Shown here in pieces: positions 1 to 64,000 of a stretch of DNA of 64,000 bases (its first letter is position 1; each line of letters starts with the position of its first letter). The notes under the pieces are model-generated. The model worked only from the letters and a program-made list of their open reading frames with translations. It was not told the DNA's origin and did no database searches. Origin of the DNA: Pseudomonas lalkuanensis (GTDB taxonomy: Bacteria; Pseudomonadota; Gammaproteobacteria; Pseudomonadales; Pseudomonadaceae); NCBI RefSeq assembly GCF_008807375.1, contig NZ_CP043311.1, positions 4,382,001 to 4,446,000 of the forward strand. Reading direction: 5' to 3'. The translations under genes were made by a program, and so were the position numbers.

Positions 1-410
1 CAGCCACCGGAGGCGGCCGCCACCAACCCCAGCACCACGCCGGCGGTGCAGGCCAGCAGGGTGGCCACCAGGGCCAGGCCGATGGTGTAGGGCGCGCCGT
101 ACAGCAGCCGGCTCAAGATATCGCGGCCCAGGTAATCGGTGCCCAGCGGGAACTCCCAGCTGAGTGGGCCGAAGAAGTCATCGCCGATCAGGGCGTTGGC
201 GTCGTGCGGCGCGATCAGCGGGCCGATAAAGGCCATCAGGGCCCAGAACAGTACTAGCAGCAGGCCGATGGCGCCGCCAACGGATAGCGAGAAGCAACGT
301 TTGCGGTGCTTAACGGCAGAGGCCTGGTCCTTCATCGGTCCTTCCGCAGGCAATGCGTTATCGCCATCAGGCGTTCCGTTTGGTTTCGGTGTATTGCGGT
401 TCGCTTTCAT
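1..410 (-). CDS. DppC-type ABC transporter permease (partial, C-terminus outside window)
   Basis: Inner-membrane permease of a peptide/nickel-type ABC importer. Translating the minus strand from the ATG at 408-410 gives a cytoplasmic N-terminus, one long hydrophobic segment and then the family signature GTDYLGRDILSRLLYG, followed by the start of a second membrane segment that runs off the left edge. The start overlaps the stop of the upstream DppB-type gene as ATGA, so the two are translationally coupled. An internal ATG about 27 codons later is an alternative start. The ATPase genes that normally follow (DppD/DppF type) would lie beyond the window. Solute specificity cannot be read from a permease; the family also carries opines, polyamine conjugates and nickel. 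Confidence 0.88.
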   Translation of the reverse strand, partial: MKANRNTPKPNGTPDGDNALPAEGPMKDQASAVKHRKRCFSLSVGGAIGLLLVLFWALMAFIGPLIAPHDANALIGDDFFGPLSWEFPLGTDYLGRDILSRLLYGAPYTIGLALVATLLACTAGVVLGLVAAASGG

Positions 411-1360
411 TTACGCAGCCTCGGGTTGGAAAGAATTGCACAGAGGTCAGCCAGCAGCACCAGCACCAGAAAGCCAAGGCAGAACATCATCACGCATGTC
501 TGTACCAGCGGCATATCTCGAGTAATCACACCGTTCACCATCAACGTCGCGATGCCCGGATAGTTGAAGATCGACTCAACAATCACCACACCACCCAACA
601 GATAGGAAAGACTCAACGCCACGGCGTTGGCGATCGGTCCGATGGCGTTAGGCAGTGCATGACGCAGCACCACGCGGATCGGCCGAGCCCCTTTCAGCAC
701 CGCCATCTCGACATAGGGAGCACTGAGCTGATCGATTACTGCTGCGCGGGTCATACGCGCCATTTGCGCCGTCAGCACGCAGCACAGGGTCAGCACCGGC
801 ATGGCGTAGACGCGCACCAACTCACCGAACGTGTGGACATCGACGTTGCGCGACAGTGCTGACAGCCAGCCCAGCTTCACGGCGAAGATCAACACGGCGA
901 TGGTGGCGATCAGAAATTCCGGGACGGAGACGGCGAACACCGCCAGCATGTTGCTGTAGCGGTCGAAGATCGAGCCGCGATACATTGCCGAGAGAATGCC
1001 GATGGTCAGCGCCAGCGGCACCGAGACCAGCGCGGTGATCACGGCCAGCCTCAGGGTATTGGGTAGGCGGCTGGCGATCATTGAGTCGACCTGCATGCCG
1101 TTGACCAGGGAAACACCTGGGTTGCCGGTAACCAGCCCGCCCAGCCAGTAGAGGTAACGCAGGTAGACCGGCTGATCGAGGCCGAGCTGCGCACGCAGGG
1201 CCGCCACCGCTTCGGGGGTCGCCTCCTGGCCGAGCTGCTCCTGGACCGCATCGCCGGGAAGCAAGCTGGTGAGGAAGTAGACCACCAGCGAAACAATAAG
1301 CAACGTCAGCACGCCGACAGCCAGCCGACCAATCACAAGGCGCGCAATGGTGCTGTTCAT
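407..1360 (-). CDS. DppB-type ABC transporter permease
   Basis: Inner-membrane permease (317 aa) of a peptide-type ABC importer, partner of the DppC-like gene whose start overlaps its stop. The N-terminal membrane helix (residues about 10-35), the periplasmic loop with the PGD and LGLD-P motifs, and the C-terminal ILSNPRLR ending match the DppB/OppB group and its usual length. It lies 72 bp downstream of the solute-binding protein gene, and the gap contains a stable hairpin (1382-1413) of the kind that lowers permease expression relative to binding protein. Part of a likely operon HAD protein - FAD oxidoreductase - binding protein - DppB - DppC. Confidence 0.92.
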   Translation of the reverse strand: MNSTIARLVIGRLAVGVLTLLIVSLVVYFLTSLLPGDAVQEQLGQEATPEAVAALRAQLGLDQPVYLRYLYWLGGLVTGNPGVSLVNGMQVDSMIASRLPNTLRLAVITALVSVPLALTIGILSAMYRGSIFDRYSNMLAVFAVSVPEFLIATIAVLIFAVKLGWLSALSRNVDVHTFGELVRVYAMPVLTLCCVLTAQMARMTRAAVIDQLSAPYVEMAVLKGARPIRVVLRHALPNAIGPIANAVALSLSYLLGGVVIVESIFNYPGIATLMVNGVITRDMPLVQTCVMMFCLGFLVLVLLADLCAILSNPRLRK

Positions 1361-1381
1361 AACTGAACCCTTTTCTTCTAT

Positions 1382-1413
1382 GGCTCCGCCTGCACTGCCC
1401 TGCAGACGGAGCC
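1382..1413 (-). promoter_or_regulatory. Intercistronic hairpin between binding protein and permease genes
   Basis: Inverted repeat with arms GGCTCCG and CGGAGCC, and an inner pair CTGCA/TGCAG, in the 72-bp gap. There is no T-run, so it looks like a partial terminator or mRNA-stabilising hairpin after the binding protein gene rather than a full stop. Confidence 0.55.
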
Positions 1414-1432
1414 TTGGTTATCGAACCAGCGT

Positions 1433-3082
1433 TCAGGCATCCAACCAGACGTGTTCGGCGAACATGTAGCCCATCAACCCACCGAGCGGATGGGGAGAAA
1501 GGCCTTTCAGCTTGGCGTTGTGGCCGTCGAGGCTGCTGTTGAACTGCGGGATACCGATGCCGCCGTGCTCATGCACCAGCACCTGCATGTCGGCGTACAT
1601 CTGTTTCCGCTTGGCCTCGTCGGTCTCGCCGCGGGCGGCAAGCAGTAGTTGGTCAAACTGCTCATTCTTCCAGCCCGACTCGTTCATGCTGGCGTCGGAC
1701 TGGAAGAACAGACTGAACAGCAGATCCGCGGTCGGCCGTGTACCGACGTTGCCGAAGCCCAGCGGGTGCTTCATCCAGTGGCTGGACCAGTAGCCGTCTG
1801 CCGGTACCCGTTTGATATCGAGCTTGAGCCCGATCTGCTGGCCCGACAGCTGCAGCAACTGGGCGATGTCCAGCGAACCGGTAGCGGCTTCGGAGGCCAC
1901 CAGCGGAATGGAGCGCCCGGTCATGCCAGACTTCTGCAGGTGAAACTTGGCCTTCTCCGGGTCGAACTCACGCTGCGGAAGACCAGCGAAGTAGTAGCGG
2001 TTGCTCGGGGCGATCGGTTGATCGTTGGCGATGGTGCCGTAGCCACGGTAGGCGACCCGGTTGATCTGCTTGCGATCGAGCAGGTGTTTCATGGCCAGGA
2101 CGAAGTCCGGGTTCTGCACCGGGCCCAGCTCGTCGCGCATCACCAGGTCGGTATAGCCACCGGTCTTGGTCTCCATCAAGGCGACCTTGGGGTTGTCCAG
2201 AAGGCGCGAAACCGAACGCGGGTTGACCGGATTGATCAGGTCCACGTCGCCGGCCAGCAGGGCACTGATACGAGCCGCCTCGTCCGGGATGGAGAAGAAC
2301 TCGATCTCGTCGAGGTAAGGCAGGCCCGGTTTCCAATAGCTGTCGTTGCGCTTGCCGATAGAACGCACGCCCGGCTGGAACTCGACGCATTTGAATGGCC
2401 CGGTGCCATTGGCAATGCTGAAGTCGGTAGTGCCGTCTCGCACAATGAGGAAGTGTGTAGTGCCGAGGATAGCCGGCAGGTCCGCGTTCGGACTGCCCAG
2501 GATGATCTGCACCTCATTGGGACCAACAGCCTTCACTTCACTGAACTGCTTGGCGATTGTCAGTGCCTTGGAACCGAGCTCAGGCAACTTGTGGCGGTTC
2601 AACGAATAGACCACATCCGCCGAGGTGAACGGCTTGCCATCTTGGAACACAACGTCCTTGCGCAGCTTGACGGTCCAGGAGATCGCGTCACTCGTATCGA
2701 ACGACTCTGCCAAGGCCATGCGCGGCACCAACTTCTCGTCCAGCGTGGTCAGGCCGTTGTAGAACATGTTGTGACGACAGTAATCGGTGTAATTCGCACC
2801 CTTGGCCGGGTCCAGCGTGTCGGCGGTAGAACTGGTCGCACTGGCTACCTTGATGCGGCCGCCGCGCTTGCCTTTGCCCGTGTCGGTGGAGGTAGAAGTA
2901 GATGCGAACACCTGACCGGCTGAGCCGAACAGGCTGCTGGCGCCCGCGACAGCCACCCCGGCCAGTCCCAGCATGCGTAGCGCATCACGCCGCGACATAC
3001 CGCGATTGAGTCCTTCGAAAATACGTTGGCTTTCCGAACCGCTGATCAGCTGGGATTCGGTTTTATTCTTGTTGTCAGTCAT
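1433..3082 (-). CDS. ABC transporter substrate-binding protein, family 5 (DppA-like), Tat signal
   Basis: Periplasmic solute-binding protein (549 aa) of the peptide/opine/nickel family 5 type. The N-terminus is long and carries a twin-arginine motif SRRDALRML (Arg31-Arg32), followed by a hydrophobic alanine/glycine-rich segment and a Ser/Thr-rich linker, so export through Tat is predicted. Family features follow: LDPAKG, the NGLTTLDE region, and VVFQDGKPFTSADVVYSL near residues 145-165. It heads the permease pair downstream and follows a FAD oxidoreductase gene. Tat export is unusual for this family, but in many proteobacterial catabolic loci such proteins do carry a Tat signal. The ligand is not predictable; the neighbouring genes suggest an amine or modified amino acid. 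Confidence 0.92.
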   Translation of the reverse strand: MTDNKNKTESQLISGSESQRIFEGLNRGMSRRDALRMLGLAGVAVAGASSLFGSAGQVFASTSTSTDTGKGKRGGRIKVASATSSTADTLDPAKGANYTDYCRHNMFYNGLTTLDEKLVPRMALAESFDTSDAISWTVKLRKDVVFQDGKPFTSADVVYSLNRHKLPELGSKALTIAKQFSEVKAVGPNEVQIILGSPNADLPAILGTTHFLIVRDGTTDFSIANGTGPFKCVEFQPGVRSIGKRNDSYWKPGLPYLDEIEFFSIPDEAARISALLAGDVDLINPVNPRSVSRLLDNPKVALMETKTGGYTDLVMRDELGPVQNPDFVLAMKHLLDRKQINRVAYRGYGTIANDQPIAPSNRYYFAGLPQREFDPEKAKFHLQKSGMTGRSIPLVASEAATGSLDIAQLLQLSGQQIGLKLDIKRVPADGYWSSHWMKHPLGFGNVGTRPTADLLFSLFFQSDASMNESGWKNEQFDQLLLAARGETDEAKRKQMYADMQVLVHEHGGIGIPQFNSSLDGHNAKLKGLSPHPLGGLMGYMFAEHVWLDA

Positions 3083-3209
3083 ATCGTTCTACCTGTCGAT
3101 AATGAGAAGGCTCGAATGCCCGCAGTTGAGCGGAGCCACCTGGTAACGCAAACGACGGTGAATCAACAGTCTCGCTCGTGTGGATAGCTCTCCTTGACCA
3201 CGTATGCGC

Positions 3210-4484
3210 TTAATGCAAATAGTCCTGGACCCGGTAATAGGCACCCACCAGCGGCAGGAACCACGGCTTGCCGAAATGGCCGGGAATCGCCGGCCAGCTC
3301 AGTTCACCCCAGGGATTGGCCTCGACCTTGCCGTCCATCACCTCAGCCATCACCTGGCCCATGTGCACCGACATCTGCACGCCATGGCCGCTGTAGCCCA
3401 TGGAGTGGTACACGCCACCATGCTGGCCGGCGCGTGGCAGGCGGTCAGAGGTCATATCCACCAACCCGCCCCAGCAGTAGTCGACTTTTACGTGGGCCAA
3501 TTGCGGAAACATCTGCGTCAAAGCCGCCTGTAGCACCTTGCCGCTCTTCACGTCGGAACTTCCGCCGGACATGGCGAACCGCGCCCGTCCACCGAACAGC
3601 AGACGGTTATCCGGGGTAAGACGGAAGTAGTTGCCGATGGTGCGACTGGTGACGTACGAGCGACGCTGCGGCAACATCTGCTCGATCATGGCGTCGGACA
3701 ACTTCTCGGTGGCGATGATGAAGCTGCCCACAGGCACGATCCGACGCCGGTACCAGCCCAGGCCGCCATGCTGGCTGGCGCCGGTCGCCATCAGCACCTG
3801 GCCGGCCTGAAGGCTGCCGCGGCTAGTATCGACCCGGTAGCCACCAGCGGCGGCCTTCCAGCCCTGCACGGTGGTCTGCTCGTAGACCAACGCGCCGTGC
3901 CGCGCCGCCGCCTCCGCCAGACCGATACCGAAGCGGCCGATATGCATCTGCACACCGTTGCGCTGCAGCAGACCGCCATGGAACTCGGCCGAATCGACTT
4001 CGCTGCGCACCTGATCGGCGGACAGCAACTCGACCTCGGCATCGACCTCCTGGCGGATCACCTCACAAGTCCGCGCCAGCCCCTCGTAGTGATGAGGCTT
4101 GGCGGCCAGCTTGAGCTTGCCGTTGCGGGTGAGATCACAGGCAATTCGTTCCTGCTCGACCAGCGCGACCACGCTCTGCACCGCGCTTTCGTAAGCACGG
4201 TAGTAGCGGCGCGCCCGCTCGGTTCCAAGGCTGGCGGCCAGCCCCACGTAGTCATGAGCAACCCCGGTGCTGCAATGACCGCCGTTGCGCCCGGACGCCT
4301 CGCCGATCACCCGCCCGGCTTCCAGCACTGCTACGCTGGCCCCTTTCATGGCCAGAGAACGGGCAGCCGAAAGACCGGTGAAACCTCCGCCGACAACAAC
4401 CACGTCGACCCGAGCCGGAAGCGATCCGGTCTGCGCCCCAGTGAATGCAGGCGCCGTGTCGAGCCAGTAGGAATCGCTGTGCAT
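3210..4484 (-). CDS. FAD-dependent oxidoreductase, DAO family (gamma-glutamylputrescine oxidase-like)
   Basis: A 424-aa flavoprotein of the D-amino-acid oxidase/PuuB group. The dinucleotide-binding motif VVVGGGFTGLSAARSLA lies at about residues 28-45, followed by the conserved EAGRVIGEASGRNGG stretch (FAD contact). The C-terminus has the GYSGHGVQMSVHMGQ region typical of these amine oxidases. It would oxidise a primary or secondary amine to an imine or aldehyde. It sits between a HAD-type protein (26 bp upstream including the short gap) and the ABC binding protein, so uptake and first oxidation may be coupled. Annotators often name this family gamma-glutamylputrescine oxidoreductase, but no glutamylpolyamine synthetase is present here, so the real substrate is open. 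Confidence 0.88.
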   Translation of the reverse strand: MHSDSYWLDTAPAFTGAQTGSLPARVDVVVVGGGFTGLSAARSLAMKGASVAVLEAGRVIGEASGRNGGHCSTGVAHDYVGLAASLGTERARRYYRAYESAVQSVVALVEQERIACDLTRNGKLKLAAKPHHYEGLARTCEVIRQEVDAEVELLSADQVRSEVDSAEFHGGLLQRNGVQMHIGRFGIGLAEAAARHGALVYEQTTVQGWKAAAGGYRVDTSRGSLQAGQVLMATGASQHGGLGWYRRRIVPVGSFIIATEKLSDAMIEQMLPQRRSYVTSRTIGNYFRLTPDNRLLFGGRARFAMSGGSSDVKSGKVLQAALTQMFPQLAHVKVDYCWGGLVDMTSDRLPRAGQHGGVYHSMGYSGHGVQMSVHMGQVMAEVMDGKVEANPWGELSWPAIPGHFGKPWFLPLVGAYYRVQDYLH

Positions 4485-4510
4485 CTCCAGCTCCTCGTGC
4501 GAAGTGGCGA

Positions 4511-5179
4511 TCAGAGCCCAACCAGGGCAGGCAGGCCGCCGATGTCGGAGATCTGGTGGTAGCTGTAGCAGGTATTACCCGGCTGTTCGTGGCCACGGGC
4601 GACGAAGGCCTTGTTCTTGATCTTCATGTCGTGGGCCGACATCAGGTCGTAGCGGAAGCTTGAAGACACGTGCAGTACGTCTTCCGGACCGCAACCGAGG
4701 TTGTCGAGCATGTATTCGAAGGCGGCCAGGCGAGGCTTGTAGGCCTGGGCTTGTTGGGCAGTGAAGACCTTGTGGAAAGGAACGCCCAGCTTGTCGACGT
4801 TGGACATGATCTGCTCGTCCATCGCGTTGGAGAAGATCACCAGCGGGATCTTGTCAGCGATCTTCGACAGACCGGCCGTAACATCGGCATGCGGCCCCCA
4901 CGTCGGCACGGCATCGTAGTAGAGCTGGCCTTCGCCGCGATACTCGACACCCCAGCGCTTGCACACCCGAGCAAGGGCGGTCTTCAGAATTTCATCATAA
5001 GGCCGCCAGTCGCCCATCACCTGATCCAGGCGATAAGCGGCGAAGTCCTGAACGAACTGGTCCATCTGCTCGGCCGGCACGCGATCAGCGAACAGCTCTC
5101 GGGTCAAAGGGCCCATCTGGAAGTTGGTCAGAGTGCCGTAGCAGTCGAAGGTGATGTACTTGGGTCGAAGAAAGCTCAT
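4511..5179 (-). CDS. HAD superfamily protein, haloacid dehalogenase type II (copy 1)
   Basis: A 222-aa HAD protein. Motif I is FDCYGTLTNF, with the single nucleophilic Asp of dehalogenases and Cys-Tyr where phosphatases have the second Asp. The conserved Lys is in QAYKPR and motif IV is the VSSSFRYDLMSA stretch. The ATG at 5177-5179 is chosen because the family starts at MSFLRPKYITFD; the extra 17 upstream residues look like leader. It is clearly paralogous to the HAD gene at 10171-10875. It is first in the operon with the FAD oxidoreductase and the importer. 2-Haloacid dehalogenation is only one possibility; such copies beside amine oxidases probably act on another substrate. Confidence 0.86.
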   Translation of the reverse strand: MSFLRPKYITFDCYGTLTNFQMGPLTRELFADRVPAEQMDQFVQDFAAYRLDQVMGDWRPYDEILKTALARVCKRWGVEYRGEGQLYYDAVPTWGPHADVTAGLSKIADKIPLVIFSNAMDEQIMSNVDKLGVPFHKVFTAQQAQAYKPRLAAFEYMLDNLGCGPEDVLHVSSSFRYDLMSAHDMKIKNKAFVARGHEQPGNTCYSYHQISDIGGLPALVGL

Positions 5180-5421
5180 GGCGCAGTCCTGATGTCTTGT
5201 TGAAGTTATTGCAGTCAACATCGACTCCACTGGAGAAACTCTGACGTCGCGCTGTACTGCCTGATCATTACAGCACTGTGACCCCAGCAGATGAGGTTAA
5301 AAGCGCCGCCCCCTCGATACAAAAAACCGTTTTGCAGGCTCGCCTCAGCAGACTTTGCGGATCGAACTTAAAACGTGAAAAACCACGGTCCATGCGCCTT
5401 TCACAGGTCCACACAAACGCA

Positions 5422-5444
5422 AAGGGCGCCCATCGGGCGCCCTT
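5422..5444 (-). terminator. Hairpin after aldehyde dehydrogenase gene
   Basis: Perfect inverted repeat AAGGGCGCCC-ATC-GGGCGCCCTT starting 22 bp beyond the aldehyde dehydrogenase stop. On the minus strand it is followed by TGCGTTTGTGT, a weak T-rich tail. Confidence 0.7.
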
Positions 5445-5465
5445 GTGAGTCACATCGCAGCAGAA

Positions 5466-6935
5466 TCAACCGATATCGATCAGCACACTTTTGTGCCGCA
5501 AATTGGCCTCGAAGGCCTCGCTGCCAAGGTCCTTGCCAATACCCGAACGCTTGTAGCCTCCGGTAGGTAGTACATGGTCGTCGCTGCGACCATAACGATT
5601 GACCCACACCGTGCCGACCTCGAGACCGCGGATCAGGCGCAATGCGCGATTGAGGTCGGCGGTGTGCACCCCGGCCGCCAGGCCATAGGTGGGGTGTTCG
5701 GCCAGTTGCAGCGCCTGCTGTTCGTCTTGGAAGGTCTGAATGGTCAGCACCGGGCCGAAGATTTCTTCGAGCACCGCCGGGTTGCGGCTGTCCGCCACGC
5801 CCAACAGGGTGGGCTGGTAGTAGGCGCCGCCTAGGCCGTCGATCGACCCACCACCCTCGAGAACTTCGGCGCCGGCCTGGCGTGAACGCTGGACGATCCC
5901 GTCGATGCGCTCGGCCTGCTGACGCGAGATGATCGGCGACAGACTCGTCTGCGTCGCCCAGGTATGGCCGGGGCGCAGTTCGCGGAAATAGTCCCGCAGG
6001 TACTCGACGAAGGGATCCAGAATTGAGCGCTCGATGATCAGGCGCGAACCGGAGACGCAGACCTGACCGGCGTTTCCGGTGATTCCCTTGGCAACGCTGA
6101 GGGCGGTCCTGCGCAGGTCCGGAACATCGGCGAACACCAGTTGCGGGCTCTTGCCGCCTAGCTCTAGGGTGACCGGCTTGGGTCCGAACTTGGCGCAGGT
6201 CGACATGATGCTCGCGCCGGTGGCGGTGGAGCCGGTGAAGGTCACTTTGCTGATTCGCGGATGGCGGCACAGTGCATCGCCGGTGAGCCGGCCATCGCCC
6301 TGCACCACATTGAGGATGCCCGGCGGGAGGCCGGCCTGCACTGCCAATTCGGCGTAACGCAGGATGGAGAATGGCGTGAGCTCCGACGGCTTGAGGACGA
6401 CGGCATTACCAGCCGCCAGGGCGGGTGCGACCTTCCAGTTGGCCATGCTCAGCGGGAAATTCCACGGAGCGATGGCACCGATCACCCCATAGGGTTCGGC
6501 GATCTGCATCCCGAGACGATCGCGCTGGGTGGCCGCCACCTGCCCGCCATGCTTGTCCGCCAGCTCGGCGAAGAAGCGCAGCACCTCAGCCACATAGGGA
6601 ATGTCCCAGCCCAGCACATCTTTATGCGGACGGGTCGAACCGACCGCCTCCATCGACGCCAGCGTGGCTGCATCGGCCTCGATCAGGTCTGCCCAGCGGC
6701 GCAGGACACGGCAGCGCTCGCGCGGCGGACGGGTTGCCCAGTCGCTGCGGCAAAAGGCCTGCCAGGCGTTCTCCACTGCCTCGTCAACCAATGCCACATC
6801 GGCGACCGGCAGCGGCGCGTAATAACGGCCATCGGAGGGGCGCGCCACCTCCAGCCCCGGAAGGCCGTCGCGGTATCTGCCACCAATGAAGTGGGCACTA
6901 CGGACCTTGACGATGCTAGGGTCGAAGCTGTTCAT
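5466..6935 (-). CDS. NAD(P)-dependent aldehyde dehydrogenase
   Basis: A 489-aa soluble aldehyde dehydrogenase of the betaine-aldehyde/gamma-guanidinobutyraldehyde type. The cofactor region APWNFPL (about 156-162), the general base Glu258 in LELGGKSP, the catalytic Cys293 in GNAGQVCVSGSR and the C-terminal EIFGPVL motif are all present. It would oxidise the aldehyde made by the neighbouring amine oxidase or by the phospho-lyase encoded upstream. It is transcribed alone: a hairpin follows it and 298 bp of noncoding DNA with the conserved repeat block lie before it. The precise aldehyde is unknown. Confidence 0.92.
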   Translation of the reverse strand: MNSFDPSIVKVRSAHFIGGRYRDGLPGLEVARPSDGRYYAPLPVADVALVDEAVENAWQAFCRSDWATRPPRERCRVLRRWADLIEADAATLASMEAVGSTRPHKDVLGWDIPYVAEVLRFFAELADKHGGQVAATQRDRLGMQIAEPYGVIGAIAPWNFPLSMANWKVAPALAAGNAVVLKPSELTPFSILRYAELAVQAGLPPGILNVVQGDGRLTGDALCRHPRISKVTFTGSTATGASIMSTCAKFGPKPVTLELGGKSPQLVFADVPDLRRTALSVAKGITGNAGQVCVSGSRLIIERSILDPFVEYLRDYFRELRPGHTWATQTSLSPIISRQQAERIDGIVQRSRQAGAEVLEGGGSIDGLGGAYYQPTLLGVADSRNPAVLEEIFGPVLTIQTFQDEQQALQLAEHPTYGLAAGVHTADLNRALRLIRGLEVGTVWVNRYGRSDDHVLPTGGYKRSGIGKDLGSEAFEANLRHKSVLIDIG

Positions 6936-6995
6936 AAAGGACTCCAGGATAAGGGCTTGGCACCGGCTCGGTGCGTACGTGACCAGGCCTCCATC

Positions 6996-7095
6996 CTAGG
7001 AAACATTGCCCGATATATGCTGCCGACCTTACCCCCCATTTGAGCAGTAGCTGCGGCTTGTCGAGCCGCCATTTGCGCAATATACCGAAATCCCT
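6996..7095. promoter_or_regulatory. Conserved intergenic block, copy A
   Basis: About 100 bp between the Lrp-type gene and the aldehyde dehydrogenase gene, 61-160 bp before the latter. It shares ordered motifs with two other intergenic blocks (16196-16296 and 18175-18280): CTAGGAAA, CCCGATAT, TGCTGC, a GAGCAGTAGCTG stretch and a final ATATACCGAA. Just outside it, 6959-6973 holds the inverted repeat GCACCG-GCT-CGGTGC, partly kept at copy B. The likely role is binding of a locus regulator, possibly the adjacent Lrp-type protein; this is inference from repetition and position. Confidence 0.6.
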
Positions 7096-7233
7096 CATCG
7101 CACATGGCAGCAGCTGCGTATAGCCGCCTTATCCGGCCCGCCGCGAAAGGTTAGAAGCACGACCGAACACAAACTCCATCCGCAGACTCATAGCGCTGCA
7201 AGGACGAAATTCATGCGCCAACGTGACGCTTGA

Positions 7234-7737
7234 TCAGTCCCAACTTGGCTTTCCGGTTGCGATGGTGTTCAGCGGATACCCGCGTCGATCGAGCGGCTCA
7301 CGCAGTACGATACGGCTGGCAAATTTCTCGATGCCGATCTCGTCATCCAGCAGCCGATCCATCAGTGCCTGGAACCAGGTAATGCTGGGTGCCACGATTT
7401 TCAGTAGGTAGTCGTAACCGCCGCTGACGTTGTAGCACTCGACTATCTCCTGATACTTGCCAACCCCGGCTTCGAACTTGCGGAAGTCGCGGGGTCGATG
7501 GCTGCTGATGGTCACCTCGGAAAACACCACGACGTGGCTGCCCAGCTTCTCCAGCGCAACCTCCGCACGGTAGCCGCGGATGACGGCGGTATCCTGCAGA
7601 CGTTTGGTGCGCAGCAGACACGGGCTCTCACTGAGGCCGATGGCTGCCGACAGATCGACATTGGAACAGCGCCCCTCGCGCTGAAGATGCAAAAGAATCT
7701 TGATATCGAACAGGTCGAGGGAAGCCGTAGGTCGCAT
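7234..7737 (-). CDS. Lrp/AsnC family transcriptional regulator
   Basis: A 167-aa feast/famine regulator. The N-terminal winged helix-turn-helix (LDLFDIKILLHLQREGRCSN onward, residues 6-55) is followed by the RAM/ligand-binding domain with the ECYNVSGGYDYLLKI signature. It starts 21 bp after the class III PLP enzyme gene and is the last gene of the HAD-kinase-lyase operon. Lrp-type proteins in such positions usually respond to the amino acid or amine that the operon degrades and act on the operon and its neighbours. The conserved block immediately downstream is a candidate target. Confidence 0.92.
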   Translation of the reverse strand: MRPTASLDLFDIKILLHLQREGRCSNVDLSAAIGLSESPCLLRTKRLQDTAVIRGYRAEVALEKLGSHVVVFSEVTISSHRPRDFRKFEAGVGKYQEIVECYNVSGGYDYLLKIVAPSITWFQALMDRLLDDEIGIEKFASRIVLREPLDRRGYPLNTIATGKPSWD

Positions 7738-7758
7738 GTCGATTACCTTCGAGGCCGG

Positions 7759-9111
7759 TTAGCGCGCCTTTGCAGATTGTGCTTCAGTCAGCGCTGCGTC
7801 GAGCGTCTCGATCACCATACCGGCTTGCTCTGCCGTCAGCACCAACGGTGGTCGAATCTTCAGCACATTGTGTCCCATCGCACAGGCGCTGAGCAGGACA
7901 CCTTTGTCGCGCATCAAATTGACCACCCGGGTGGTGAGCTCGCGGTCGGGGGCTCGCGTTGTGCGGTCCGCGACGAGTTCCACAGCGACGAACATGCCCG
8001 CACCTCGTACATCACCGATGGCCTCGTGCCGGTCGGCAAGCGCGGCGATACCTTCGCGCAGAATCTTCCCGACCCTGGCGGCATGCTGCACCAGGCCTTC
8101 CTTCTCGATCGTATCGAGCACGGCCAACGCTGCGGCGCAAGAGACGGTATTGCCGGCGAAAGTATTGAAGTACCTGGAGTTCTTGCCGAACTCCGCCAAC
8201 ACCTCAGCGGTGGCCAGCAGTCCCGCGATAGGTTGCCCGTTGCCCATCGGCTTGCCCAGGGTGACGATGTCGGGGATCACGCCATGACGCTGGAAGCCCC
8301 ACATGTGCTCGCCCGTCCGGCCGAATCCAGGCTGGACCTCGTCGGCGATGAAAATGCCACCGGCCCGCTTGATCGCCTCGACCGCGCCCTTCAACAGGCC
8401 CGCTGGCTCAGGCAGGATGCCATCACTGGTGAACAGCGAATCGACGATGAGTGCCGCCGGCTTGATGCCGTGACGCTGCAGATCGGCGATCGCCACCTCG
8501 ACATCGCGGGTGAAGCGTTCGCAGAGATCGGCACCCTCGGCATGGTAGAGACGCGGCGCCGGCACCAGGCGAACGTGGGCCCCGAGATCAACCGTCACGC
8601 CGAGCGAAGGCGAGAACTTCGACACCGCATCGGTGAAGCCGTGATAGGCGGTCTCAGTGACGATCACTCCGGTGCCGCCGGTGCGCACCTGGGCGATGCG
8701 ATAGGCGACGTCGTTTGCCTCGCTACCCGTGCAGGTCAGCATCAGATGCGCGAGCTCGGTCTCGGGCACCGTGGCGAGCAGGCGCTCGGCCAGTTCGAGA
8801 ATGGTATTGTGCAGATAGCGGGTGTTGGTCGCCAGCGTCTGCACCTGCCGGCAGATTGCCTCGGTCACGGCCGGGTGGCAATGCCCGAGCGAGGCCACGT
8901 TGTTGTACACGTCGAGGTAACGGCGCCCCTCCGGATCGATCAGCCACACGCCCTCGCCGCGCACGATATGCAGTGGGTGCTCGTACATCAGCCGATAGGC
9001 CGGGCCGAGCAAAGCGTCGCGCCGCTCGATCATCGCCGCGGTTGCGGGGCTTAGTTCGGCGCGTCCAGGGATATAAGCGTTGACCATGTTGAGGTCAGTG
9101 GTGCTCTTCAT
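7759..9111 (-). CDS. Class III PLP enzyme, amino-alcohol-phosphate phospho-lyase-like
   Basis: A 450-aa fold-type I PLP enzyme normally annotated as a class III aminotransferase. The Schiff-base lysine is Lys287 in TLGKPMGNGQP and the pyridine-N aspartate is Asp257 in ADEVQPGFGR. The match is closest to the AGXT2L1/AGXT2L2 subgroup (ethanolamine-phosphate and 5-phosphohydroxylysine phospho-lyases): YNNVASLGHCHP at 69-80, NTRYLHNTI at 96-104, YFNTFAGNTVSC, and NVLKIRPPL near the end all parallel the human enzymes as I remember them. Its start overlaps the end of a hydroxylysine-kinase-like gene by 17 bp, which supports a kinase-then-lyase pathway giving an aldehyde, ammonia and phosphate. A plain transaminase or a PbfA-like ammonia-lyase remains possible. 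Confidence 0.85.
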   Translation of the reverse strand: MKSTTDLNMVNAYIPGRAELSPATAAMIERRDALLGPAYRLMYEHPLHIVRGEGVWLIDPEGRRYLDVYNNVASLGHCHPAVTEAICRQVQTLATNTRYLHNTILELAERLLATVPETELAHLMLTCTGSEANDVAYRIAQVRTGGTGVIVTETAYHGFTDAVSKFSPSLGVTVDLGAHVRLVPAPRLYHAEGADLCERFTRDVEVAIADLQRHGIKPAALIVDSLFTSDGILPEPAGLLKGAVEAIKRAGGIFIADEVQPGFGRTGEHMWGFQRHGVIPDIVTLGKPMGNGQPIAGLLATAEVLAEFGKNSRYFNTFAGNTVSCAAALAVLDTIEKEGLVQHAARVGKILREGIAALADRHEAIGDVRGAGMFVAVELVADRTTRAPDRELTTRVVNLMRDKGVLLSACAMGHNVLKIRPPLVLTAEQAGMVIETLDAALTEAQSAKAR

Positions 9112-10171
9112 TGGTTTGTCCTTTGCGTACTTCGGTGAGTAATAGGTCGCGCGCCTGATCGCGGGAAAGGTCGGCCATCAGCGACAGCGCCTCCCACGAG
9201 GCGGGGTTGTGGCGCATGATGTAGGCGCGGTTCTCCGGGTAGCGCCTGGCCCGCCACTCCGAAATCAACACGGTGATCAGATGACGTGTGGCCATGAGAT
9301 CGGTAACGACCTCCTGCTCCATTTCGCTGAGCGGCAGCGTGGCGTGATAAGCGCCGACGAACTGCGCCGCCCCCTCGAACGGATCGGCGCTGCCAGTCAT
9401 GTGAAAGGCCGCCGCCGTGGCGACCTCCCCCACCAGCGGGGCATGCAGCATATCGCCGAAGTCGATGATTCCCACGATGCGCTGATGGTCCTCTGGGGCG
9501 ACCAGCACGTTGTAGAGGTGGTAATCGTTGTGGATGACCTGCGACCTGAGCGCCGGCAGACGCGGCAGCACATGCTCGGTGAAGCGCGTCATGAACGACT
9601 CGGCGAGCGCGCGGCGCGGGGCGTCCTCGATGGCATCGAGCTTGGATGCCAGGCGCTGCGCCGCGGAAACGTTCCACAGCAGATCGTGCGTCGCCGAAGG
9701 ATGGTTGAAATCACGCAGTGCCAGGTTCAGTTCCGCGAGCAATCGTCCCATGGCCCGACGCTGCGCGGCGGTACGCGGGGTTTCGCGGATCTGTACGCCT
9801 TCGAGATAGGTCAGCATCCGCACGCTGGTCTGCACCCCGCCGGCCAGCGCTACGCTGTCGCGCGCACGCCCGCCAAGCGTGCGCACCACCCGCGGCGCCG
9901 GCAGGCCGGGCGCGACGCGGGCGATGTGCTCGAGCGCCGCGATCTGAAAATCCACCACCGCAAGCGGCTCCGATGGATTGCTGATCTTAACGACGTAACG
10001 CCTGCCGTCGGCCGTCTCCACGCAACAGTTCTGGTCGCGTTCGCCCACCAGTGATTTAACGCTGCCATCGATGCCGTAGAGACAGCGAACCAAGGCCCGC
10101 ACCTCGTTCGGGGCGAGGTTGGGTGCCGCCGTGCTCAACGCCGCTGCCGCCATCGGACGATTGTCTGCCAT
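9095..10171 (-). CDS. APH-family phosphotransferase, hydroxylysine/amino-alcohol kinase-like
   Basis: A 358-aa small-molecule kinase of the aminoglycoside phosphotransferase fold. VVKISNPSEP holds the ATP-contacting Lys, VIHNDYHLYNVLV is the Brenner-type catalytic motif (Asp and Asn), and GIIDFGDMLHAPLVGE holds the metal-binding Asp. The C-terminal RYPENRAYIMRHNPASWEAL block is also found, in similar form, in human hydroxylysine kinase. The start is the ATG at 10169-10171, which overlaps the TGA of the HAD gene by one base; an in-frame extension further upstream has no support. The downstream gene codes for a phospho-lyase-like enzyme, so the kinase probably phosphorylates the hydroxyl group of a hydroxylated amine. 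Confidence 0.87.
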   Translation of the reverse strand: MADNRPMAAAALSTAAPNLAPNEVRALVRCLYGIDGSVKSLVGERDQNCCVETADGRRYVVKISNPSEPLAVVDFQIAALEHIARVAPGLPAPRVVRTLGGRARDSVALAGGVQTSVRMLTYLEGVQIRETPRTAAQRRAMGRLLAELNLALRDFNHPSATHDLLWNVSAAQRLASKLDAIEDAPRRALAESFMTRFTEHVLPRLPALRSQVIHNDYHLYNVLVAPEDHQRIVGIIDFGDMLHAPLVGEVATAAAFHMTGSADPFEGAAQFVGAYHATLPLSEMEQEVVTDLMATRHLITVLISEWRARRYPENRAYIMRHNPASWEALSLMADLSRDQARDLLLTEVRKGQTNEEHH

Positions 10172-10875
10172 CACTCGCCCCGTTTCATCGGGGCGGTCTG
10201 GGCTAGGCAATCGAGGCCGAGCAAACCGGGAAGTTGGCGAATATCCGTCAGGCGGTTGACACCATAGCCGTCGCAGGCAGGCGCGTGACCGCGGTCGATA
10301 AAGGCCTTGGCCATGAATCCGAGATCCGACGCGGTCATCAGGTCGTAACGGAAGCACGACGAGACGTGCATCATCTGCTCCGGCCCGCAGCCGAGCTGGT
10401 CGAACATGTACTCGAACATCTGCGCCCGCGGCTTGTAGGCGCGAGCCTCTTCGGCGGTGTAGACCGCGTGGAAAGGCGCCTTGAGGTGGGCGACGCTGTG
10501 CGGGATCAGATCGACCATCGAGTTCGACAGAATTACCAGCGGAACATGCGGAGCGATTGCCTCAAGCGTCTCGACGACGTTCGGGTGCGGCTGCCAAGTC
10601 GGCACGGCCTCGTACAGGGCGAGCGCATCGGATGCACGATATTCCACGCCGTGCTTCTTGCACGTGCGTTGAATGGAGTTCTCCACCACATCGAAGAACG
10701 GCTTCCACTCACCCAGTACCTCATCGAGACGGTAGAAGCGAAAGCTGTCCAGGAAGGCCGGCATCCGCTCGCTCGGAACGCGATCTTCGAAGAGCTTTTT
10801 CGCGGTCGGGCCCATTTCGAAGTTGATGAGCGTGCCGTAGCAATCGAAGCTGATGAATTTCGGTTTGTATGTCAC
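10171..10875 (-). CDS. HAD superfamily protein, haloacid dehalogenase type II (copy 2)
   Basis: A 234-aa HAD protein very similar to the one at 4511-5179 throughout (FDCYGTLINFEMGP, EAVPTW, ARAYKP, HVSSCFRYDLMTA). Like copy 1 it has Cys-Tyr after the nucleophilic Asp, so the second acid of phosphatases is missing. The start is GTG at 10873-10875, supported by TAGGAG nine bases upstream. It heads the operon with the kinase, PLP enzyme and Lrp-type regulator, with one-base coupling to the kinase. Having one HAD copy at the head of each of two operons suggests that they act on related intermediates. Confidence 0.86.
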   Translation of the reverse strand: MTYKPKFISFDCYGTLINFEMGPTAKKLFEDRVPSERMPAFLDSFRFYRLDEVLGEWKPFFDVVENSIQRTCKKHGVEYRASDALALYEAVPTWQPHPNVVETLEAIAPHVPLVILSNSMVDLIPHSVAHLKAPFHAVYTAEEARAYKPRAQMFEYMFDQLGCGPEQMMHVSSCFRYDLMTASDLGFMAKAFIDRGHAPACDGYGVNRLTDIRQLPGLLGLDCLAQTAPMKRGE

Positions 10876-11143
10876 TTGGTCGATCTCCTACAGGTGGATG
10901 ACAGGTTGGTGACTACAAGTCTATGAATCTCAGCCCTACGGAAATGCTCTATTGCCGGGTGACTCAGGCAGATTCCTGCTTGATCCGGAGCATGCTGGCA
11001 GGATCTGCGGCCCTCCCTTGAAGGGCCGTGATCGGCCGGCGTGGCGTCGTCACACCCACGCATTCAGACGGGGGTAGCAGCTGCGTTGGCCAGTAAGTTT
11101 TTCTGGGCAGCGCGACCCATTCTTTTCCTGCTTGGCAAAACAA

Positions 11144-11170
11144 AACGCCCCTCCATTAAGGAAGGGCGTT
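11144..11170 (-). terminator. Rho-independent terminator after the dehydratase gene
   Basis: Read on the minus strand: AACGCCCTTCC, a short loop, GGAGGGGCGTT, then TTGTTTTG. It begins 16 bp beyond the dehydratase stop. The rest of 10876-11185 shows no gene. Confidence 0.8.
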
Positions 11171-11185
11171 CGGCAGTACGCGGCA

Positions 11186-12184
11186 TCACGGTTTTCTATG
11201 CGGACTGTCCATTGCGTAGGCAGAGGCGTAGACCTCGGCCAGGTCGCACAGGTCCCAGTTGCCACCGGTCAGCACCACGCAGACCTTCTCATCCGGCCGG
11301 ACCTTGACCACACCCGCCAGCAGCGCACCGATACCGATCGCGGCGGCGGGCTCGGCGATTAGTTTCGCGTCCTTGGCCAGGGCGCGCATGCCTTGGACGA
11401 TGTGCTCGTCCTCCACCAGGACGATCTCGTCAACGTAGCGCTCGATGATCGGATAGGGGTTCTGCCCCGGCACGCTGATGCGCAATCCATCAGCGATAGT
11501 GTTCTTCAAGGGCAGCGTGGTGCGCTGCTTGTTCAACCGGCTGTGGTAGTACTTAGGCGTCAGCGCCGGCTCCGCACCGACGACGCGCACCGATGGCCGG
11601 GTTTCCTTGATGGCGGTGGCGATGCCTGATATCAGGCCGCCGCCGCCCATGGGGATGATGACCGTATCGACATCCGCCAGGTCTTCGAGGATCTCGCAGC
11701 CGATGGTGCCCTGGCCGGCCATCACCAACGGGTCCTCGAAAGCATGGACGGGCACATAGCCGTTCTCCTCGGCGATCTCATACACCCTTTTCCAGCGGGC
11801 AGCGGTGTCGCCATCGAAAAGAATGACCTCCGCCCCGAGGGCTTCGGTATTGGCGATCTTGATCTTGGGTGTGGTCACCGGCAACACCAGAATAGCTTTC
11901 ACGCCCAGCATGCGGGCAGCATAGGCAAGGCCCTGGGCGTGATTGCCGGACGAGGTGGCGATGATGCCGTTGGCGATCTCTTCCCTGGGTAGCGACAGTG
12001 TCTTGTTCAACGCGCCGCGAATCTTGAACGCCCCGGTGATCTGCAGGGTTTCGGGCTTCAGATAGAGCTGGCAACCGGCGGCTTTTTCTATCTTCTCCGC
12101 GCGCAGTAGCGGCGTATGTTTGATATGGGGTTTGAGCCGCTGTTGGGCTTCTCGAATGTCCTGAATGGTCGGATGGTCGCGCAT
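11186..12184 (-). CDS. PLP-dependent serine/threonine dehydratase family (EutB / BhcB-like)
   Basis: A 332-aa fold-type II PLP enzyme. The Schiff-base Lys54 lies in ITGAFKIRGA, the phosphate or substrate loop is SSGNHAQG, and the PLP-phosphate glycine loop is GGGGLISG. There is no C-terminal ACT domain, so it is of the catabolic type. Its partner 35 bp upstream is an ornithine-cyclodeaminase-fold reductase; this pairing defines the EutB-EutC group of ectoine loci and BhcB-BhcD of the beta-hydroxyaspartate cycle. The likeliest reaction is 3-hydroxyaspartate to iminosuccinate. Threonine or serine dehydratase activity cannot be excluded. A terminator follows the gene. Confidence 0.85.
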   Translation of the reverse strand: MRDHPTIQDIREAQQRLKPHIKHTPLLRAEKIEKAAGCQLYLKPETLQITGAFKIRGALNKTLSLPREEIANGIIATSSGNHAQGLAYAARMLGVKAILVLPVTTPKIKIANTEALGAEVILFDGDTAARWKRVYEIAEENGYVPVHAFEDPLVMAGQGTIGCEILEDLADVDTVIIPMGGGGLISGIATAIKETRPSVRVVGAEPALTPKYYHSRLNKQRTTLPLKNTIADGLRISVPGQNPYPIIERYVDEIVLVEDEHIVQGMRALAKDAKLIAEPAAAIGIGALLAGVVKVRPDEKVCVVLTGGNWDLCDLAEVYASAYAMDSPHRKP

Positions 12185-12219
12185 ATGATGTCCTCTCTCC
12201 TACTTCCGAAAATCACGTC

Positions 12220-13209
12220 TCAAAGGAACGCGAAGAAGGTTCCGACGTTGTTTTCCAGCGCATTGCGATAGATTTTTTCGGCCGTGGTGTTGTCCTGTAT
12301 GGCCATGCCGGTGGAGTCGAAAATGGTGATCTCATCATCGTTCTCCCGGCCCGGTTTTCTGCCCAGCAGGATCTCGCCGAGCTCGGCGTGGATATCGTCC
12401 AGACCGATGATCTTCTGGTTGAGCGGATGCCAGGTTTCCCCTTTGTCGATGCACTGCGAGATCGAGTCGTTGACTATCTTGGCGTGCCTGAATATCTCGG
12501 GATCCAGCTCCTGCTTGCCTTTCATATCAGTACCGATGGCGACGATATGAGTGCCGGGTTTCACCCAGCTCGCCTCTACCAGCGAGCCCTTGCCACGGGT
12601 GGTGGTGATGAGGATGTCGGCCTGCTCGACCGCCTCCTGCTTCGAGTCCGCCAGGATCACCGGGATGCCGAACTCGCCTTCGATATCCGCCTTGAAGCGC
12701 TCGCGCGTTTCCGGGCTTCTGCTCCAGGCATGGATCTCTTCGATCTGCATCACCAGGCTGATGGCGCGAATCTGCATCCGCGCCTGGTTGCCGGTGCCTA
12801 TGCAGGTGATCTTCTTGGCGTTCTTTCTCGCCAGCGCCTTGACCGAGACGGCGCCCGACGCGCCCGTCCTGAGGCCGGTGAGCAGGCTTCCATCCATCAC
12901 GCAGATCAGCGCGCAGCTCCTGGCATCGAACAGCAGAACGCTACCCATACCGTTGGGCACACCATGCGCGTCCGGGTTATCGAGGAAGCCGCCGGACGAG
13001 GCCTTCATCGAGATGATTTCATTGGTCTTGCAGTAACCGACCTTGAAGTCGATCTCGCCGCGCGGCTCCGGCAGATGTATGCCTATGTAATCGGGCTGTT
13101 CCACCTGCCCACCGCTGAAAGCCTTATAGGCCTCTTCCACAGCACCTATGACTTCCTTCATGGATATCAATCTGCCGACTTCTTCTTTGCTGAGCAGCAG
13201 TGTTTTCAT
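12220..13209 (-). CDS. Ornithine cyclodeaminase/mu-crystallin family reductase (EutC / BhcD-like)
   Basis: A 329-aa NAD(P)-dependent enzyme. The substrate-side lysine lies in [24 protein letters not shown] is the family's mid motif, and the Rossmann motif is [13 protein letters not shown]. It is co-transcribed with the dehydratase (35 bp gap). In characterised BhcD this fold reduces iminosuccinate to L-aspartate, which would complete a two-step conversion of 3-hydroxyaspartate to aspartate. In ectoine loci the homologue is called EutC, but no ectoine hydrolase is visible here. True ornithine cyclodeaminase activity is a less likely alternative given the partner gene. Confidence 0.85.
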
Positions 13210-13787
13210 CTACGGGATCTCGTTGCTCTCTAATCGGGGCAGGGATTCGTACAGGCATGATCAGCGCAAATAACTCGAGAGTGCCGTGCCTATCTGCTGC
13301 GCTCAGTATGCCGCCGAGCAATCGGCAGAAAATTTCGGATACCAGGCGACTGCGCAACTTCCGATCATTTTTATCGCCATCGGCGAAAGCTATCGCTCCA
13401 CTCCTGCAACTCACGCATCGCTCCCCAGGCCGTGCAGCAGGCATTCCCGTAGCTACAGAACCTGGCGCCCCCAACACCGCAGCAGAAACTTCCGAGGGCA
13501 ACCTCGAAAACACCCGATTCTGCGATTGCACACGGCCAATACGACAGCCCCCGCCGGGGCGTGATGCCTAAGATTAGGATCAGCGCAACGGCATCGATGA
13601 CTGCCGGAGCCTGGTCTGCCACGCCGAAACGAGCGACAAGGCGGGAGACCCGAATCTCAGTTTCGATCATCCGCTCTGGTGCGCATCGATCAACTTAATC
13701 GGCGCGCGCCGACACGGCCTTGCAGCGCTGGTCTGCACCGATTTCTGCAAAGCCGTAAAACAACAGGTTCCAGGCTAGGAGAACAGA
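13210..13787. other. Noncoding divergent intergenic region
   Basis: 578 bp between the divergent reductase and FAD oxidoreductase genes. The short open frames on both strands lack ribosome sites and resemble no protein I know. It presumably carries the two promoters. A stretch near 13300-13350 faintly resembles the conserved 100-bp block in reverse, but not enough to call. Confidence 0.5.
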
Positions 13788-15113
13788 ATGCCGGCTCCCT
13801 TGATCACCATGCAGTCCAGTCCGGAGCTGCCAAAAAGCGCCGATGTCGTCGTCATCGGCGGCGGCATCATTGGCGTATGCGCCGCCTATTTCATGTCGCG
13901 CCAGGGCATGAGTGTTGCCCTGGTGGAGAAGGGACGTATTGGCGCAGAACAATCCAGCCGCAACTGGGGCTGGTGCCGCCAGCAGAACCGCGATGCGCGC
14001 GAACTGCCGTTATCGACCAAGAGCCTTGCGCTCTGGGAGGAGATCAGCGCCGACCTCGGCGAAGACCTCGGTTTCCGCCGCTGTGGGCTGTTCTATCTGT
14101 CGGATGACCAGGCCGAACTCGATGGCTGGGCCAAGTGGCGCGACTTCGCCATCACCCAGGGAGTCACCACCCATATGCTAAGCAGCGCCGAAGCCACCCA
14201 ACGTGGCGCGGCCACCGGCAAGCCCTGGCTGGGTGGGGTATTCTCGCCATCCGACGGCATCGCCGATCCGGCGCGGGCTGCACCGCTGATCGCCAAGGGC
14301 GTCATCAAGCATGGCGGCACGATCCATCAGTTTTGCGCCGCCCGCGGCGTTGAGACCGAGGCCGGCCGCGTATCGGGAGTCATCACCGAAAAAGGCGTGA
14401 TCAAGACCCGCCAGGTGGTGATGGCCGGCGGTGCCTGGGCCTCCTCTTTCTGCGCCCAGCTTGGGATTCGCTTTCCTCAGGCCTCGGTGCGCTCCTCCAT
14501 TCTCTCGGTTATGCCGGGTATACAGGGGATTCCAGATGCGCTGCATACCAGTGAGGTGACCGTCACTCGGCGGGGCGACGGCGGCTATACCTTGGCCATT
14601 TCCGGACGTGCCTGCGTGGATCCGACGCCACAGCAACTACGCTTCTCCTCGTACTTTCTGCCGATGTTCGCCAAGCGCTGGCAAATGCTCTCACCGGGTG
14701 ACCTGCAGGGTTGGCAATACGGACACGAGACGCGCAGCAAATGGGCGCTCGACCGGCCCACACCGATGGAGCGGGTGCGCATCCTCGATCCGCGCCCGTC
14801 GGAATCGATACTGCGCGATACGCTGGCCCGCGCGCGCCGACTACTGCCCGCTCTGGGCAGCGTACCGGTTCAGGCAGGCTGGGCCGGCTATATCGACAGT
14901 ACCCCCGATGGTGTACCAGTCATCGATGAGGCGCAAAACCTGCCTGGCTTCATTCTGGCCGCAGGCTTCTCGGGTCACGGCTTCGGCATCGGCCCCGGCG
15001 CCGGGCGCCTGATCGCCGAACTGGCACAGGGGCAGACGCCGTTCGTGGACCATACCCAGTACAGCCTCGCACGCCTGAACAAAGGCGTCTGGGGCAAGGT
15101 CTCGGAGTTCTGA
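13788..15113 (+). CDS. FAD-dependent oxidoreductase, DAO/DadA-like family
   Basis: A 441-aa flavoprotein. VVVIGGGIIGVCAAYFMS (about residues 19-36) binds FAD, followed by EKGRIGAEQSSRNWGWCRQQ and the C-terminal GFSGHGFGIGPGAGRLIAE motif. It resembles D-amino-acid dehydrogenase and D-hydroxyproline-type enzymes more than the PuuB-like gene at 3210. The ATG at 13788 has TAGGAG eight bases upstream. It is monocistronic and divergent from the dehydratase/reductase pair, and a hairpin lies 16 bp after it. It probably deaminates a D-amino acid or a secondary amine taken up by this locus; its substrate is unknown. Confidence 0.87.
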   Translation: MPAPLITMQSSPELPKSADVVVIGGGIIGVCAAYFMSRQGMSVALVEKGRIGAEQSSRNWGWCRQQNRDARELPLSTKSLALWEEISADLGEDLGFRRCGLFYLSDDQAELDGWAKWRDFAITQGVTTHMLSSAEATQRGAATGKPWLGGVFSPSDGIADPARAAPLIAKGVIKHGGTIHQFCAARGVETEAGRVSGVITEKGVIKTRQVVMAGGAWASSFCAQLGIRFPQASVRSSILSVMPGIQGIPDALHTSEVTVTRRGDGGYTLAISGRACVDPTPQQLRFSSYFLPMFAKRWQMLSPGDLQGWQYGHETRSKWALDRPTPMERVRILDPRPSESILRDTLARARRLLPALGSVPVQAGWAGYIDSTPDGVPVIDEAQNLPGFILAAGFSGHGFGIGPGAGRLIAELAQGQTPFVDHTQYSLARLNKGVWGKVSEF

Positions 15114-15128
15114 GCACCTCGCCGCTCT

Positions 15129-15149
15129 GGCGGGAGCCTCGCTCCCGCC
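15129..15149 (+). terminator. Hairpin after FAD oxidoreductase gene
   Basis: GGCGGGAG-CCTCG-CTCCCGCC followed by TCTTCTCC. There is no clean T-run, so it is a weak terminator call. The rest of 15114-15372 shows no gene. Confidence 0.5.
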
Positions 15150-15372
15150 TCTTCTCCCCTTCGTTATCGACCGAGCTGCTCGAACCTGTGAGCGAGTATC
15201 GGACTGCCTTGGGCAACCCTGCCCCTCTTCTGCAATCCAATCCAGTTGGCTGAAACGCGGCAGCCCCGGCGTGCCGCTCGGGACAATTACGCCATAAAGA
15301 GAGCAGAAGAGCCGGGGGCCAACTGGTAAAGCGCCTGCGGATCGCTATCGCGCAAGCGCCGACCACCAAGGC

Positions 15373-16083
15373 TTATTTGACGACGTACAGCTTGCGAACG
15401 TAGACGCTGCTCTCCCAGGCGCAGGGTGTGCCCTGGGTCACGAATACCGTATCGCCGGTATTGACCTTCAGCTCGACGCCGTCGGCGAGCTGCAGGGTGA
15501 CGCTGCCTTCGATCAGGTGCATCAGCTCATGCACCTTGTGCGGACGAGCGTGACGCGTGTAGGGCGTCGAATCCCAGACACCGATGAGCAGATTGCTGGC
15601 ACTGTCCACGAACGCGTTATGGGAACGGCATTGCGGGGCGGGGCTGATCAGGATCTGCGCATCCGGCCCTTGCGAGGGGTTCAGCGCCGCACGCGGATTG
15701 AGTGGAGTCAGGCCGGGTTTGCGCTCACCGCTGGCCTGGCTCAACGCGAAGAACGCCCAGAGGCTGCCAGCCTGCGCCCGCACGCGCAGCGCCGTGCCAC
15801 GACCGATCACCACGCTGGCTCCGACGCTCAGTTCGATTATCTGCTGCTCGTCCTGCAGCGTGACCTGTCCGGAGTGGACGACCAGCATTTCAGTGTGCGG
15901 GTAATCCTCGACGACTAGCTCTCCACTTGCCTGGACAGTGCCAGCGGAAATGCCATCGTCGCCCTGATAGGCCACTTGACGAACGTCGCCGAAGGGATCG
16001 GACGAACTCAGGGAGGCGGGGGGAAACTCTGCAGCGGGAATGCCGTCGGCGTGCACCAGCAGCGAAGCAATAGGGTGTGACAT
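15373..16083 (-). CDS. Two-domain cupin protein
   Basis: A 236-aa protein with two beta-barrel cupin halves. The first is around HTEMLVVHSGQVTLQDEQ, and the second around KVHELMHLIEGSVTLQLADG, with GDTVFVTQGTPCAWES. Metal-binding residues are clearer in the second half (H, E and H). The ATG at 16083 is chosen over 16098 because GGAGAC lies just before it. No signal peptide. Cupins like this recur beside flavin amine oxidases, where they may bind or isomerise a labile product; the real role is unknown. Copy B of the conserved block lies 113-213 bp before its start, so it is probably co-regulated with the aldehyde dehydrogenase. Confidence 0.75.
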   Translation of the reverse strand: MSHPIASLLVHADGIPAAEFPPASLSSSDPFGDVRQVAYQGDDGISAGTVQASGELVVEDYPHTEMLVVHSGQVTLQDEQQIIELSVGASVVIGRGTALRVRAQAGSLWAFFALSQASGERKPGLTPLNPRAALNPSQGPDAQILISPAPQCRSHNAFVDSASNLLIGVWDSTPYTRHARPHKVHELMHLIEGSVTLQLADGVELKVNTGDTVFVTQGTPCAWESSVYVRKLYVVK

Positions 16084-16195
16084 GGATAGTGTCTCCAATG
16101 ATGGGGAGTAGACGAGGCGCGCATCGGCGACTCATGAAGGAGGTCGAAAAGAAGGTGTGGCACCGGCTTGGTGGGCTCCGCTGCCAGGTCTCATG

Positions 16196-16296
16196 CTAGG
16201 AAATATCACCCGATATTTGCTGCGGACTTCCCACCCCGCTCGAGCATTAGCTGCTGCCTGAAAATCCGAAACTTATGTAATCCACCGAATTGATCC
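16196..16296. promoter_or_regulatory. Conserved intergenic block, copy B
   Basis: About 101 bp between the divergent cupin and porin genes. Compared with copy A it has the same ordered motifs: CTAGGAAA, CACCCGATATTTGCTGC, TCGAGCA, TTAGCTGCTG, and a final ATCCACCGAA. The similarity continues leftward for about 40 bp to GGCACCGGCT at 16159. It is placed so that it could control the cupin gene, the porin gene or both. Confidence 0.6.
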
Positions 16297-16516
16297 GCCC
16301 CCCTTGCCAGGCCTTATTTGCAGCTGAGATATAGCCACCGCGTTCGAGGGGAGGACGGGTTCGGTCCTCGCCGGCCAGCCACGTTCTAAGTCGATTTCAA
16401 TGACCGAACGAACCTAACGTCGTCACACCTCGAACCGACGCGATTCATCTGAGCTGCCATAAAAGCGTTGTCCCCCATCTGGGCAATGAACACTAATAAG
16501 ATCAATGGAGTACTCC

Positions 16517-17851
16517 ATGAGCGCCCTTAAACCGAGCTGTCTCGCCCTGGCGATCACCGCCGTCTCGCAATTGGCCGTAGCGGGCCAGGAACAAGCCAAA
16601 GGCTTCATCGAAGACAGCAGCCTCACTCTGCTCAACCGCAACTTCTACATGAACCGAGATTTCCGTCACGGCGGCAGTAACAGCCAGGGGATCAACCGCT
16701 CGAAGCCCGTCAGCGAGCGCAATGGTTATCGTGAGGAGTGGGCGCACGGAGCCATGCTCAACTTCACTTCCGGCTTCACGCAGGGCACGGTCGGGTTCGG
16801 CACAGATGCCTTCGCCTATGGCGGGGTCAAGCTTGATACCGGTCGCGGCCGCGCCGGCGCTGGCCTGCTGCCGATCAGCAACAACCAGACGGCTGACGCT
16901 GAAGTACCGGATGCATTCGGTGAGATCGGCGGCGCAGTGAAGATGCGTGTCTCCTCCACCGTACTGAAGTACGGCGAACAGCGCCCGACCGCACCAGTAT
17001 TCGCTATGGGTGACAACCGCCTGCTGCCGGAAGTGGCCACCGGCTTCCAACTGTCCAGCAGCGAGCTCGACAACCTCCTCTTTGAGGCTGGCCATTTCAC
17101 CGCTTACAACGGCAGAAACTCGACCAACTCCGACGACAAGCTGCTAACCACGTACGGAGGCGTAGAAGCGGACAGCGTTGACTTTCTCGGAGGCTCCTAC
17201 AAGGTCAACGACCGGCTCGTCTTCATGGCCTACGCCAGCGAAGCCGAGGAGGTCTGGCGACAATACTTCGGCAGCGCATCGTACATCCTCCCACTTGCCG
17301 ACCAACACGCCCTGTCGTTCGGTCTGACTGCGTACAAGACCAGTGACGAAGGAGAAGCACGTGCCGGTGAATTGGACACCACCAGTTGGTCGGCCAAAGC
17401 CGCGTATGCTTTCGGGCCGCATAAGCTGACTCTGGCCTATCAGAAAATCGACGGTGACGAAACTTTCGACTACATCGGCGTCGACTCGATCTGGCTGGCC
17501 AACTCCGTTCAGTACTCGGACTTCAACGCCCCCAACGAGCGATCGGTGCAAATCCGCTACGACCTCAACATGGCAAGCTTCGGCGTGCCGGGCCTGACCT
17601 TGATGGCGCGCTACATCAAAGGCGATCAGATCGACTTCACCAAAGCTGATCCGACTGGCACCTCTTTCCGCGCCGGAGCGGACGATGAACATCACTGGGA
17701 GCGCGACCTGGAAGCCAAGTATGTGGTCCAAGAAGGCGCGGCCAAAGACCTGTCCTTCCGCGTGCGCCAGGCCACCCATCGCTCCAGCTCGTTCGACAAT
17801 GATGTCGATGAAGTACGCCTGATCATCGAGTACCCATTGAGCATCCTGTAA
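16517..17851 (+). CDS. OprD-family outer membrane porin
   Basis: A 444-aa outer-membrane channel. A signal peptide (MSALKPSCLALAITAVSQLA, cleavage near AVA-GQ) is followed by the mature start GFIEDSSLTLLNRNFYMNRD typical of OprD porins. Alternating amphipathic strands follow, and the C-terminus is a strand ending YPLSIL. The ATG at 16517 is chosen because GGAG sits eight bases upstream; the upstream in-frame ATG at 16505 overlaps that site. Pseudomonas OprD paralogues each admit a class of small substrates, often basic amino acids or aromatic acids, and this one most likely feeds the neighbouring ABC importer. A strong terminator follows it. Confidence 0.93.
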   Translation: MSALKPSCLALAITAVSQLAVAGQEQAKGFIEDSSLTLLNRNFYMNRDFRHGGSNSQGINRSKPVSERNGYREEWAHGAMLNFTSGFTQGTVGFGTDAFAYGGVKLDTGRGRAGAGLLPISNNQTADAEVPDAFGEIGGAVKMRVSSTVLKYGEQRPTAPVFAMGDNRLLPEVATGFQLSSSELDNLLFEAGHFTAYNGRNSTNSDDKLLTTYGGVEADSVDFLGGSYKVNDRLVFMAYASEAEEVWRQYFGSASYILPLADQHALSFGLTAYKTSDEGEARAGELDTTSWSAKAAYAFGPHKLTLAYQKIDGDETFDYIGVDSIWLANSVQYSDFNAPNERSVQIRYDLNMASFGVPGLTLMARYIKGDQIDFTKADPTGTSFRAGADDEHHWERDLEAKYVVQEGAAKDLSFRVRQATHRSSSFDNDVDEVRLIIEYPLSIL

Positions 17852-17925
17852 GCGCAGTCATCGCCTTGTTCTGCCAGGGATCGGCAAGTTCTTTTCGAAG
17901 GCATCCTCCACGCTCCTTTGCCTCC

Positions 17926-17951
17926 AGACGCCCAACCGGGCGTCTTTTTTG
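17926..17951 (+). terminator. Rho-independent terminator of the porin gene
   Basis: AGACGCCC-AACC-GGGCGTCT followed by six more T residues, 75 bp after the porin stop codon. Between this and 18370 lies about 420 bp of noncoding DNA that contains conserved block copy C. Confidence 0.9.
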
Positions 17952-18174
17952 TGCCCAACCGTACTTGTGAAGGTGGTTGCGTGACGGCAGCGGCTATTCG
18001 CACGGCTGTCGCCTCCTTGCTGATAACACCCTGCTGATTCAAATAGTCCAATGTCGAGTGGCAGGGATGTCCTCGACGACGAAGGCCTCGTGTATCAATC
18101 ATGGATGAATCATGGCTCGCCACGGGCACGATCGAAGGTGAGTCCATATCCTCCTGGAGAGCTACAACCACGAG

Positions 18175-18280
18175 CTACAAGGCAAAATCTCGCCCGGCAT
18201 TTACTGCTGATCCCTACGCCCGTTCGAGCAGCAACTATGGCCTGCAGAACTGTCCGCTGGGCGAATATGCCGAATTGGCC
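18175..18280. promoter_or_regulatory. Conserved intergenic block, copy C
   Basis: About 106 bp upstream of the GNAT gene. It is more diverged than A and B but keeps the order AAGGCAAAATC, CGCCCGGCATTTACTGCTGA, CGTTCGAGCA, CTATGGCCTG and a final AATATGCCGAATTGGCC. It ends 90 bp before the GNAT start. It is the third copy within one catabolic locus, which argues for a shared regulator rather than chance. Confidence 0.55.
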
Positions 18281-18370
18281 GGAGCCTATTGCCACGCTTC
18301 GGCGCAGGTGGGATACAGGCTCAATCTAACCCGCAATCAAAGCCGTGCGGCCCATCCACGGAGACCTGTC

Positions 18371-19228
18371 ATGTCCAACTCGCAGAATCATCGGTATACC
18401 TATCGCCCCATGACTGCCGCCGACGTGCCGGCAGCCCATACCTTGTCTGTGCAGCTCAAATGGCCGCATCGCTTGGACGACTGGGCCATGCTGCAACGCG
18501 TCGCTGAAGGGTTCATTGTGGAGGATGCCGGTCGCCTAATCGGAACGGCTTTCTCCTGCCGGCAAGGGGACTACGCCACCATCGGCCTGGTCATCGTTAG
18601 CGACGAGTATCAGGGACAAGGTATCGGGCGCAAGTTAATGGAGCAGGCTCTGCTGGCCTGCGGTTCGACTATTGCGATACTTAACGCCACCCTCGCTGGC
18701 GTGCCACTGTATGCCAGCCAGGGCTTTGTCGAGTTCGGCGAGATTCATCAGCACCAAGGTCACGTGCAATACATTGCGCGCCCTGCCCTGGCGGCGGGCG
18801 AACACTGCAGAGATTCCTGCGTCGAGGACTGGTCACAGGTACTCGAACTGGCCCATGCGGGCAGCGGCCTCGACAGAACCCGTGTATTCCAGGATCTCCA
18901 AGACGCGATCGAGCGGACGACCGTCATAGAGCGCGATGGTCGATTGCGCGCCTTCGCGATGCTCCGCGCCTTCGGCCGTGGCCACGTCATCGGCCCAATT
19001 GTCGCGGAGACGCCGGAACAGGCCAAGCATCTGATCGCCGAGCTGCTTGACCACGTCCAGGGGGAATTCGTGCGCCTGGATGTCTTGGCGGACATCGGTC
19101 TCGGCGACTGGTTGAGCGATGCGGGATTACGGCACGTCGATAGCGTCGCACAGATGGCCCGAGGAACGCCGCCCGTACCCCTTGGTGGTGTCCGGCAGTT
19201 CGCGCTAGTAACCCAGGCCATCGGCTGA
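18371..19228 (+). CDS. GNAT family N-acetyltransferase with C-terminal second domain
   Basis: A 285-aa protein. The N-terminal acetyltransferase domain (residues about 10-135) carries the acetyl-CoA loop VSDEYQGQGIGRKLMEQAL. The C-terminal half (about 155-285) looks like the second acetyltransferase-related domain found in many two-domain GNAT proteins. The ATG at 18371 begins MSNSQNHRYTYRPMTAADV, and everything upstream in the same frame is intergenic. In this setting it could acetylate an amine intermediate or detoxify the substrate. It is preceded by conserved block copy C. Confidence 0.82.
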   Translation: MSNSQNHRYTYRPMTAADVPAAHTLSVQLKWPHRLDDWAMLQRVAEGFIVEDAGRLIGTAFSCRQGDYATIGLVIVSDEYQGQGIGRKLMEQALLACGSTIAILNATLAGVPLYASQGFVEFGEIHQHQGHVQYIARPALAAGEHCRDSCVEDWSQVLELAHAGSGLDRTRVFQDLQDAIERTTVIERDGRLRAFAMLRAFGRGHVIGPIVAETPEQAKHLIAELLDHVQGEFVRLDVLADIGLGDWLSDAGLRHVDSVAQMARGTPPVPLGGVRQFALVTQAIG

Positions 19229-19375
19229 TCTGTGTTGGTAGGCATTTAGTGTCGGAGACAGGATTTAGCTCCGACCTTGTCGAGTCGCTTTCGCTTTGCG
19301 GACATCAGTCACGTCATCGCCGTGCCAGTACTAAGGTCCGGAAAAATCAGTCGCACAACCCGTGGAGAATTAAGA

Positions 19376-19582
19376 ATGGGCATATTTGATTGGAAACACT
19401 GGGCAGTGATTTTTCTGATAGCACTGGTGCTTTTTGGCGGCAAACGCCTGAGGCACCTCGGCGGAGACCTGGGAGAAGCTGTCAGGGGTTTCCGCAGATC
19501 GATAGCCGACTCGCCTTGCGACTCGGGCGAATCAGAACCAAGAACATCAGTCATTAACCGAAAGGACGATTCGGTGAACTAA
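19376..19582 (+). CDS. tatA: TatA/TatE-like twin-arginine translocase subunit (orphan)
   Basis: A 68-aa protein. It opens with MGIFDWKHWAVIFLIALVLF, the classic TatA N-terminus with one membrane helix, then the FGGKRLRHLGGDLGEAVRGFR amphipathic helix and a short charged tail. No tatB or tatC gene is nearby, so this is an additional TatA rather than the housekeeping operon. The same region codes for a Tat-signal binding protein (1433-3082), which could be its client. The ATG is preceded by GGAGAATTAAGA. It is shorter than the usual housekeeping TatA (about 80-90 aa). Confidence 0.85.
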   Translation: MGIFDWKHWAVIFLIALVLFGGKRLRHLGGDLGEAVRGFRRSIADSPCDSGESEPRTSVINRKDDSVN

Positions 19583-19873
19583 CGCTGGAACTTCATGCCT
19601 TTGACTCCGTACCGAAACAGGGACAAGCAGGGTGCAGGGGCCGCTCAGGTCCGACAGCGCGACGTCATGGAAGGGCTGCTGAACATGTTGCTCACGCGGT
19701 CAGTTAACCTGCGGCGAGCAACGTCTGGTCACCGTAGGTAGAATGCCTAGCGATCCTCGGTTAGGATGACCGCTGACCATAACCCCCACGCCTCGGGCGG
19801 GACGCTCCCGTACTGCGCACCAGGGGGTTTGTTTTTGGGTTGTTGCGCACAATCCTTGAGAGGAGGTTGTCAT

Positions 19874-20167
19874 ATGACAATGCCTCATGAGCGAACCCGA
19901 GCCGTCATTCAGACCCATGCGTTTCTGCAGCGATTGGAAGGAGACGCGTCGGTAAGCGAGGAAGTTCGCTGCATGGCCACGCAGCTGCTACGCCATTACC
20001 CCAGTCGGGCGGAAGTCCTGCTGCAAGGCCTGCTCGAAGAAAGGCTCCCAGCGAAGCTTCTTCTTTCCCCATTTTTCGCTTCGACGCCCACGTACCGACC
20101 AACCGATCGCTGGCGGGACAGGCTCTGCCGCAATTTGGCCGCCATCTTGTTAAGTTGTCAGAAATGA
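19874..20167 (+). CDS. BPSL0761 family protein, function unknown
   Basis: A 97-aa small soluble protein. MTMPHERTRAVIQTHAFLQRL at the start and the mid motif RCMATQLLRHYPSRAEVLLQGL match the uncharacterised BPSL0761 family of proteobacteria; its LSPFF ending is followed here by a longer tail rich in Arg and Thr. The start has a very strong AGAGGAGG ribosome site. Members are often found on accessory DNA beside integrases. No enzymatic motif can be seen. 19583-19873 (291 bp) before it shows no gene. Confidence 0.75.
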   Translation: MTMPHERTRAVIQTHAFLQRLEGDASVSEEVRCMATQLLRHYPSRAEVLLQGLLEERLPAKLLLSPFFASTPTYRPTDRWRDRLCRNLAAILLSCQK

Positions 20168-20726
20168 CTGGCCACACGATCGCTCCCCACGGGCCAGCAA
20201 ATAGCCCGCTGACTACGGGAGGACAGCCTGTAGACGCACCTTGCTCGCGCACAAGACCTTGCGGTTCATCCGCGCTGGGTTACCGCCGAAGTCCTGATCT
20301 GACCTGCCGTCCCTGAAGCGGGGGACGACGAGCGGGTCAACCCGCCAAGATCCAAGCAGTGGCCTTTTCTTAGCTCGAAAGGCTTGTTTAGCTGTCCAGC
20401 TAATCATGGGTTTTGGCTAATGATTAGGCCACAAGGCTAGATTTGCTGGCTGACGACTCGCTCCAAAAGACCCAACTCGCCATGGAAGATTCCGCTAAGA
20501 CAGGCACGAGGGTACGCATCTGCAGGTATTTCGTTGACTGGCTGGCAGAGCGTTCTAATGACCGACCTGACGACAATGCAGCCATCCCGCTACGCGGTCA
20601 AAACAGCCCACACAGCATCATCAGCGCGATCCAGCCCTCAACCCCGCGGATGCCAAACTGATGCCCCGCACCTCGCCAGACCGTATGTCGGCCAAAGGGG
20701 ATAGAAAGCCAAACCACTAAAGTCGA
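20168..20726. other. Gene-free stretch beside the integrase gene
   Basis: 559 bp with no convincing gene; the 72-codon frame at 20443-20661 lacks a ribosome site and family resemblance. The only structure seen is the cluster of inverted repeats at 20388-20427. Confidence 0.5.
20388..20427. repeat. Overlapping inverted repeats near integrase gene
   Basis: TTAGCT-GTCC-AGCTAA (20388-20403) overlaps CTAATCAT, a 12-bp spacer, and ATGATTAG (20400-20427). Both are perfect. They could be a hairpin, a regulator site or part of an old recombination end. Confidence 0.45.
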
Positions 20727-21716
20727 TCAACCACCTGGCGGCGTAGTTAGGTTCGGCAGGCCCGGCCTGAACTCGGCCTCAAAACCGGGCGTCCATGGGT
20801 GGAGTTGCCCGGGGAAGGCCCCCACGCTTTCGACATAGCGCAACGCGGACTTGGCATCGCGCCACCCCACATAGCTCATCAGCGCCTTTATGTCCCAACC
20901 ATTGCACGTCGCCCAGGTGGCGAAGCCGCGACGCAACGAGTGACTGCTGTACAGCACAGCCGGCAGCCCGGCGCCGTGCAACACCGCCCGCAACAGGGGA
21001 ATCACGCTATGTGGGTGCAACGCTTGCTTGCTCAAATGCCCCCAGCGATCGATGCCCGGGAAGACCGCCCCATCGGTCATCTCTGCCACTTCGATCCAGT
21101 CGAGATAGGCCTGTACTGGACACAAGCGCGCGAGCGCTGGCGCGCTAAAGGACTGGCCCTGATTGTCACGATCGCTCTTGCTCCAGGGCAGAAACAACTG
21201 CATGCCCTCCCCGGCTCGCGCTTGGATATGCTCGACCCGCAGTCGGCATAACTCGTCACTGCGAAAGGCCCGCCAGAAGCCAATCAGCAGCAAGGCCCGG
21301 TCCCGCCAACAGCGCAGCACGCGCGGCTGGTCACCCGCGACCCGAGCCGCTTCCCCTATCCGCTCCAGCCAGGCGACACATTGCTCCAGCTCGCGCAACT
21401 GCAGCGGCTCGGCCTGCTTTTCCGGCTTCGGGTGCAGGGTGCGGATGCCCTTCAGCACCTGGCGCACCAGGGGACTCTTGGTCGGATCCGGAAAGCCCTG
21501 AGCGACGTGCCACTGCGCGAGCGCGGCCAGACGCAGCTTCAGCGTATTGGCGGCCAGCGTGCCGGCATGCTCGACCAGGTAGCGCACGATGGCGTCGCTG
21601 GTGGCGGGGAGGAAACCGCCCCAGCTCACTTCGAAATGCTCGATCGCCTGCTGGTAACTGCGTCGGGTGTTGGCCCGGGTACCGGCCTGCAGATAGCGCT
21701 CCACCGCCTCATTCAT
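20727..21716 (-). CDS. Tyrosine recombinase / site-specific integrase
   Basis: A 329-aa integrase. The N-terminal SAM-like core-binding domain (TRRSYQQAIEHFEVSWGGF, residues about 12-95) precedes the catalytic domain. Catalytic residues seen are Arg in FWRAFRSDELCRLR, His-X-X-Arg in SSHSLRRGFA, Trp/His-position in YVGWRDAKSAL and the Tyr in LRYVES. The start may be 21716 (GGGAGG close upstream) or 21737 (seven residues more, also ATG). There is no tRNA beside it, so integration is not at a flanking tRNA in this window. It lies at the edge of a short accessory block with a helicase module. Confidence 0.88.
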   Translation of the reverse strand: MNEAVERYLQAGTRANTRRSYQQAIEHFEVSWGGFLPATSDAIVRYLVEHAGTLAANTLKLRLAALAQWHVAQGFPDPTKSPLVRQVLKGIRTLHPKPEKQAEPLQLRELEQCVAWLERIGEAARVAGDQPRVLRCWRDRALLLIGFWRAFRSDELCRLRVEHIQARAGEGMQLFLPWSKSDRDNQGQSFSAPALARLCPVQAYLDWIEVAEMTDGAVFPGIDRWGHLSKQALHPHSVIPLLRAVLHGAGLPAVLYSSHSLRRGFATWATCNGWDIKALMSYVGWRDAKSALRYVESVGAFPGQLHPWTPGFEAEFRPGLPNLTTPPGG

Positions 21717-21775
21717 CGCGCCTCCCTGCCTTGGCATACCGCCTCAAGGCCGGAATTGGGTCGAATTGCGCTCTC

Positions 21776-21804
21776 ACATGAGATAACTCCGCATTATCCC
21801 ATGT
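21776..21804. other. Candidate recombination core site (11-7-11 inverted repeat)
   Basis: ACATGAGATAA, spacer CTCCGCA, TTATCCCATGT: the arms match at 10 of 11 positions around a 7-bp spacer, 39-60 bp upstream of the two possible integrase starts. This geometry is the usual one for the crossover region of tyrosine recombinases. Function inferred only; it could instead be an operator for the integrase gene. Confidence 0.5.
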
Positions 21805-22041
21805 TAGTCCGTCAGCCCAATTGGAATACAACAGGCATCATTACCGGCGTACTTCCATACTCCGTAACACAGCACGAAATCGCCAGAGGGCAGGCATCAG
21901 GGCCCGCGGCGGAATCAAAACAGCATTAGCGCCTGAATTTTGATTCCCCAACTCTCCCGATCATTAGCTAACCAATGGAGTAGACGATCTTGTCCGCTCT
22001 CCAAAGTGGACACGACTCGAATTGAGCAAGGCGTCGCGGTA

Positions 22042-23442
22042 TTAAAAGCAAGCGAGTAGCTGCTGCCTGTAATGCTGAGAAAAACTCACGTGGTAACTTG
22101 CCTCGGCTATAAAGCTCCCAAGAGAAACGATACCCGCAGAGCCTGTTCCAATAGGCTGATCGGAGTTACTTCCAATGTTTCGTTCTAGTCCACTGATATT
22201 GCCAACAGTACCAATCGAACCAGGCTTTGCATCCGTGGTGAAGGCTGGTATCTGCACCGCCTTTAGCACCGCCAGGTCTTCCGGCAGGTCATCCGCAATG
22301 CGCTCCGCAAAACCCTGCAACGTCAACTCCGCGAGCATAAACAACCAAGCCTGATCATCGGACTCGCCTGTGCGCCGAAGCACTCGTCCCAGCACTTGCC
22401 GGTAGTGCAACTCGGTACGAATGCGGCTGAGATAGCAGCACACTTGCAGCCGTGGGATGTCCGTGCCTTCGCTGATCATTCCAACCGCGACAATCCACCG
22501 GCAGGCGCCGTGCCTGAACGCATTGATTATCTGCTGCGCATCGGGGGTTTTGTTGGTCACGATATGGCAGCCTTCACCCCTGGCGCCCAGGGCTTGAGCA
22601 ATTTGCTGGGCGTGCTCAATATCGGTGGCAACCACCAAACCAGCCGCATCAGGTTTGATCTGGCGAAGCTCATCCAGTTTGCTGCAGCCGAGGTCAAGCA
22701 GTTGCTCGATCACCTCGTCGTGCCGCAGCAGTTCTTCGTAGGTAACGGGTGATTCCCCCAACAGCTTCACGATGCTGGGAAACATCCTCACAGTGCTATC
22801 AGTGCCCACCTCCTCGGTGAGTTTCACTTTCTGATTGTCGAGCAGGACAATGCGAGGAGAACGGCACACTCCGTCGGCGATGGCTTCTTTCAGGCCGTAG
22901 CGGTAGTCGCATATCAAGTGCCTTTCGGGCGTCGAATAACGTGCCAGTGCAATGGCCCTGTCGTCCGAACGCCATGGTGTGCCGGAGAGAGCCAAGGTGA
23001 AGGCCGCCCGGTCTTGTATCCGGCGGAGTATCTGCTGACCCCAGGCGTTGCTGAGCAGTGGGTCATGACCAGCACAGTGGTGAATTTCATCGAAGACCAC
23101 GAGCACTCGATAGTCATCAAGAAGCTGCCAGAACCCCTCATCTCGGTACTCCATGGCCTGGTAGGTGAACGCCGCTCCCACTGCGCCCATCTGGCCATCC
23201 AGACGCCTGCCGAGCACCGCCGCAAAGGTCGAGCGAAAGCCTTCAACAACTTGGCAAGATGGCGCAAAGCACAACACCAGATCGATCTTGTCCTGCTCAA
23301 GCAGTCTGCCGGCCAGCTCTGCCGCCATACGCGTCTTGCCGGCACCCGGCGTTGCCTGGCAGAAGAAGTGCGGCGTGACGGTAAAGTGCTCCAACGCCCT
23401 TTTGATGCAACTGAACTGCCAGTCTCGTAGCGATCTAGTCAT
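22042..23442 (-). CDS. DEAD/DEAH-box (ResIII-type) SF2 helicase
   Basis: A 466-aa superfamily 2 helicase. Walker A is ATPGAGKTRMA (31-37), motif II is VVFDEIHH (Asp118-Glu119), motif III is LSGTPWRSD (153-156), motif V is GMISEGTDIPRLQ (321-333) and motif VI is QVLGRVLRR (349-357). The remaining 100 residues show no nuclease or methylase motif I recognise. The ATG overlaps the stop of the upstream wHTH/coiled-coil gene (ATGA), so the two are made together. The layout, with a controller-like XRE gene opposite and an integrase downstream, is typical of mobile defence loci, but this exact pair is not one I can name. Confidence 0.87.
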   Translation of the reverse strand: MTRSLRDWQFSCIKRALEHFTVTPHFFCQATPGAGKTRMAAELAGRLLEQDKIDLVLCFAPSCQVVEGFRSTFAAVLGRRLDGQMGAVGAAFTYQAMEYRDEGFWQLLDDYRVLVVFDEIHHCAGHDPLLSNAWGQQILRRIQDRAAFTLALSGTPWRSDDRAIALARYSTPERHLICDYRYGLKEAIADGVCRSPRIVLLDNQKVKLTEEVGTDSTVRMFPSIVKLLGESPVTYEELLRHDEVIEQLLDLGCSKLDELRQIKPDAAGLVVATDIEHAQQIAQALGARGEGCHIVTNKTPDAQQIINAFRHGACRWIVAVGMISEGTDIPRLQVCCYLSRIRTELHYRQVLGRVLRRTGESDDQAWLFMLAELTLQGFAERIADDLPEDLAVLKAVQIPAFTTDAKPGSIGTVGNISGLERNIGSNSDQPIGTGSAGIVSLGSFIAEASYHVSFSQHYRQQLLACF

Positions 23443-24029
23443 CGTGCAGCAGCAAGCGTCTTGAGTGTCTTCTCGATAGCCCGGAGATGCCCCAGCAGGC
23501 GTGAACTGCGGTCTCTAGCCTCCAGGTACTCGGCTTCGACCTTGTCACGCAGATGCGGCAACTCATCCAGGAGCAGCTTGTATCGCTCCGCCTCGCCCAT
23601 CGACGACAGGAAGTCCAACCGGATCTCGTTGTGGAGCGCTTCTAAGTGCTGCTCCGCATCGGATGAAGGTTCCAGCTGTTTAGGCGGAACATCAGGACCT
23701 GAAGATTCCTGCATGGGCTCAGATGCAGTTTTGAGACTGTTCTCGAACCCATTGTCGATCAGCTCCAGCTGCAGATGGGCCGGCGTGGGTTGCAGGCAGT
23801 AGACCTGTCCCCGCGACCGACGCTCCTCGTCGAGTACAACCCAGCCGATGCGCAGCATTCGGCGAATTTGCTCGTACACATAGCGACGTAGATCGCCGAT
23901 ACGGAAAGTCATGCCACCCAAGCGCTTGGCATAGGCATCACGCAGTTCACGTGTTGTGAACCTTGCCCGCGCTTCCTCCTGAAGCAGCTCATACAGACGC
24001 CTGTCGAAGGTAAACGAGGCCGTTTTCAT
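23439..24029 (-). CDS. Unknown protein with N-terminal winged-helix-like region and C-terminal coiled coil
   Basis: A 196-aa protein not recognised. Residues about 1-75 (FDRRLYELLQEEARARFTTR... YVYEQIRRMLRIGWVVLDEE) look like a winged helix: helices followed by a hairpin VYCLQPTP. A polar linker (about 90-115) is followed by a heptad-rich helix (AERYKLLLDELPHLRDKVEA to the end). The ATG at 24027-24029 is chosen; the frame extends upstream across the palindromic promoter, which makes an earlier start unlikely. Coupled to the helicase by a 4-base overlap, it may serve as its DNA-recognition or loading subunit; this is inference. Confidence 0.7.
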   Translation of the reverse strand: MKTASFTFDRRLYELLQEEARARFTTRELRDAYAKRLGGMTFRIGDLRRYVYEQIRRMLRIGWVVLDEERRSRGQVYCLQPTPAHLQLELIDNGFENSLKTASEPMQESSGPDVPPKQLEPSSDAEQHLEALHNEIRLDFLSSMGEAERYKLLLDELPHLRDKVEAEYLEARDRSSRLLGHLRAIEKTLKTLAAAR

Positions 24030-24061
24030 CGAGGAACCACAAGAGTTAACGCGAAAGAAAT

Positions 24062-24077
24062 ACGGATTATAATCCGT
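24062..24077. promoter_or_regulatory. Perfect 16-bp palindromic operator overlapping divergent -10 boxes
   Basis: ACGGATTATAATCCGT is a perfect palindrome between the divergent wHTH and XRE genes. Its centre supplies TATAAT on both strands. On the minus strand TTGCGG lies 17 bp upstream as a possible -35 box. The placement is what one expects for autoregulation by the adjacent XRE protein, as with controller proteins of restriction systems. Confidence 0.65.
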
Positions 24078-24133
24078 GGCCTGTTCGTCCGCAAACGCAC
24101 GATAGTTCCGCCTCAAGTGAAATTGAGACGGTC

Positions 24134-24355
24134 ATGGACAACTTGGCGAAAGCGTTAGGGGGACGCATCCGGGCACAGAGGAAGGCCTCCCGGATTTCGC
24201 AAGATGCTCTAGCGCTGGCCTGCAGTATCGACCGCAGCTACATGGGACGGATCGAGCGGGGTGAAGTAAACATTACCGTCGAAAAGCTATATCGGATCGC
24301 CAACGAGCTTGCCTGTGACCCATCCTCTCTTCTGCCTCAGATGTCAGAGCTGTAG
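24134..24355 (+). CDS. XRE-family helix-turn-helix regulator (controller-like)
   Basis: A 73-aa protein that is essentially one Cro/C1-type HTH domain: IRAQRKASRISQDALALACS, then the recognition helix region DRSYMGRIERGEVN, then TVEKLYRIANELACDPSSLL. Its length and layout match C proteins of type II restriction systems. It starts 57 bp beyond the perfect palindrome and is transcribed away from the helicase operon, so it probably represses both directions. No restriction or methylase gene is seen nearby. 24356-24562 after it is noncoding and unusually AT-rich around 24480-24550, possibly the right edge of the accessory block. Confidence 0.87.
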   Translation: MDNLAKALGGRIRAQRKASRISQDALALACSIDRSYMGRIERGEVNITVEKLYRIANELACDPSSLLPQMSEL

Positions 24356-24562
24356 CCCCAGTATCTGATCGAGACCAGCACGTAAAAACGCCTGAAATTA
24401 CCACCGCTCTTACCTTGCCCGGAAGCTTTCACCGCCAGTCGTTAGCGCGTGGCCTCCTGTAGGCTGACACGCTCTGCACAAAAAACTCGAAAAAAGTTAA
24501 ATCTGGTAAGCGATTAATTTTTAAAAAATAAATCTTACCTAACAGTTAGTAGGGTTCCGGAA

Positions 24563-25474
24563 TCAGTGCGCGAACAACAATCGGTTGAGCAGGCCCGACG
24601 TTTCCGGTTCCCTGCCCTCTTCTCCGATCACCACGGTGCAGGTCATGCCGGCGGCCAGCAGCACGCCCTGAGGCACCTCGTCCAGGTGGATGCGCACCGG
24701 CACCCGCTGGGCCAGGCGCACCCAGTTGAAGGTGGGGTTCACATCGGCGATCAGCTCGCGGCTTTGCGGGTTGTCGCGGTCGTAGATGCCGCGGGCGATG
24801 CTGTCCACGTGACCACTGAGGTGCTCGCCGCTCATCAGGCGCAGCTCGGCACGATCGCCCACCTTGATGTGCGGCAGGCGCGTCTCTTCGAAGTAGCCAT
24901 TGACGTAAAAGGAGCTGTCATCCACCAGCGCCATGCTCGCTTCACCGCGTGCGGCGTAGTCGCCCTTGTAGACGTTGAGGTTGGTGATATGGCCGGACAC
25001 CGGCGCGCGCACTTCGCTGCGGGCGAGGTTGAGCTTCGCGGCGTCCAGGGCGGCGACCGCTTCCTGGTATTCGGCCAGGGCGGAGGCGGCCAGGTGACCG
25101 GCATCCTCGCGGCTCTCGCGGGAGACCACCAGGTCGTCCATGTCGGCGCGGCGGTCGGCATTCACCTTGCGCATGTCCAATGCGGCCTTGCGCGCCGCCA
25201 CCAGGGCCTCGGCCTGTTTCACCGCCACCTGGTAGTGCGCGGGGTCGATGCGCAGCAGCAGGTCCCCGGCCTTCACCTTCTGGTTGTCCCGCACCAGTAC
25301 ATCAGCCACCAGCCCGGCCACGTCCGGGGCGATGTTGATCACGTCGGCGCGCACCCGGCCGTCGCGGGTCCAGGGGGAATCCATGTAATGCAGCCAGAGG
25401 GTGCGCACCAGCACGACCGCCACGGTGAGGATGAGCAGGGTCGCGCCGACACTGATGATGCGTTTCAGGGACAT
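24563..25474 (-). CDS. HlyD/EmrA-type periplasmic adaptor of FUSC efflux system 1
   Basis: A 303-aa membrane fusion protein. One N-terminal membrane helix (residues about 7-29), the WTRDGRVRADVINIAPDVAGLV lipoyl-half motif, a helical hairpin (about 80-150) and the RAPVSGHITNLNVYKGDYA second half are in the usual order. Like AaeA of E. coli it would link an inner-membrane FUSC transporter to an outer-membrane channel for export of aromatic acids or similar compounds. It is the last gene of a four-gene operon (NodT, FUSC, DUF1656, HlyD), 7 bp after the DUF1656 gene. A close paralogue lies at 41077. Confidence 0.92.
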   Translation of the reverse strand: MSLKRIISVGATLLILTVAVVLVRTLWLHYMDSPWTRDGRVRADVINIAPDVAGLVADVLVRDNQKVKAGDLLLRIDPAHYQVAVKQAEALVAARKAALDMRKVNADRRADMDDLVVSRESREDAGHLAASALAEYQEAVAALDAAKLNLARSEVRAPVSGHITNLNVYKGDYAARGEASMALVDDSSFYVNGYFEETRLPHIKVGDRAELRLMSGEHLSGHVDSIARGIYDRDNPQSRELIADVNPTFNWVRLAQRVPVRIHLDEVPQGVLLAAGMTCTVVIGEEGREPETSGLLNRLLFAH

Positions 25475-25481
25475 GGGGGCC

Positions 25482-25682
25482 TCAACGGTAGATGGTCAGC
25501 GCCAGGGCGCAGTACAGGCAGGTGAACAGGCCGACGCGCAGCAGCGCCGGGTGCCAGGCGTGGCGGTAGAGGCCGCACCAGGCGAACAGGCGGTCCAGCC
25601 CCCAGCCGAGCAGGAATGCCGCCAGGAACAGCAGGGTCAGGCTCGGCATATAGACGCCGTGCAGGACGATCTCACGCGGCAT
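25482..25682 (-). CDS. DUF1656 small membrane protein (AaeX-like)
   Basis: A 66-aa inner-membrane protein with two predicted helices (residues about 13-35 and 46-64), starting MPREIVLHGVYMPSL. The start overlaps the FUSC stop by 11 bp and the stop is 7 bp before the adaptor start, so it is part of the efflux operon. DUF1656 proteins almost always sit between the FUSC and HlyD genes of this efflux type; the precise role is unknown. Confidence 0.88.
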   Translation of the reverse strand: MPREIVLHGVYMPSLTLLFLAAFLLGWGLDRLFAWCGLYRHAWHPALLRVGLFTCLYCALALTIYR

Positions 25683-27909
25683 GGGCGGCTCCTTGCAGGC
25701 GTGCCGGCATGGCGTCGCCGGCCAGCGGGGTCTGTGGGTCCAGCAGGGACGTGCGGATGAAGTGCAGGTAGCTCTGCAGCCTGCGCAGGGGGGATGTATC
25801 GAACTGCGGTGCGCAGGGCTCGGCGGTGCTGCGCACGCTGTCGATGGCCTGTTCCACGGCGGCCAGGGCGCGCTGGCGGTTGGCTTCCGAGGGCTGGATG
25901 AACAGCCGCACCAGCGCACGCCCCATGGCGCGGATAGCATTGCGCCAGGGCATGGATTCGGCGTAGCAGGACAGCGCCGGCAGGCGCGCCTGTTCCAGGC
26001 GCAGCTCGATCACCGCATGCCCCACCTCCTGCACCAGGAACATCCAGCGCAACAGCTGGCGCTGCACATCCGGGCGGCCGGCGGAATACAGGTAAGCCTG
26101 GTTCAGCAGGTCGCGGGTGCCGCTTTCGAAGCCGGAGACCAGCCCCTTCATCCGGCCGCTCACCGCGCGTACCACGCACATGCGCAGATCATGCTCCAGG
26201 CGACGCCAGAGCCAGGGCCGGTTGGGCGGTAGCAGCACGGCAGCCGCCGCAGTGGCCAAGGCCATGGACAGCACCGAGGCGAGGTACTCGTTGAGCACCC
26301 GATGGGGGTCGAACAGGGTCTGGTTGCCCGGCATGGAGGTCATGGCGAACCACACCAGCAGGCCCAGGCCGGCACCGGCCACTTGCGGCCGCGCGAGCAT
26401 CCAGGCGCCCAGGGCGACCACCGGTGCCAATGCACAGCAGAGCAGCGCGAATCCGTCGATCTCGGGCAACACCCGGAAGGTCATGAAGATGCCGAGGCAA
26501 GCGCCAGCGGAAGCGCCCAGGGTGAGCTGCAGCGACAGTCGCCGGGGATTGGACGAGGACGACGCCAGGGCCGAAACCATGCCGATGGTCATGGCGAAGG
26601 TCCCGCCGCTGGGCCAGGCGGTGGCCATCCAGAACACACTGAGCACCAGGATCAGCAGGCTGCTGCGCAGTCCCGCCACGGCGGCGGCCACGGCATTGGC
26701 GCGGGGCCGGAAGTTCTCCTTCCACTGCTCGCGGGCGTGGTGGTCGTCCAGCAGCGAGGCGTGGGTCTGGGCGTAGTTGTGCAGGTCGTCGGCGAAGCGA
26801 TAGAGCAGCTCGGCGGCGGTGTCGTAGTCCAGGCTCTGGGCTTCGCTGGGGTGCTGCATGGCGAGCTGTGCCCGACCGCTGCGGATCAGTTGCATCAGTT
26901 CCTGCTTGCAGGCCTCCAGGCGGATGGCGAGCTGCGCCGCATCGGCTTCGCTGCTGAGGCGATCGCGCAGTGGCGCGAGCAGACCGGAGACTTCGGCCAG
27001 GCACGGCTGCAATGCAGCGAGCACGATCCCGCCGTAGGAGCCAGCCCTGCTGGCGGACATCGAGTCCTCTGAGGTCTCGCGAGCAGAGCTCGCTCCTACG
27101 TCAGATGCAGGCGCGTTGGCCAGGCGCCGGAGCAACTGGTGCAGGCCGTGGAAACGGGTGGAGAGCACCATGAACTCGTTGTTCAGCCGCGCCAGGCGCC
27201 CGCTGCGCATGCGCATGTGCGGGTCTTCGAAGGCGGTGGCGCTGCGCATGTTCTCCAGGCTCACGGCGGCGGCGGCAAAGCGCGCGGTGCTGGCGTCGAA
27301 GCGCGCAGTATCCAGGCCGCCGGCCAGCCCTTCGCAGGCGAAGGCGGCGAAGTCGCGGAAGCGTCCGTGCAGGGTGTTGCGCAGGTCGGTACGGGTGCTC
27401 TGCGGCAGGATCAGCCCGTTGACCAGGCCGGTGCAGAGAATGCCCAGGCTGATTTCCAGCACCCGCCAGAGCGCGAGCATGAAGGCATCGTCGGGGTGGG
27501 TCGTGGCCGGCAGGCCGATCATCACCGCCGTGTAGCCGGCCAGCACGCAGGCATAGCCGCGAAAATCGCGATAGCGCGCGGCACCAGCGGTGCACAGGCC
27601 GATCCAGACCGCCAGGCAAAGCATGAACAGCACCCGTTCCTGGTTGAACAGGGCGATCAGCGCCACCATCACCGTCAGCCCCAGCAGGGTCCCGATGATG
27701 CGGTAGAAGCTCTTGGCCAGGACCTGCCCGCTCTGCGGCTGCATGACGATGAACACGGTCACCAGCACGGTTCCCGGCTGCGGCAGTTCCAGGCGATAGG
27801 CCAGCCACAGCGCAAGGAAGGCGGTGAGCAGCGCCTTGAAGATGAAGGCCCAGGTCAGGCCGTCACTGCGCGCCCAGTCGGCCAGCGCGCGGTTGAAGGT
27901 TTGCACCAT
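25672..27909 (-). CDS. FUSC-family inner membrane efflux transporter 1
   Basis: A 745-aa transporter of the aromatic-acid exporter type (AaeB-like). It has two clusters of membrane helices: an N-terminal set (about 24-165), a long soluble helical region, then a second set (about 400-520) with SVFWMATAWPSGGTFAM, and a cytoplasmic C-terminal domain. It works with the adaptor and DUF1656 protein encoded downstream and the NodT channel encoded 9 bp upstream. A divergent LysR gene at 29606 is the likely regulator. Confidence 0.9.
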   Translation of the reverse strand: MVQTFNRALADWARSDGLTWAFIFKALLTAFLALWLAYRLELPQPGTVLVTVFIVMQPQSGQVLAKSFYRIIGTLLGLTVMVALIALFNQERVLFMLCLAVWIGLCTAGAARYRDFRGYACVLAGYTAVMIGLPATTHPDDAFMLALWRVLEISLGILCTGLVNGLILPQSTRTDLRNTLHGRFRDFAAFACEGLAGGLDTARFDASTARFAAAAVSLENMRSATAFEDPHMRMRSGRLARLNNEFMVLSTRFHGLHQLLRRLANAPASDVGASSARETSEDSMSASRAGSYGGIVLAALQPCLAEVSGLLAPLRDRLSSEADAAQLAIRLEACKQELMQLIRSGRAQLAMQHPSEAQSLDYDTAAELLYRFADDLHNYAQTHASLLDDHHAREQWKENFRPRANAVAAAVAGLRSSLLILVLSVFWMATAWPSGGTFAMTIGMVSALASSSSNPRRLSLQLTLGASAGACLGIFMTFRVLPEIDGFALLCCALAPVVALGAWMLARPQVAGAGLGLLVWFAMTSMPGNQTLFDPHRVLNEYLASVLSMALATAAAAVLLPPNRPWLWRRLEHDLRMCVVRAVSGRMKGLVSGFESGTRDLLNQAYLYSAGRPDVQRQLLRWMFLVQEVGHAVIELRLEQARLPALSCYAESMPWRNAIRAMGRALVRLFIQPSEANRQRALAAVEQAIDSVRSTAEPCAPQFDTSPLRRLQSYLHFIRTSLLDPQTPLAGDAMPARLQGAAHAA

Positions 27910-27918
27910 GAAGGGACC

Positions 27919-29427
27919 TCAGGACTTGGGAAGAAAGCGCAGGCGCGGTGCCTGCGGTGCCAGGCCGGCATCGGAAGGGCCGCCCGCCTCGGGCATCACG
28001 CCGCCGCCAAGGGCCAGCAGCAGGTCGGCCTGGGCGCCGAGCAGCGCCGCGCGTACCTGCTGTTGCTGGAGCTGGCGCTGGAACAGATCGGGCTGGGTTT
28101 CCAGCACCGTATCGAAGCCGGTCAGGCCGCGTTGCTGGGCCAGCAACGCGAGGTCGCAGGTCTTCTGCGCGGCGGCCACCGCTTCGGCGGCCAGTGCCTG
28201 CTGCTGATGCAGCGACTTGATGCGCACCAGGGCATCGGCCACCTGTTGCAGCGCGGTGACCAGGGTCTGGTTGTACTGCTCCACCGCCAGGTCGTACTCG
28301 GCAGCGGCAGCGCCAAGCTCGCCCCGGCGCAGGCCGCCATCGAACACCGGCAGGCTGAGGGCCGGGCCGAGGTTGTAGGTGAGCTTGTCGTAGCGCAGGA
28401 AATCCAGCACACCGCCCTGGGTAGCGTTGGAGCCGATGCCGCCCAGCAGGTTGACGTTGGGGTAGAAGCCTGCCTTGGCGACTTCGATGCCGCGCGCCTG
28501 CGCCGCCACCTGCCAGCGGCTGGCCACCAGGTCCGGCCGGCGCCCGAGCAGTTCCAGCGGCAGCTGCGCCGGCAGACCGGGCATGTTCTGCAGATCGAGT
28601 GTGGGACGCTGCAAGCGTTCGCCCTCCCCCGGCCCCTTGCCGGCCAGGGCGGCGAGCTGGTTGCGGGTCAGGGCGATGGACTCGTCCAGGGCGTCGATCT
28701 GCCGATGGCTTTCCGGCAGGGGCGCTTCGGCGCGACTGACGTCCAGGCGCGTACCGATACCGTCGCGCAGGCGACGCTCAGCCAGCTGCAGGACTTGTTC
28801 CTGTTGGGAAAGATTGGCCCGGGCAATATCCCTCTCCGCGTGCAACAGCGCCAGCCGGATGTAGCTGCGCACCAGGTTGCCCTGCAGCTCCAGCGCGGCC
28901 AGGCGCGCCTCGGCCACCGCTACGCGGGTCTGGTCCAGGGCCTGGTGGCTGCGGCTGCGCTCACGGCCCCAGAGGTCGAGGTCGTAGGAAAAGCCCAGCA
29001 GGCTGGTGTTGTTCCAACTGGTGGTGCGGGCGAGCTCGCCGGGGCCGTAGAAGTAATCGTCGGGCCAGCGCTTGCGCTGCAGGTTGGCATCGAAGTTGAC
29101 CTGGGGCTGCTCGGCCGACTCCACCACCCCGGCCAGGGCGCGGGCCTGGCGCACGCGGGCGGCGGCCATGGCCAGGCTGGGACTGCCCGCCAGCGCCTGC
29201 TCCATCCAGACGTCCAACTGCGGATCGCCATAGGCGCGCCACCACTGGGCGCTGGGCCAGGCGGCATCGCGCTCGGCGCGGCGAATGGCCGAACCGGGGT
29301 CCAGTTGGCTGGCGTCCAGGCGCTCGGCCTGGGGGGCTATGCCCTGACTATCGATACAAGCGCAGAGGAGCGAAACGACGGAGAACAGACTGGCGCGGGC
29401 GACGCCGGGCCAAGGGTTGCGGTGCAC
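27919..29427 (-). CDS. NodT-family outer membrane efflux lipoprotein
   Basis: A 502-aa TolC-like channel. A hydrophobic N-terminus ending in SLLCAC suggests a lipid-modified Cys. Two copies of the outer membrane efflux repeat follow, with WWRAYGDPQLDVWMEQAL, NFDANLQRKR, the LLGFSYDLDLWGRERS motif and RRPDLVASRWQVAAQ in the second half. The start is GTG at 29425-29427 with CAGGA about nine bases upstream; the ATG just upstream is out of frame. It is first in the efflux operon. Confidence 0.9.
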   Translation of the reverse strand: MHRNPWPGVARASLFSVVSLLCACIDSQGIAPQAERLDASQLDPGSAIRRAERDAAWPSAQWWRAYGDPQLDVWMEQALAGSPSLAMAAARVRQARALAGVVESAEQPQVNFDANLQRKRWPDDYFYGPGELARTTSWNNTSLLGFSYDLDLWGRERSRSHQALDQTRVAVAEARLAALELQGNLVRSYIRLALLHAERDIARANLSQQEQVLQLAERRLRDGIGTRLDVSRAEAPLPESHRQIDALDESIALTRNQLAALAGKGPGEGERLQRPTLDLQNMPGLPAQLPLELLGRRPDLVASRWQVAAQARGIEVAKAGFYPNVNLLGGIGSNATQGGVLDFLRYDKLTYNLGPALSLPVFDGGLRRGELGAAAAEYDLAVEQYNQTLVTALQQVADALVRIKSLHQQQALAAEAVAAAQKTCDLALLAQQRGLTGFDTVLETQPDLFQRQLQQQQVRAALLGAQADLLLALGGGVMPEAGGPSDAGLAPQAPRLRFLPKS

Positions 29428-29605
29428 TGCGGCATATCCTGAATGCTGGGTAACCAGGGCTGATGCCTGGAACGGCGGCGATTCTAGAACTGGGCACTCT
29501 CGGCGATAAGGCGACGGATAGATAAAGGATTGTGTACTGAATCAGCCATAATCCACCGACATACTTCGTGACAAAATTCGGCTCCCTTCCGGGCCAGGAC
29601 CCTAC

Positions 29606-30556
29606 ATGGACATCCTTTTCAACATGCGCGCCTTCGTCTGCGTGGCGGAAACCGGCAGCTTCACTGCGGCTGCCCAGCGCATGGACCTCACCACCTCGTA
29701 CATTTCCCGCGCCGTCGCCACCCTCGAAACCCACCTGCGCACCCGCCTGCTGCACCGTACCACCCGCCGCATCGCCCTGACCGAAGCCGGCCAGCGCTAC
29801 CTGCTGCGCTGCGAGCAGATCCTTGGCTATATCGAAGAGGCCGAAGCCGAGGCCAGCGAGGCTCATGCACGCCCAGTGGGCAATCTGAAGGTGCATGCCA
29901 TGACCGGCATCGGCCAGCACTACCTGATCAAGGCCATCGCCGGGTACAGCGAGAAGTACCCGGACGTGAGCTTCGACCTGACCCTGGCCAACCGCACCAC
30001 CGACATCCTCGACGAGGGTTACGACATCTCGGTGGTGATCGCCCAGGAACTGCCGGACTCGGGGTTCATTTCCAAGCAGCTCGGCACCACCTACAGCGTG
30101 CTCTGCGCATCGCCCGGCTACATCGAGAAGCACGGCGCGCCGCGCCTGCCCGCTGAGCTGGCGAAGCACCGCTGCCTGCGCCTGGTGAACAACGTGATGT
30201 CCCTGGACAAGTGGCTGTTCGAAGGACCGGACGGCCAGGAGATGGTCAGCGTCAACCAGACGCCCTTCCAGGTGAACACCGCCGACGCCATGACCGAAGC
30301 CATCAAGGCCGGCATAGGGGTTGGCGTGGTGCCGGTGTACTCAGCCATCAGCGGCCTGAGGGACGGCAGCCTGGTGCGCGTCCTGCCCAACCACAGCCTC
30401 TTTCCCCTGGGCATCTACGCCCTCTACCCGTCGCGGCAATTCCTCGACGCGAAGATCCGCACCTGGGTGGAATTCCTCCGTGAATTCCTGCCGGAGCGCG
30501 TGGCGGCGGATGAGAAGGCAGTGGCGGAGTACAGCTTGAGGTTGGGGGGGCGATAG
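29606..30556 (+). CDS. LysR-family transcriptional regulator of efflux operon
   Basis: A 316-aa LysR protein. The HTH is at residues about 4-62 (FVCVAETGSFTAAAQRMD, YISRAVATLETHLRTRLLHR), followed by the periplasmic-binding-protein-like effector domain. It is divergent from the NodT-FUSC-DUF1656-HlyD operon with 178 bp between them, the standard layout for a LysR gene activating its neighbour (as AaeR does for aaeXAB). The ligand is presumably an aromatic acid or other exported compound. Confidence 0.9.
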   Translation: MDILFNMRAFVCVAETGSFTAAAQRMDLTTSYISRAVATLETHLRTRLLHRTTRRIALTEAGQRYLLRCEQILGYIEEAEAEASEAHARPVGNLKVHAMTGIGQHYLIKAIAGYSEKYPDVSFDLTLANRTTDILDEGYDISVVIAQELPDSGFISKQLGTTYSVLCASPGYIEKHGAPRLPAELAKHRCLRLVNNVMSLDKWLFEGPDGQEMVSVNQTPFQVNTADAMTEAIKAGIGVGVVPVYSAISGLRDGSLVRVLPNHSLFPLGIYALYPSRQFLDAKIRTWVEFLREFLPERVAADEKAVAEYSLRLGGR

Positions 30557-30596
30557 GGGCGTCGCGCTGGCCAACCACCCTGCCCTGGCAGGAGCC

Positions 30597-30619
30597 CTGT
30601 GGGGGCGAATTCATTCGCC
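30597..30619. repeat. REP-like palindromic repeat, GCGAATTCATTCGC type
   Basis: CTGTGGGGGCGAATTCATTCGCC in the gap between the LysR and DUF3087 genes; the core GGCGAA-TTCA-TTCGCC is an inverted repeat. Related copies are at 35343, 40950, 41041, 47948, 53378, 53456 and 54421. Confidence 0.75.
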
Positions 30620-30728
30620 AGGCAGAACGAAGTTCTGCCGTAGGTTGGTGCTGAGGAACGAAGCCCAACATTTCCCTGCGCAGCTCCGTGCCATCAGCCG
30701 CTCTCCCGGAAGTAGGAAGGTGGCGGAG

Positions 30729-31265
30729 CTACTTACCGTATCCCTTCACCGCCTCCAGCCAGCTCAGCTCCAGACGGTTCTGCTCCACTTCCAGACCCTG
30801 TGCCTCCATCGCTTCACGGTGCTGGTCGATCTCGCGCACGTGATGGCTGAGGTCGGCGCTGTTGCCGTCCAGCTGGTGCATCTGGGTCAGGCCCAGGTGG
30901 TAGAAGCGCAGCAGCTTCATCGCCGCCGGATCACCCGCCGCCACCCCCGCCTTGACCTTGTGCATGACGTTGGTAACGCGCATCAGGCTGCGCTTGAGCT
31001 GCCAGCCGTAAACGGCCGGCGCCATCCAGGGACGCGGCCAGAGCTGGATGCGCACCACGGCGACGGTGATCGCCAGCCCGGCCAGCACACCGATCAGGTT
31101 CCAGCGGAAATTGTCGCCGCCGGGCGTGCCGAACACCTGCACGCAGAAGGTGGACATCAGCAGCGCCAGGGCGATGAAGATCGCCGCGACCACCAGGGTG
31201 ATGCGGCGGGTCTGCTTGCGGTAGAGCTCGGGGCTCATGGGGCGGATTTCGAAGGACTCGCTCAT
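30729..31265 (-). CDS. DUF3087 family membrane protein
   Basis: A 178-aa protein with two predicted membrane helices (residues about 21-46 and 56-75) and a soluble helical C-terminus (HHVREIDQHREAMEAQGLEV). The ATG at 31263-31265 overlaps the stop of hrpA by one base (TGATG), so translation is coupled to the helicase. It is conserved beside hrpA in pseudomonads; the function is unknown. Confidence 0.85.
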   Translation of the reverse strand: MSESFEIRPMSPELYRKQTRRITLVVAAIFIALALLMSTFCVQVFGTPGGDNFRWNLIGVLAGLAITVAVVRIQLWPRPWMAPAVYGWQLKRSLMRVTNVMHKVKAGVAAGDPAAMKLLRFYHLGLTQMHQLDGNSADLSHHVREIDQHREAMEAQGLEVEQNRLELSWLEAVKGYGK

Positions 31266-34200
31266 CAGGCTTCTACCTGGCTCCACTGTTTGTTCAGGCG
31301 CTTGTCGGATACCGCCATCTTCGTGCCCAGTTGCTGGGCGAACAGCGAGACGCGGTATTCCTCCAGCATCCAGCGATAGAGCACCAGCTCCGGATCGCGC
31401 TTGCCTTCCTGGGCGTGCTTGGCCAGGCGGGCCTGGTATTGCTCCCAGTAGCCGGCCAGCTCGCCGGACCAGACGCGGTCGCGCTGCAGCTGGGCGGCGA
31501 TCTTGTCGAAACGCTGCTCGATGGCCTTGAGGTAGCGCGGCAGTTCCTTCAGCCATTCCGCCGGGGTTTCGCGGACGAAGCCCGGATAGACCAGGTTGCC
31601 CAGCTGCGCCTTGATGTCGTTGAGCGCCACCGCCTGGGCCAGGTCGATGCGGCCCTTGAAGCGTTTCTGCAGGGCATGCCAGAGCTTGAGGATTTCCAGG
31701 GTCAGGCGCGCCAGGCGTTCGGCATGCTCGGCCCAGGCGCCGCGCTTCTTCTCGGCGAGCGAGGCCAGGGCCGCGCCGTCGCGGGGCAGGCTGGCTTCGC
31801 CGTCGAGGATGCAGCTGTCCAGGCTGGCCAGGAGAATGTCTTCCACCAGCGCATCGACGCGGCCCATGTCGCGATACAGCAGGCCCAGCTCGGTAAGGCC
31901 CGGCAACTTGCCGCGGAGGAACTTGGCGGTTTCCGCCAGTTGCTGCAGCAAGAGGCGCTGCAGGGCGCGACGGTGTTGCCAGTCAGCTTCGACCTGGGTC
32001 GGGAAGCGGCTTTCCTTGACGCTGCCACCCTCCTCCACCAGCGCGGGGTAGACGGTCATGGAAAGGCCGGCGACCTTCTGCTGGGTGCTTGAAGCCACCT
32101 GGGCGAAGCCCTTGGCCTCCACCGGCTTCTGCTCCTGCTGCGCCTGCGGAATGGCCAGGGCGGCCTGGCTGGCTTCGGCAAAGCGCGCGGTGATCTCGGC
32201 CAGGTCGCGTCCTTCGCCGAGGAACTTGCCACGGGCGTCCACCACCTCGAGGTTCATCTTCAGGTGGTTTTCCAGCTGCACGGCGGCCTCGACCCAGGCT
32301 TCTTCCGGCACGCGGGCGCCGGTCATGCGGGTGAGTTCGCGGCCCAGGGATTCAGGCAAAGAACCCTGGCCGAAGACAATCTTGTCCAGCGCCGCCTTCA
32401 CGAAGTCCGGCACCGGTACGAAGTTCTTGCGGATGGCCTTGGGCAGGTTGCGCACCAGGGCGACGCACTTGGCCTCCAGCAGACCCGGCACCAGCCATTC
32501 CAGGCGCTCCGCCGGCAGTTGCGGCAGCAGCGGCGCCGGCACCCGCAGGGTCACGCCGTCACGCGGGTGGCCGGGTTCGAAGTGGTAGGTCAGCGGCAGC
32601 TGCAGCTCGCCCAGGCGCAGTTTGTCCGGGTACTGCGCGGCGGTGACTTCGCTGGCTTCACGGGCCAGCACGTCTTCCTCGCGCATGATCAGCAGGTTCG
32701 GGTTGTTCGCCCTTTCGCGCTCGTACCATTTCTCGAAGCTGGCGGTCTGGTAGATGTCCGCCGGCAGGCGCGCCGCGTAGTAGGCGAACAGGGTTTCCTC
32801 GTCGGCGAGGATGTCACGGCGGCGGGCCTTGGCTTCCAGTTCGTCGAGCTTCTCCAGCAACTGGCGGTTGGCGGCGAGGCACTTCGCCTTGCTGTGGATT
32901 TCGCCGCGTACCAGGCCTTCGCGGATGAACAGCTCACGGGAGACTTCCGGGTCCACCGGGCCATAGTGCACGGCGCGGCGGCCGACGATGATCAGGCCGT
33001 AGAGGGTGATCTGCTCGAAGGCCACGACCTGGCCACGACGCTTCTCCCAGTGCGGTTCCAGGTGATTCTTCTTCACCAGGTGACCGGCCAGGGGTTCCAG
33101 CCAGTCCGGCTCGATCTTCGCGACCATCCGCGCGAACAGCTTGGTGGTTTCCACCAGCTCGGCGGTCATCACCCACTGCGGGCGCTTCCTGGCGATGGCA
33201 GTGCCCGGATGGATCCAGAAGCGCCGCTGACGCGCGCCGAGGTAGTCGCCGTCCTCGGTCTTCTGGCCGATCTGGCTCAGCAGGCCGCAGAGGATCGCCT
33301 TGTGCACCTTGGCGTAATCGATGCTGCGCTCGGGGGCTTCACCCGCCTTGCCGGGCGCCGGCTGCGGACGTGGTTTGGCGTCTTTCTGTGGCTTGGCAGC
33401 TTCGGTGCTCTCGCCCTTGCCGGCCACGGGGAAGAGCTTCAGCTCGCGGCAGATCAGCACCAGTTGGCGGTGGGCGTCGCGCCATTCGCGCAGACGCAGG
33501 TAGTTTAGGAAATTCTTCCGACACCAGGTGCGCAGGGCGTTGGAACCCAGCGCCTGGCGCTGTTCTTCGAAACCGCGCCAGAGGTTGATCAGCGCGGCGA
33601 AATCGGAATCCACATCCTTCCATTGCGCGTGCGCCTGGTCGGCGGCCTGCTGGCGTTCGATCGGCCGTTCACGCGGGTCCTGCACCGACAGCGCGGCGGT
33701 GATCACCAGCACTTCGTCCAGGCTGCCCTGGCGAGCCCCTTCCAGCACCATGCGCCCCAGGCGCGGGTCGATGGGCAGGCGCGCCAACTGGCGACCGATG
33801 GGGGTGAGCTGGCTCTCGCGATTCACCGCCGAAAGCTCCTGCAGCAGGGTGAAGCCGTCCTTGATCGCCTTGCCGTCCGGCGGCTCGATGAAGGGGAAGG
33901 CTTCGATATCGCCCAGGCGCAGGTGGAGCATCTGCAGGATCACCGCCGCGAGGTTGGTACGCAGGATCTCCGGATCGGTAAAGGTCGGGCGGGAAAGGAA
34001 ATCCTCCTCGCTGTAGAGGCGTACGCAGATGCCGGGCTCGACCCGGCCGCAACGGCCCTTGCGCTGGTTGGCGCTGGCCTGGGACACCGCTTCCACCGGC
34101 AGGCGCTGAACCTTGGCGCGGTAGCTGTAGCGGCTGATGCGCGCGGTGCCGCTGTCGATCACATAGCGGATGCCCGGCACCGTCAGCGAGGTTTCCGCGA

Positions 34201-35269
34201 CGTTGGTGGAAAGCACGATCTTGCGGCCCGGCATGGGCTGGAAGATCTTCTGCTGCTCGGCGGGCGTCAGGCGCGCGTACAGCGGCAGCACTTCGGTGTG
34301 CTTGAGTTGAGCCTTGCGCAGCACTTCGGCGCAGTCGCGGATTTCCCGCTCGCCAGGGAGAAACACCAGCACGTCGCCGGGGCGCTTGCCCACTTCGCGT
34401 TCATGCGCGGCGATCTCGTCCAGGGCACGGAGGATGCCCTGGTCCACGGACAGGTCGTCGAACAGCGCCTCGCCATCCTCGTCCACCTCGGCGGCCAGCG
34501 GCCGGTACCAGGTTTCCACCGGGTAGGTGCGGCCGGACACCTCGATGATCGGCGCATCGCCGAAATGTTTCGAAAAGCGCTCCAGGTCGATGGTGGCCGA
34601 GGTGATGATCAACTTGAGGTCGGGCCGGCGCGGCAGCAGGGTCTTGAGGTAGCCGAGGAGGAAGTCGATGTTCAGGCTGCGCTCGTGGGCCTCGTCGACG
34701 ATGATGGTGTCGTAGCGTTCGAGGAAGCGGTCGTGCTGGGTTTCGGCCAGCAGGATGCCGTCGGTCATCAGCTTGATCAGGCTGCGTTCGTTGGACTGGT
34801 CCTCGAAGCGCACCTGGTAGCCCACCAGCTCGCCCAGGGGGCTGCCGATTTCCTCGGCCACCCGCGTGGCGACGCTGCGTGCCGCCAGCCGGCGCGGCTG
34901 GGTATGGCCGATCAGGCCGTGGGTGCCGCGACCGATCTCCAGGCAGATCTTCGGCAACTGGGTGGTCTTGCCCGAACCGGTTTCGCCGGCGATCACCAGC
35001 ACCTGGTGCTTTTCCAGGGCCGCCTTGATCTCGTCGCGCTTGGCCGCGATGGGCAGGGCATCGTCGTAGCGCATTACCGGCACGCTGGCACGCCGCGCCT
35101 CCGCCCGCGACACCGAGGCCTGGAAGCGCTCGGCCCACTGCGCCAGCTTGGTGGCATCCGGCTGCTTGCGCAGTTCATGGAGCTGCCGGCGCAGGCGATG
35201 GCGGTCGGCGCCCATGGCCTGGTCGAGGCGTTGCAGGAGTTGTTCGGGGCTGGGGGATTGCTCGCTCAT
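31265..35269 (-). CDS. hrpA: ATP-dependent RNA helicase HrpA
   Basis: A 1334-aa DEAH-box RNA helicase. Walker A is VIAGETGSGKTTQLPK, the DEAH motif is IIVDEAHERSLN, motif III is ITSATID, and motif VI is SQASANQRKGRCGRVEPG. The HA2 and OB-fold regions and the long HrpA-specific C-terminal region (DUF3418) follow, giving the full family length. The start is taken at the ATG 35267-35269 (MSEQSPSPEQLL); the frame extends 11 codons further only through a TTG. HrpA acts in ribosome rescue and mRNA processing in characterised bacteria. Confidence 0.95.
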   Translation of the reverse strand: MSEQSPSPEQLLQRLDQAMGADRHRLRRQLHELRKQPDATKLAQWAERFQASVSRAEARRASVPVMRYDDALPIAAKRDEIKAALEKHQVLVIAGETGSGKTTQLPKICLEIGRGTHGLIGHTQPRRLAARSVATRVAEEIGSPLGELVGYQVRFEDQSNERSLIKLMTDGILLAETQHDRFLERYDTIIVDEAHERSLNIDFLLGYLKTLLPRRPDLKLIITSATIDLERFSKHFGDAPIIEVSGRTYPVETWYRPLAAEVDEDGEALFDDLSVDQGILRALDEIAAHEREVGKRPGDVLVFLPGEREIRDCAEVLRKAQLKHTEVLPLYARLTPAEQQKIFQPMPGRKIVLSTNVAETSLTVPGIRYVIDSGTARISRYSYRAKVQRLPVEAVSQASANQRKGRCGRVEPGICVRLYSEEDFLSRPTFTDPEILRTNLAAVILQMLHLRLGDIEAFPFIEPPDGKAIKDGFTLLQELSAVNRESQLTPIGRQLARLPIDPRLGRMVLEGARQGSLDEVLVITAALSVQDPRERPIERQQAADQAHAQWKDVDSDFAALINLWRGFEEQRQALGSNALRTWCRKNFLNYLRLREWRDAHRQLVLICRELKLFPVAGKGESTEAAKPQKDAKPRPQPAPGKAGEAPERSIDYAKVHKAILCGLLSQIGQKTEDGDYLGARQRRFWIHPGTAIARKRPQWVMTAELVETTKLFARMVAKIEPDWLEPLAGHLVKKNHLEPHWEKRRGQVVAFEQITLYGLIIVGRRAVHYGPVDPEVSRELFIREGLVRGEIHSKAKCLAANRQLLEKLDELEAKARRRDILADEETLFAYYAARLPADIYQTASFEKWYERERANNPNLLIMREEDVLAREASEVTAAQYPDKLRLGELQLPLTYHFEPGHPRDGVTLRVPAPLLPQLPAERLEWLVPGLLEAKCVALVRNLPKAIRKNFVPVPDFVKAALDKIVFGQGSLPESLGRELTRMTGARVPEEAWVEAAVQLENHLKMNLEVVDARGKFLGEGRDLAEITARFAEASQAALAIPQAQQEQKPVEAKGFAQVASSTQQKVAGLSMTVYPALVEEGGSVKESRFPTQVEADWQHRRALQRLLLQQLAETAKFLRGKLPGLTELGLLYRDMGRVDALVEDILLASLDSCILDGEASLPRDGAALASLAEKKRGAWAEHAERLARLTLEILKLWHALQKRFKGRIDLAQAVALNDIKAQLGNLVYPGFVRETPAEWLKELPRYLKAIEQRFDKIAAQLQRDRVWSGELAGYWEQYQARLAKHAQEGKRDPELVLYRWMLEEYRVSLFAQQLGTKMAVSDKRLNKQWSQVEA

Positions 35270-35342
35270 CGGTTCCGCTGATTCTGCTGTCGTTTTCGGC
35301 AAGGGCGGAATTGTCGCAGATTTCCCCCGGCGCGGGCTTGGA

Positions 35343-35374
35343 CCTGTAGGGGCGAATTCATTCGCCCCTACAGG
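35343..35374. repeat. REP-like palindromic repeat (perfect 14-bp arms)
   Basis: CCTGTAGGGGCGAA-TTCA-TTCGCCCCTACAGG: perfect 14-bp arms. The same 32 bp occur at 40950-40981. Confidence 0.85.
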
Positions 35375-35410
35375 TGAACCGCCCCATCAGCGCCGTAGAC
35401 CGCCTGAAAC

Positions 35411-35440
35411 GACAAGGCCCCGCGAGTGCGGGGCCTTGTC
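35411..35440. terminator. Terminator hairpin between hrpA and fadD1
   Basis: GACAAGGCCCCGC-GAGT-GCGGGGCCTTGTC, 13-bp perfect arms, 17 bp beyond the acyl-CoA ligase stop. Confidence 0.8.
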
Positions 35441-35456
35441 TGGTGGTTCGGCGGGA

Positions 35457-37163
35457 TCAGGCCTGGGCCTTCTCCTGCTTCGCCTTGAGCTTCTTCAGCT
35501 CTTCGTCACGCAGTTCGCGGCGCAGGATCTTGCCGACGTTGGTGGTCGGCAGCGCTTCACGGAACTCGATGGCGCGCGGCACCTTGTAGCCGGTGACGTT
35601 GCTGCGCATGTGCTCCAACACCTGCTCCTTGGTCAGGCTGACGCCAGGCTTGGCCACCACGAACATCTTGATCGCCTCGCCGGACTTCTCGTCCGGCACG
35701 CCGATGGCGGCGCACTGCAGCACGCCCGGCAGGGTCGCCAGCACGTCTTCCAGTTCGTTCGGGTACACGTTGAAGCCCGACACCAGGATCATGTCCTTCT
35801 TGCGGTCGACGATGCGCATGAAGCCGTCGTCCTGGATCACCGCGATGTCACCGGTCTTCAGCCAGCCGTCGGCATCGAGGATTTCGTCGGTGGCTTCCTG
35901 GCGCTGCCAGTAGCCCTTCATTACCTGCGGGCCCTTCACGCACAGCTCGCCGGGCGCGCCCAGGCCGACGTCCTTGCCCTCTTCGTCCACCACCTTGCAC
36001 TGGGTGGACGGGACCGGGATGCCGATGGTGCCGATCTGGATGCTCTGGAAGGGGTTCACCGATACCACCGGGCTGGTCTCGGTCATGCCGTAGCCTTCGC
36101 TGATGGCGCAACCGGTGACCTGCTTCCAGCGCTCGGCGGTGGCCAGTTGCAGGGCCATGCCGCCGGACAGGGTCAGCTTCAGGGCGGAGAAGTCCAGCTT
36201 GCGGAAGTCCTCGTTGTTGCACAGGGCGACGAAGAGGGTGTTCAGGCCGACGAAGCCGGTGAACCTGTACTTCGACAGTTCCCTGGTCATGGCCGGCAGG
36301 TCGCGCGGGTTGGAAATGAGGATGTTGTGGTTGCCGGTCAGCATCATCGCCATGCAATGGAAGGTGAAGGCGTAGATGTGATAGAGCGGCAGCGGGGTGA
36401 TCAGGATCTCGCAACCGTCGTTCAGGTTGGCGCCCATCAGCGCCTTGCACTGCAGCATGTTGGCGATCAGGTTGCGGTGGGTCAGCATCGCGCCCTTGGC
36501 CACGCCAGTGGTGCCGCCGGTGTATTGCAGCACGGCGATGTCGCCGCTCTGCGGGCTGACTTCGCGGACGGCGCGGCCACGGCCCTTGGCCAGGGCATCG
36601 TTGAGCTTGACCGCCTGGGGCAGGCTGAACGGCGGCACCATCTTCTTCACGTGCTTGATCACGGCGTTGACCAGCAGGCGCTTGAAGGCCGGCAGCAGGT
36701 CGCCGACTTCGGTGACGATCACGTGCTTCACGCCGGTGCGGGGCAGCACTTCCTCGGCCAGGTGGGCCATGTTGGCCAGGCAGACCAGCGCCTTGGCGCC
36801 GGCGTCGTTGAACTGGTGCTCCATTTCCCGCGCGGTGTACAGCGGGTTGGTGTTGACCACGATCAGGCCGGCACGCATGGCGCCGAAGACCACTACCGGG
36901 TATTGCAGGATGTTCGGCAGCTGCACGGCGATGCGATCGCCGGGCTTGAGGTCGGTGTGATTCTGCAGGTAGGCGGCGAAGGCACCGGAAAGTTCGTAGA
37001 GCTCACCGTAGGTGAGGGTCTTGCCCAGGTTGCTGAATGCGGGCTTGTCGGCAAAGCGTTGGCAGGACTCCTTCAATACCGCCTGGACGTTGGGGTATTG
37101 GTCGGCGTTGATCTCGGCAGGAACGCCCGCTGGATATTTGTCCTTCCAGAAGTTTTCGGTCAT
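35457..37163 (-). CDS. fadD1: Long-chain-fatty-acid-CoA ligase FadD1
   Basis: A 568-aa adenylate-forming enzyme. Motif A3 is LQYTGGTTGVAKGAML, EGYGMTETSP is A5, the TGD box is WLKTGDIAVI, and the A8 region has DRKKDMILVSGFNVYPNE with the catalytic Lys near VGKILRRELR at the C-terminus. It activates fatty acids to acyl-CoA for beta-oxidation. A second ligase (fadD2) lies upstream on the same strand 332 bp away, an arrangement conserved in Pseudomonas (fadD1-fadD2). Confidence 0.95.
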   Translation of the reverse strand: MTENFWKDKYPAGVPAEINADQYPNVQAVLKESCQRFADKPAFSNLGKTLTYGELYELSGAFAAYLQNHTDLKPGDRIAVQLPNILQYPVVVFGAMRAGLIVVNTNPLYTAREMEHQFNDAGAKALVCLANMAHLAEEVLPRTGVKHVIVTEVGDLLPAFKRLLVNAVIKHVKKMVPPFSLPQAVKLNDALAKGRGRAVREVSPQSGDIAVLQYTGGTTGVAKGAMLTHRNLIANMLQCKALMGANLNDGCEILITPLPLYHIYAFTFHCMAMMLTGNHNILISNPRDLPAMTRELSKYRFTGFVGLNTLFVALCNNEDFRKLDFSALKLTLSGGMALQLATAERWKQVTGCAISEGYGMTETSPVVSVNPFQSIQIGTIGIPVPSTQCKVVDEEGKDVGLGAPGELCVKGPQVMKGYWQRQEATDEILDADGWLKTGDIAVIQDDGFMRIVDRKKDMILVSGFNVYPNELEDVLATLPGVLQCAAIGVPDEKSGEAIKMFVVAKPGVSLTKEQVLEHMRSNVTGYKVPRAIEFREALPTTNVGKILRRELRDEELKKLKAKQEKAQA

Positions 37164-37462
37164 GGAGGCCCACTCCTAAGCAACAGCTGATTTCACTGTC
37201 CTCCAAGGGACAGTTGTTTGTTGTGTTCTGTGCGATTGTGCGCCCGAACGGGCAAAAAAACGCGCCGAGAGTAGCAGCTTTAAAACAGGCTCACCAGCAC
37301 CAAACCAGCCCCAATCAGTCAAAATAATGACCGAAAGCCTCAGCATCGGTCACTTTTGGAGTCCGAGCTCTAAAATGCCGACAAACGGCGTAGACCGGGG
37401 CTTTCGCGGGTGCTGAGGGTGATGCCGGCAGGGGATGCGAGTCGCGGGAGGGGGAAAAGCGA

Positions 37463-37488
37463 GGGCAGGACGGCGGACCGCCCTGCCC
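37463..37488 (-). terminator. Hairpin after fadD2
   Basis: GGGCAGG...CCTGCCC with an inner CGG/CCG pair, 8 bp beyond the fadD2 stop. The rest of 37164-37495 (332 bp) shows no gene and presumably holds the fadD1 promoter. Confidence 0.6.
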
Positions 37489-37495
37489 TTTCCGG

Positions 37496-39184
37496 TCAGG
37501 CGATGTCGCGCAGCTCGCGACGCAGGATCTTGCCCACCGGAGTCATCGGCAGGGCGTCCTTGAGCACGATGTGCTTGGGCACCTTGTAGCCGGTGAAGTT
37601 TTCCTTGCAGTAGGCCTTCAGCTCCTCGACGCTGACGCCGCCCTCGCGCGGCACCACGAAGAGCTTCACCGCCTCGCCGGACTTCTCGTCCGGCACGCCG
37701 ATGGCCGCGCAGTTGGCCACCTTCGGGTGAGCCATCACCACGTCCTCGATCTCGTTCGGGTAGACGTTGAAGCCGGAGACGATGATCAGGTCCTTCTTGC
37801 GATCGACTATGCGCACGAAGCCGTCGGGATCGATGACGGCGATGTCGCCGGTCTTCAGCCACCCCTCGGCATCCAGCACCTCGGCGGTCGCTTCAGGGCG
37901 CTGCCAGTAACCTTTCATTACCTGCGGCCCCTTGATGCACAGCTCGCCACGTTCGCCCAGGGGCAGTTCGTTGCCTGCGTCGTCGATGGTCTTGAAGGCG
38001 GTGCCCGGTACCGGGATGCCCACGGTGCCGAGGCGCGCCAGGTTGCCATAGGGGTTGGTGCTGGCCACCGGCGAGGTTTCGGTCAGGCCGTAGCCTTCCA
38101 CCACCGAGCAACCGGTGAGGGACTGCCAGCGCTCGGCGGTGGCCTTGACCAGCGCGGTACCGCCGGAATTGGTGACCTTCAGGTTGGAGAAGTCGAGGTT
38201 CTTGAATTCGGGGTGGTCCATCAGCGCCACGAACAGGGTGTTCAGGCCCAGCAGCGCGGAGAAGCGCCACTTCTTCAGCTCCTTGATGAAGCCGCCGATA
38301 TCGCGCGGATTGGTGATGAGGATGTTGTGGTTGCCGTTGACCATCATGCACATGCAGTTCGCGGTGAATGCATAGATGTGGTACAGCGGCAGCGGCGCAA
38401 TCATGATCTCCTGGCCCTGCTTCATCAGCGGCGAACCATCCGGGCCGAGCTGCGACAGGCAGGCGTCCACCTGCTGCATATTGGCCACCAGGTTGCCGTG
38501 GGTCAGCATCGCGCCCTTGGCAACGCCCGTGGTGCCGCCGGTGTACTGCAGCACGGCGATGTCTTCCAGGCCCACGCGCACTGGTTTCAGCGCATGGCCC
38601 TGCCCCTGCTTCAGCACGTCCTTGAAGTGGACCGCCTGGGGCAGGTGGTAGTCGGGGACCATCTTCTTCAGCGACTTCACCACGGTATTGACCAGCCAGC
38701 CCTTCAGGCTCGGCAGCAGGTCGCCCATGCGCGCTTCGATCAGGTATTCGATCTCGGTATCGGGAAGCACCTCTTCGACCAGCTTGCCGAACAGGTTGAT
38801 GTAGACCAGCGCGCGCACCCCGGCGTCCTTGAACTGGTGACGCATCTCGCGGGCGGTATACAGCGGGTTGGTGTTGACCACGATGAGCCCGGCGCGCAGG
38901 GCGCCGAACACGGCGATCGGGTATTGCAGGACGTTGGGCATCTGTACGGCGATGCGGTCGCCGGGCGCAAGATCGGTGTTTTTCTGCAGGTAGGCGGCGA
39001 AGGCGGCGGACAGGCGATCCAGCTCGGCGTAGGTCAGGGTCACGCCCAGGTTGCTGAAGGCGGGACGGTCGGCGAATTTCTTGCAGGATCGCTCGAACAC
39101 CTCGATCACTGACTTGTAGGCGGCCAGATCGATTTGGTTGGGCACGCCGGCCGGGCGTTTGTCGCTCCAGAAATCAGGTTGCAT
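37496..39184 (-). CDS. fadD2: Long-chain-fatty-acid-CoA ligase FadD2
   Basis: A 562-aa paralogue of FadD1 with all acyl-adenylate motifs: LQYTGGTTGVAKGAML, EGYGLTETSP, WLKTGDIAVI, DRKKDLIIVSGFNVYPNE and the C-terminal Lys in VGKILRRELR. In P. aeruginosa the pair handles long- and medium-chain fatty acids with different preferences. It is divergent from the hydrolase-hydratase operon, with 225 bp between. Confidence 0.95.
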   Translation of the reverse strand: MQPDFWSDKRPAGVPNQIDLAAYKSVIEVFERSCKKFADRPAFSNLGVTLTYAELDRLSAAFAAYLQKNTDLAPGDRIAVQMPNVLQYPIAVFGALRAGLIVVNTNPLYTAREMRHQFKDAGVRALVYINLFGKLVEEVLPDTEIEYLIEARMGDLLPSLKGWLVNTVVKSLKKMVPDYHLPQAVHFKDVLKQGQGHALKPVRVGLEDIAVLQYTGGTTGVAKGAMLTHGNLVANMQQVDACLSQLGPDGSPLMKQGQEIMIAPLPLYHIYAFTANCMCMMVNGNHNILITNPRDIGGFIKELKKWRFSALLGLNTLFVALMDHPEFKNLDFSNLKVTNSGGTALVKATAERWQSLTGCSVVEGYGLTETSPVASTNPYGNLARLGTVGIPVPGTAFKTIDDAGNELPLGERGELCIKGPQVMKGYWQRPEATAEVLDAEGWLKTGDIAVIDPDGFVRIVDRKKDLIIVSGFNVYPNEIEDVVMAHPKVANCAAIGVPDEKSGEAVKLFVVPREGGVSVEELKAYCKENFTGYKVPKHIVLKDALPMTPVGKILRRELRDIA

Positions 39185-39409
39185 TGTTCTTATCCTCTAA
39201 GCCCTGAAATTGTCTGGCCCGCGCTGCGGGACTGCCCGGAACTTAGCAGCTCCCCGGCGTAGCGCAAATACTCCGGAACACGTCATTGACGATGTGAATC
39301 TTGCCGCTCAAGCCGTGCGCCCTGCAGAACCCGTCGGTCACGCTCGGACGCTTTGCGCCACTCCCGCGCCCGTGCACAATGCGCCGATTCCCCGGCAAAA
39401 GGATCGGCC

Positions 39410-40369
39410 ATGCGCCACGATGCCTTCTGGCTCGACGCCAGCGATGCAGTGCCCCTGTACGTCAACCACTGGTCCGGCGAAACCCCGCCGAGGGCGGTGG
39501 TCATGCTCTCCCACGGCATGGCCGAACATGGCGGCCGCTATGCGCGACTGGGCGAGGCGCTGGTGGCCGCCGGCTTCGAGCTTTACGCACTGGACCAGCG
39601 CGGCCACGGCCGCAGCGCCGAGCATGGCGTCCTCGGCCAGTACGCTGCAGATGACGGCTGGAACAAGGTCATCGGAGACCTGGCCAGCCTCAACCACCAT
39701 ATCCGCCAGCAACACCCGCAGGCGCCCATATTCCTGCTGGGCCACAGCATGGGCAGCTACATCGGCCAGGCCTACCTGATGCAGCACAGCTCCAGCCTGC
39801 AGGGCGCCATCCTGTCCGGCTCCAACTACCAGCCGGTGGCGCTGTACAAGGTGGCCGCACTGGTGGCCCGCTTCGAGCGCTGGCGCCAGGGCAAGGAAGG
39901 CCGCAGCGCGCTGATCGAGTTCCTCTCGTTCGGCTCCTTCAACAAGGCCTTCAAGCCCAACCGCACGGCCTTCGACTGGCTGAGCCGCGATCCGGCGGAA
40001 GTGGACAAGTACGTGGGCGACCCGCTCTGCGGCTTCCGCTGCACCAACCAGTTGTGGCTCGACCTGCTCGGCGGGCTTCAGAACATCACCCCGCCCAAGC
40101 ACCTGGCGCAGATCGACCCCGACTTGCCGCTGCTGGTGATCGGCGGCGAGCGCGACCCGGTCAGCGAAGGCCGCCGCCTGCAGGATCTGGCCCAGGCGTT
40201 GCGCCGGGCCGGCATCAGGGACGTGCAACTGAACATCTACCCCGACGCCCGCCACGAGCTGCTCAACGAGAGCAACCGCGACGAGGTGACCAACGACCTG
40301 ATCGACTGGCTGGAACAGGCCCTCGCCCACAGCCGGCATCACCCAACGCAAGCCAAGGAGACCGCATGA
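39410..40369 (+). CDS. Alpha/beta hydrolase, monoacylglycerol lipase/lysophospholipase type
   Basis: A 319-aa serine hydrolase. The nucleophile elbow is GHSMGS (Ser), the oxyanion region is MLSHGMAEHGGRYARLGEAL, the acid Asp is in VIGGERDPVSEG and the His is in DARHELLNE. MAEHGGRY and LDQRGHGRS are hallmarks of the monoglyceride lipase family. The ATG at 39410 begins MRHDAFWLDASD. It is coupled to the MaoC gene by ATGA. Next to two fatty-acyl-CoA ligases it likely releases fatty acids from glycerides or lysophospholipids. Confidence 0.9.
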   Translation: MRHDAFWLDASDAVPLYVNHWSGETPPRAVVMLSHGMAEHGGRYARLGEALVAAGFELYALDQRGHGRSAEHGVLGQYAADDGWNKVIGDLASLNHHIRQQHPQAPIFLLGHSMGSYIGQAYLMQHSSSLQGAILSGSNYQPVALYKVAALVARFERWRQGKEGRSALIEFLSFGSFNKAFKPNRTAFDWLSRDPAEVDKYVGDPLCGFRCTNQLWLDLLGGLQNITPPKHLAQIDPDLPLLVIGGERDPVSEGRRLQDLAQALRRAGIRDVQLNIYPDARHELLNESNRDEVTNDLIDWLEQALAHSRHHPTQAKETA

Positions 40370-40836
40370 GCCAGGTAACCAACTTCACTTACGACGCCCT
40401 GGAAGTCGGCCAGAAAGCCACCTTCTCCACCACCGTCGAAGAGCGTCACATCCAGCTATTCGCCGCCGTCTCCGGCGACCGCAACCCGGTGCACCTGGAC
40501 GCTGAATACGCCGCCACCACCCTGTTCAAGGAGCGCATCGCCCATGGCATGTTCACCGGCGCCCTGATCAGCGCGGCCATCGCCTGCGAAATGCCCGGCC
40601 CGGGCAGTATTTACCTTGGCCAGCAGCTCAAGTTCACCCGTCCGGTGAAGCTGGGCGACACCCTGACCGTGGAACTGGAAATCCTCGAGAAGCTGCCGAA
40701 GAACCGTGTGCGCATCGCGACCCGTGTGTTCAACCAGAACTCCGACCAGGTGGTGGATGGCGAAGCCGAAGTACTGGCGCCCAAGCAGCAGCTCTCCGTG
40801 GAATTGCCGGAACTGCCGCCGATCACCATCGGCTGA
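40366..40836 (+). CDS. phaJ4: (R)-specific enoyl-CoA hydratase, MaoC family (PhaJ4-type)
   Basis: A 156-aa hot-dog-fold hydratase. The hydratase 2 motif runs through FAAVSGDRNPVHLDAEYA (catalytic Asp and His) and RIAHGMFTGALIS. It converts trans-2-enoyl-CoA to (R)-3-hydroxyacyl-CoA, linking beta-oxidation to polyhydroxyalkanoate precursors. The position beside fadD1-fadD2 is that of phaJ4 in P. aeruginosa and P. putida. It overlaps the hydrolase gene by 4 bp, and a terminator follows directly. Confidence 0.87.
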   Translation: MSQVTNFTYDALEVGQKATFSTTVEERHIQLFAAVSGDRNPVHLDAEYAATTLFKERIAHGMFTGALISAAIACEMPGPGSIYLGQQLKFTRPVKLGDTLTVELEILEKLPKNRVRIATRVFNQNSDQVVDGEAEVLAPKQQLSVELPELPPITIG

Positions 40837-40850
40837 TTGCGCTGGACACG

Positions 40851-40880
40851 AAAAAGCCCGGATCGAATCCGGGCTTTTTT
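40851..40880 (+). terminator. Rho-independent terminator of the hydrolase-hydratase operon
   Basis: AAAAAGCCCGGAT, short loop, ATCCGGGCTTTTTT, 14 bp after the MaoC stop. T-runs on both strands. Confidence 0.92.
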
Positions 40881-40949
40881 GTTGGGCATTCGTCTGCCCT
40901 CACCCCACCCCTCTCCCGCTTGCGGGAGAGGGGGCAGTCATCCGCTTTT

Positions 40950-40981
40950 CCTGTAGGGGCGAATTCATTCGCCCCTACAGG
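40950..40981. repeat. REP-like palindromic repeat (identical to 35343-35374)
   Basis: The same 32-bp sequence as the copy near hrpA, with 14-bp perfect arms around TTCA. Confidence 0.85.
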
Positions 40982-41040
40982 ACGCAGTCCTGCCGCAGGT
41001 TGGTCCGGGGAACGAGGCCCAACAAGCTTTGCACGCTCCC

Positions 41041-41064
41041 TGTGGGAGCGAATTCATTCGCGAA
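41041..41064. repeat. REP-like palindromic repeat, half-element
   Basis: TGTGGGAGCGAATTCATTCGCGAA, 60 bp from the preceding copy; only the GCGAA-TTCA-TTCGC core is palindromic. Confidence 0.7.
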
Positions 41065-41076
41065 GACCGCCCCGCC

Positions 41077-41934
41077 CTACTCCTCCACCGTCACACTGGC
41101 CGTCATGCCAGCACTGAGCTGAACATCATCCGGCACCTTGTCCAGTTTGATCCGCACCGGGATCCGCTGGGCCAGGCGCACCCAGTTGAAGGTCGGCTCG
41201 ACGTTCGCCAGCAACTGGGTATCGGGAATCGCGTTGCGGTCGGTGATGCCGCGGCTGATGCTTTCCACCTTGCCGGCGAGCGGTTCGCCCGCGCTCATCA
41301 GCCAGACCTTCACCGGCGCGCCGACCTTGATGCGCGGCAGTTTGGTTTCCTCGAAATAGGCCTGGACGTAGAAGGAGCCATCGTCCACCAGCGCCATCAC
41401 CGGCTGGCCGGCGCCGACGTAGTTGCCCTGGGCCAGGCGCAGGTTGGTCACCTGGCCATTGCGGGGCGCGCGCAGTTCGCTGCGGGCCAGGTTCAGCTCG
41501 GCCACCTTCACTTCCGCCTGGGCCTCGCGGAACTCGGCGCGGGCCACTTCGGCGGTGATCAGGGCGTTCTCGCGCAGTTCCGCGCTGATGGCCTGGGGCC
41601 CCAGGTGCTCGCGGCGGGACGCCTCGTGTTCACGCAGGCGCAACTGGTGCTGGCGAGTGTCGGCCACCGCGCGAGCCTTCTCCAGGGCTGCCTGGTAGCG
41701 CTCGCGGTCGATGCTCAGCAACAGGTCGCCCGCCTTCACCTGCTGGTTGTCCTGGACCTTGAGTTCCATGACCCAGCCGGATACGTCCGGCGATATCACC
41801 ACCACATCGGCACGCACCCGCGCATCGCGGGTCCAGGGCGCAAGCATGTAGTGCTGCCAGAGACCATAGCCGGCCACCAGGGCCACCACGACCAGGGTGA
41901 GGGTTACCAGCACGCGTAACATCGAACGCATCAT
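41077..41934 (-). CDS. HlyD/EmrA-type periplasmic adaptor of FUSC efflux system 2
   Basis: A 285-aa membrane fusion protein with an N-terminal helix (residues about 5-28), WTRDARVRADVVVISPDVSG, a helical hairpin and RAPRNGQVTNLRLAQGNYVG. Very similar in layout to the adaptor at 24563. The ATG at 41934 (or the next one at 41931) is chosen; longer frames run back into the DUF1656 gene. It is the last gene of the FUSC2-DUF1656-HlyD operon, with no outer-membrane channel gene in this unit. Confidence 0.9.
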   Translation of the reverse strand: MMRSMLRVLVTLTLVVVALVAGYGLWQHYMLAPWTRDARVRADVVVISPDVSGWVMELKVQDNQQVKAGDLLLSIDRERYQAALEKARAVADTRQHQLRLREHEASRREHLGPQAISAELRENALITAEVARAEFREAQAEVKVAELNLARSELRAPRNGQVTNLRLAQGNYVGAGQPVMALVDDGSFYVQAYFEETKLPRIKVGAPVKVWLMSAGEPLAGKVESISRGITDRNAIPDTQLLANVEPTFNWVRLAQRIPVRIKLDKVPDDVQLSAGMTASVTVEE

Positions 41935-41942
41935 TCTCTCCT

Positions 41943-42149
41943 TCACCAGTGTCCGGTCAGCGCGACCAGCGCGGCCAGTACACAGACATACAGGGCACAA
42001 TCGAACAACGCCTCGTGCCAGATCCAGCGCGCCAGCCCGACTCGCGCCAGACCAATGCGCAGCACGCCGGTCACCAGCAGGGCCAGCAGTGCATAAAGCA
42101 GGAAAGGGCTGAGCAACACGCCGCCCAGGGACCATTCACGCAAGCCCAT
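41943..42149 (-). CDS. DUF1656 small membrane protein, copy 2
   Basis: A 68-aa membrane protein (MGLREWSLGGVLLSPFLLYA) with two predicted helices. Its start overlaps the FUSC2 stop by 14 bp and its stop is 8 bp before the adaptor start, the same arrangement as copy 1 at 25482. Confidence 0.86.
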   Translation of the reverse strand: MGLREWSLGGVLLSPFLLYALLALLVTGVLRIGLARVGLARWIWHEALFDCALYVCVLAALVALTGHW

Positions 42150-44190
42150 GGCTCGCCTCCTGTTGTTCACACCATTGCCGCCAGCTCTGCTGCAACTGCA
42201 ACAGCGCCGCCTGGGCCAGGCGGCGGTCGATGCTGCGACCCGCTCCACGCAGGGCCTCCAGCAAATCACCGACGGGTTCGTCGAGGGCCTGGGCGCGACC
42301 GGGCGCCGGCCCCTGCATCAGGACACGCTCCAGGTTGCGCAGGAAGCGGTCCTCGGAGACGCCCAGTGATCGGTCCGCCGCCGCCAGGCAGCGCCGCAGG
42401 TGCAGCAGTTCGTCGCCCAGGTCCAGGCTGGCGATGCCGTCGTCCCAGCGGCTGCGGCTCTGCTCCGGCAACACCGGATACAGCCGCGCCAGTTGCAGCA
42501 GGCGGTCGGCCATGCGGCCGCCGAACCAGTTCTCCGCACCGGCCAGCCGCACACCGGTGAGGCGCGCCAGGTCGGACAGCGATGCCTTGAGCAGGCGCCG
42601 GCCGTGCCACACCGGGTTGCGCAGCGGAATCAGGCGGAAGGTGAATACCGCGAAGCCCACGCCCAGCAGCATGGAGATGGCCTCGTTTAAGAACAGTCCG
42701 ACGTCGAAGCGCATCAGGTTCTGCGGCGCGCAGAGCACGATGAAATGCAGGCAGAAGGAGGTGGCAGTCGCGCCCAGCGCCGGCTTGGCCATGCCCAGAG
42801 CACCGAAGAACAGCGGCACACCGAGGGCCATGCAGAGCATCGGGAAGCCGCTGAGCTGGGGCAGGAACACCTGGCCGACGATGAAGGCCACCGGTAGCGC
42901 ATAGACGATTCCGCGCAGGAACATCATGCCGATCTGCTCGGCGTTCTCGCGGCTGGCGAACAGACCGCAGATCACGCAAGTCAGGGTCAGCGCGCCGACT
43001 GCCGAAGTCCAGGCAGTAGCCAGCCAGAAGGCCGACAGGCCGAGAAAGGCCAGGCCGCTGCGTAGGCCGTAGATGGCGGCGGTCTGCACATCACGGTGGG
43101 TGGACAGCGGCGGCGGCGCATCCGTCGGGGCCTGTCCCTGCTCCACCGCGTGCATGGCGGTCACGGCGGAGGAAGCCTGGCGCATCACCATCGCCATGCG
43201 GCCCAGGCAATACTGCTGCACGGTGGTCAGCGCCTCGTCTTCGGACGCCGCCAGCAAGCGGTCACGCAAGTCATCCAGGCGAGCGGGGTCGGGTTCGGCA
43301 AGGGCCAGTTCCACCTCTTCCAGCCAGGGCCGCAACCGTTCGGCCTCGCCCTCCCCAAGCTGACGCCACTGGCGTGCCACGCCACGGGCCAGGCGCAACA
43401 GGCTGAGCAGATCGCGGCTGAGCACCTGCAACGCCACCGCGCGCTGGCGGCCACGGTTGCCCTCGAACCAGGCGTGTTCACGCTGGGCGTCCACGGCCAC
43501 TATGCGGCCGAGCACGCCGAGCAGGCCCTGGCGCTCCTGGCGTTCCCCTTTCAGGGCCGAGAGCGACGCCTGGATGCCGCATTGCCAGGCATCCCGCGCC
43601 TGGCGGGCCAACTGGCGCTCCACCCGCTGCGGCCAGAGCAGCGCGCTGGTGAGCGTGGCGCAGATAATGCCCAGGCAGATTTCCGTGGAGCGCGCCACCG
43701 CCTGGTCGAACACCGTCAACGGGTGGGCGATGGCCGGCAGGCCGATGATGGCGACCGTGTAGCCGGCCAGCACGAAGGAATAGGACCAGGCGCTGCGCAT
43801 CATGGTGGACGCGGCGGTGCAGATGCCCAGCCAGGTCGCCAGCGCCAGCAGGAACAGCCAGGGTGTCTGGGCGAAGAGACCGACGATGGTCACCGACATC
43901 ACCGTCCCAACCAGAGTGCCGAGCAACCGCGCCAGCCCCTTCTGCACCACCATGCCGGACAGCGGCTGGGCGACGATGAACGCCGTCATCAGCGCCCACT
44001 GCGGCTGCTGTAGGTCGAAACGAAAGGCGCACCAGAGCGCGAGCGCGCCGCCCAGCAGGGTCTTGATCGCGAACTGCAGCGCCGGGATGTCGGGCGCCAC
44101 GAAGGCACGCAAGGTTTCGCGCACGGGCAAGGTCCAGGGATGGTGAGTGTGAAATTGAAGATAGCCCGTCGGAGTCGGCAGGCTATACAC
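42136..44190 (-). CDS. FUSC-family inner membrane efflux transporter 2
   Basis: A 684-aa AaeB-like transporter: N-terminal helices from about residue 37 to 175, a soluble middle, a second set of helices (about 365-500) including FLGLSAFWLATAWTSAVGAL, and a cytoplasmic end. The start is uncertain: the frame begins at a GTG (44188-44190) without a clear ribosome site, and a GTG about 22 codons in (before RETLRAFVAP) is another option. It heads a three-gene unit that parallels 25482-27909 but lacks its own NodT gene. Confidence 0.87.
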   Translation of the reverse strand: MYSLPTPTGYLQFHTHHPWTLPVRETLRAFVAPDIPALQFAIKTLLGGALALWCAFRFDLQQPQWALMTAFIVAQPLSGMVVQKGLARLLGTLVGTVMSVTIVGLFAQTPWLFLLALATWLGICTAASTMMRSAWSYSFVLAGYTVAIIGLPAIAHPLTVFDQAVARSTEICLGIICATLTSALLWPQRVERQLARQARDAWQCGIQASLSALKGERQERQGLLGVLGRIVAVDAQREHAWFEGNRGRQRAVALQVLSRDLLSLLRLARGVARQWRQLGEGEAERLRPWLEEVELALAEPDPARLDDLRDRLLAASEDEALTTVQQYCLGRMAMVMRQASSAVTAMHAVEQGQAPTDAPPPLSTHRDVQTAAIYGLRSGLAFLGLSAFWLATAWTSAVGALTLTCVICGLFASRENAEQIGMMFLRGIVYALPVAFIVGQVFLPQLSGFPMLCMALGVPLFFGALGMAKPALGATATSFCLHFIVLCAPQNLMRFDVGLFLNEAISMLLGVGFAVFTFRLIPLRNPVWHGRRLLKASLSDLARLTGVRLAGAENWFGGRMADRLLQLARLYPVLPEQSRSRWDDGIASLDLGDELLHLRRCLAAADRSLGVSEDRFLRNLERVLMQGPAPGRAQALDEPVGDLLEALRGAGRSIDRRLAQAALLQLQQSWRQWCEQQEASHGLA

Positions 44191-44262
44191 AAGGCTTATT
44201 ATTAGCTTCCTAACATTAGGCCGTCCAGAGGCGGCTTTTACGTTCGTCGGCTTCCGGTTGTT

Positions 44263-44290
44263 AATTAATTAAATGGCTATTTAAATAAAT
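44263..44290. promoter_or_regulatory. AT-rich inverted repeat, candidate TetR operator
   Basis: AATTAATTAAAT-GGCT-ATTTAAATAAAT: the arms match at 10 of 12 positions. It lies between the divergent FUSC2 and TetR genes, ending 28 bp before the likely TetR start. It is striking in a GC-rich background and well placed for autoregulation. Confidence 0.6.
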
Positions 44291-44318
44291 CATCCCCACC
44301 TGCCCGGAGATGGTTACC

Positions 44319-44957
44319 GTGACCCGCCCTCGTTCCCCAGGCCGCCCCACGGGCGATTCCCAGCTCCAGCGCGAACGCCTGCTGGACGCCGCCACCGACG
44401 CCTTCGCCCACATCGGCATCCACGCAGCCAGCCTGCGTGGCATCGCCCAGCAGGCCGGCGTGACCCCTGCCCTGGTCAACTACTACTTCGGCAACAAGGA
44501 ACGCCTGGTGGATGCCCTGGTGGAAGAGCGCCTGCTCCCCCTGTTCCAGGGCATGGCCGAGCGTCTGCATCAGGTCGGCGACGATCCACTGGACCTGGTC
44601 AGCGCCTTCGTGCGCGGCATGAGCGCCAACCTCAGCCGCAATCCCTGGCTGCCGCCGCTGTGGGTGCGTGAAGTGCTCTGCGAAGGCGGCGCCCTGCGCG
44701 ACATGCTCGCCAGCCGCTTCGCGCCAATGGTGCCGGTCCTGCTGGCCGAGCGCTTCGCCAGGGCCCAGGCCGGCGGCCGCCTGAACCCCGACATCGACCC
44801 GCGCCTGCTGGTGGTCTCGCTGGTGGGCATGGTGATGCTGCCCTATGCCGCCGGCCCGATCTGGCGCGGCATTTTCGCCAGCCCGGAACTGGGCGACGAA
44901 GCCATGGTGAAACACATACTGGCGCTGCTCGAACGGGGCCTGGAGGTGAAGCCATGA
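44319..44957 (+). CDS. TetR-family transcriptional regulator
   Basis: A 212-aa regulator: HTH at about residues 14-60 (RERLLDAATDAFAHIG... TPALVNYYFGNKERLVDAL), then an all-helical ligand domain. The start decision: ATG at 44310 has GGAG directly touching it, whereas GTG at 44319 has GGAG nine bases upstream, so GTG is preferred. It overlaps the adaptor gene by ATGA, so it is the first gene of the four-gene efflux operon it presumably represses. Confidence 0.88.
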   Translation: MTRPRSPGRPTGDSQLQRERLLDAATDAFAHIGIHAASLRGIAQQAGVTPALVNYYFGNKERLVDALVEERLLPLFQGMAERLHQVGDDPLDLVSAFVRGMSANLSRNPWLPPLWVREVLCEGGALRDMLASRFAPMVPVLLAERFARAQAGGRLNPDIDPRLLVVSLVGMVMLPYAAGPIWRGIFASPELGDEAMVKHILALLERGLEVKP

Positions 44958-45913
44958 AACGCCTGCTCCCCTGCCTGCTGGCCGTCACCCTGCTCGCCGG
45001 CTGTGAAGACCCTGCCCAACAGGCGCTGCTCGGCACACTGGAATGGGACCGCATCGGCCTGCCCGCCGAAGCCTCGGAAACGATCCTCGCCTGGCGCGTG
45101 GCCGAGGGCGACCAGGTCCAGGAAGGCCAGTTGTTGCTGGAACTGGACCCGCGCCGTCTCGACGCCCGCGTCACCGAGGCCGAAGGCGATGTCGGCCAGG
45201 CCCGGGCGCGCCTGGACGAATTGAGCAACGGTGCCCGCAGCGAGACCGTGGATGCCGCCCGCGCCACCCTCAATCGCAACCGCGCGGAGCTGACCGACGC
45301 CGAGCGCAACTTCCAGCGCATCGCCTCCCTCTATCAGCGCCGCCAGGTGGCCATCGCCGAACTCGACCGCGCCCGCGCCGCCCGCGACCAGGCCAGCGCC
45401 GCGGTGAACAACGCCGATGCCCAGCTCCGCGAACTCACCAACGGCACCCGCCCGGAGCAGATCGAACAGGCCACCGCACTGCTCCAGGCCGCCCAGGGCC
45501 GCCTGGCGCAACTGAAGGTCACCCGCGAACACCTCAGCCTGCGCGCACCCCGCGCCGGAAGGGTCGACGCCCTGCCATTCAAGCCCGGCGACCAGCCGCC
45601 GCTGAATGCCGAACTGGTCAGCCTGCTGGTGGGCGATGCGCCCTACGCGCGGGTTTACGTGCCGGCCTCCGTGCGGCCGAACATCGCCATCGGCGACTCC
45701 CTCAGAGTGAAAGTGGAAGGTGTGGACGAGCCCTTCGAGGCCACCGTGCGCAGCATCGCCAGCGAGTCCAGCTTCACCCCTTATTTCGCCCTGACCGGCG
45801 AAGACGCCAGCCGCCTGGTCTACCGCGCCGAGCTGGTGCTCAAGGGCGAGGCGGCGCGCAGGCTGCCCGCCGGCCTGCCGGTGCAGGCGGAGCGAATGAG
45901 CCATGAACAGTAA
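44954..45913 (+). CDS. HlyD-type adaptor lipoprotein of ABC exporter (YbhG-like)
   Basis: A 319-aa membrane fusion protein. The signal peptide ends LLAGC, a lipobox, so it is probably lipid-anchored to the inner membrane. The coiled-coil hairpin spans about 70-190 with repeated ELTNGTRPEQIEQ and ELSNGARSETVD segments, typical of YbhG. It bridges the ABC exporter encoded next to an outer-membrane channel. It overlaps both neighbours (4 bp and 11 bp). Confidence 0.9.
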   Translation: MKRLLPCLLAVTLLAGCEDPAQQALLGTLEWDRIGLPAEASETILAWRVAEGDQVQEGQLLLELDPRRLDARVTEAEGDVGQARARLDELSNGARSETVDAARATLNRNRAELTDAERNFQRIASLYQRRQVAIAELDRARAARDQASAAVNNADAQLRELTNGTRPEQIEQATALLQAAQGRLAQLKVTREHLSLRAPRAGRVDALPFKPGDQPPLNAELVSLLVGDAPYARVYVPASVRPNIAIGDSLRVKVEGVDEPFEATVRSIASESSFTPYFALTGEDASRLVYRAELVLKGEAARRLPAGLPVQAERMSHEQ

Positions 45914-46850
45914 CGATGCGGTGATCCGCGCGAGCGGCCTGACCAAGCGCTTCGGCCAGCTCACCGCCGTTGATGGGCTGAACCTGCGCGTCAACCGCGC
46001 CGAGGTATTCGGTTTCCTCGGCCCCAATGGTTGCGGCAAGTCCACCACCATCCGCATGCTCTGCGGCTTGCTGTTGCCCAGCGCTGGCGAAATCGAAGTG
46101 CTCGGCTGCCGCATCCCCCAGGACGCCGAACCGCTGAAGCGGCACATCGGCTACATGACCCAGAAGTTCTCCCTCTACGAGGACCTGACGGTGGGAGAGA
46201 ACCTGGAATTCCTCGCCACCGTCCAGGGCCTGGATCGCCGCGAAGCCCGCCAGCGCATCGACGAACTGCTGGAACGCTACTGGCTGGCGGACCGCCGCAA
46301 GCAGCTCGCCGGCACCATGAGCGGCGGCCAGAAACAGCGCCTCGCGCTCGCTGGCGCGGTGCTGCACAAGCCCGACCTGCTGCTGCTCGACGAGCCCACC
46401 AGCGCCGTGGACCCGCAGTCGCGCCGGGAATTCTGGGATTCACTGTTCGAACTGGCCGAAGCCGGCACCACCCTGCTGGTGTCCACCCACTACATGGACG
46501 AAGCCGAACGCTGCACCCGCCTCGGCATTCTCGACGCCGGCCGCCTGGTGGCCGATGGCAGCCCCGCCGAACTGATGGCCGCCCTGCCCGGCCGCCCATT
46601 GGTGGTGGAGTGCGCCCAGCCACGCCAGGCCCAGCGTGCCCTGCAAGGTGCCGAGGAAGTCATCGCCATGGCCCAGATCGGCGCCACGCTGCGGGTGCTC
46701 AGCGCCGTCGACGATGCCCACGAGCGCATCGCCCGGCGCCTGGCCGAACAAAGCATCGAAGCCACGGTGAAGCCCACCGAAGCCAACCTCGAGGACGTCT
46801 TCGTCGCCGTCACCCACCGTCCGCTGGAGCGGGCCGGAGCCTCGTCATGA
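45903..46850 (+). CDS. ABC exporter ATP-binding protein (YbhF half-type)
   Basis: A 315-aa ATPase. Walker A is GPNGCGKSTT, the Q-loop lies in YMTQKFSLYED, the signature is MSGGQKQRLALAG, Walker B is LLLLDEPTSAVD and the H-loop is STHYMDEAE. E. coli YbhF has two such domains in one chain; here there is one, so a homodimer is expected. It is coupled by ATGA to the permease gene. Confidence 0.93.
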   Translation: MNSNDAVIRASGLTKRFGQLTAVDGLNLRVNRAEVFGFLGPNGCGKSTTIRMLCGLLLPSAGEIEVLGCRIPQDAEPLKRHIGYMTQKFSLYEDLTVGENLEFLATVQGLDRREARQRIDELLERYWLADRRKQLAGTMSGGQKQRLALAGAVLHKPDLLLLDEPTSAVDPQSRREFWDSLFELAEAGTTLLVSTHYMDEAERCTRLGILDAGRLVADGSPAELMAALPGRPLVVECAQPRQAQRALQGAEEVIAMAQIGATLRVLSAVDDAHERIARRLAEQSIEATVKPTEANLEDVFVAVTHRPLERAGASS

Positions 46851-47926
46851 ACCTGCGCCGCCTGGGGGCCATCGTCCTCAAGGAACTGCGCCAGTTGCGC
46901 CGCGACCGCCTGACCTTCGCCATGATCGTCGGCATCCCGATCATGCAGCTGGTGCTCTTCGGTTACGCCATCAACATGGACGTGCGCGGCCTGCACGCCG
47001 CCGTGCTGGACCAGGCGGACACCGCCCGCTCCCGCGAAGTGGTGGCCGAACTCGGGGCCAGCCAGGTGCTGGACTTCCGCTACCAGCTCGCCACCCCGCA
47101 GCAACTGGACAAACTGCTGCGCGAAGGCAGCATCAGCGCTGCCCTGGTGGTACCGCCGGACTTCGAAGCGCGCCTGCAACGCAAGGACCGCCCGCCGCTG
47201 CAACTGGTGGTGGATGGCGCCGACCAGGTGGTGCAGGCCTCGGCCCGGCAACTGGCGGCCTATCCCCTGCCCGGCTGGCCGAACCTCACCGGCGTGCAGG
47301 TGGTGAACTTCTACAACCCGGAACGCCTGGCGCCGCTGAACACGGTGCCGGGGCTGATCGGGGTGATCCTGACCATGACCATGGTGCTCTTCACCGCCAT
47401 CGCCCTGGTGCGCGAGCGCGAGCGCGGCAACATGGAGTTGCTGATCACCACGCCGGTTTCCCCTTGGGAACTGACCCTGGGCAAGGTACTGCCCTTCGTC
47501 GGCATCGGCCTGGTGCAGGTGACGGTGATCCTGCTGGTGGGGCTGTGGCTGTTCGAGGTGCCGGTGCGCGGTTCGCTGCTGGAACTCTACGGCGCATCCC
47601 TGGTGTTCATCTTCGCCAGCCTGACCCTGGGCGTGTTCATCTCCACCCTCGCACGCAGCCAGTTCCAGGCCATGCAAATGGCCTTCTTCACCTTCCTGCC
47701 GCAAATCCTGCTGTCGGGCTTCATGTTCCCCTTCGCCGGCATGCCGCATGCGGCGCAGTGGATAGCGGAAATCCTGCCGCTGACCCACTTCCTGCGCCTG
47801 ACCCGCGGCATCATGCTGCGCGGCGCGGGCCTGGCCGACCTCTGGCTGGAACTGGTGGTGCTGGTGGTGTTCGCCCTGGTGATGCTCACCGTTGCGGTGA
47901 TGCGGGTGCACAAGCGGTTGGATTGA
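46847..47926 (+). CDS. ABC-2 type exporter permease (YbhS/YbhR-like)
   Basis: A 359-aa membrane protein. The N-terminal LGAIVLKELRQLRRDRLTFA helix and first membrane span are followed by a large periplasmic domain (about 55-175), five further spans, and LSGFMFPFAGMPHAAQWIAE, the typical ABC-2 motif. The ATG at 46847 is chosen (MNLRRLGAIVLKEL); the frame extends far upstream only as a shadow of the ATPase gene. E. coli has two permeases (ybhS, ybhR); only one follows here, so the exporter would have a homodimeric membrane part. Confidence 0.91.
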   Translation: MNLRRLGAIVLKELRQLRRDRLTFAMIVGIPIMQLVLFGYAINMDVRGLHAAVLDQADTARSREVVAELGASQVLDFRYQLATPQQLDKLLREGSISAALVVPPDFEARLQRKDRPPLQLVVDGADQVVQASARQLAAYPLPGWPNLTGVQVVNFYNPERLAPLNTVPGLIGVILTMTMVLFTAIALVRERERGNMELLITTPVSPWELTLGKVLPFVGIGLVQVTVILLVGLWLFEVPVRGSLLELYGASLVFIFASLTLGVFISTLARSQFQAMQMAFFTFLPQILLSGFMFPFAGMPHAAQWIAEILPLTHFLRLTRGIMLRGAGLADLWLELVVLVVFALVMLTVAVMRVHKRLD

Positions 47927-47947
47927 ACTCCATCAGCCGACTTGCTC

Positions 47948-47989
47948 TTGTGGGAGCGAATTCATTCGCGAATGAACTCGCTCCCACAA
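47948..47989. repeat. REP-like palindrome, 42 bp
   Basis: TTGTGGGAGCGA at the left end and TCGCTCCCACAA at the right, perfect 12-bp arms, with a second nested palindrome TTCATTCGCGAATGAA inside. It sits between the convergent exporter and FAD oxidoreductase genes and may also end transcription. Confidence 0.8.
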
Positions 47990-48082
47990 CTGAGCGAAGC
48001 GAAACCCAACGATCCACGGCCCGGCACCATTGCGTCGGGCCTCGTCCCTCGGACCAACCTGCGGTCTCTCGCCCCTGCAGAA

Positions 48083-49213
48083 TCAGCCCAGCAACCCCGC
48101 CATGGTCCGCTCACCCAGCGCCGGGCCGACGCTCATGCCGACACCGCTGTGCATCAGCACGGCGGTCACCCCCGGCGCGGCTTTGAGCACCGAGAACGGG
48201 CCCGGCCCTCGTGCGCCGTAGACGCCCTGCCAACGCTCCACCACCGTCAGGCGGGTAGCCAGGGTGTGCTCGGCCAGGGCCAGCATGATGTCGTCCACCG
48301 CTTCGGCGTTGAAGGGCGAGGCATCGCTGCCGTAGTGGTGAGAATCACCGACGATCAGCTCGCCATAGGGCGTCGGACTGACCAGCAAGTGGATGCCGTG
48401 TTCCTCCAGCTCCGGCTGCTCGTTCTGGATCTGCTCGCGGATGGCTTCGGCCTCCGGCAGGTCGGCGAAGGCGCCGTAGTGCACGCAGGAGAGTCCCGTG
48501 AGCACCGCCTGGTTCAGGCCGAAGTCGCGCTCCGGGCGTACGCGCAGCATCTGCAGACGGCAGACCTGGGGCTGCAGCGGGACGATGTATTCGGCCAGCA
48601 GCGTCTGGTAGTCGTGCCCCGAGCAGACCACGATCTGCTGGGCGCGCCAGCTGCCTCTCGTGCTGTGGATAATCCCCGGTTCGACATCGCGCACCAGGGT
48701 GGAGAAGTGGAACTGGACGCCATGCTCGCGGCGCAGGTAGTCCACCAGTGCGGGAATCGCCTCGCGGGAATGGATCTGCTGGTCATCCAGCCCCAGCAGC
48801 GCGGCGCGGTGATGGCTGAACTGGCCCTGGTAGAGATCGTGCAGGCGTTCGCCACGTAGCAATTCGACGTGATAGCCGTGCTCGGGGGCGCGCACTTCGC
48901 AGAAGGCTTCCAGCAGTTCCTCTTCCGCGCGGGTGCGAGCGAACAGCAGAGAGCCATTGCGGCGGATGTCGAAGCCGGCGGCCTCGGCCCAGCCAGCCCA
49001 GATTTCGCGGCTTGCGCGAGCCAGCGCATGCATGGGGCCCGGCGGCTGGCCGGTGACCAGCGCCTGGCCGAAGTTGCGCACCGACGCGCCCAGCGGCGTG
49101 GTGCTGCGCTCGAAGACGCTGACGCGCAAGCCGCGCCGGGCGGCGGCGTACGCGTGGGAAAGGCCGAGGATGCCGGCGCCGACTATGGCGATGTCGGTGT
49201 CTTGCAGGGGCAT
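48083..49213 (-). CDS. DAO-family FAD-dependent oxidoreductase (TIGR03364 / PbfD-like)
   Basis: A 376-aa flavoprotein. IAIVGAGILGLSHAYAAARRG (8-28) binds FAD; FERSTTPLGASVRNFGQALVTGQ is the characteristic stretch of the TIGR03364 group, and the end has VLMHSGVGMSVGPALGE. This group recurs with phosphonate transport and phosphonatase genes and is thought to oxidise an aminophosphonate such as N-methyl- or hydroxylated 2-aminoethylphosphonate to the aldehyde. It follows the aminoethylphosphonate-type ABC genes by 159 bp. No phosphonoacetaldehyde hydrolase gene is seen in the window. Confidence 0.85.
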   Translation of the reverse strand: MPLQDTDIAIVGAGILGLSHAYAAARRGLRVSVFERSTTPLGASVRNFGQALVTGQPPGPMHALARASREIWAGWAEAAGFDIRRNGSLLFARTRAEEELLEAFCEVRAPEHGYHVELLRGERLHDLYQGQFSHHRAALLGLDDQQIHSREAIPALVDYLRREHGVQFHFSTLVRDVEPGIIHSTRGSWRAQQIVVCSGHDYQTLLAEYIVPLQPQVCRLQMLRVRPERDFGLNQAVLTGLSCVHYGAFADLPEAEAIREQIQNEQPELEEHGIHLLVSPTPYGELIVGDSHHYGSDASPFNAEAVDDIMLALAEHTLATRLTVVERWQGVYGARGPGPFSVLKAAPGVTAVLMHSGVGMSVGPALGERTMAGLLG

Positions 49214-49372
49214 GGGGTTCTCCTTGAAAGCTCGTGCCGTCCAGATTCCCTCACCCTGGCCCCGCTTCGCGCCCAGACGCTCACAGGCACTGGAAGCCGT
49301 GCGTCCAAAAGCGTGCCTATTGGCCCCAGAGGGAGAGGCGGAAAGAGCAAGGGCGCTGGCTGATACCTCGGG

Positions 49373-50392
49373 TTACTGCGGCAGCTTCTCGGACTTGCCG
49401 TCGTAGCGCTTGCGCCATTCGGCCAGGATCTGGTCGCGGTTCTGCGAGGCCCAGGCGAAGTCGTTCTTGATCAGGCGCTGCTCGTAGTCAGCCGGCAGTT
49501 CGGTCTGCGGCTTGGCGATGCCGGGGGCGGCGAGCACGGCGAAGTTTTCCTTGTACAGCTCCATGGCCGCCGGGCTGGCTGAGAAGTCGGCAAGTTTCTT
49601 CGCGGCTTCCATCTGGTCGGTGCCCTTGACGATGCCGGTGGCTTCGATTTCCCAGCCCAGGCCTTCCTTCGGCAGGACGATGTCCAGCGGTGCGCCCTGG
49701 CGCTTGAGCTGCACGGCCGGGTATTCGAAGGAGATGCCGATGGGAAACTCGCCGGCGGCGGCCAGCTTGCAAGGCTTGGAGCCGGAATGGACGTACTGGC
49801 CGATGTTCTGGTGCAGGCCATCCATGTAGGCCCAGCCCTGCTTCTCGCCGAAGGTCTGCAGCCAGGCGCTGACGTCGAGGAAGCCGGTACCGGAGGACGC
49901 CGGGTTCGGCATCACGATCTTGCCCTTGTACTCGGGCTTGGTCAGGTCTTCCCAGCTGCCGGGCTTGGCCAGGCCCTGCTTCTCGGCTTCCACGGTGTTG
50001 AAGCAGATGGTCGCGGCCCACACGTCCATGCCCACCCAGGCCGGCGGGTTGGCCGCGTCGCGGTAGTTGGCGCCGATGGTTTCCAGGTGCTCGGGTGCGT
50101 ACTTCTCCAGCATGCCTTGCGCATCGAGGATGGCCAGGCTGGAAGCGGCCAGGCCCCACACGGCGTCGGCTTGCGGGCGGTCTTTCTCGGCCAGCAGCTT
50201 GGCGGTGATGATGCCGGTGGAATCACGCACCCACTTGATCTCGATATCCGGGTTCTGCGCTTCGAAGGCCTTCTTGTAGGCCGACAGCTGCTCGGCTTCC
50301 AGGGCGGTGTACACGGTAAGCGTGGTAGCGGCCTGGGCCTGGAAGCTGAATCCGGCCGCAACGGCGGCGGCGAGTGCGAGGCGTTTGAACAT
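49373..50392 (-). CDS. phnS: ABC substrate-binding protein, putative 2-aminoethylphosphonate type
   Basis: A 339-aa periplasmic protein: signal peptide ending AQA, then TTLTVYTALEAEQLSAYKKAF, the Fbp/family 1-like ferric-iron-type fold often used for organic phosphonates. AVWGLAASSLAIL and NPASSGTGFLDVSAWLQ are typical of the PhnS group (TIGR03261). It is in one operon with permease and ATPase genes and a DAO-family oxidoreductase. A related ligand, such as an iron chelate, is the main alternative; the oxidoreductase favours aminophosphonate. Confidence 0.83.
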   Translation of the reverse strand: MFKRLALAAAVAAGFSFQAQAATTLTVYTALEAEQLSAYKKAFEAQNPDIEIKWVRDSTGIITAKLLAEKDRPQADAVWGLAASSLAILDAQGMLEKYAPEHLETIGANYRDAANPPAWVGMDVWAATICFNTVEAEKQGLAKPGSWEDLTKPEYKGKIVMPNPASSGTGFLDVSAWLQTFGEKQGWAYMDGLHQNIGQYVHSGSKPCKLAAAGEFPIGISFEYPAVQLKRQGAPLDIVLPKEGLGWEIEATGIVKGTDQMEAAKKLADFSASPAAMELYKENFAVLAAPGIAKPQTELPADYEQRLIKNDFAWASQNRDQILAEWRKRYDGKSEKLPQ

Positions 50393-50432
50393 GGAAAGCT
50401 CCTTGTCGGTAATGGCTTGGGGTTGTGGTTGT

Positions 50433-52154
50433 TCAGTGGGTGCCCGGCACGCCCTGGCGCCAGGCCTGCGAGCGGCGCAGCAGGCCGCGCGAAGCCCAGG
50501 CCAGCAGCAGGGATACGCCGGCCGAGGTAAGCAGGATCAGGGTGGACATGGCGGCAGCACCGCCGACGTTGCCGGCGTCGTCCATGTTCAGCACGGCCAC
50601 GGCGGCGAGGACGCTGTCGGGGCTGTAGAGGAAGATGGCGGCGGACACCGTGGTCATGGGCGACACGAACAGGTAGCGAATGATGTCCAGCAGCGCCGGC
50701 AGGCAGATCGGCACCGTAACCCGCAGGTAGTGGCGCCAGAGCGGAGCCTTGAGCGACAGCGCGGCGGCTTCGAACTCGCCGTCCAGCTGGCGCAGCGCGG
50801 TGCTGGCGGTCATCTGCGCGGTGGTGAGGAAGTGGGCGATGGAGCAGATCACCAGCAGGGTCATGCTGCCGTAGAGGGCGTGCAGCGGGTTGCCCGGCAG
50901 GTTGAAGAAGAACACGTAGCCAAGGCCGAGCACGAGGCCCGGCACGGCCATAGGCACGAAGCTGAGCAGGCGCAGCGTCTGGTTCAGCCACTGCTGGCCA
51001 CGGGTTTTCTCCATCAGGTAGGCACCGGTGAAGATCAGCGCGCCGCCGAACATCGCGGTGCAGGTGGCCAGGGTCAGGCTATTGCGATAGGCGAGCCAGC
51101 CGCCGCCGGCGGTTTCCTCGAAGGCATAGTGACGCAGGGACAGCGACAGGTTGTACGGCCAGAACTTCACCAGCGACGAATACACCGCCATCCCCAGCAC
51201 CAGCAGGAGGATGGCGCAGACCACCAGCACCAGCGCCAGGAAGCAGGCATCGCGGACCTTCGACGGCGCCGGGTGGAAAACCTGCGCTCGGCCGCTCATG
51301 GCCTCGCCCTGGCGGCGGCGCAGCCAGGCATCGACGCCGAAGCTGAGCAGCGCGGGCAATAGCAGCACCATGCCGATCAGCGCGCCACGGCCGAACTGCT
51401 GCTGGCCGACCACCGCCTTGTAGGCTTCCAACGCCAGCACCTGATAGTCGCCGCCCACCACCACGGGCACGCCGAAGTCGGTGATGGTCAGGGTGAACAC
51501 CAGGCAAAAGGCGGCGAACACCGCCTGGCGGGTGGCCGGCCAGGTGATGCTGCGGAAGGCCTTCCAGGGGCCGGCGCCCATGCTGGCGGCGGCGTCGAAC
51601 AGGCGCGCGTCGGCCACGCCCAGGGCCGAGAGCAGCACCATCAGCGCATGAGGGAAGGTGTAGATGGCTTCACCGAGGACAATGCCCCAGAAGCCGTAGA
51701 TATTGTCCGGCAGCCAGTCGCGCAGCAGGCCCTGGTTGCCGAACAGGTAGATCAGCGCAATGCCCGGCAGCATCGACGGCGCCAACAGCGGCAGCAGGGA
51801 AATCCCCCGCCACAGGCCCTTGGCCGGAATCAGGGTGCGTTGCAAGGCATAGGCGAACAGGTAGGCGCAGGGCACCACGATGGTGGCCACGCTGAAAGAC
51901 ACCTTCAGGCTGTTGCCCAGCAGCCAGTGGAAGTTGGCGCTGGCGAACAGCTCACGGGCCGCGACGAAACCGCCGCCCTGCCCCGCGTCACCACTGAAGC
52001 CGCGCCAGAAGATCGCCAGCAGTGGCAGCAGCACCGCGAGGATCAGCAGGCCGAGGAACAGGTATTTTCCACCCTGTACAAAAAGGCGGTCGCCCAGGTC
52101 GCCGCGCGCAGCGTCCCTGGCCGGGATCTTGTCCAGCTTGATCACCGCCTCCAT
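50433..52154 (-). CDS. Two-module ABC permease, putative 2-aminoethylphosphonate type
   Basis: A 573-aa inner-membrane permease with two fused BPD-transporter modules (membrane spans about 33-285 and 320-560), each with its own EAA-like loop (e.g. DAAASMGAGPWKAFRSITWP). Fusion of both halves in one chain is the norm for the PhnU-type (TIGR03262) and FbpB families. There is a 1-bp gap to the ATPase gene, so the two are one transcript. Confidence 0.87.
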   Translation of the reverse strand: MEAVIKLDKIPARDAARGDLGDRLFVQGGKYLFLGLLILAVLLPLLAIFWRGFSGDAGQGGGFVAARELFASANFHWLLGNSLKVSFSVATIVVPCAYLFAYALQRTLIPAKGLWRGISLLPLLAPSMLPGIALIYLFGNQGLLRDWLPDNIYGFWGIVLGEAIYTFPHALMVLLSALGVADARLFDAAASMGAGPWKAFRSITWPATRQAVFAAFCLVFTLTITDFGVPVVVGGDYQVLALEAYKAVVGQQQFGRGALIGMVLLLPALLSFGVDAWLRRRQGEAMSGRAQVFHPAPSKVRDACFLALVLVVCAILLLVLGMAVYSSLVKFWPYNLSLSLRHYAFEETAGGGWLAYRNSLTLATCTAMFGGALIFTGAYLMEKTRGQQWLNQTLRLLSFVPMAVPGLVLGLGYVFFFNLPGNPLHALYGSMTLLVICSIAHFLTTAQMTASTALRQLDGEFEAAALSLKAPLWRHYLRVTVPICLPALLDIIRYLFVSPMTTVSAAIFLYSPDSVLAAVAVLNMDDAGNVGGAAAMSTLILLTSAGVSLLLAWASRGLLRRSQAWRQGVPGTH

Positions 52155-52155
52155 C

Positions 52156-53217
52156 TCAGGCGAACACCTGAAGGCTGCGGGAGGGCAGCGCTACCCAGAT
52201 ATCCGGGGTGCCGAGACGTGGCAGGCTTTCCGGGTCCAGCTCGGCCAGCAGCGCATGGCCCGGCAGTTGCTCCAGCTCGAAGCTCATGCGGCAGCGGTTG
52301 CCGAGGAAGGTGATCTCCCGTACCTGGGCGCGGAAGCGATTGTCCTGCTGCTCGGAGGGGTTGATGGCGACGGCCTCGGGGCGGCAGAACAGGCGGCCGC
52401 TGGCGGCGCCATTGGCCGACTCCGGCAGGCGCAGCGCCAGGCTGCCGACACGGGCGTGACCGTTGAAGCGCGACTCGAAGGGCAACCAGTTGCCCTGGCC
52501 GACGAACTCGGCGACGAAGGGCGTGGCGGGCTGGCGGTAGATGTCCCGGGGGGTGCCGTACTGCTCGACGCGACCCTGGTTCATCACGGCGATGCGATCG
52601 GCCATGAGCATCGCCTCGTCCTGGTTGTGGGTCACCATCAGCGTGGTGATGCCGAGGCTCTTCTGCAGCTGTCGCAGCTCGGTGCACAGATGCTCGCGAA
52701 CGCGGGCGTCCAGCGCCGACATCGGCTCGTCGAGGAGCAGCAGGGACGGTGCCGGCGCCAGTGCGCGGGCCAGGGCCACGCGCTGCTGCTGGCCACCGGA
52801 GAGCTGGCCGGGGAATTTCTTCTCGCTACCTGCCAGGCCCACCAGCTCCAGCATCTCGGCCACGCGGGCACGCACCTGCTCGCGGCCGCTGCCAGAGAGG
52901 CCGTAAGCGATGTTCTGCTCGACGGTGAGGTTGGGAAACAACGCATAGGACTGGAACAGGATGCCGTAGTCACGGGCCTGCGGCGGCAGGCGCGAAATGT
53001 CGCGCTGGCCGATATGCAGCGTGCCACTGTCCTGTTGCTCCAGGCCGGCAATGCAGCGCAGCAGCGTGGTCTTGCCACAACCGGACGGCCCCAGCAGGCA
53101 CACCAGCTCGCCTTCGGCGATATCCAGGGACACTCCGCCCAAGGCGGTGAACTGGCCGAAGCGCTTGTGGATATCTCGCACCCGCATATGGGTGGCGTGC
53201 TGGTCGGAATGGGACAT
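52156..53217 (-). CDS. ABC ATP-binding protein, putative 2-aminoethylphosphonate type
   Basis: A 353-aa importer ATPase. Walker A is LGPSGCGKTTLL, the signature is LSGGQQQRVALARAL, Walker B is LLLLDEPMSALD and the H-loop is VTHNQDEAM; the C-terminal half is a TOBE regulatory domain. The start is set at the ATG 53215-53217 (MSHSDQHATHMRV); 13 upstream in-frame residues lack support. It is the first gene of the operon ATPase - permease - binding protein - oxidoreductase. Confidence 0.9.
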   Translation of the reverse strand: MSHSDQHATHMRVRDIHKRFGQFTALGGVSLDIAEGELVCLLGPSGCGKTTLLRCIAGLEQQDSGTLHIGQRDISRLPPQARDYGILFQSYALFPNLTVEQNIAYGLSGSGREQVRARVAEMLELVGLAGSEKKFPGQLSGGQQQRVALARALAPAPSLLLLDEPMSALDARVREHLCTELRQLQKSLGITTLMVTHNQDEAMLMADRIAVMNQGRVEQYGTPRDIYRQPATPFVAEFVGQGNWLPFESRFNGHARVGSLALRLPESANGAASGRLFCRPEAVAINPSEQQDNRFRAQVREITFLGNRCRMSFELEQLPGHALLAELDPESLPRLGTPDIWVALPSRSLQVFA

Positions 53218-53377
53218 GGCGGTACCTCGTTGAGCAGTTGGCGTGCACGGGGGCACGACTCGACGAGGTTGATGCTAGGGAGGCAATGCGAACGCCAGAT
53301 GGCGTTTGGGCAAATTACGCCGATAGTGTCATTGGCGGATTTTGGATGTGCCCCGGATCGGCGTTTGCGCAATCCTC

Positions 53378-53400
53378 ATGGGAGCGATTTCAATCGCGAA
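53378..53400. repeat. REP-like palindromic repeat, variant
   Basis: ATGGGAGCGATTTCAATCGCGAA, a GCGATTTCAATCGC variant of the family, within 53218-53487. The remainder of that gap has no gene. Confidence 0.6.
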
Positions 53401-53455
53401 GGGCAGCTCCGCTTCCCGTTTCCTTGAGACACGCAGGACGTGTCCTTCGGCCCGC

Positions 53456-53480
53456 TTCGCGAATGAATTCGCGCCTACAG
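53456..53480. repeat. REP-like palindromic repeat, reverse orientation
   Basis: TTCGCGAATGAATTCGCGCCTACAG, the reverse orientation of the common element, 55 bp from the previous copy and just past the LysR gene stop. Confidence 0.65.
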
Positions 53481-53487
53481 CGCCAGC

Positions 53488-54354
53488 CTACGGCTGGTCA
53501 GCCGTTTCCCGCGCCACCGCCAGGAATGCGGCCGGCAGACGCGCCTGTCGCCGCTCCTTGAGGCAGTAGAGGTATTCGTCTATCTGCGGCGCGCCCTTGA
53601 GTTCGATAACCCGTAGCTCCGGGTTATCCGGCACTTCATGGCGGGCGATGATGCTGATGCCGAGGTTACGGATCACCGCTTCACGGATGGATTCGCGGCT
53701 ACCGATTTCCAGCAGCGGGCCGATGGCGATGCCCGCGTCCTTGAGCATGTCCTCGGTGAGCTGGCGGGTGGTGGAGCCCGGTTCGCGCATCAGCAGGCAA
53801 TGGCCCTTCAGGTCCTCCAGGCTCACCGACTTGCGTCGCGCCAGGGGGTGTTCACGGTGCACGGCCAGCACCAGCGGGTCGCTGCCCAGCACCATGCGCA
53901 CCAGGCGGGCGTCGTCCAGTTTCTGCGAGGAAGCGGCGAGGTCGACGCGATATTCCTCCAGGGCTTCGACCACTTGCTGGGAGTTGCCGATATCCAGGGA
54001 AACGTCGATCTGCGGAAAGCGTTCGCGGAAGCTGCGCACCAGGTCGAGGATGTAGTAAGGCGCGGTGGCGCCGATGCGCAGGGTGCCCTGCATCTGCCCG
54101 CAATTGCGCAGGAAGAACTCGATGTCGGCCTCCTGCTGCAGCAGCACCTTGACCATGGGCAGCAGCTTCGCGCCCTCTTCGCTCACCGTCAGGCGGCGCC
54201 CGCCGCGATGAAACAGCTCGACGCCGTACTGGCCTTCCAGGTTGCGGATCTGCGTGGTCACGGTCGGCTGGCTGAGGCCAAGCTTCTTCGCCGCCTGGGT
54301 GATGCTGCCCAGGCGGGCGACCATGTAGAAGGCCTTGAGCTCGGCGCTGAGCAT
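53488..54354 (-). CDS. LysR-family regulator beside aminophosphonate genes
   Basis: A 288-aa LysR protein. The HTH runs MLSAELKAFYMVARLGSITQ to about residue 60 (LSQPTVTTQIRNLEGQYGVEL). The effector domain follows. It is on the same strand and upstream of the aminoethylphosphonate ABC operon, with 270 bp between. LysR regulators commonly control 2-aminoethylphosphonate genes in Pseudomonas, so it is a plausible activator. Confidence 0.88.
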   Translation of the reverse strand: MLSAELKAFYMVARLGSITQAAKKLGLSQPTVTTQIRNLEGQYGVELFHRGGRRLTVSEEGAKLLPMVKVLLQQEADIEFFLRNCGQMQGTLRIGATAPYYILDLVRSFRERFPQIDVSLDIGNSQQVVEALEEYRVDLAASSQKLDDARLVRMVLGSDPLVLAVHREHPLARRKSVSLEDLKGHCLLMREPGSTTRQLTEDMLKDAGIAIGPLLEIGSRESIREAVIRNLGISIIARHEVPDNPELRVIELKGAPQIDEYLYCLKERRQARLPAAFLAVARETADQP

Positions 54355-54420
54355 GGCGACGGAACCTCGGAACGGGGAAGTGCGGGCATTCTAGCCGTAC
54401 AGCAGGACAGCTCCGATAGC

Positions 54421-54443
54421 TGTGGGGGCGAATTCATTCGCGA
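54421..54443. repeat. REP-like palindromic repeat
   Basis: TGTGGGGGCGAATTCATTCGCGA upstream of the LysR gene; the last copy seen going rightward in the window. Confidence 0.7.
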
Positions 54444-54537
54444 TGCTGGACACAGTCCTGCCCGTCCTCGGACGCTCAGCGAACAGGCAAGGCTCCAGGA
54501 CTGATCGGCACGGCTGGCGCAGCGCTGGTGAAGCTAT

Positions 54538-54960
54538 TTGCAGGAAAAGCCGTCGGAACAACAGTATCCGCGCACTTGGGCCTGCTGCCGGAAGGCGGCC
54601 TGGGAGAGGCCGAAGCGCTTGCGGAACAGCCTTGCGAGGTGGCGGGTATCCACCGCGCCAATTTCGGCGATCAGCGCAAGGATGTGGCTGGAACTCAGCA
54701 GGCGTCACCTCGCATGGTTCAGCCGCATCTCGGTCCAGTAGGCCTTCACCGTCACCCCCTGGCTGGCCTGGAACAGCCGGTCCAGCTGGCGGCGGCTGAT
54801 GCCGACCACCTCAGACAGTTCGTCAGCGCCGTTGGCCGAAGCCATCAGTTGCCTCATCCGGGCGATGGCGCGATCCACGTGCCGCCCGTGCATGACCTCG
54901 GCCTCCCGTGAACGCAAGCGGTGCTCACTGCCGCGGCTTTCATCCACCAGCATGTGATCG
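54538..54960 (-). pseudogene. Remnant of an AraC/GlxA-type regulator (only DNA-binding part, interrupted by TGA)
   Basis: Reading the minus strand, a C-terminal AraC-type double helix-turn-helix is recognisable: DRAIARMRQLMASANGADEL, SEVVGISRRQLDRLFQ, VTVKAYWTEMRLNHAR, then a TGA at 54702-54704, and in the same frame RLLSSSHILALIAEIGAVDT, RHLARLFRKRFGLSQAAFRQ to the final stop. The TGA stands where relatives usually have Trp or another residue, so it looks like a point nonsense mutation. The ligand-binding N-terminal domain is missing altogether, upstream sequence being occupied by the glycine-rich small gene. The exact 5' limit is approximate. Confidence 0.75.
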
Positions 54961-55023
54961 GGGTAGACGCCTGCAACGGGCGCGGGACATGAAAAGCCGC
55001 ACACCAGGCGGGGCTCGTTCCTA

Positions 55024-55161
55024 CTAGTAACCGCCGCCTCCGCCGCCCATGGGCTCGCTCTGCTGCGAGCCACCGCCACCACCGTTGCCGCCATCGCAAG
55101 TCGAGCCACTGATCGCGATGAACAACGCCACCATTACCAAGGGGATCAAGCGCTTGAGCAT
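55024..55161 (-). CDS. Small glycine-rich exported protein, 45 aa
   Basis: Not recognised as a named family. Translation: an N-terminal membrane or signal segment MLKRLIPLVMVALFIAISG, one cysteine (SGSTC), then DGGNGGGGG, SQQSEP and a final MGGGGGGY. The hydrophobic start plus Cys suggests a small lipoprotein-like or secreted peptide, though the residues before the Cys are not a classic lipobox. The ATG at 55159-55161 has GGGAG nine bases upstream. It lies between the AraC remnant and the tRNA gene. Confidence 0.55.
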   Translation of the reverse strand: MLKRLIPLVMVALFIAISGSTCDGGNGGGGGSQQSEPMGGGGGGY

Positions 55162-55282
55162 CTGAGTTCTCCCGAGAGGTGAGTCCCCCATCTTTCAGTC
55201 AAGCGTGCAGCACAAGGCCCCGCAAGCACAGGCGGCAAGCGGCATGGGGCGATGAGGAGTCATGAAGGTGCAGGGAAAATGG

Positions 55283-55356
55283 CGTCCCAGAGTGGGTTCG
55301 AACCACCAACCTTCCCCTTAGGAGGGGGATGCTCTATCCAATTGAGCTACTGGGAC
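55283..55356 (-). tRNA. tRNA-Arg (anticodon CCU)
   Basis: Minus-strand cloverleaf: acceptor GTCCCAG pairing with CTGGGAC, D-arm with AGCTCAATTGGATAGAGC, anticodon stem TCCCC/GGGGA around loop CTCCTAA (anticodon CCT), and T-loop GGTTCGAACC. Discriminator base G; the CCA end is not encoded. tRNA-Arg(CCU) genes are common integration targets, but no integrase is adjacent here. Confidence 0.95.
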
Positions 55357-55429
55357 GCGGCGGGTTCGCCAGGGGGGGCGAGGTCCTGAGGACGGCCGGC
55401 ATGTTAGCGACGTCCGCGCAATTTGTCAT

Positions 55430-55457
55430 GCCTCGCGGAACACTCGCCCCGCGAGGC
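55430..55457 (-). terminator. Hairpin after leucine dehydrogenase gene
   Basis: GCCTCGCGG...CCGCGAGGC, 9-bp perfect arms beginning 8 bp past the dehydrogenase stop on the minus strand. Confidence 0.65.
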
Positions 55458-55464
55458 ACTTCCG

Positions 55465-56517
55465 TCAACGTCCGAAGCGCTCTTCGGCCAGGCGGTCCGC
55501 CACGGCCGTGGTGGTGCGGCCTTCGCTGTCGGCGCGGACGAAGATTTCCCGCAGGGTCTCGCCGATGCCTTCCACGTGCTTGCGCAATTCGGCCTCGCTG
55601 CCGCCGCTGCGCTCGTACCAGACGTCGATGATACCGCCGGCATTGATGGCGTAATCCGGTGCATAGAGGGTGCCGCGACGACGCAGTTCCTCGGCCAGGC
55701 CGGCGTCGGCCAGCTGGTTGTTGGCGGCGCCGGCGATGATGGGCGCGCGCAGGGCTTCCAGCGTCTGCGGGTTGATGATGCCGCCCATGGCGCAGGGCGC
55801 GAAAACGTCCACGTCCAGACCATAGATCTCGTTCTGCCCCACCACCTGGGCGCCCAGCTGCTCGGCGGCTTTGCGGGCGTTGGCTTCGTGGATATCGCAG
55901 ACCCAGAGCTGCGCTCCGGCCTCCTTGAGGTACTGGGCCAGGCTGAAGCCGACCTGGCCGACGCCCTGGATGGCCACGCGCAGGCCGGTCAGGTCGTCGC
56001 GGCCGAGGCGATGTTTGGCCGCCACGCGGATGCCAACGAAGGTGCCGTAGGCGGTGGACGGCGAGGGGTTGCCGTCACGCACACCGCCGCCCAGGGCCTC
56101 GCGGGTGCCGGCGCCGGCCACGTGGCGGCTGCGCTCGGCCATGATGCGCATCTCGGTGACGCCGGTGCCGGAGTCGGCGGCGGTGATGTAGCGGCCACCC
56201 AGGCTGTCGACGAAATCGCCCATGGCCTGGAACAGCGCTTCGCTCTTGTCGCGGTGCGGGTCGCCGATGATCACGGCCTTGCCGCCGCCCAGCGGCAGGT
56301 TGGCCAGGGCGGATTTGTAGGTCATGCCACGGGACAGGCGCAGCACATCGCGAAGGGCCTGCTCGTCATTCAGGTAAGGCCACATGCGGCAGCCGCCGAG
56401 GGCCGGACCGAGGTTGCTGTTGTGGACGGCGATGATGGCCTTGAGACCGGTGGCCTTGTCGTGGCCGAAGACCACCTGCTCGTGATGATCGAACTCGACA
56501 TGGGTGAAGACGGACAT
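55465..56517 (-). CDS. ldh: Leu/Phe/Val (Glu family) dehydrogenase
   Basis: A 350-aa NAD-dependent amino acid dehydrogenase. The catalytic Lys lies in [16 protein letters not shown], the [13 protein letters not shown] and [15 protein letters not shown] stretches are typical of leucine and phenylalanine dehydrogenases, and the Rossmann motif is [14 protein letters not shown]. It deaminates branched-chain or aromatic amino acids to 2-oxo acids, which the indolepyruvate ferredoxin oxidoreductase encoded upstream (92 bp) could then convert to acyl-CoA. The two probably form one operon under the divergent Lrp-type regulator. Confidence 0.92.
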
Positions 56518-56609
56518 GGATGTACCTCGAATCGGTGTAGGCGTGTTTCAAGTCGAAGAGCGCCCTCCCCTTTCCCGAAGGAAAGGAGAAGGGCTGAAGG
56601 GGTTTGGAC

Positions 56610-59600
56610 TCAGGCAGCCGGGTCGAACAGGTGCAGCACCTGGATGTCGCTGGCGGTGAGGCGGTTGCGGAGCTGCTTCTCCTGCTCGCGGACCTTGGCC
56701 AGGGCGCGCTCCTTCACCGGGCCGTAGCCACGGATCTGCTCCGGCAGTTCCGCGAGGGCGACGGCGGTGGCGTAGTTGCTCGGCTTCAGCTCCTTGATGA
56801 GCAGGTCGACCGTGGCTTCGTACCCGGCGATCAGCTCGCGCTCGACCTTGCGCTCCTCGCTATGGCCGAAGGGGTCGAAGGCGGTGCCACGCAGGAACTT
56901 GAAGCGCGCCAGCACGCCGAACGCCTTGAGCATCCAGGGTCCGAAGCGGCGCTTGCGCGGTTCGCCGGTGACCGGGTCGGGCTTGGCCAGCCAGGACGGC
57001 GCCAGGTAGAACTCCAGGTGGAAGTCACCCTCGAACTGGGCTTCGAGCTGCTTGCGGAAGGCGTCGTCGCTGTAGAGGCGCGCCACTTCGTACTCGTCCT
57101 TGTAGGCCAGCAGCTTGGCGTAGTAGCGGGCGACGGCGCGGCTCAGGGCCTTGTCTTCGCCACTGTCGGCCTGACGCACGCGCTCCACCAGGGCGCGGTA
57201 GCGCTCGGCATAGTCGGCGTTCTGGTAGGCACGCAGGTGATCGGCGCGATGCTGGACGATCTCTTCCAGGGTTTCGCAGCGCGGCGCTTCCACTTCCGCC
57301 GGCTTGGCCAGCTTTTCCACCGCCACGAGATCGTGGGCGGCGCGGCGGCCCCAGAGGAACGCCTGCTGGTTGAGGGTGACGGAGACACCGTTGAGCTCGA
57401 TGGCCTTCTCGATGGCTTCGGCAGAGATCGGCACCAGGCCACGCTGGTACGCGAAGCCCAGCATGAACAGGTTGGTGGCGATGCTGTCGCCCAGCAGGCG
57501 GGTGGCCAGGCGGGTGGCGTCGACGAAGTGAGTCTTGGCACTGCCAACCGCCTCAACCAGCGCGTCGCGCATGGCCTGGCCGGGGACCTGGGCGTCGGGG
57601 TTGCGGGTGAACTCGGCGGTGGCGGCCTCATGGCTGTTGACCACCGCGTGGGCGATACGGTCGTTGAGCTTGGCCAGCGCTTCCTCGCTGGCGGCTACTA
57701 CCAGGTCGCAGCCCAGCAGCAGGTCGGTCTCACCGGCCGCGATGCGAACGGCGTAGATATCGTCCTGCTTGGCGGCGATGCGGATGTGGGTGATCACCGG
57801 GCCGAACTTCTGCGCCAGGCCGGCCTGGTCGAGTACGGTGCAGCCCTTGCCTTCGATGTGCGCGGCCATGCCCAGCAGCGCGCCAACGGTGGTCACGCCA
57901 CTGCCGCCAACGCCCGGCAGGAGGATGTTCCAGGGACGCTCCAGGCTCGGCTGGCGCGGTTCCGGCAGGGCCACGAACAGCGCCTTGGCACCGGCGGCCT
58001 CGGGCTTGCGCAGGCTGCCGCCATGCACGGTGACGAAGCTCGGACAAAAGCCTTCCACGCAGGAGAAGTCCTTGTTGCAAGCGTTCTGGTCGATCTGGCG
58101 CTTGCGCCCCAGCTCGGTTTCCAGCGGCAGCACGGACAGGCAGTTGGATTTGACGCTGCAGTCGCCGCAGCCTTCGCACACAGCCGGGTTGATGAACGCG
58201 CGCTTGGCCGGGTCCACCAGCTTGCCGCGCTTGCGGCGACGACGCTTTTCAGTGGCGCAGGTCTGGTCGTAGATCAGCACCGACACGCCCTTGAACTCGC
58301 GCAGCTCGCGCTGCACGGCATCCAGTTCGCGGCGATGGTGGAAGGTGACGATGGGCGCGAAGGTATCGCGGGTCGGGTATTTCTCCGGCTCGTCGGTGAC
58401 CAGGGCGATGCGCTTCACGCCTTCGGCGAAGACCTGCTGGCTGAGCTGGTCGACGCGCAACTCGCCGTCTATGGGCTGACCGCCGGTCATGGCCACGGCG
58501 TCGTTGTAGAGGATCTTGTAGGTGATGTTGACCCCAGCGGCGACGGCCGCGCGCAGGGCCAGCTGGCCGGAGTGGAAGTAGGTGCCATCACCCAGGTTCT
58601 GGAAGATGTGCGGGGTATCGGTGAACGGCGCCTGGCCGATCCAGGTGGCGCCCTCCCCGCCCATCTGGGTGTAGGTATCGGTGTTGCGGTCCATCCACTG
58701 GGTCATGTAGTGGCAGCCGATACCCCCCTGGGCGCGGCTGCCTTCGGGCAGTTTGGTGGAGCTGTTGTGCGGGCAGCCGGAGCAGAAGTGCGGCGTGCGG
58801 GTGGTCGTGTGCTTGGGCGCGGCGAGCGCCTTTTCCTTGGCGGCGAGGAAGGCCAGGCGGGATTCGATCTGCTCGCTGGAGTAGATGGGCGCCAGGCGCT
58901 TGGCGATGACGCGGGCGATCATTGCCGGGGTCAGTTCGCTGAGGTTGGGCAGCAGCGATACGCCCTCTTCGTCGAACTCGCCCACGACGCGCGGACGCTT
59001 GTCCACAGGCCAGTTGTAGAGCTGGCCGGTGACCTGGTCCTCGATGACGCTGCGCTTCTCTTCTACCACCAGGATTTCATCCAGGCCTTCGGCGAATTCG
59101 TGGACGGAGACGGGCTCCAGCGGCCAGCTCATGCCGACCTTGAGCACCCGCAGGCCGACCTTGGCGCAGAGTTCCTCGTCCAGGCCCAGGTCATTGAGGG
59201 CCTGGCGCACGTCGAGGTAGGACTTGCCGGTGGTGATGATGCCAAGGCGCGGGTTGGGCGAGTCCAGCATCACCTGGTTGAGATTGTTGGCGCGGGCGAA
59301 GGCGCGAGCGGCGTAGATCTTGTACATGTTCAGGCGCTTTTCCTGCGCCAGGGGCGGATCGGGCCAGCGGATATGCACGCCGTCTTCCGGCAGGACGAAG
59401 TCTTGCGGAATCTTCACCTCGACCCGCAGCGGGTCCACTTCCACCACGGCGGAGGAGTCGACGTTCTCGGCGATGGTCTTGAGCGCCACCCAGCAGCCGC
59501 TGTAGCGCGACAGCTCCCAGCCGATGATGCCGTAGTCGAGGATTTCCTGGACGTTGGCCGGGTTCAGTACGGGAATGGATGCGCCGATGAAGGCGTGCTC

Positions 59601-60077
59601 GCTCTGGTTGGCGATGCTGGAGGATTTGCAGCCGTGGTCGTCACCGGCCAGCAGCAGGACGCCTCCGTGGGGCGATACGCCGGCGGAGTTGCCGTGCTTG
59701 AAGACGTCGCCGCAGCGATCGACACCCGGGCCCTTGCCGTACCACATGGAGAACACGCCGTCGTAGCGGGCACCGGGGAACAGGCTGGTCTGCTGGCTGC
59801 CCCAGCAGGCGGTGGCGGCCAGTTCTTCGTTGACGCCGGGCTGGAAGTGGACGTGGTTTTCCTTGAGGAAGGACTTGGCCTCCCAGAGGCTCTTGTCGAG
59901 GTTGCCGAGCGGCGAGCCCCGGTAGCCGGAGATGAAGCAGGCGGTATTCAGGCCGTGGGCCTTGTCCCGTTGCTTCTGCAGCATCGGCAGGCGGGTGAGT
60001 GCCTGGGTGCCGGTGAGGTAGAGGTGACCGGTTTCGAGGCGGTATTTGTCATCCAGGCGGATCTCGGCCAGAGACAT
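56610..60077 (-). CDS. Indolepyruvate ferredoxin oxidoreductase, fused alpha/beta (IorAB type)
   Basis: An 1155-aa fused 2-oxoacid:ferredoxin oxidoreductase. The N-terminal pyrimidine-binding part includes CFISGYRGSPLGNLDKSLW; a TPP-binding part contains HFCSGCPHN and GGIGCHYMTQWMD; CEGCGDCSVKSNC is an iron-sulphur ligand cluster; the gamma domain follows with GVGGSGVTTVGALLG. It oxidatively decarboxylates aryl- or branched-chain pyruvates to acyl-CoA. This fused form is usual in proteobacteria. It is upstream of the leucine dehydrogenase gene and divergent from an Lrp-type gene. Confidence 0.94.
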   Translation of the reverse strand: MSLAEIRLDDKYRLETGHLYLTGTQALTRLPMLQKQRDKAHGLNTACFISGYRGSPLGNLDKSLWEAKSFLKENHVHFQPGVNEELAATACWGSQQTSLFPGARYDGVFSMWYGKGPGVDRCGDVFKHGNSAGVSPHGGVLLLAGDDHGCKSSSIANQSEHAFIGASIPVLNPANVQEILDYGIIGWELSRYSGCWVALKTIAENVDSSAVVEVDPLRVEVKIPQDFVLPEDGVHIRWPDPPLAQEKRLNMYKIYAARAFARANNLNQVMLDSPNPRLGIITTGKSYLDVRQALNDLGLDEELCAKVGLRVLKVGMSWPLEPVSVHEFAEGLDEILVVEEKRSVIEDQVTGQLYNWPVDKRPRVVGEFDEEGVSLLPNLSELTPAMIARVIAKRLAPIYSSEQIESRLAFLAAKEKALAAPKHTTTRTPHFCSGCPHNSSTKLPEGSRAQGGIGCHYMTQWMDRNTDTYTQMGGEGATWIGQAPFTDTPHIFQNLGDGTYFHSGQLALRAAVAAGVNITYKILYNDAVAMTGGQPIDGELRVDQLSQQVFAEGVKRIALVTDEPEKYPTRDTFAPIVTFHHRRELDAVQRELREFKGVSVLIYDQTCATEKRRRRKRGKLVDPAKRAFINPAVCEGCGDCSVKSNCLSVLPLETELGRKRQIDQNACNKDFSCVEGFCPSFVTVHGGSLRKPEAAGAKALFVALPEPRQPSLERPWNILLPGVGGSGVTTVGALLGMAAHIEGKGCTVLDQAGLAQKFGPVITHIRIAAKQDDIYAVRIAAGETDLLLGCDLVVAASEEALAKLNDRIAHAVVNSHEAATAEFTRNPDAQVPGQAMRDALVEAVGSAKTHFVDATRLATRLLGDSIATNLFMLGFAYQRGLVPISAEAIEKAIELNGVSVTLNQQAFLWGRRAAHDLVAVEKLAKPAEVEAPRCETLEEIVQHRADHLRAYQNADYAERYRALVERVRQADSGEDKALSRAVARYYAKLLAYKDEYEVARLYSDDAFRKQLEAQFEGDFHLEFYLAPSWLAKPDPVTGEPRKRRFGPWMLKAFGVLARFKFLRGTAFDPFGHSEERKVERELIAGYEATVDLLIKELKPSNYATAVALAELPEQIRGYGPVKERALAKVREQEKQLRNRLTASDIQVLHLFDPAA

Positions 60078-60277
60078 GCGGGCGCTCCTTTTATTTTTAT
60101 GGCGACCTAGATGGCAACGGTGAGTGCCATCTCTTGTTCAGCCCGACGCAGGATCGCTGTGTCGGACACATGCCAAGACTATGACCGGACGGTGCTGATT
60201 TTTTCTTTCTATTTTCGCGTTCCAACGCCAGACTTGCGCATGATCCTTCCAACAAGTACAAGATTTCGGACTGATTC

Positions 60278-60745
60278 ATGCAAAACCCGCTTAGCCCCAT
60301 CGACCGCAAGATCCTGCGCTTGTTGCAGCACGACGCCGACCTGTCCGCCGCCGAGGTGGCCGAGAAGGTGGAACTGTCCCAGTCCCCCTGCTGGCGGCGT
60401 ATTCACCGCATGCAGGAGGAAGGTCTGATCGAGCGCAAAGTCGCCCTGCTCAACCCCAGGCTGCTGGGTTTCTCGATCACGGTCTTCGTGAACATCAAGC
60501 TGTCCGCCCACGGGCGCAACAACCTCACGGAATTCGAGGAGGCGATCGTTGGCTATCCGGAAGTGCTGGAGTGCTACACCATGGCCGGCGGTTCGGATTA
60601 CCTGTTGAAGGTGGTGGCCAAGGACATCGCCAGCTATGAGCGCTTCCTGCGGGACCAGCTGCTGCAGCGCCCCCACGTGCTGGAAGCGCACTCGAACATC
60701 GCCATGAGCGAGGTCAAGCGCACCACGGAGCTGCCGCTGGATTGA
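60278..60745 (+). CDS. Lrp/AsnC family regulator of amino acid catabolism
   Basis: A 155-aa Lrp-type protein: wHTH at 7-55 (DRKILRLLQHDADLSAAEVA, SQSPCWRRIHRMQEEGLI), then the effector domain with ECYTMAGGSDYLLKVVAKD. It is divergent from the IorAB gene with 200 bp between. It resembles BkdR-type regulators that sense branched-chain amino acids, so it likely activates the IorAB-dehydrogenase operon. Confidence 0.92.
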   Translation: MQNPLSPIDRKILRLLQHDADLSAAEVAEKVELSQSPCWRRIHRMQEEGLIERKVALLNPRLLGFSITVFVNIKLSAHGRNNLTEFEEAIVGYPEVLECYTMAGGSDYLLKVVAKDIASYERFLRDQLLQRPHVLEAHSNIAMSEVKRTTELPLD

Positions 60746-60748
60746 GGA

Positions 60749-61333
60749 TCAGGCGGAGTCGGGCCAGGCAAGGGGACGGTGGTCTTCGATGAGCTGCAAC
60801 AGGCGCTGGCAGGTCTCGGCGAGGGAGCCGGAGTTGTCCAGCAGGCGGAGATCGGCGTTCTCGCCAGCCAGCAGGGTGTCGGCAAATCCGGCATTGCGCG
60901 CCAGGCGGGCTTCGATTTCTTCCGCCGACTCACGGCCACGGGCATGCAGGCGTGTACGCAGGACGCTGTCCTCCACCGTCAGTAGCACGGCCAACAGGTG
61001 TGGATAACGTCGACGCGCTTCCGGCAGGTAGCCACGGGAGCCGTTTACCAGCACGTCGTCGCCCGCAGCAAGCCAGTCGTCGATCACTCGGGGGATGCCA
61101 TAGGACAGGCCATTGGCGAACCAGCTCATGGCGAAGTCACCACGGGCCTCGCGTTCGGCGAACACTTCGGGACTGACAGCTTCCGCCAGCTCGCCCCTGG
61201 CCTCTGCAGAACGCGTGATCACCCGGCGCGCAACACGGCAGCCCTGCCCGCCCAGGCGCTCTCGCACGGCATCCAGGAGGCTGTCCTTGCCGGAACCGGA
61301 CGGGCCGATGAGATAGATGAGCCTGCCTGTCAT
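60749..61333 (-). CDS. phnN: Ribose 1,5-bisphosphate phosphokinase PhnN
   Basis: A 194-aa guanylate-kinase-fold enzyme. The P-loop is LIGPSGSGKDSLLDAV (residues 8-23); FAMSWFANGLSYGIP and VLVNGSRGYLPEARRRYP are PhnN-specific stretches. It makes PRPP from ribose 1,5-bisphosphate, the last step of C-P lyase phosphonate breakdown. The start is the ATG at 61331-61333 (MTGRLIYL). It stands alone here, convergent with the Lrp-type gene (3-bp gap); the C-P lyase genes are not in the window. Confidence 0.9.
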   Translation of the reverse strand: MTGRLIYLIGPSGSGKDSLLDAVRERLGGQGCRVARRVITRSAEARGELAEAVSPEVFAEREARGDFAMSWFANGLSYGIPRVIDDWLAAGDDVLVNGSRGYLPEARRRYPHLLAVLLTVEDSVLRTRLHARGRESAEEIEARLARNAGFADTLLAGENADLRLLDNSGSLAETCQRLLQLIEDHRPLAWPDSA

Positions 61334-61833
61334 GAATGCACCTGGTAGGAGTGAGTTGCGAACGATGGTCACGGAGGGGAGCCGTGGAAGCTGGTTTGAA
61401 AATTTTGAACCGCTTTTATGGCAGCGCAAAGGATTCTTTTGCGAAGGGCGTGGTCTGACAACTGCAGCTACCCTTTAGAGTGATGGCCAGACAGCATCAT
61501 GATGCCTTCATGGACCTTGAATGGGGCTTCGAGGAGCAATGCGGCTGTCGGAATGTGCTCAATGAGGGATTTAGAGCGGTGGAAGCAGCATTTGGGAATT
61601 GTCTGGAAAGTGTTCAGCCACTCGCAATTCGGACAATTGGTGCTGGCCAAAAGCCGCTATAACGATCACAATCCGACACCAATTTGACGTCAAGGAAACG
61701 TTTTGCTGACCTTAGGGTCATACCGATTCGAATCGCGAAACTGGCTGAACAATTGCTGCCAAGAACAGTCAAACCGGTGACAATCTTGCAGCTCATTGCC
61801 AGCATCGCTTTCCTGAACTAACCGGTTGAATGT
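61334..61833. other. Noncoding region upstream of amrZ
   Basis: 500 bp between the divergent phnN and amrZ genes. Open frames of about 60 codons at 61468-61687 exist on both strands but lack ribosome sites. A perfect 12-bp palindrome CGATTCGAATCG lies at 61724-61735, 99 bp before amrZ, and could bind a regulator. Confidence 0.5.
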
Positions 61834-62160
61834 ATGCGCCCTATGAAACAGGCTATCTATTCCAGTCGTACGGCTGACAAATTCGTCGTTCGCCTCCCCG
61901 AGGGTATGCGCGAGCGCATTGCTGTCGTGGCCCGCAACCACCATCGCAGCATGAACTCCGAGATCATCGCCCGCCTCGAGCAAAGCATGCTCCAGGAAGG
62001 CGCCCTGGACGAAGGCGTTTCCATGCGCCTGGACAGCCCGGAGCTGAGCCTGCACGAACGCGAACTGCTGCAGCGTTTCCGCCAGCTCTCCCGGCGCCAG
62101 CAAAACGCACTGGTTGCGCTGATCGCCCACGATGCAGAACTGGCTGCCGAGGAGTCGTGA
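61834..62160 (+). CDS. amrZ: Ribbon-helix-helix regulator AmrZ (AlgZ)
   Basis: A 108-aa Arc-family regulator. [20 protein letters not shown] is the ribbon strand region; [18 protein letters not shown] forms the helices, followed by the conserved C-terminal tetramerisation part [20 protein letters not shown] and [12 protein letters not shown]. Near identity over the RHH to P. aeruginosa AmrZ as I remember it. AmrZ governs alginate, flagella, c-di-GMP and biofilm traits in Pseudomonas. A Rho-independent terminator follows. Confidence 0.93.
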
Positions 62161-62182
62161 GACTGCCCCGCACTGATTGAAG

Positions 62183-62205
62183 AAGCCGGCAATTGCCGGT
62201 TTTTT
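62183..62205 (+). terminator. Rho-independent terminator of amrZ
   Basis: AAGCCGGCAATTGCCGG followed by a T6 run, 23 bp past the amrZ stop. Confidence 0.9.
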
Positions 62206-62260
62206 CATGCCTCCGATTCGAGGTTCGGAGCGGCGCCCGCATTCCTGCCGCCGCAGAAAC

Positions 62261-62292
62261 GAAGAAGCCGCCCTTGCAAGGCGGCTTCTTCA
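62261..62292 (-). terminator. Terminator hairpin of mgtE
   Basis: GAAGAAGCCGCC-CTTGCAAG-GGCGGCTTCTTC, 12-bp arms, 15 bp past the mgtE stop. Confidence 0.75.
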
Positions 62293-62306
62293 TTTGTCTG
62301 CGCGGG

Positions 62307-63749
62307 TCAGAGCAGGAACAGGGTGGCAAGCCCAAGGAAGATGAAGAAGCCGCCACTGTCGGTCATGGCCGTGATCATCACGCTGGAACCCATGGCCGGG
62401 TCGCGCCCCATGCGCGTCAGGGTCATGGGAATCAGCACCCCCATGAGCGCCGCGAGCAACAGGTTCAGCGTCATGGCGCCCGTCATCACCGCACCCAATG
62501 ACCAACTGCCGTACAGGTAGTAGGCCACCAGGCCAATCACCCCACCCCAGATCAGGCCGTTGATGAGCGCCACGCCCAACTCCTTGCGCAGCAGGCGCGA
62601 AGTGTTGCCCGTCCCGACCTGGTCGAGCGCCATGGCGCGGACGATCATGGTGATGGTCTGATTGCCGGAATTGCCGCCAATACCGGCGACGATGGGCATC
62701 AGCGCGGCAAGGGCCACCAGTTTCTCGATGGAACCTTCGAACAGGCCGATTACTCGGGAGGCGATGAAGGCGGTGACCAGATTGACTGCCAACCAGGCCC
62801 AGCGGTTGCCCACCGATTTCCAGACCGAGGCGAAGATGTCTTCCTCCTCGCGCAGACCGGCCATATTGAGGACTTCGTTTTCGCTCTCCTCGCGGATCAA
62901 GTCGACCATCTCGTCGATGGTCAGACGGCCGATCAGCTTGCCGTTCTTGTCCACCACCGGCGCCGACACGAGGTCGTAGCGCTCGAACGCCTGGGCGGCA
63001 TCGTAGGCATCCTCATCCGGATGGAAGCTCACCGGGTCGGTGGCCATTACTTCGGCCACTTCCTTGTCCGGATCGTTCACCAACAGACGCTTGATGGGCA
63101 GGACGCCCTTGAGGACACCGTCGTAATCCACCACGAAAAGCTTGTCGGTATGGCCGGGCAGTTCCTTGAGGCGGCGCAGGTAGCGCAACACCACTTCCAG
63201 GGCCACGTCATCACGGATGGTGACCATCTCGAAGTCCATCAACGCGCCGACCTGGTCTTCCTCATAAGACAGCACGGAGCGAACGCGCTCGCGCTGCTGC
63301 GCATCGAGGGACTCCATCAGCTCGTGAATCACATCTCTCGGCAACTCGGGCGCGAGATCGGCCAGCTCGTCGGCATCCATTTCCTTGGCCGCGGCGAGCA
63401 GCTCGTGATCGTCCATGTCGGCGATCAGCGACTCCCGGACGGCGTCGGAGACTTCGAGGAGGATGTCGCCGTCGCGCTCCGCCTTGACCAGCTGCCAGAC
63501 CGTCAGGCGGTCATTCAGCGGCAGGGCTTCGAGGATGTGGGCGATGTCGGCAGGGTGCAACTCGTCCAGCTTGCGCTGAAGCTCGGCAAGATTCTGCCGG
63601 TGAACGAGGTTTTCAACGAGGTCGCGATGCTGGCCTTCCTGACGGTGGGTCAGGTCCTCTACCAGCTTGTGGCGATGCAGCAGATCGATTACCTGGGCCA
63701 GGCGGTCCTGCAGGCTCTCTTGCGGCTTTTTGGCTTCTACTTCAGTCAT
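62307..63749 (-). CDS. mgtE: Magnesium transporter MgtE
   Basis: A 480-aa Mg2+ channel: cytosolic N domain (about 35-160 with ADIAHILEALPLNDRLTVW), paired CBS domains (about 165-290; MATDPVSFHPDEDAYDAAQ), then five membrane helices with the pore-lining signature PIVAGIGGNSGNQTITM. Full family length. It is transcribed leftward and convergent with amrZ. 63750-64000 beyond its start is noncoding with no riboswitch-like structure that I can identify. Confidence 0.94.
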   Translation of the reverse strand: MTEVEAKKPQESLQDRLAQVIDLLHRHKLVEDLTHRQEGQHRDLVENLVHRQNLAELQRKLDELHPADIAHILEALPLNDRLTVWQLVKAERDGDILLEVSDAVRESLIADMDDHELLAAAKEMDADELADLAPELPRDVIHELMESLDAQQRERVRSVLSYEEDQVGALMDFEMVTIRDDVALEVVLRYLRRLKELPGHTDKLFVVDYDGVLKGVLPIKRLLVNDPDKEVAEVMATDPVSFHPDEDAYDAAQAFERYDLVSAPVVDKNGKLIGRLTIDEMVDLIREESENEVLNMAGLREEEDIFASVWKSVGNRWAWLAVNLVTAFIASRVIGLFEGSIEKLVALAALMPIVAGIGGNSGNQTITMIVRAMALDQVGTGNTSRLLRKELGVALINGLIWGGVIGLVAYYLYGSWSLGAVMTGAMTLNLLLAALMGVLIPMTLTRMGRDPAMGSSVMITAMTDSGGFFIFLGLATLFLL

Positions 63750-64000
63750 ATAGCGCGCTCCACCCCCAGCGGCGGGGCGCGCCGAAATGGGGTCAGACAG
63801 TCATTTCGCGATTGTGCAATCGGGATTCTGAGTAACTACTGGGTAAGTCCATGATGGTTGTCCGAATGCCCCGGCGGGGCTGACCGCGCAATGATAACAC
63901 CGCCATTCGACTCACGCGTTACAAAATCGTGGAAAGAACAATCGCTTGCATCGCATAGCTGGGATTGCCCTCACCTTGGTGCGACGAAAGCAACCTTCTG

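Follow-up and report, generated by a model that had tools for sequence, protein, structure and literature searches.

The window analysed here (64,000 nucleotides of Pseudomonas lalkuanensis) carries a conserved unit of four genes, encoding a HAD hydrolase (HAD1), a kinase, a lyase and an Lrp regulator, which is an optional module of a larger island. From the sequences we conclude that this module probably removes ammonia from a hydroxylated amino acid, and we put it at about even odds that HAD1, kinase and lyase act one after another, as a single deaminating module within a catabolic island. The combination of a kinase with a phospho-lyase is a known route for removing an amine adjacent to a hydroxyl, and as such is already known in bacteria. 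The interest of the locus lies in the link of this pair to a carbon-bond-cleaving HAD, found in two distinct lyase lineages, as well as to a large island, from whose annotation the substrate cannot be told.

Gene structure and conservation of the unit

All four genes lie on the minus strand. HAD1, a type II HAD hydrolase by TIGR01428, its DxY motif and conserved residues, occupies 10171-10875. It is followed by an APH-fold small-molecule kinase of 359 aa (9095-10174; PF01636, motifs and predicted fold), a class III PLP enzyme of 450 aa that falls in the phospho-lyase clade (7759-9111; PF00202, tree and clade residues) and an Lrp/AsnC-family regulator (7234-7737), with which the interval flagged by the initial annotation begins. 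The 17-bp overlap of kinase and PLP enzyme described there is present at 9095-9111, and the motifs it cited (GHCHP, NTRYLHNTI, YFNTFAGN and NVLKIRPP) are all found in the translation of the PLP enzyme. It had left unused the Lrp regulator and HAD1, with which the interval ends; both complete the conserved unit. The listed open reading frame of the kinase starts too early, at 10357; we prefer 10174, a start that overlaps the HAD1 stop by 4 bp (ATGA). A terminator-like hairpin (11143-11171, minus strand) is predicted in the gap that separates HAD1 from the TDH gene upstream, so the four genes probably form a separate transcription unit. Positions 1-13800 hold 12 such sites, against 9.2 expected in shuffles, and this hairpin has the most pairs. 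A search of positions 1-20000 for RNA elements gave no Rfam match at gathering score.

Linkage was counted in the best 80 of 444 named loci, so the counts favour close relatives; 14 of the 80 end at contig ends. Among these best 80 of 444, the lyase is 66 to 98% identical in 77, a kinase relative adjoins it in 80, a HAD lies at most 3 kb upstream in 73, an Lrp relative lies at most 2 kb downstream in 69, and 65 of the 77 loci with a lyase at least 66% identical hold the complete unit. The pairing of lyase and kinase is more than chance, given the 77 similar lyases and the adjoining kinase in every locus. No HAD is nearby in 4 of the 77 close relatives (L022, L041, L065 and L068), and L022 is within the 14-row subclade of the tree described below. 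The next 20 most similar lyase loci (52 to 61% identity; 6 of them present in the first tree via their short loci) have a kinase in 16 cases and a HAD in none. The kinase-lyase chemistry therefore does not depend on a HAD, and HAD1 might have its role at another step of the pathway, which counts against a series of the three enzymes.

Four related genomes have a second lyase lineage, which falls outside the window clade in a clade of its own (support 100/100). A kinase (30 to 31% identity) and a HAD2-type HAD adjoin this lyase in all four loci. Here the HAD is placed after the lyase, and the lyase is fully inside the island in two of the four loci; both points also speak against the series.

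Assignment of the PLP enzyme and the kinase

The PLP enzyme scores 254 bits against PF00202, and its Schiff-base lysine is expected to be K287, in TLGKPMGNG. Its best solved relatives are 5g4i (370 bits), which we take to be the class III phospholyase of Arthrobacter, and 6tor (335 bits), presumably the human ethanolamine-phosphate phospho-lyase; the other 58 of the best 60 solved matches (147 in total) reach at most 214 bits. The enzyme shares a 30-row clade, supported at 100/100, with 5g4i and 6tor as well as the lyase part of a protein that naturally fuses kinase and lyase. Outside this clade, in the same tree, are six class III enzymes of the own genome, one racemase and two PbfA proteins; the tree has three long outgroup branches, and PHYKPL is not among its rows. 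A second tree of 26 rows puts the enzyme in the phospho-lyase clade at 99/97, and in both trees branching among the lyase groups is resolved only in part. Nine residues (N70, W271, P288, M289, N291, F315, N316, S408 and K418) are common to the enzyme, 5g4i and 6tor, and none of them occurs in the outgroup rows shown; with both structures the enzyme also shares the class III fold with its PLP lysine. The proposal in the initial annotation that this is a phospho-lyase rather than a transaminase is thus borne out by phylogeny and clade residues, as far as sequence can predict activity: compared with 5g4i, 6tor, PbfA and the class III enzymes of the own genome, it falls with the phospho-lyases, and in the trees it does not group with omega-transaminases. 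It was also right that annotation hides the pair, which on a Variovorax plasmid is named "phosphotransferase" and "aspartate aminotransferase family protein".

That these are instead an ordinary class III aminotransferase and an unrelated APH kinase beside it is favoured by the Pfam match and the RefSeq-style annotation only. We regard this as very improbable in light of the 100/100 clade, the clade residues, the natural fusion of kinase and lyase domains in one protein (L135) and the linkage of the kinase in all of the best 80 (of 444) loci. PbfA, the (R)-1-hydroxy-2-aminoethylphosphonate ammonia-lyase, is likewise a class III enzyme that catalyzes elimination instead of transamination (PMC8154272). 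It differs in lying outside the phospho-lyase clade, and the window lyase scores 207 bits against a cut-off of 525 for NF049939.

Within the clade the window lyase differs from 5g4i and 6tor by its separate, mostly HAD-linked subclade (membership by tree for 14 rows and by identity of at least 66% for the others) and by Arg275 and Arg313. Both arginines occur in the two island lyase lineages; that the next lyase clade has them too counts against the proposed series. At these positions, 5g4i, the paralogue in the own genome, 6tor and the fusion have A, M or L at 275 and L, M or E at 313. To judge from these residues, the arginines are compatible with a carboxylate-bearing substrate. It is the other lyase of the own genome, not the window lyase, with which 5g4i groups; an APH-like kinase and a permease, both assigned by eye, adjoin that paralogue (L010).

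The kinase matches PF01636 at 99 bits, and its HNDxxxxN and DFGD motifs (H215-N-D217, N222 and D238-F-G-D241) are invariant in an alignment of 34 rows. Its predicted model has a pLDDT of 92, with 2ppq and 6sui as best folds. Among solved structures the kinase comes closest to a microcompartment aminopropanol kinase and a homoserine kinase; the former, 6ef6, is the best solved profile match (E 7.6e-10) and among the closest folds (TM 0.70/0.76), at 17% identity. We take the 6ef6 system to pair a kinase with a phospho-lyase as well. No second relative of the window kinase is found in the own genome at E <= 1e-5. Kinase and lyase match the first (289 bits) and last (466 bits) parts of PRK06148/PRK06149, presumably APH-peptidase-aminotransferase fusion proteins, but the window genes are separate and score far below the cut-off of 1128 bits. 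The natural fusion L135, of PRK06148 type, scores 1282 bits against that cut-off, which is exceeded in 1 of 185 genomes, and its lyase part groups with 6tor rather than with the window lyase. Sister loci contain long open reading frames, but since none of more than 450 aa matched the kinase, we claim no fusion there. One row (L033) of alignment A2 has a shifted end.

HAD hydrolases and the surrounding island

HAD1 scores 157 bits against TIGR01428, above the cut-off of 125 for type II HADs of the 2-haloacid dehalogenase kind, and has D11 and Y13 (DxY), R49, S117-N118, K148 and D178. In a 39-row alignment (A1) that includes HAD2 of the window, R49, K148 and D178 are invariant and D11-C-Y13 is present in 38 rows, the exception (L042) having a wrong start. 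These HADs thus carry the carbon-bond nucleophile motif DxY, and the phosphatase motif DxD is absent; on the DxY motif we rejected a role of HAD1 as a phosphatase for the kinase product, and HAD1 may instead generate the hydroxyl group on which the kinase acts. Both by profile and by fold, HAD1 best matches carbon-bond hydrolases, namely azetidine-2-carboxylate hydrolase, cis-epoxysuccinate hydrolase and haloacid dehalogenase. The nearest solved relatives are L-azetidine-2-carboxylate hydrolase (3smv, 8ywo and 8yvw) and its relative 8hp5-8hp7, at 92 to 97 bits, against at most 54 bits for the remaining solved profile matches. That group is 23 to 26% identical to HAD1, and HAD1 and HAD2 form their own long-stemmed clade (100/99, in a tree that contained no dehalogenase outgroup and left out two HADs of the own genome, L164 and L165). 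We therefore do not assign HAD1 as an azetidine-2-carboxylate hydrolase, and its substrate cannot be inferred from this kinship.

The fixed heart of the island is the pair of HAD2 (4511-5230, minus strand), a HAD1 paralogue placed by alignment and family search, and directly downstream FADox (3210-4484, minus strand), an FAD-dependent amine oxidase of the DAO family. Of 298 related genomes, themselves a subset of a larger group, the same 31 carry HAD2 and FADox, and the two genes are adjacent in all 31. FADox is the strict partner of these HADs across the family. Simple ORF calling misses genes such as the HAD2-FADox pair of L190, which the family search recovered. Family profiles identify a family 5 solute-binding protein of dipeptide/nickel/opine type (1433-3082, minus strand) and an ABC permease of the same transporter (407-1360, minus strand); the island itself extends beyond the window.

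Profiles and neighborhood counts mark TDH, a fold II PLP dehydratase (11186-12184), and OCD, an ornithine-cyclodeaminase-family reductase (12220-13209), both on the minus strand, as an optional island module found together in 20 of the best 80 (of 444) loci. TDH scores 219 to 248 bits against EutB (TIGR02991; cut-off 413) and 264 against BhcB (NF045641; cut-off 550), and OCD 240 against EutC (TIGR02992; cut-off 472) and 218 against BhcD (NF045643; cut-off 500). Relatives of DAO2, a second DAO-family oxidoreductase (13788-15113, plus strand), occur in 31 of the same 80 (of 444). The aldehyde dehydrogenase AldDH (5466-6935, minus strand), by profiles and neighborhood counts, is accessory. The initial annotation had made it the third gene of the pathway, a role that does not hold up: at 55% identity or more it is near only 10 of the best 80 (of 444) relatives. 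It is seen more with the HAD2-FADox pair, which it adjoins in 6 of 17 island stretches showing no lyase, than with the lyase. Its best NCBIfam match is aminobutyraldehyde dehydrogenase, at 414 bits against a cut-off of 615. The island also encodes a protein assigned to the tartrate dehydrogenase family at 551 bits (cut-off 470), a family whose members also act on D-malate, and an SSADH (687 bits; cut-off 646); a GABA transaminase (526 bits; cut-off 507) is encoded further along the own genome. One Variovorax island contains a fur gene.

Proposed pathway and candidate substrates

In the series that we propose, HAD1 would hydrolyze, via an aspartyl ester, a bond between carbon and a leaving group (for example, a strained ring nitrogen) of an amino-acid-like substrate, giving a vicinal amino alcohol with a carboxylate. 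The kinase would phosphorylate the new or an adjacent hydroxyl, and the lyase would eject phosphate and ammonia, like ethanolamine-phosphate phospho-lyase, leaving an aldehyde for general semialdehyde dehydrogenases of the host or island to oxidize. The Lrp regulator is probably the sensor for the amino-acid substrate. The reactions, their order and the substrate class are what we infer, from a gene structure, clade membership and conserved linkage that are directly observed. Products of azetidine-type HADs have amine and hydroxyl in the 1,3 position, and one structure title agrees; such products are not directly usable by a beta-eliminating lyase, a further point against the series. We also put aside a direct supply of azetidine-2-carboxylate or homoserine to the kinase, since this would place amine and phosphate in 1,3 rather than vicinal positions. 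Knowing the substrate would explain many genes annotated as "haloacid dehalogenase", "aspartate aminotransferase" and "phosphotransferase". It could also show that bacteria feed on an amino compound common in the environment, perhaps a plant metal chelator.

Along the route of the initial annotation, kinase, lyase and AldDH might alternatively degrade a plain amino alcohol such as ethanolamine, 1-amino-2-propanol or 5-hydroxylysine; the HAD would then be a bystander. We hold this to be possible but doubtful. The kinase has aminopropanol kinase 6ef6 as its best solved profile match, the lyase is close to 5g4i and 6tor, and 5-hydroxylysine, being a vicinal amino alcohol whose amino-acid end is distal, would suit the extra arginines. 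Against it stand the scarcity of AldDH near the lyase, the HAD linked in 73 of the best 80 (of 444) loci and again beside the second lyase lineage, and the other, 5g4i-like lyase of the own genome, which makes ethanolamine less likely as substrate. Breakdown of hypusine or 2-hydroxyputrescine would have the oxidase split hypusine to yield either 4-amino-2-hydroxybutyrate, passing through transaminase, SSADH and D-malate dehydrogenase, or 2-hydroxyputrescine, passing through kinase, lyase and aminobutyraldehyde dehydrogenase. The tartrate-dehydrogenase-family protein, SSADH and GABA transaminase fit this scheme, as does the below-cut-off best match of AldDH, but it gives no role to the two HADs or to the strict pairing of HAD and oxidase (31 of 31), and we consider it improbable. 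Hydroxyectoine was raised by the EutB/EutC-like neighbors: TDH and OCD, in the EutB and EutC superfamilies, would serve as these enzymes, EutD is present in the own genome, and conversion of 3-hydroxy-2,4-diaminobutyrate to aspartate semialdehyde suits a phospho-lyase. However, TDH and OCD are below the respective cut-offs, the EutD (791 bits) and EutB (482 bits) of the own genome sit in a separate cluster, and among 25 other genomes that carry the core (25 of the 80 loci given), EutD exceeds its cut-off in 2, both from Halomonadaceae loci. As a general function it is therefore unlikely in the extreme, and we dropped it.

A more specific and, in our estimate, unlikely extension of the proposed series is that the island degrades azetidine-containing plant metal chelators (nicotianamine and mugineic acid phytosiderophores). 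HAD2 would open the azetidine ring; FADox and the second oxidase would cut the N-alkyl chains to C4 units; and transaminase, SSADH and D-malate dehydrogenase would convert (R)-4-amino-2-hydroxybutyrate to pyruvate. TDH and OCD would process a 3-hydroxyaspartate unit, and HAD1, kinase and lyase would take a 3-hydroxylated azetidine unit via 4-amino-2,3-dihydroxybutyrate to malate semialdehyde. Against this, HAD1 and HAD2 form a separate clade, a deacylase and acetyltransferases are left without a role, and the names of some carriers do not point to an association with plants. The points in its favor are leads and none is a test: the kinship of the HADs to azetidine-2-carboxylate hydrolase; a hydrolase relative titled as trapped with (2R)-4-amino-2-hydroxybutanoate; the presence, within the island or next to it, of the tartrate-dehydrogenase-family protein, the SSADH and a GABA-type transaminase; the nickel/opine/dipeptide type of the transporter; and the fur gene of the Variovorax island.

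Gene order around the kinase and lyase

The genes considered here all lie on the minus strand and encode, in transcription order, an ornithine-cyclodeaminase-family protein (OCD; 12220-13209), a fold II PLP dehydratase (TDH; 11186-12184), a HAD protein (HAD1; 10171-10875), an APH-fold kinase (9095-10174), a class III PLP enzyme (7759-9111), an Lrp/AsnC protein (7234-7737), an aldehyde dehydrogenase (5466-6935), a HAD1 paralogue (HAD2; 4511-5230), a DAO-family FAD oxidase (FADox; 3210-4484), a solute-binding protein (1433-3082), and a permease (407-1360). The kinase start was placed at 10174, not 10357, because of an ATGA overlap with the HAD1 stop; its overlap with the PLP enzyme is 17 bp, as initially annotated. 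Since the longest terminator-like hairpin in the region (11171-11143) separates TDH from HAD1, HAD1, kinase, lyase, and Lrp probably form a separate transcription unit. The host genome is a single contig of 6.06 Mb, of which the window covers 4382001-4446000.

Descent of the PLP enzyme and its kinase

Judged from its sequence, the PLP enzyme is by descent a phospho-lyase. The initial annotation had called it a phospho-lyase rather than a transaminase, and phylogeny bears this out: the enzyme falls in a clade (100/100) with the Arthrobacter phospholyase (5g4i) and human ethanolamine-phosphate phospho-lyase (6tor), and in alignment it retains the clade-specific residues. In this 39-row tree, 30 phospho-lyase rows, among them 5g4i, 6tor, and the lyase domain of L135, a natural kinase-lyase fusion, separated at 100/100 from the outgroup, in which three branches are long; it was made up of six class III enzymes of the same genome, one racemase, and two PbfA proteins. 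A second, 26-row tree supported the grouping at 99/97. Among the matches listed, the closest solved structures were 5g4i (370 bits) and 6tor (335 bits), followed by one at 214 bits. The window subclade comprised 14 sampled rows (100/99 in the 39-row tree), 13 of which have a HAD immediately upstream, the exception being L022.

For the kinase, APH was the sole Pfam match. By profile, 6ef6, a microcompartment aminopropanol kinase, came first among solved structures (7.6e-10), with homoserine kinase 2ppq next, while the predicted fold (pLDDT 92) was matched best by E-value by 2ppq, amicoumacin kinase, and N-acetylhexosamine kinase; 6ef6 ranked 12th there, with a TM-score among the highest. These profile and fold matches support a putative kinase of a small hydroxy-compound and do not indicate a particular substrate. 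Kinase and phospho-lyase chemistry is established from human ETNPPL and PHYKPL and from the aminopropanol kinase system; what we see as distinctive here is the link to a HAD and the surrounding island.

A HAD-linked unit and its island

Conservation was assessed at 80 named lyase loci, the best of 444, with flanks of up to 10 kb per side. The kinase accompanied the lyase in all 80, a HAD lay within 3 kb upstream in 73, and Lrp lay at most 2 kb downstream in 69. Of the 77 loci whose lyase is at least 66% identical, 65 had all three. By the names in the sequence records, these loci span Pseudomonas, Halomonadaceae, Burkholderiales, Erwiniaceae, sphingomonads, and others, and include Pseudomonas sp. 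lyases at 98% identity. The unit first proposed, kinase and lyase with the aldehyde dehydrogenase at 5466, must give way to this HAD-kinase-lyase-Lrp set, since a window-type aldehyde dehydrogenase (at least 55%) was near 10 of the 80 loci. Within the same flanks, TDH with OCD was found near 20, FADox near 26, a second DAO-family oxidoreductase (13788-15113) near 31, and the binding protein near 19. The lyases next in similarity (52-61% identity) were examined at 20 loci: 16 gave a kinase match and none a HAD match, and a binding protein, polyamine-type by eye, was among the neighbors at 11. A Fur (ferric uptake regulator) relative occurred in 3 of the 80 loci. On a Variovorax sp. SRS16 plasmid (L205), an annotated fur (13680-14120) lies inside the island near HAD1-kinase-lyase. 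Other loci also carry relatives of a cupin-type protein (15373-16098, minus strand) and of a GNAT-type protein (18101-19228, plus strand), the clusters taking in 8 and 3 loci of the set.

In a family survey of 298 genomes, HAD (E ≤ 1e-40) and FADox (E ≤ 1e-100) were found in an identical set of 31, in every one of which they lay within 300 bp of each other. The pairing is plain, although its nominal probability of 8e-43 is too small given the kinship of the genomes. The seven genomes with a window-type lyase (at least 90% identity) were all among these 31. Across 17 island stretches, HAD2, FADox, binding protein, permeases, and ATPase were common, and an oxidase subunit pair with a small protein (2Fe-2S-like by eye), an M20 deacylase, an SSADH, and a tartrate-dehydrogenase-family protein were variable. 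In the P. lalkuanensis genome the last three scored 518, 687, and 551 against curated cut-offs of 412, 646, and 470, and further along a GABA transaminase scored 526 (cut-off, 507). Rhizobium and Chelatococcus plasmids carry like kinds of genes, per annotation.

Another phospho-lyase, 49-50% identical to the window lyase, was found at loci L192 to L195, in four of the 31 island genomes, beside a kinase 30-31% identical to the window kinase and a HAD 87-88% identical to HAD2. This set lies within a full island in L193 and L194, adjoins a FADox relative (55%) and binding protein in L192, and in L195 stands apart from that genome's own HAD-FADox pair (L196). The 26-row tree does not settle the branching order between lyase groups but places the second-lineage lyases in a separate clade (100/100), apart from the window clade (94/99). 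Arginines at 275 and 313 are present in the window subclade, the next clade, and all of the second-lineage rows compared (three of the four), and absent from 5g4i, the own-genome paralogue, 6tor, and the L135 fusion; they may constitute a carboxylate-binding feature.

Candidate reactions and substrates

The genome gave nine type II HAD matches, of which HAD1 and HAD2 alone exceeded the cut-off. The HAD1 nucleophile lies in a DxY motif, without aspartate at +2, and R49, S117-N118, K148, and D178 are present, the layout of haloacid dehalogenases and carbon-bond-cleaving relatives. By profile, azetidine-2-carboxylate hydrolase and its relative scored 92-97 bits and others at most 54, while for the model (pLDDT 93) the matches to cis-epoxysuccinate hydrolase, to dehalogenase, and to azetidine hydrolase were similarly good. 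HAD1 and HAD2 form a clade of their own in the tree against the azetidine hydrolase group, so the substrate of that hydrolase is not transferable to them.

The best explanation as a whole, to which we give even chances, is that HAD1, kinase, and lyase act in series. In the order and with the substrate that we infer, the HAD would most likely yield a hydroxylated amine bearing a carboxylate, the kinase would phosphorylate it, and the lyase would eliminate phosphate and ammonia, with an aldehyde as the outcome. That the second lineage sits wholly within the island at two of its four loci, and not at all four, lowers our confidence slightly. The route proposed initially, in which kinase, lyase, and the aldehyde dehydrogenase at 5466 act on a plain amino alcohol, appears rather doubtful. 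The same genome holds another lyase, grouping with 5g4i (L010, C1:2555000-2574000; lyase at 9187-10554, minus strand), which makes ethanolamine-like substrates less likely for the window pair. The neighbors of that other lyase on its strand are a kinase (8154-9236), APH-like by eye and with no detectable kinship to the window kinase in an own-genome search, and an amino-acid-type permease by eye (10460-11782); this pair may be the genome's ethanolamine/aminopropanol-type kinase-lyase. Hydroxylysine is a candidate, but one that would leave the HAD without a role.

Hypusine as the island's substrate would account for the steps of transaminase and SSADH and for the malate step, while the HADs would not fit. 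Compounds of the azetidine, nicotianamine, or mugineic acid class would give a role to each gene class except the deacylase and acetyltransferases; this reading, based on kinship, presupposes that the kinase-lyase step is supplied from a hydroxylated ring, and we hold it to be improbable. Hydroxyectoine as general substrate of the unit merits very little credence. As a separate observation, the genome has an ectoine/hydroxyectoine catabolic cluster (L126, C1:12000-31500), in which EutB and EutD exceed the cut-off and an ABC transporter, MocR-type regulator, EutC, EutE, SSADH, and transaminase were recognized by eye.

A Burkholderia ambifaria plasmid (L208) encodes, by annotation, two azetidine-hydrolase-like HADs with Lrp, SSADH, a class III-type transaminase, an FAD/Fe-S oxidoreductase, and a GABA permease, which looks like a pathway for azetidine-2-carboxylate or 4-amino-2-hydroxybutyrate. 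Elsewhere on the minus strand of the window, an FAD oxidoreductase, binding protein, fused permease, and ATPase (48083-53256) resemble by eye an aminoethylphosphonate-type uptake and use cluster, and two sets of genes for FUSC-type exporters and their membrane-fusion partners were seen by eye at 24563-29427 and 41077-44190.
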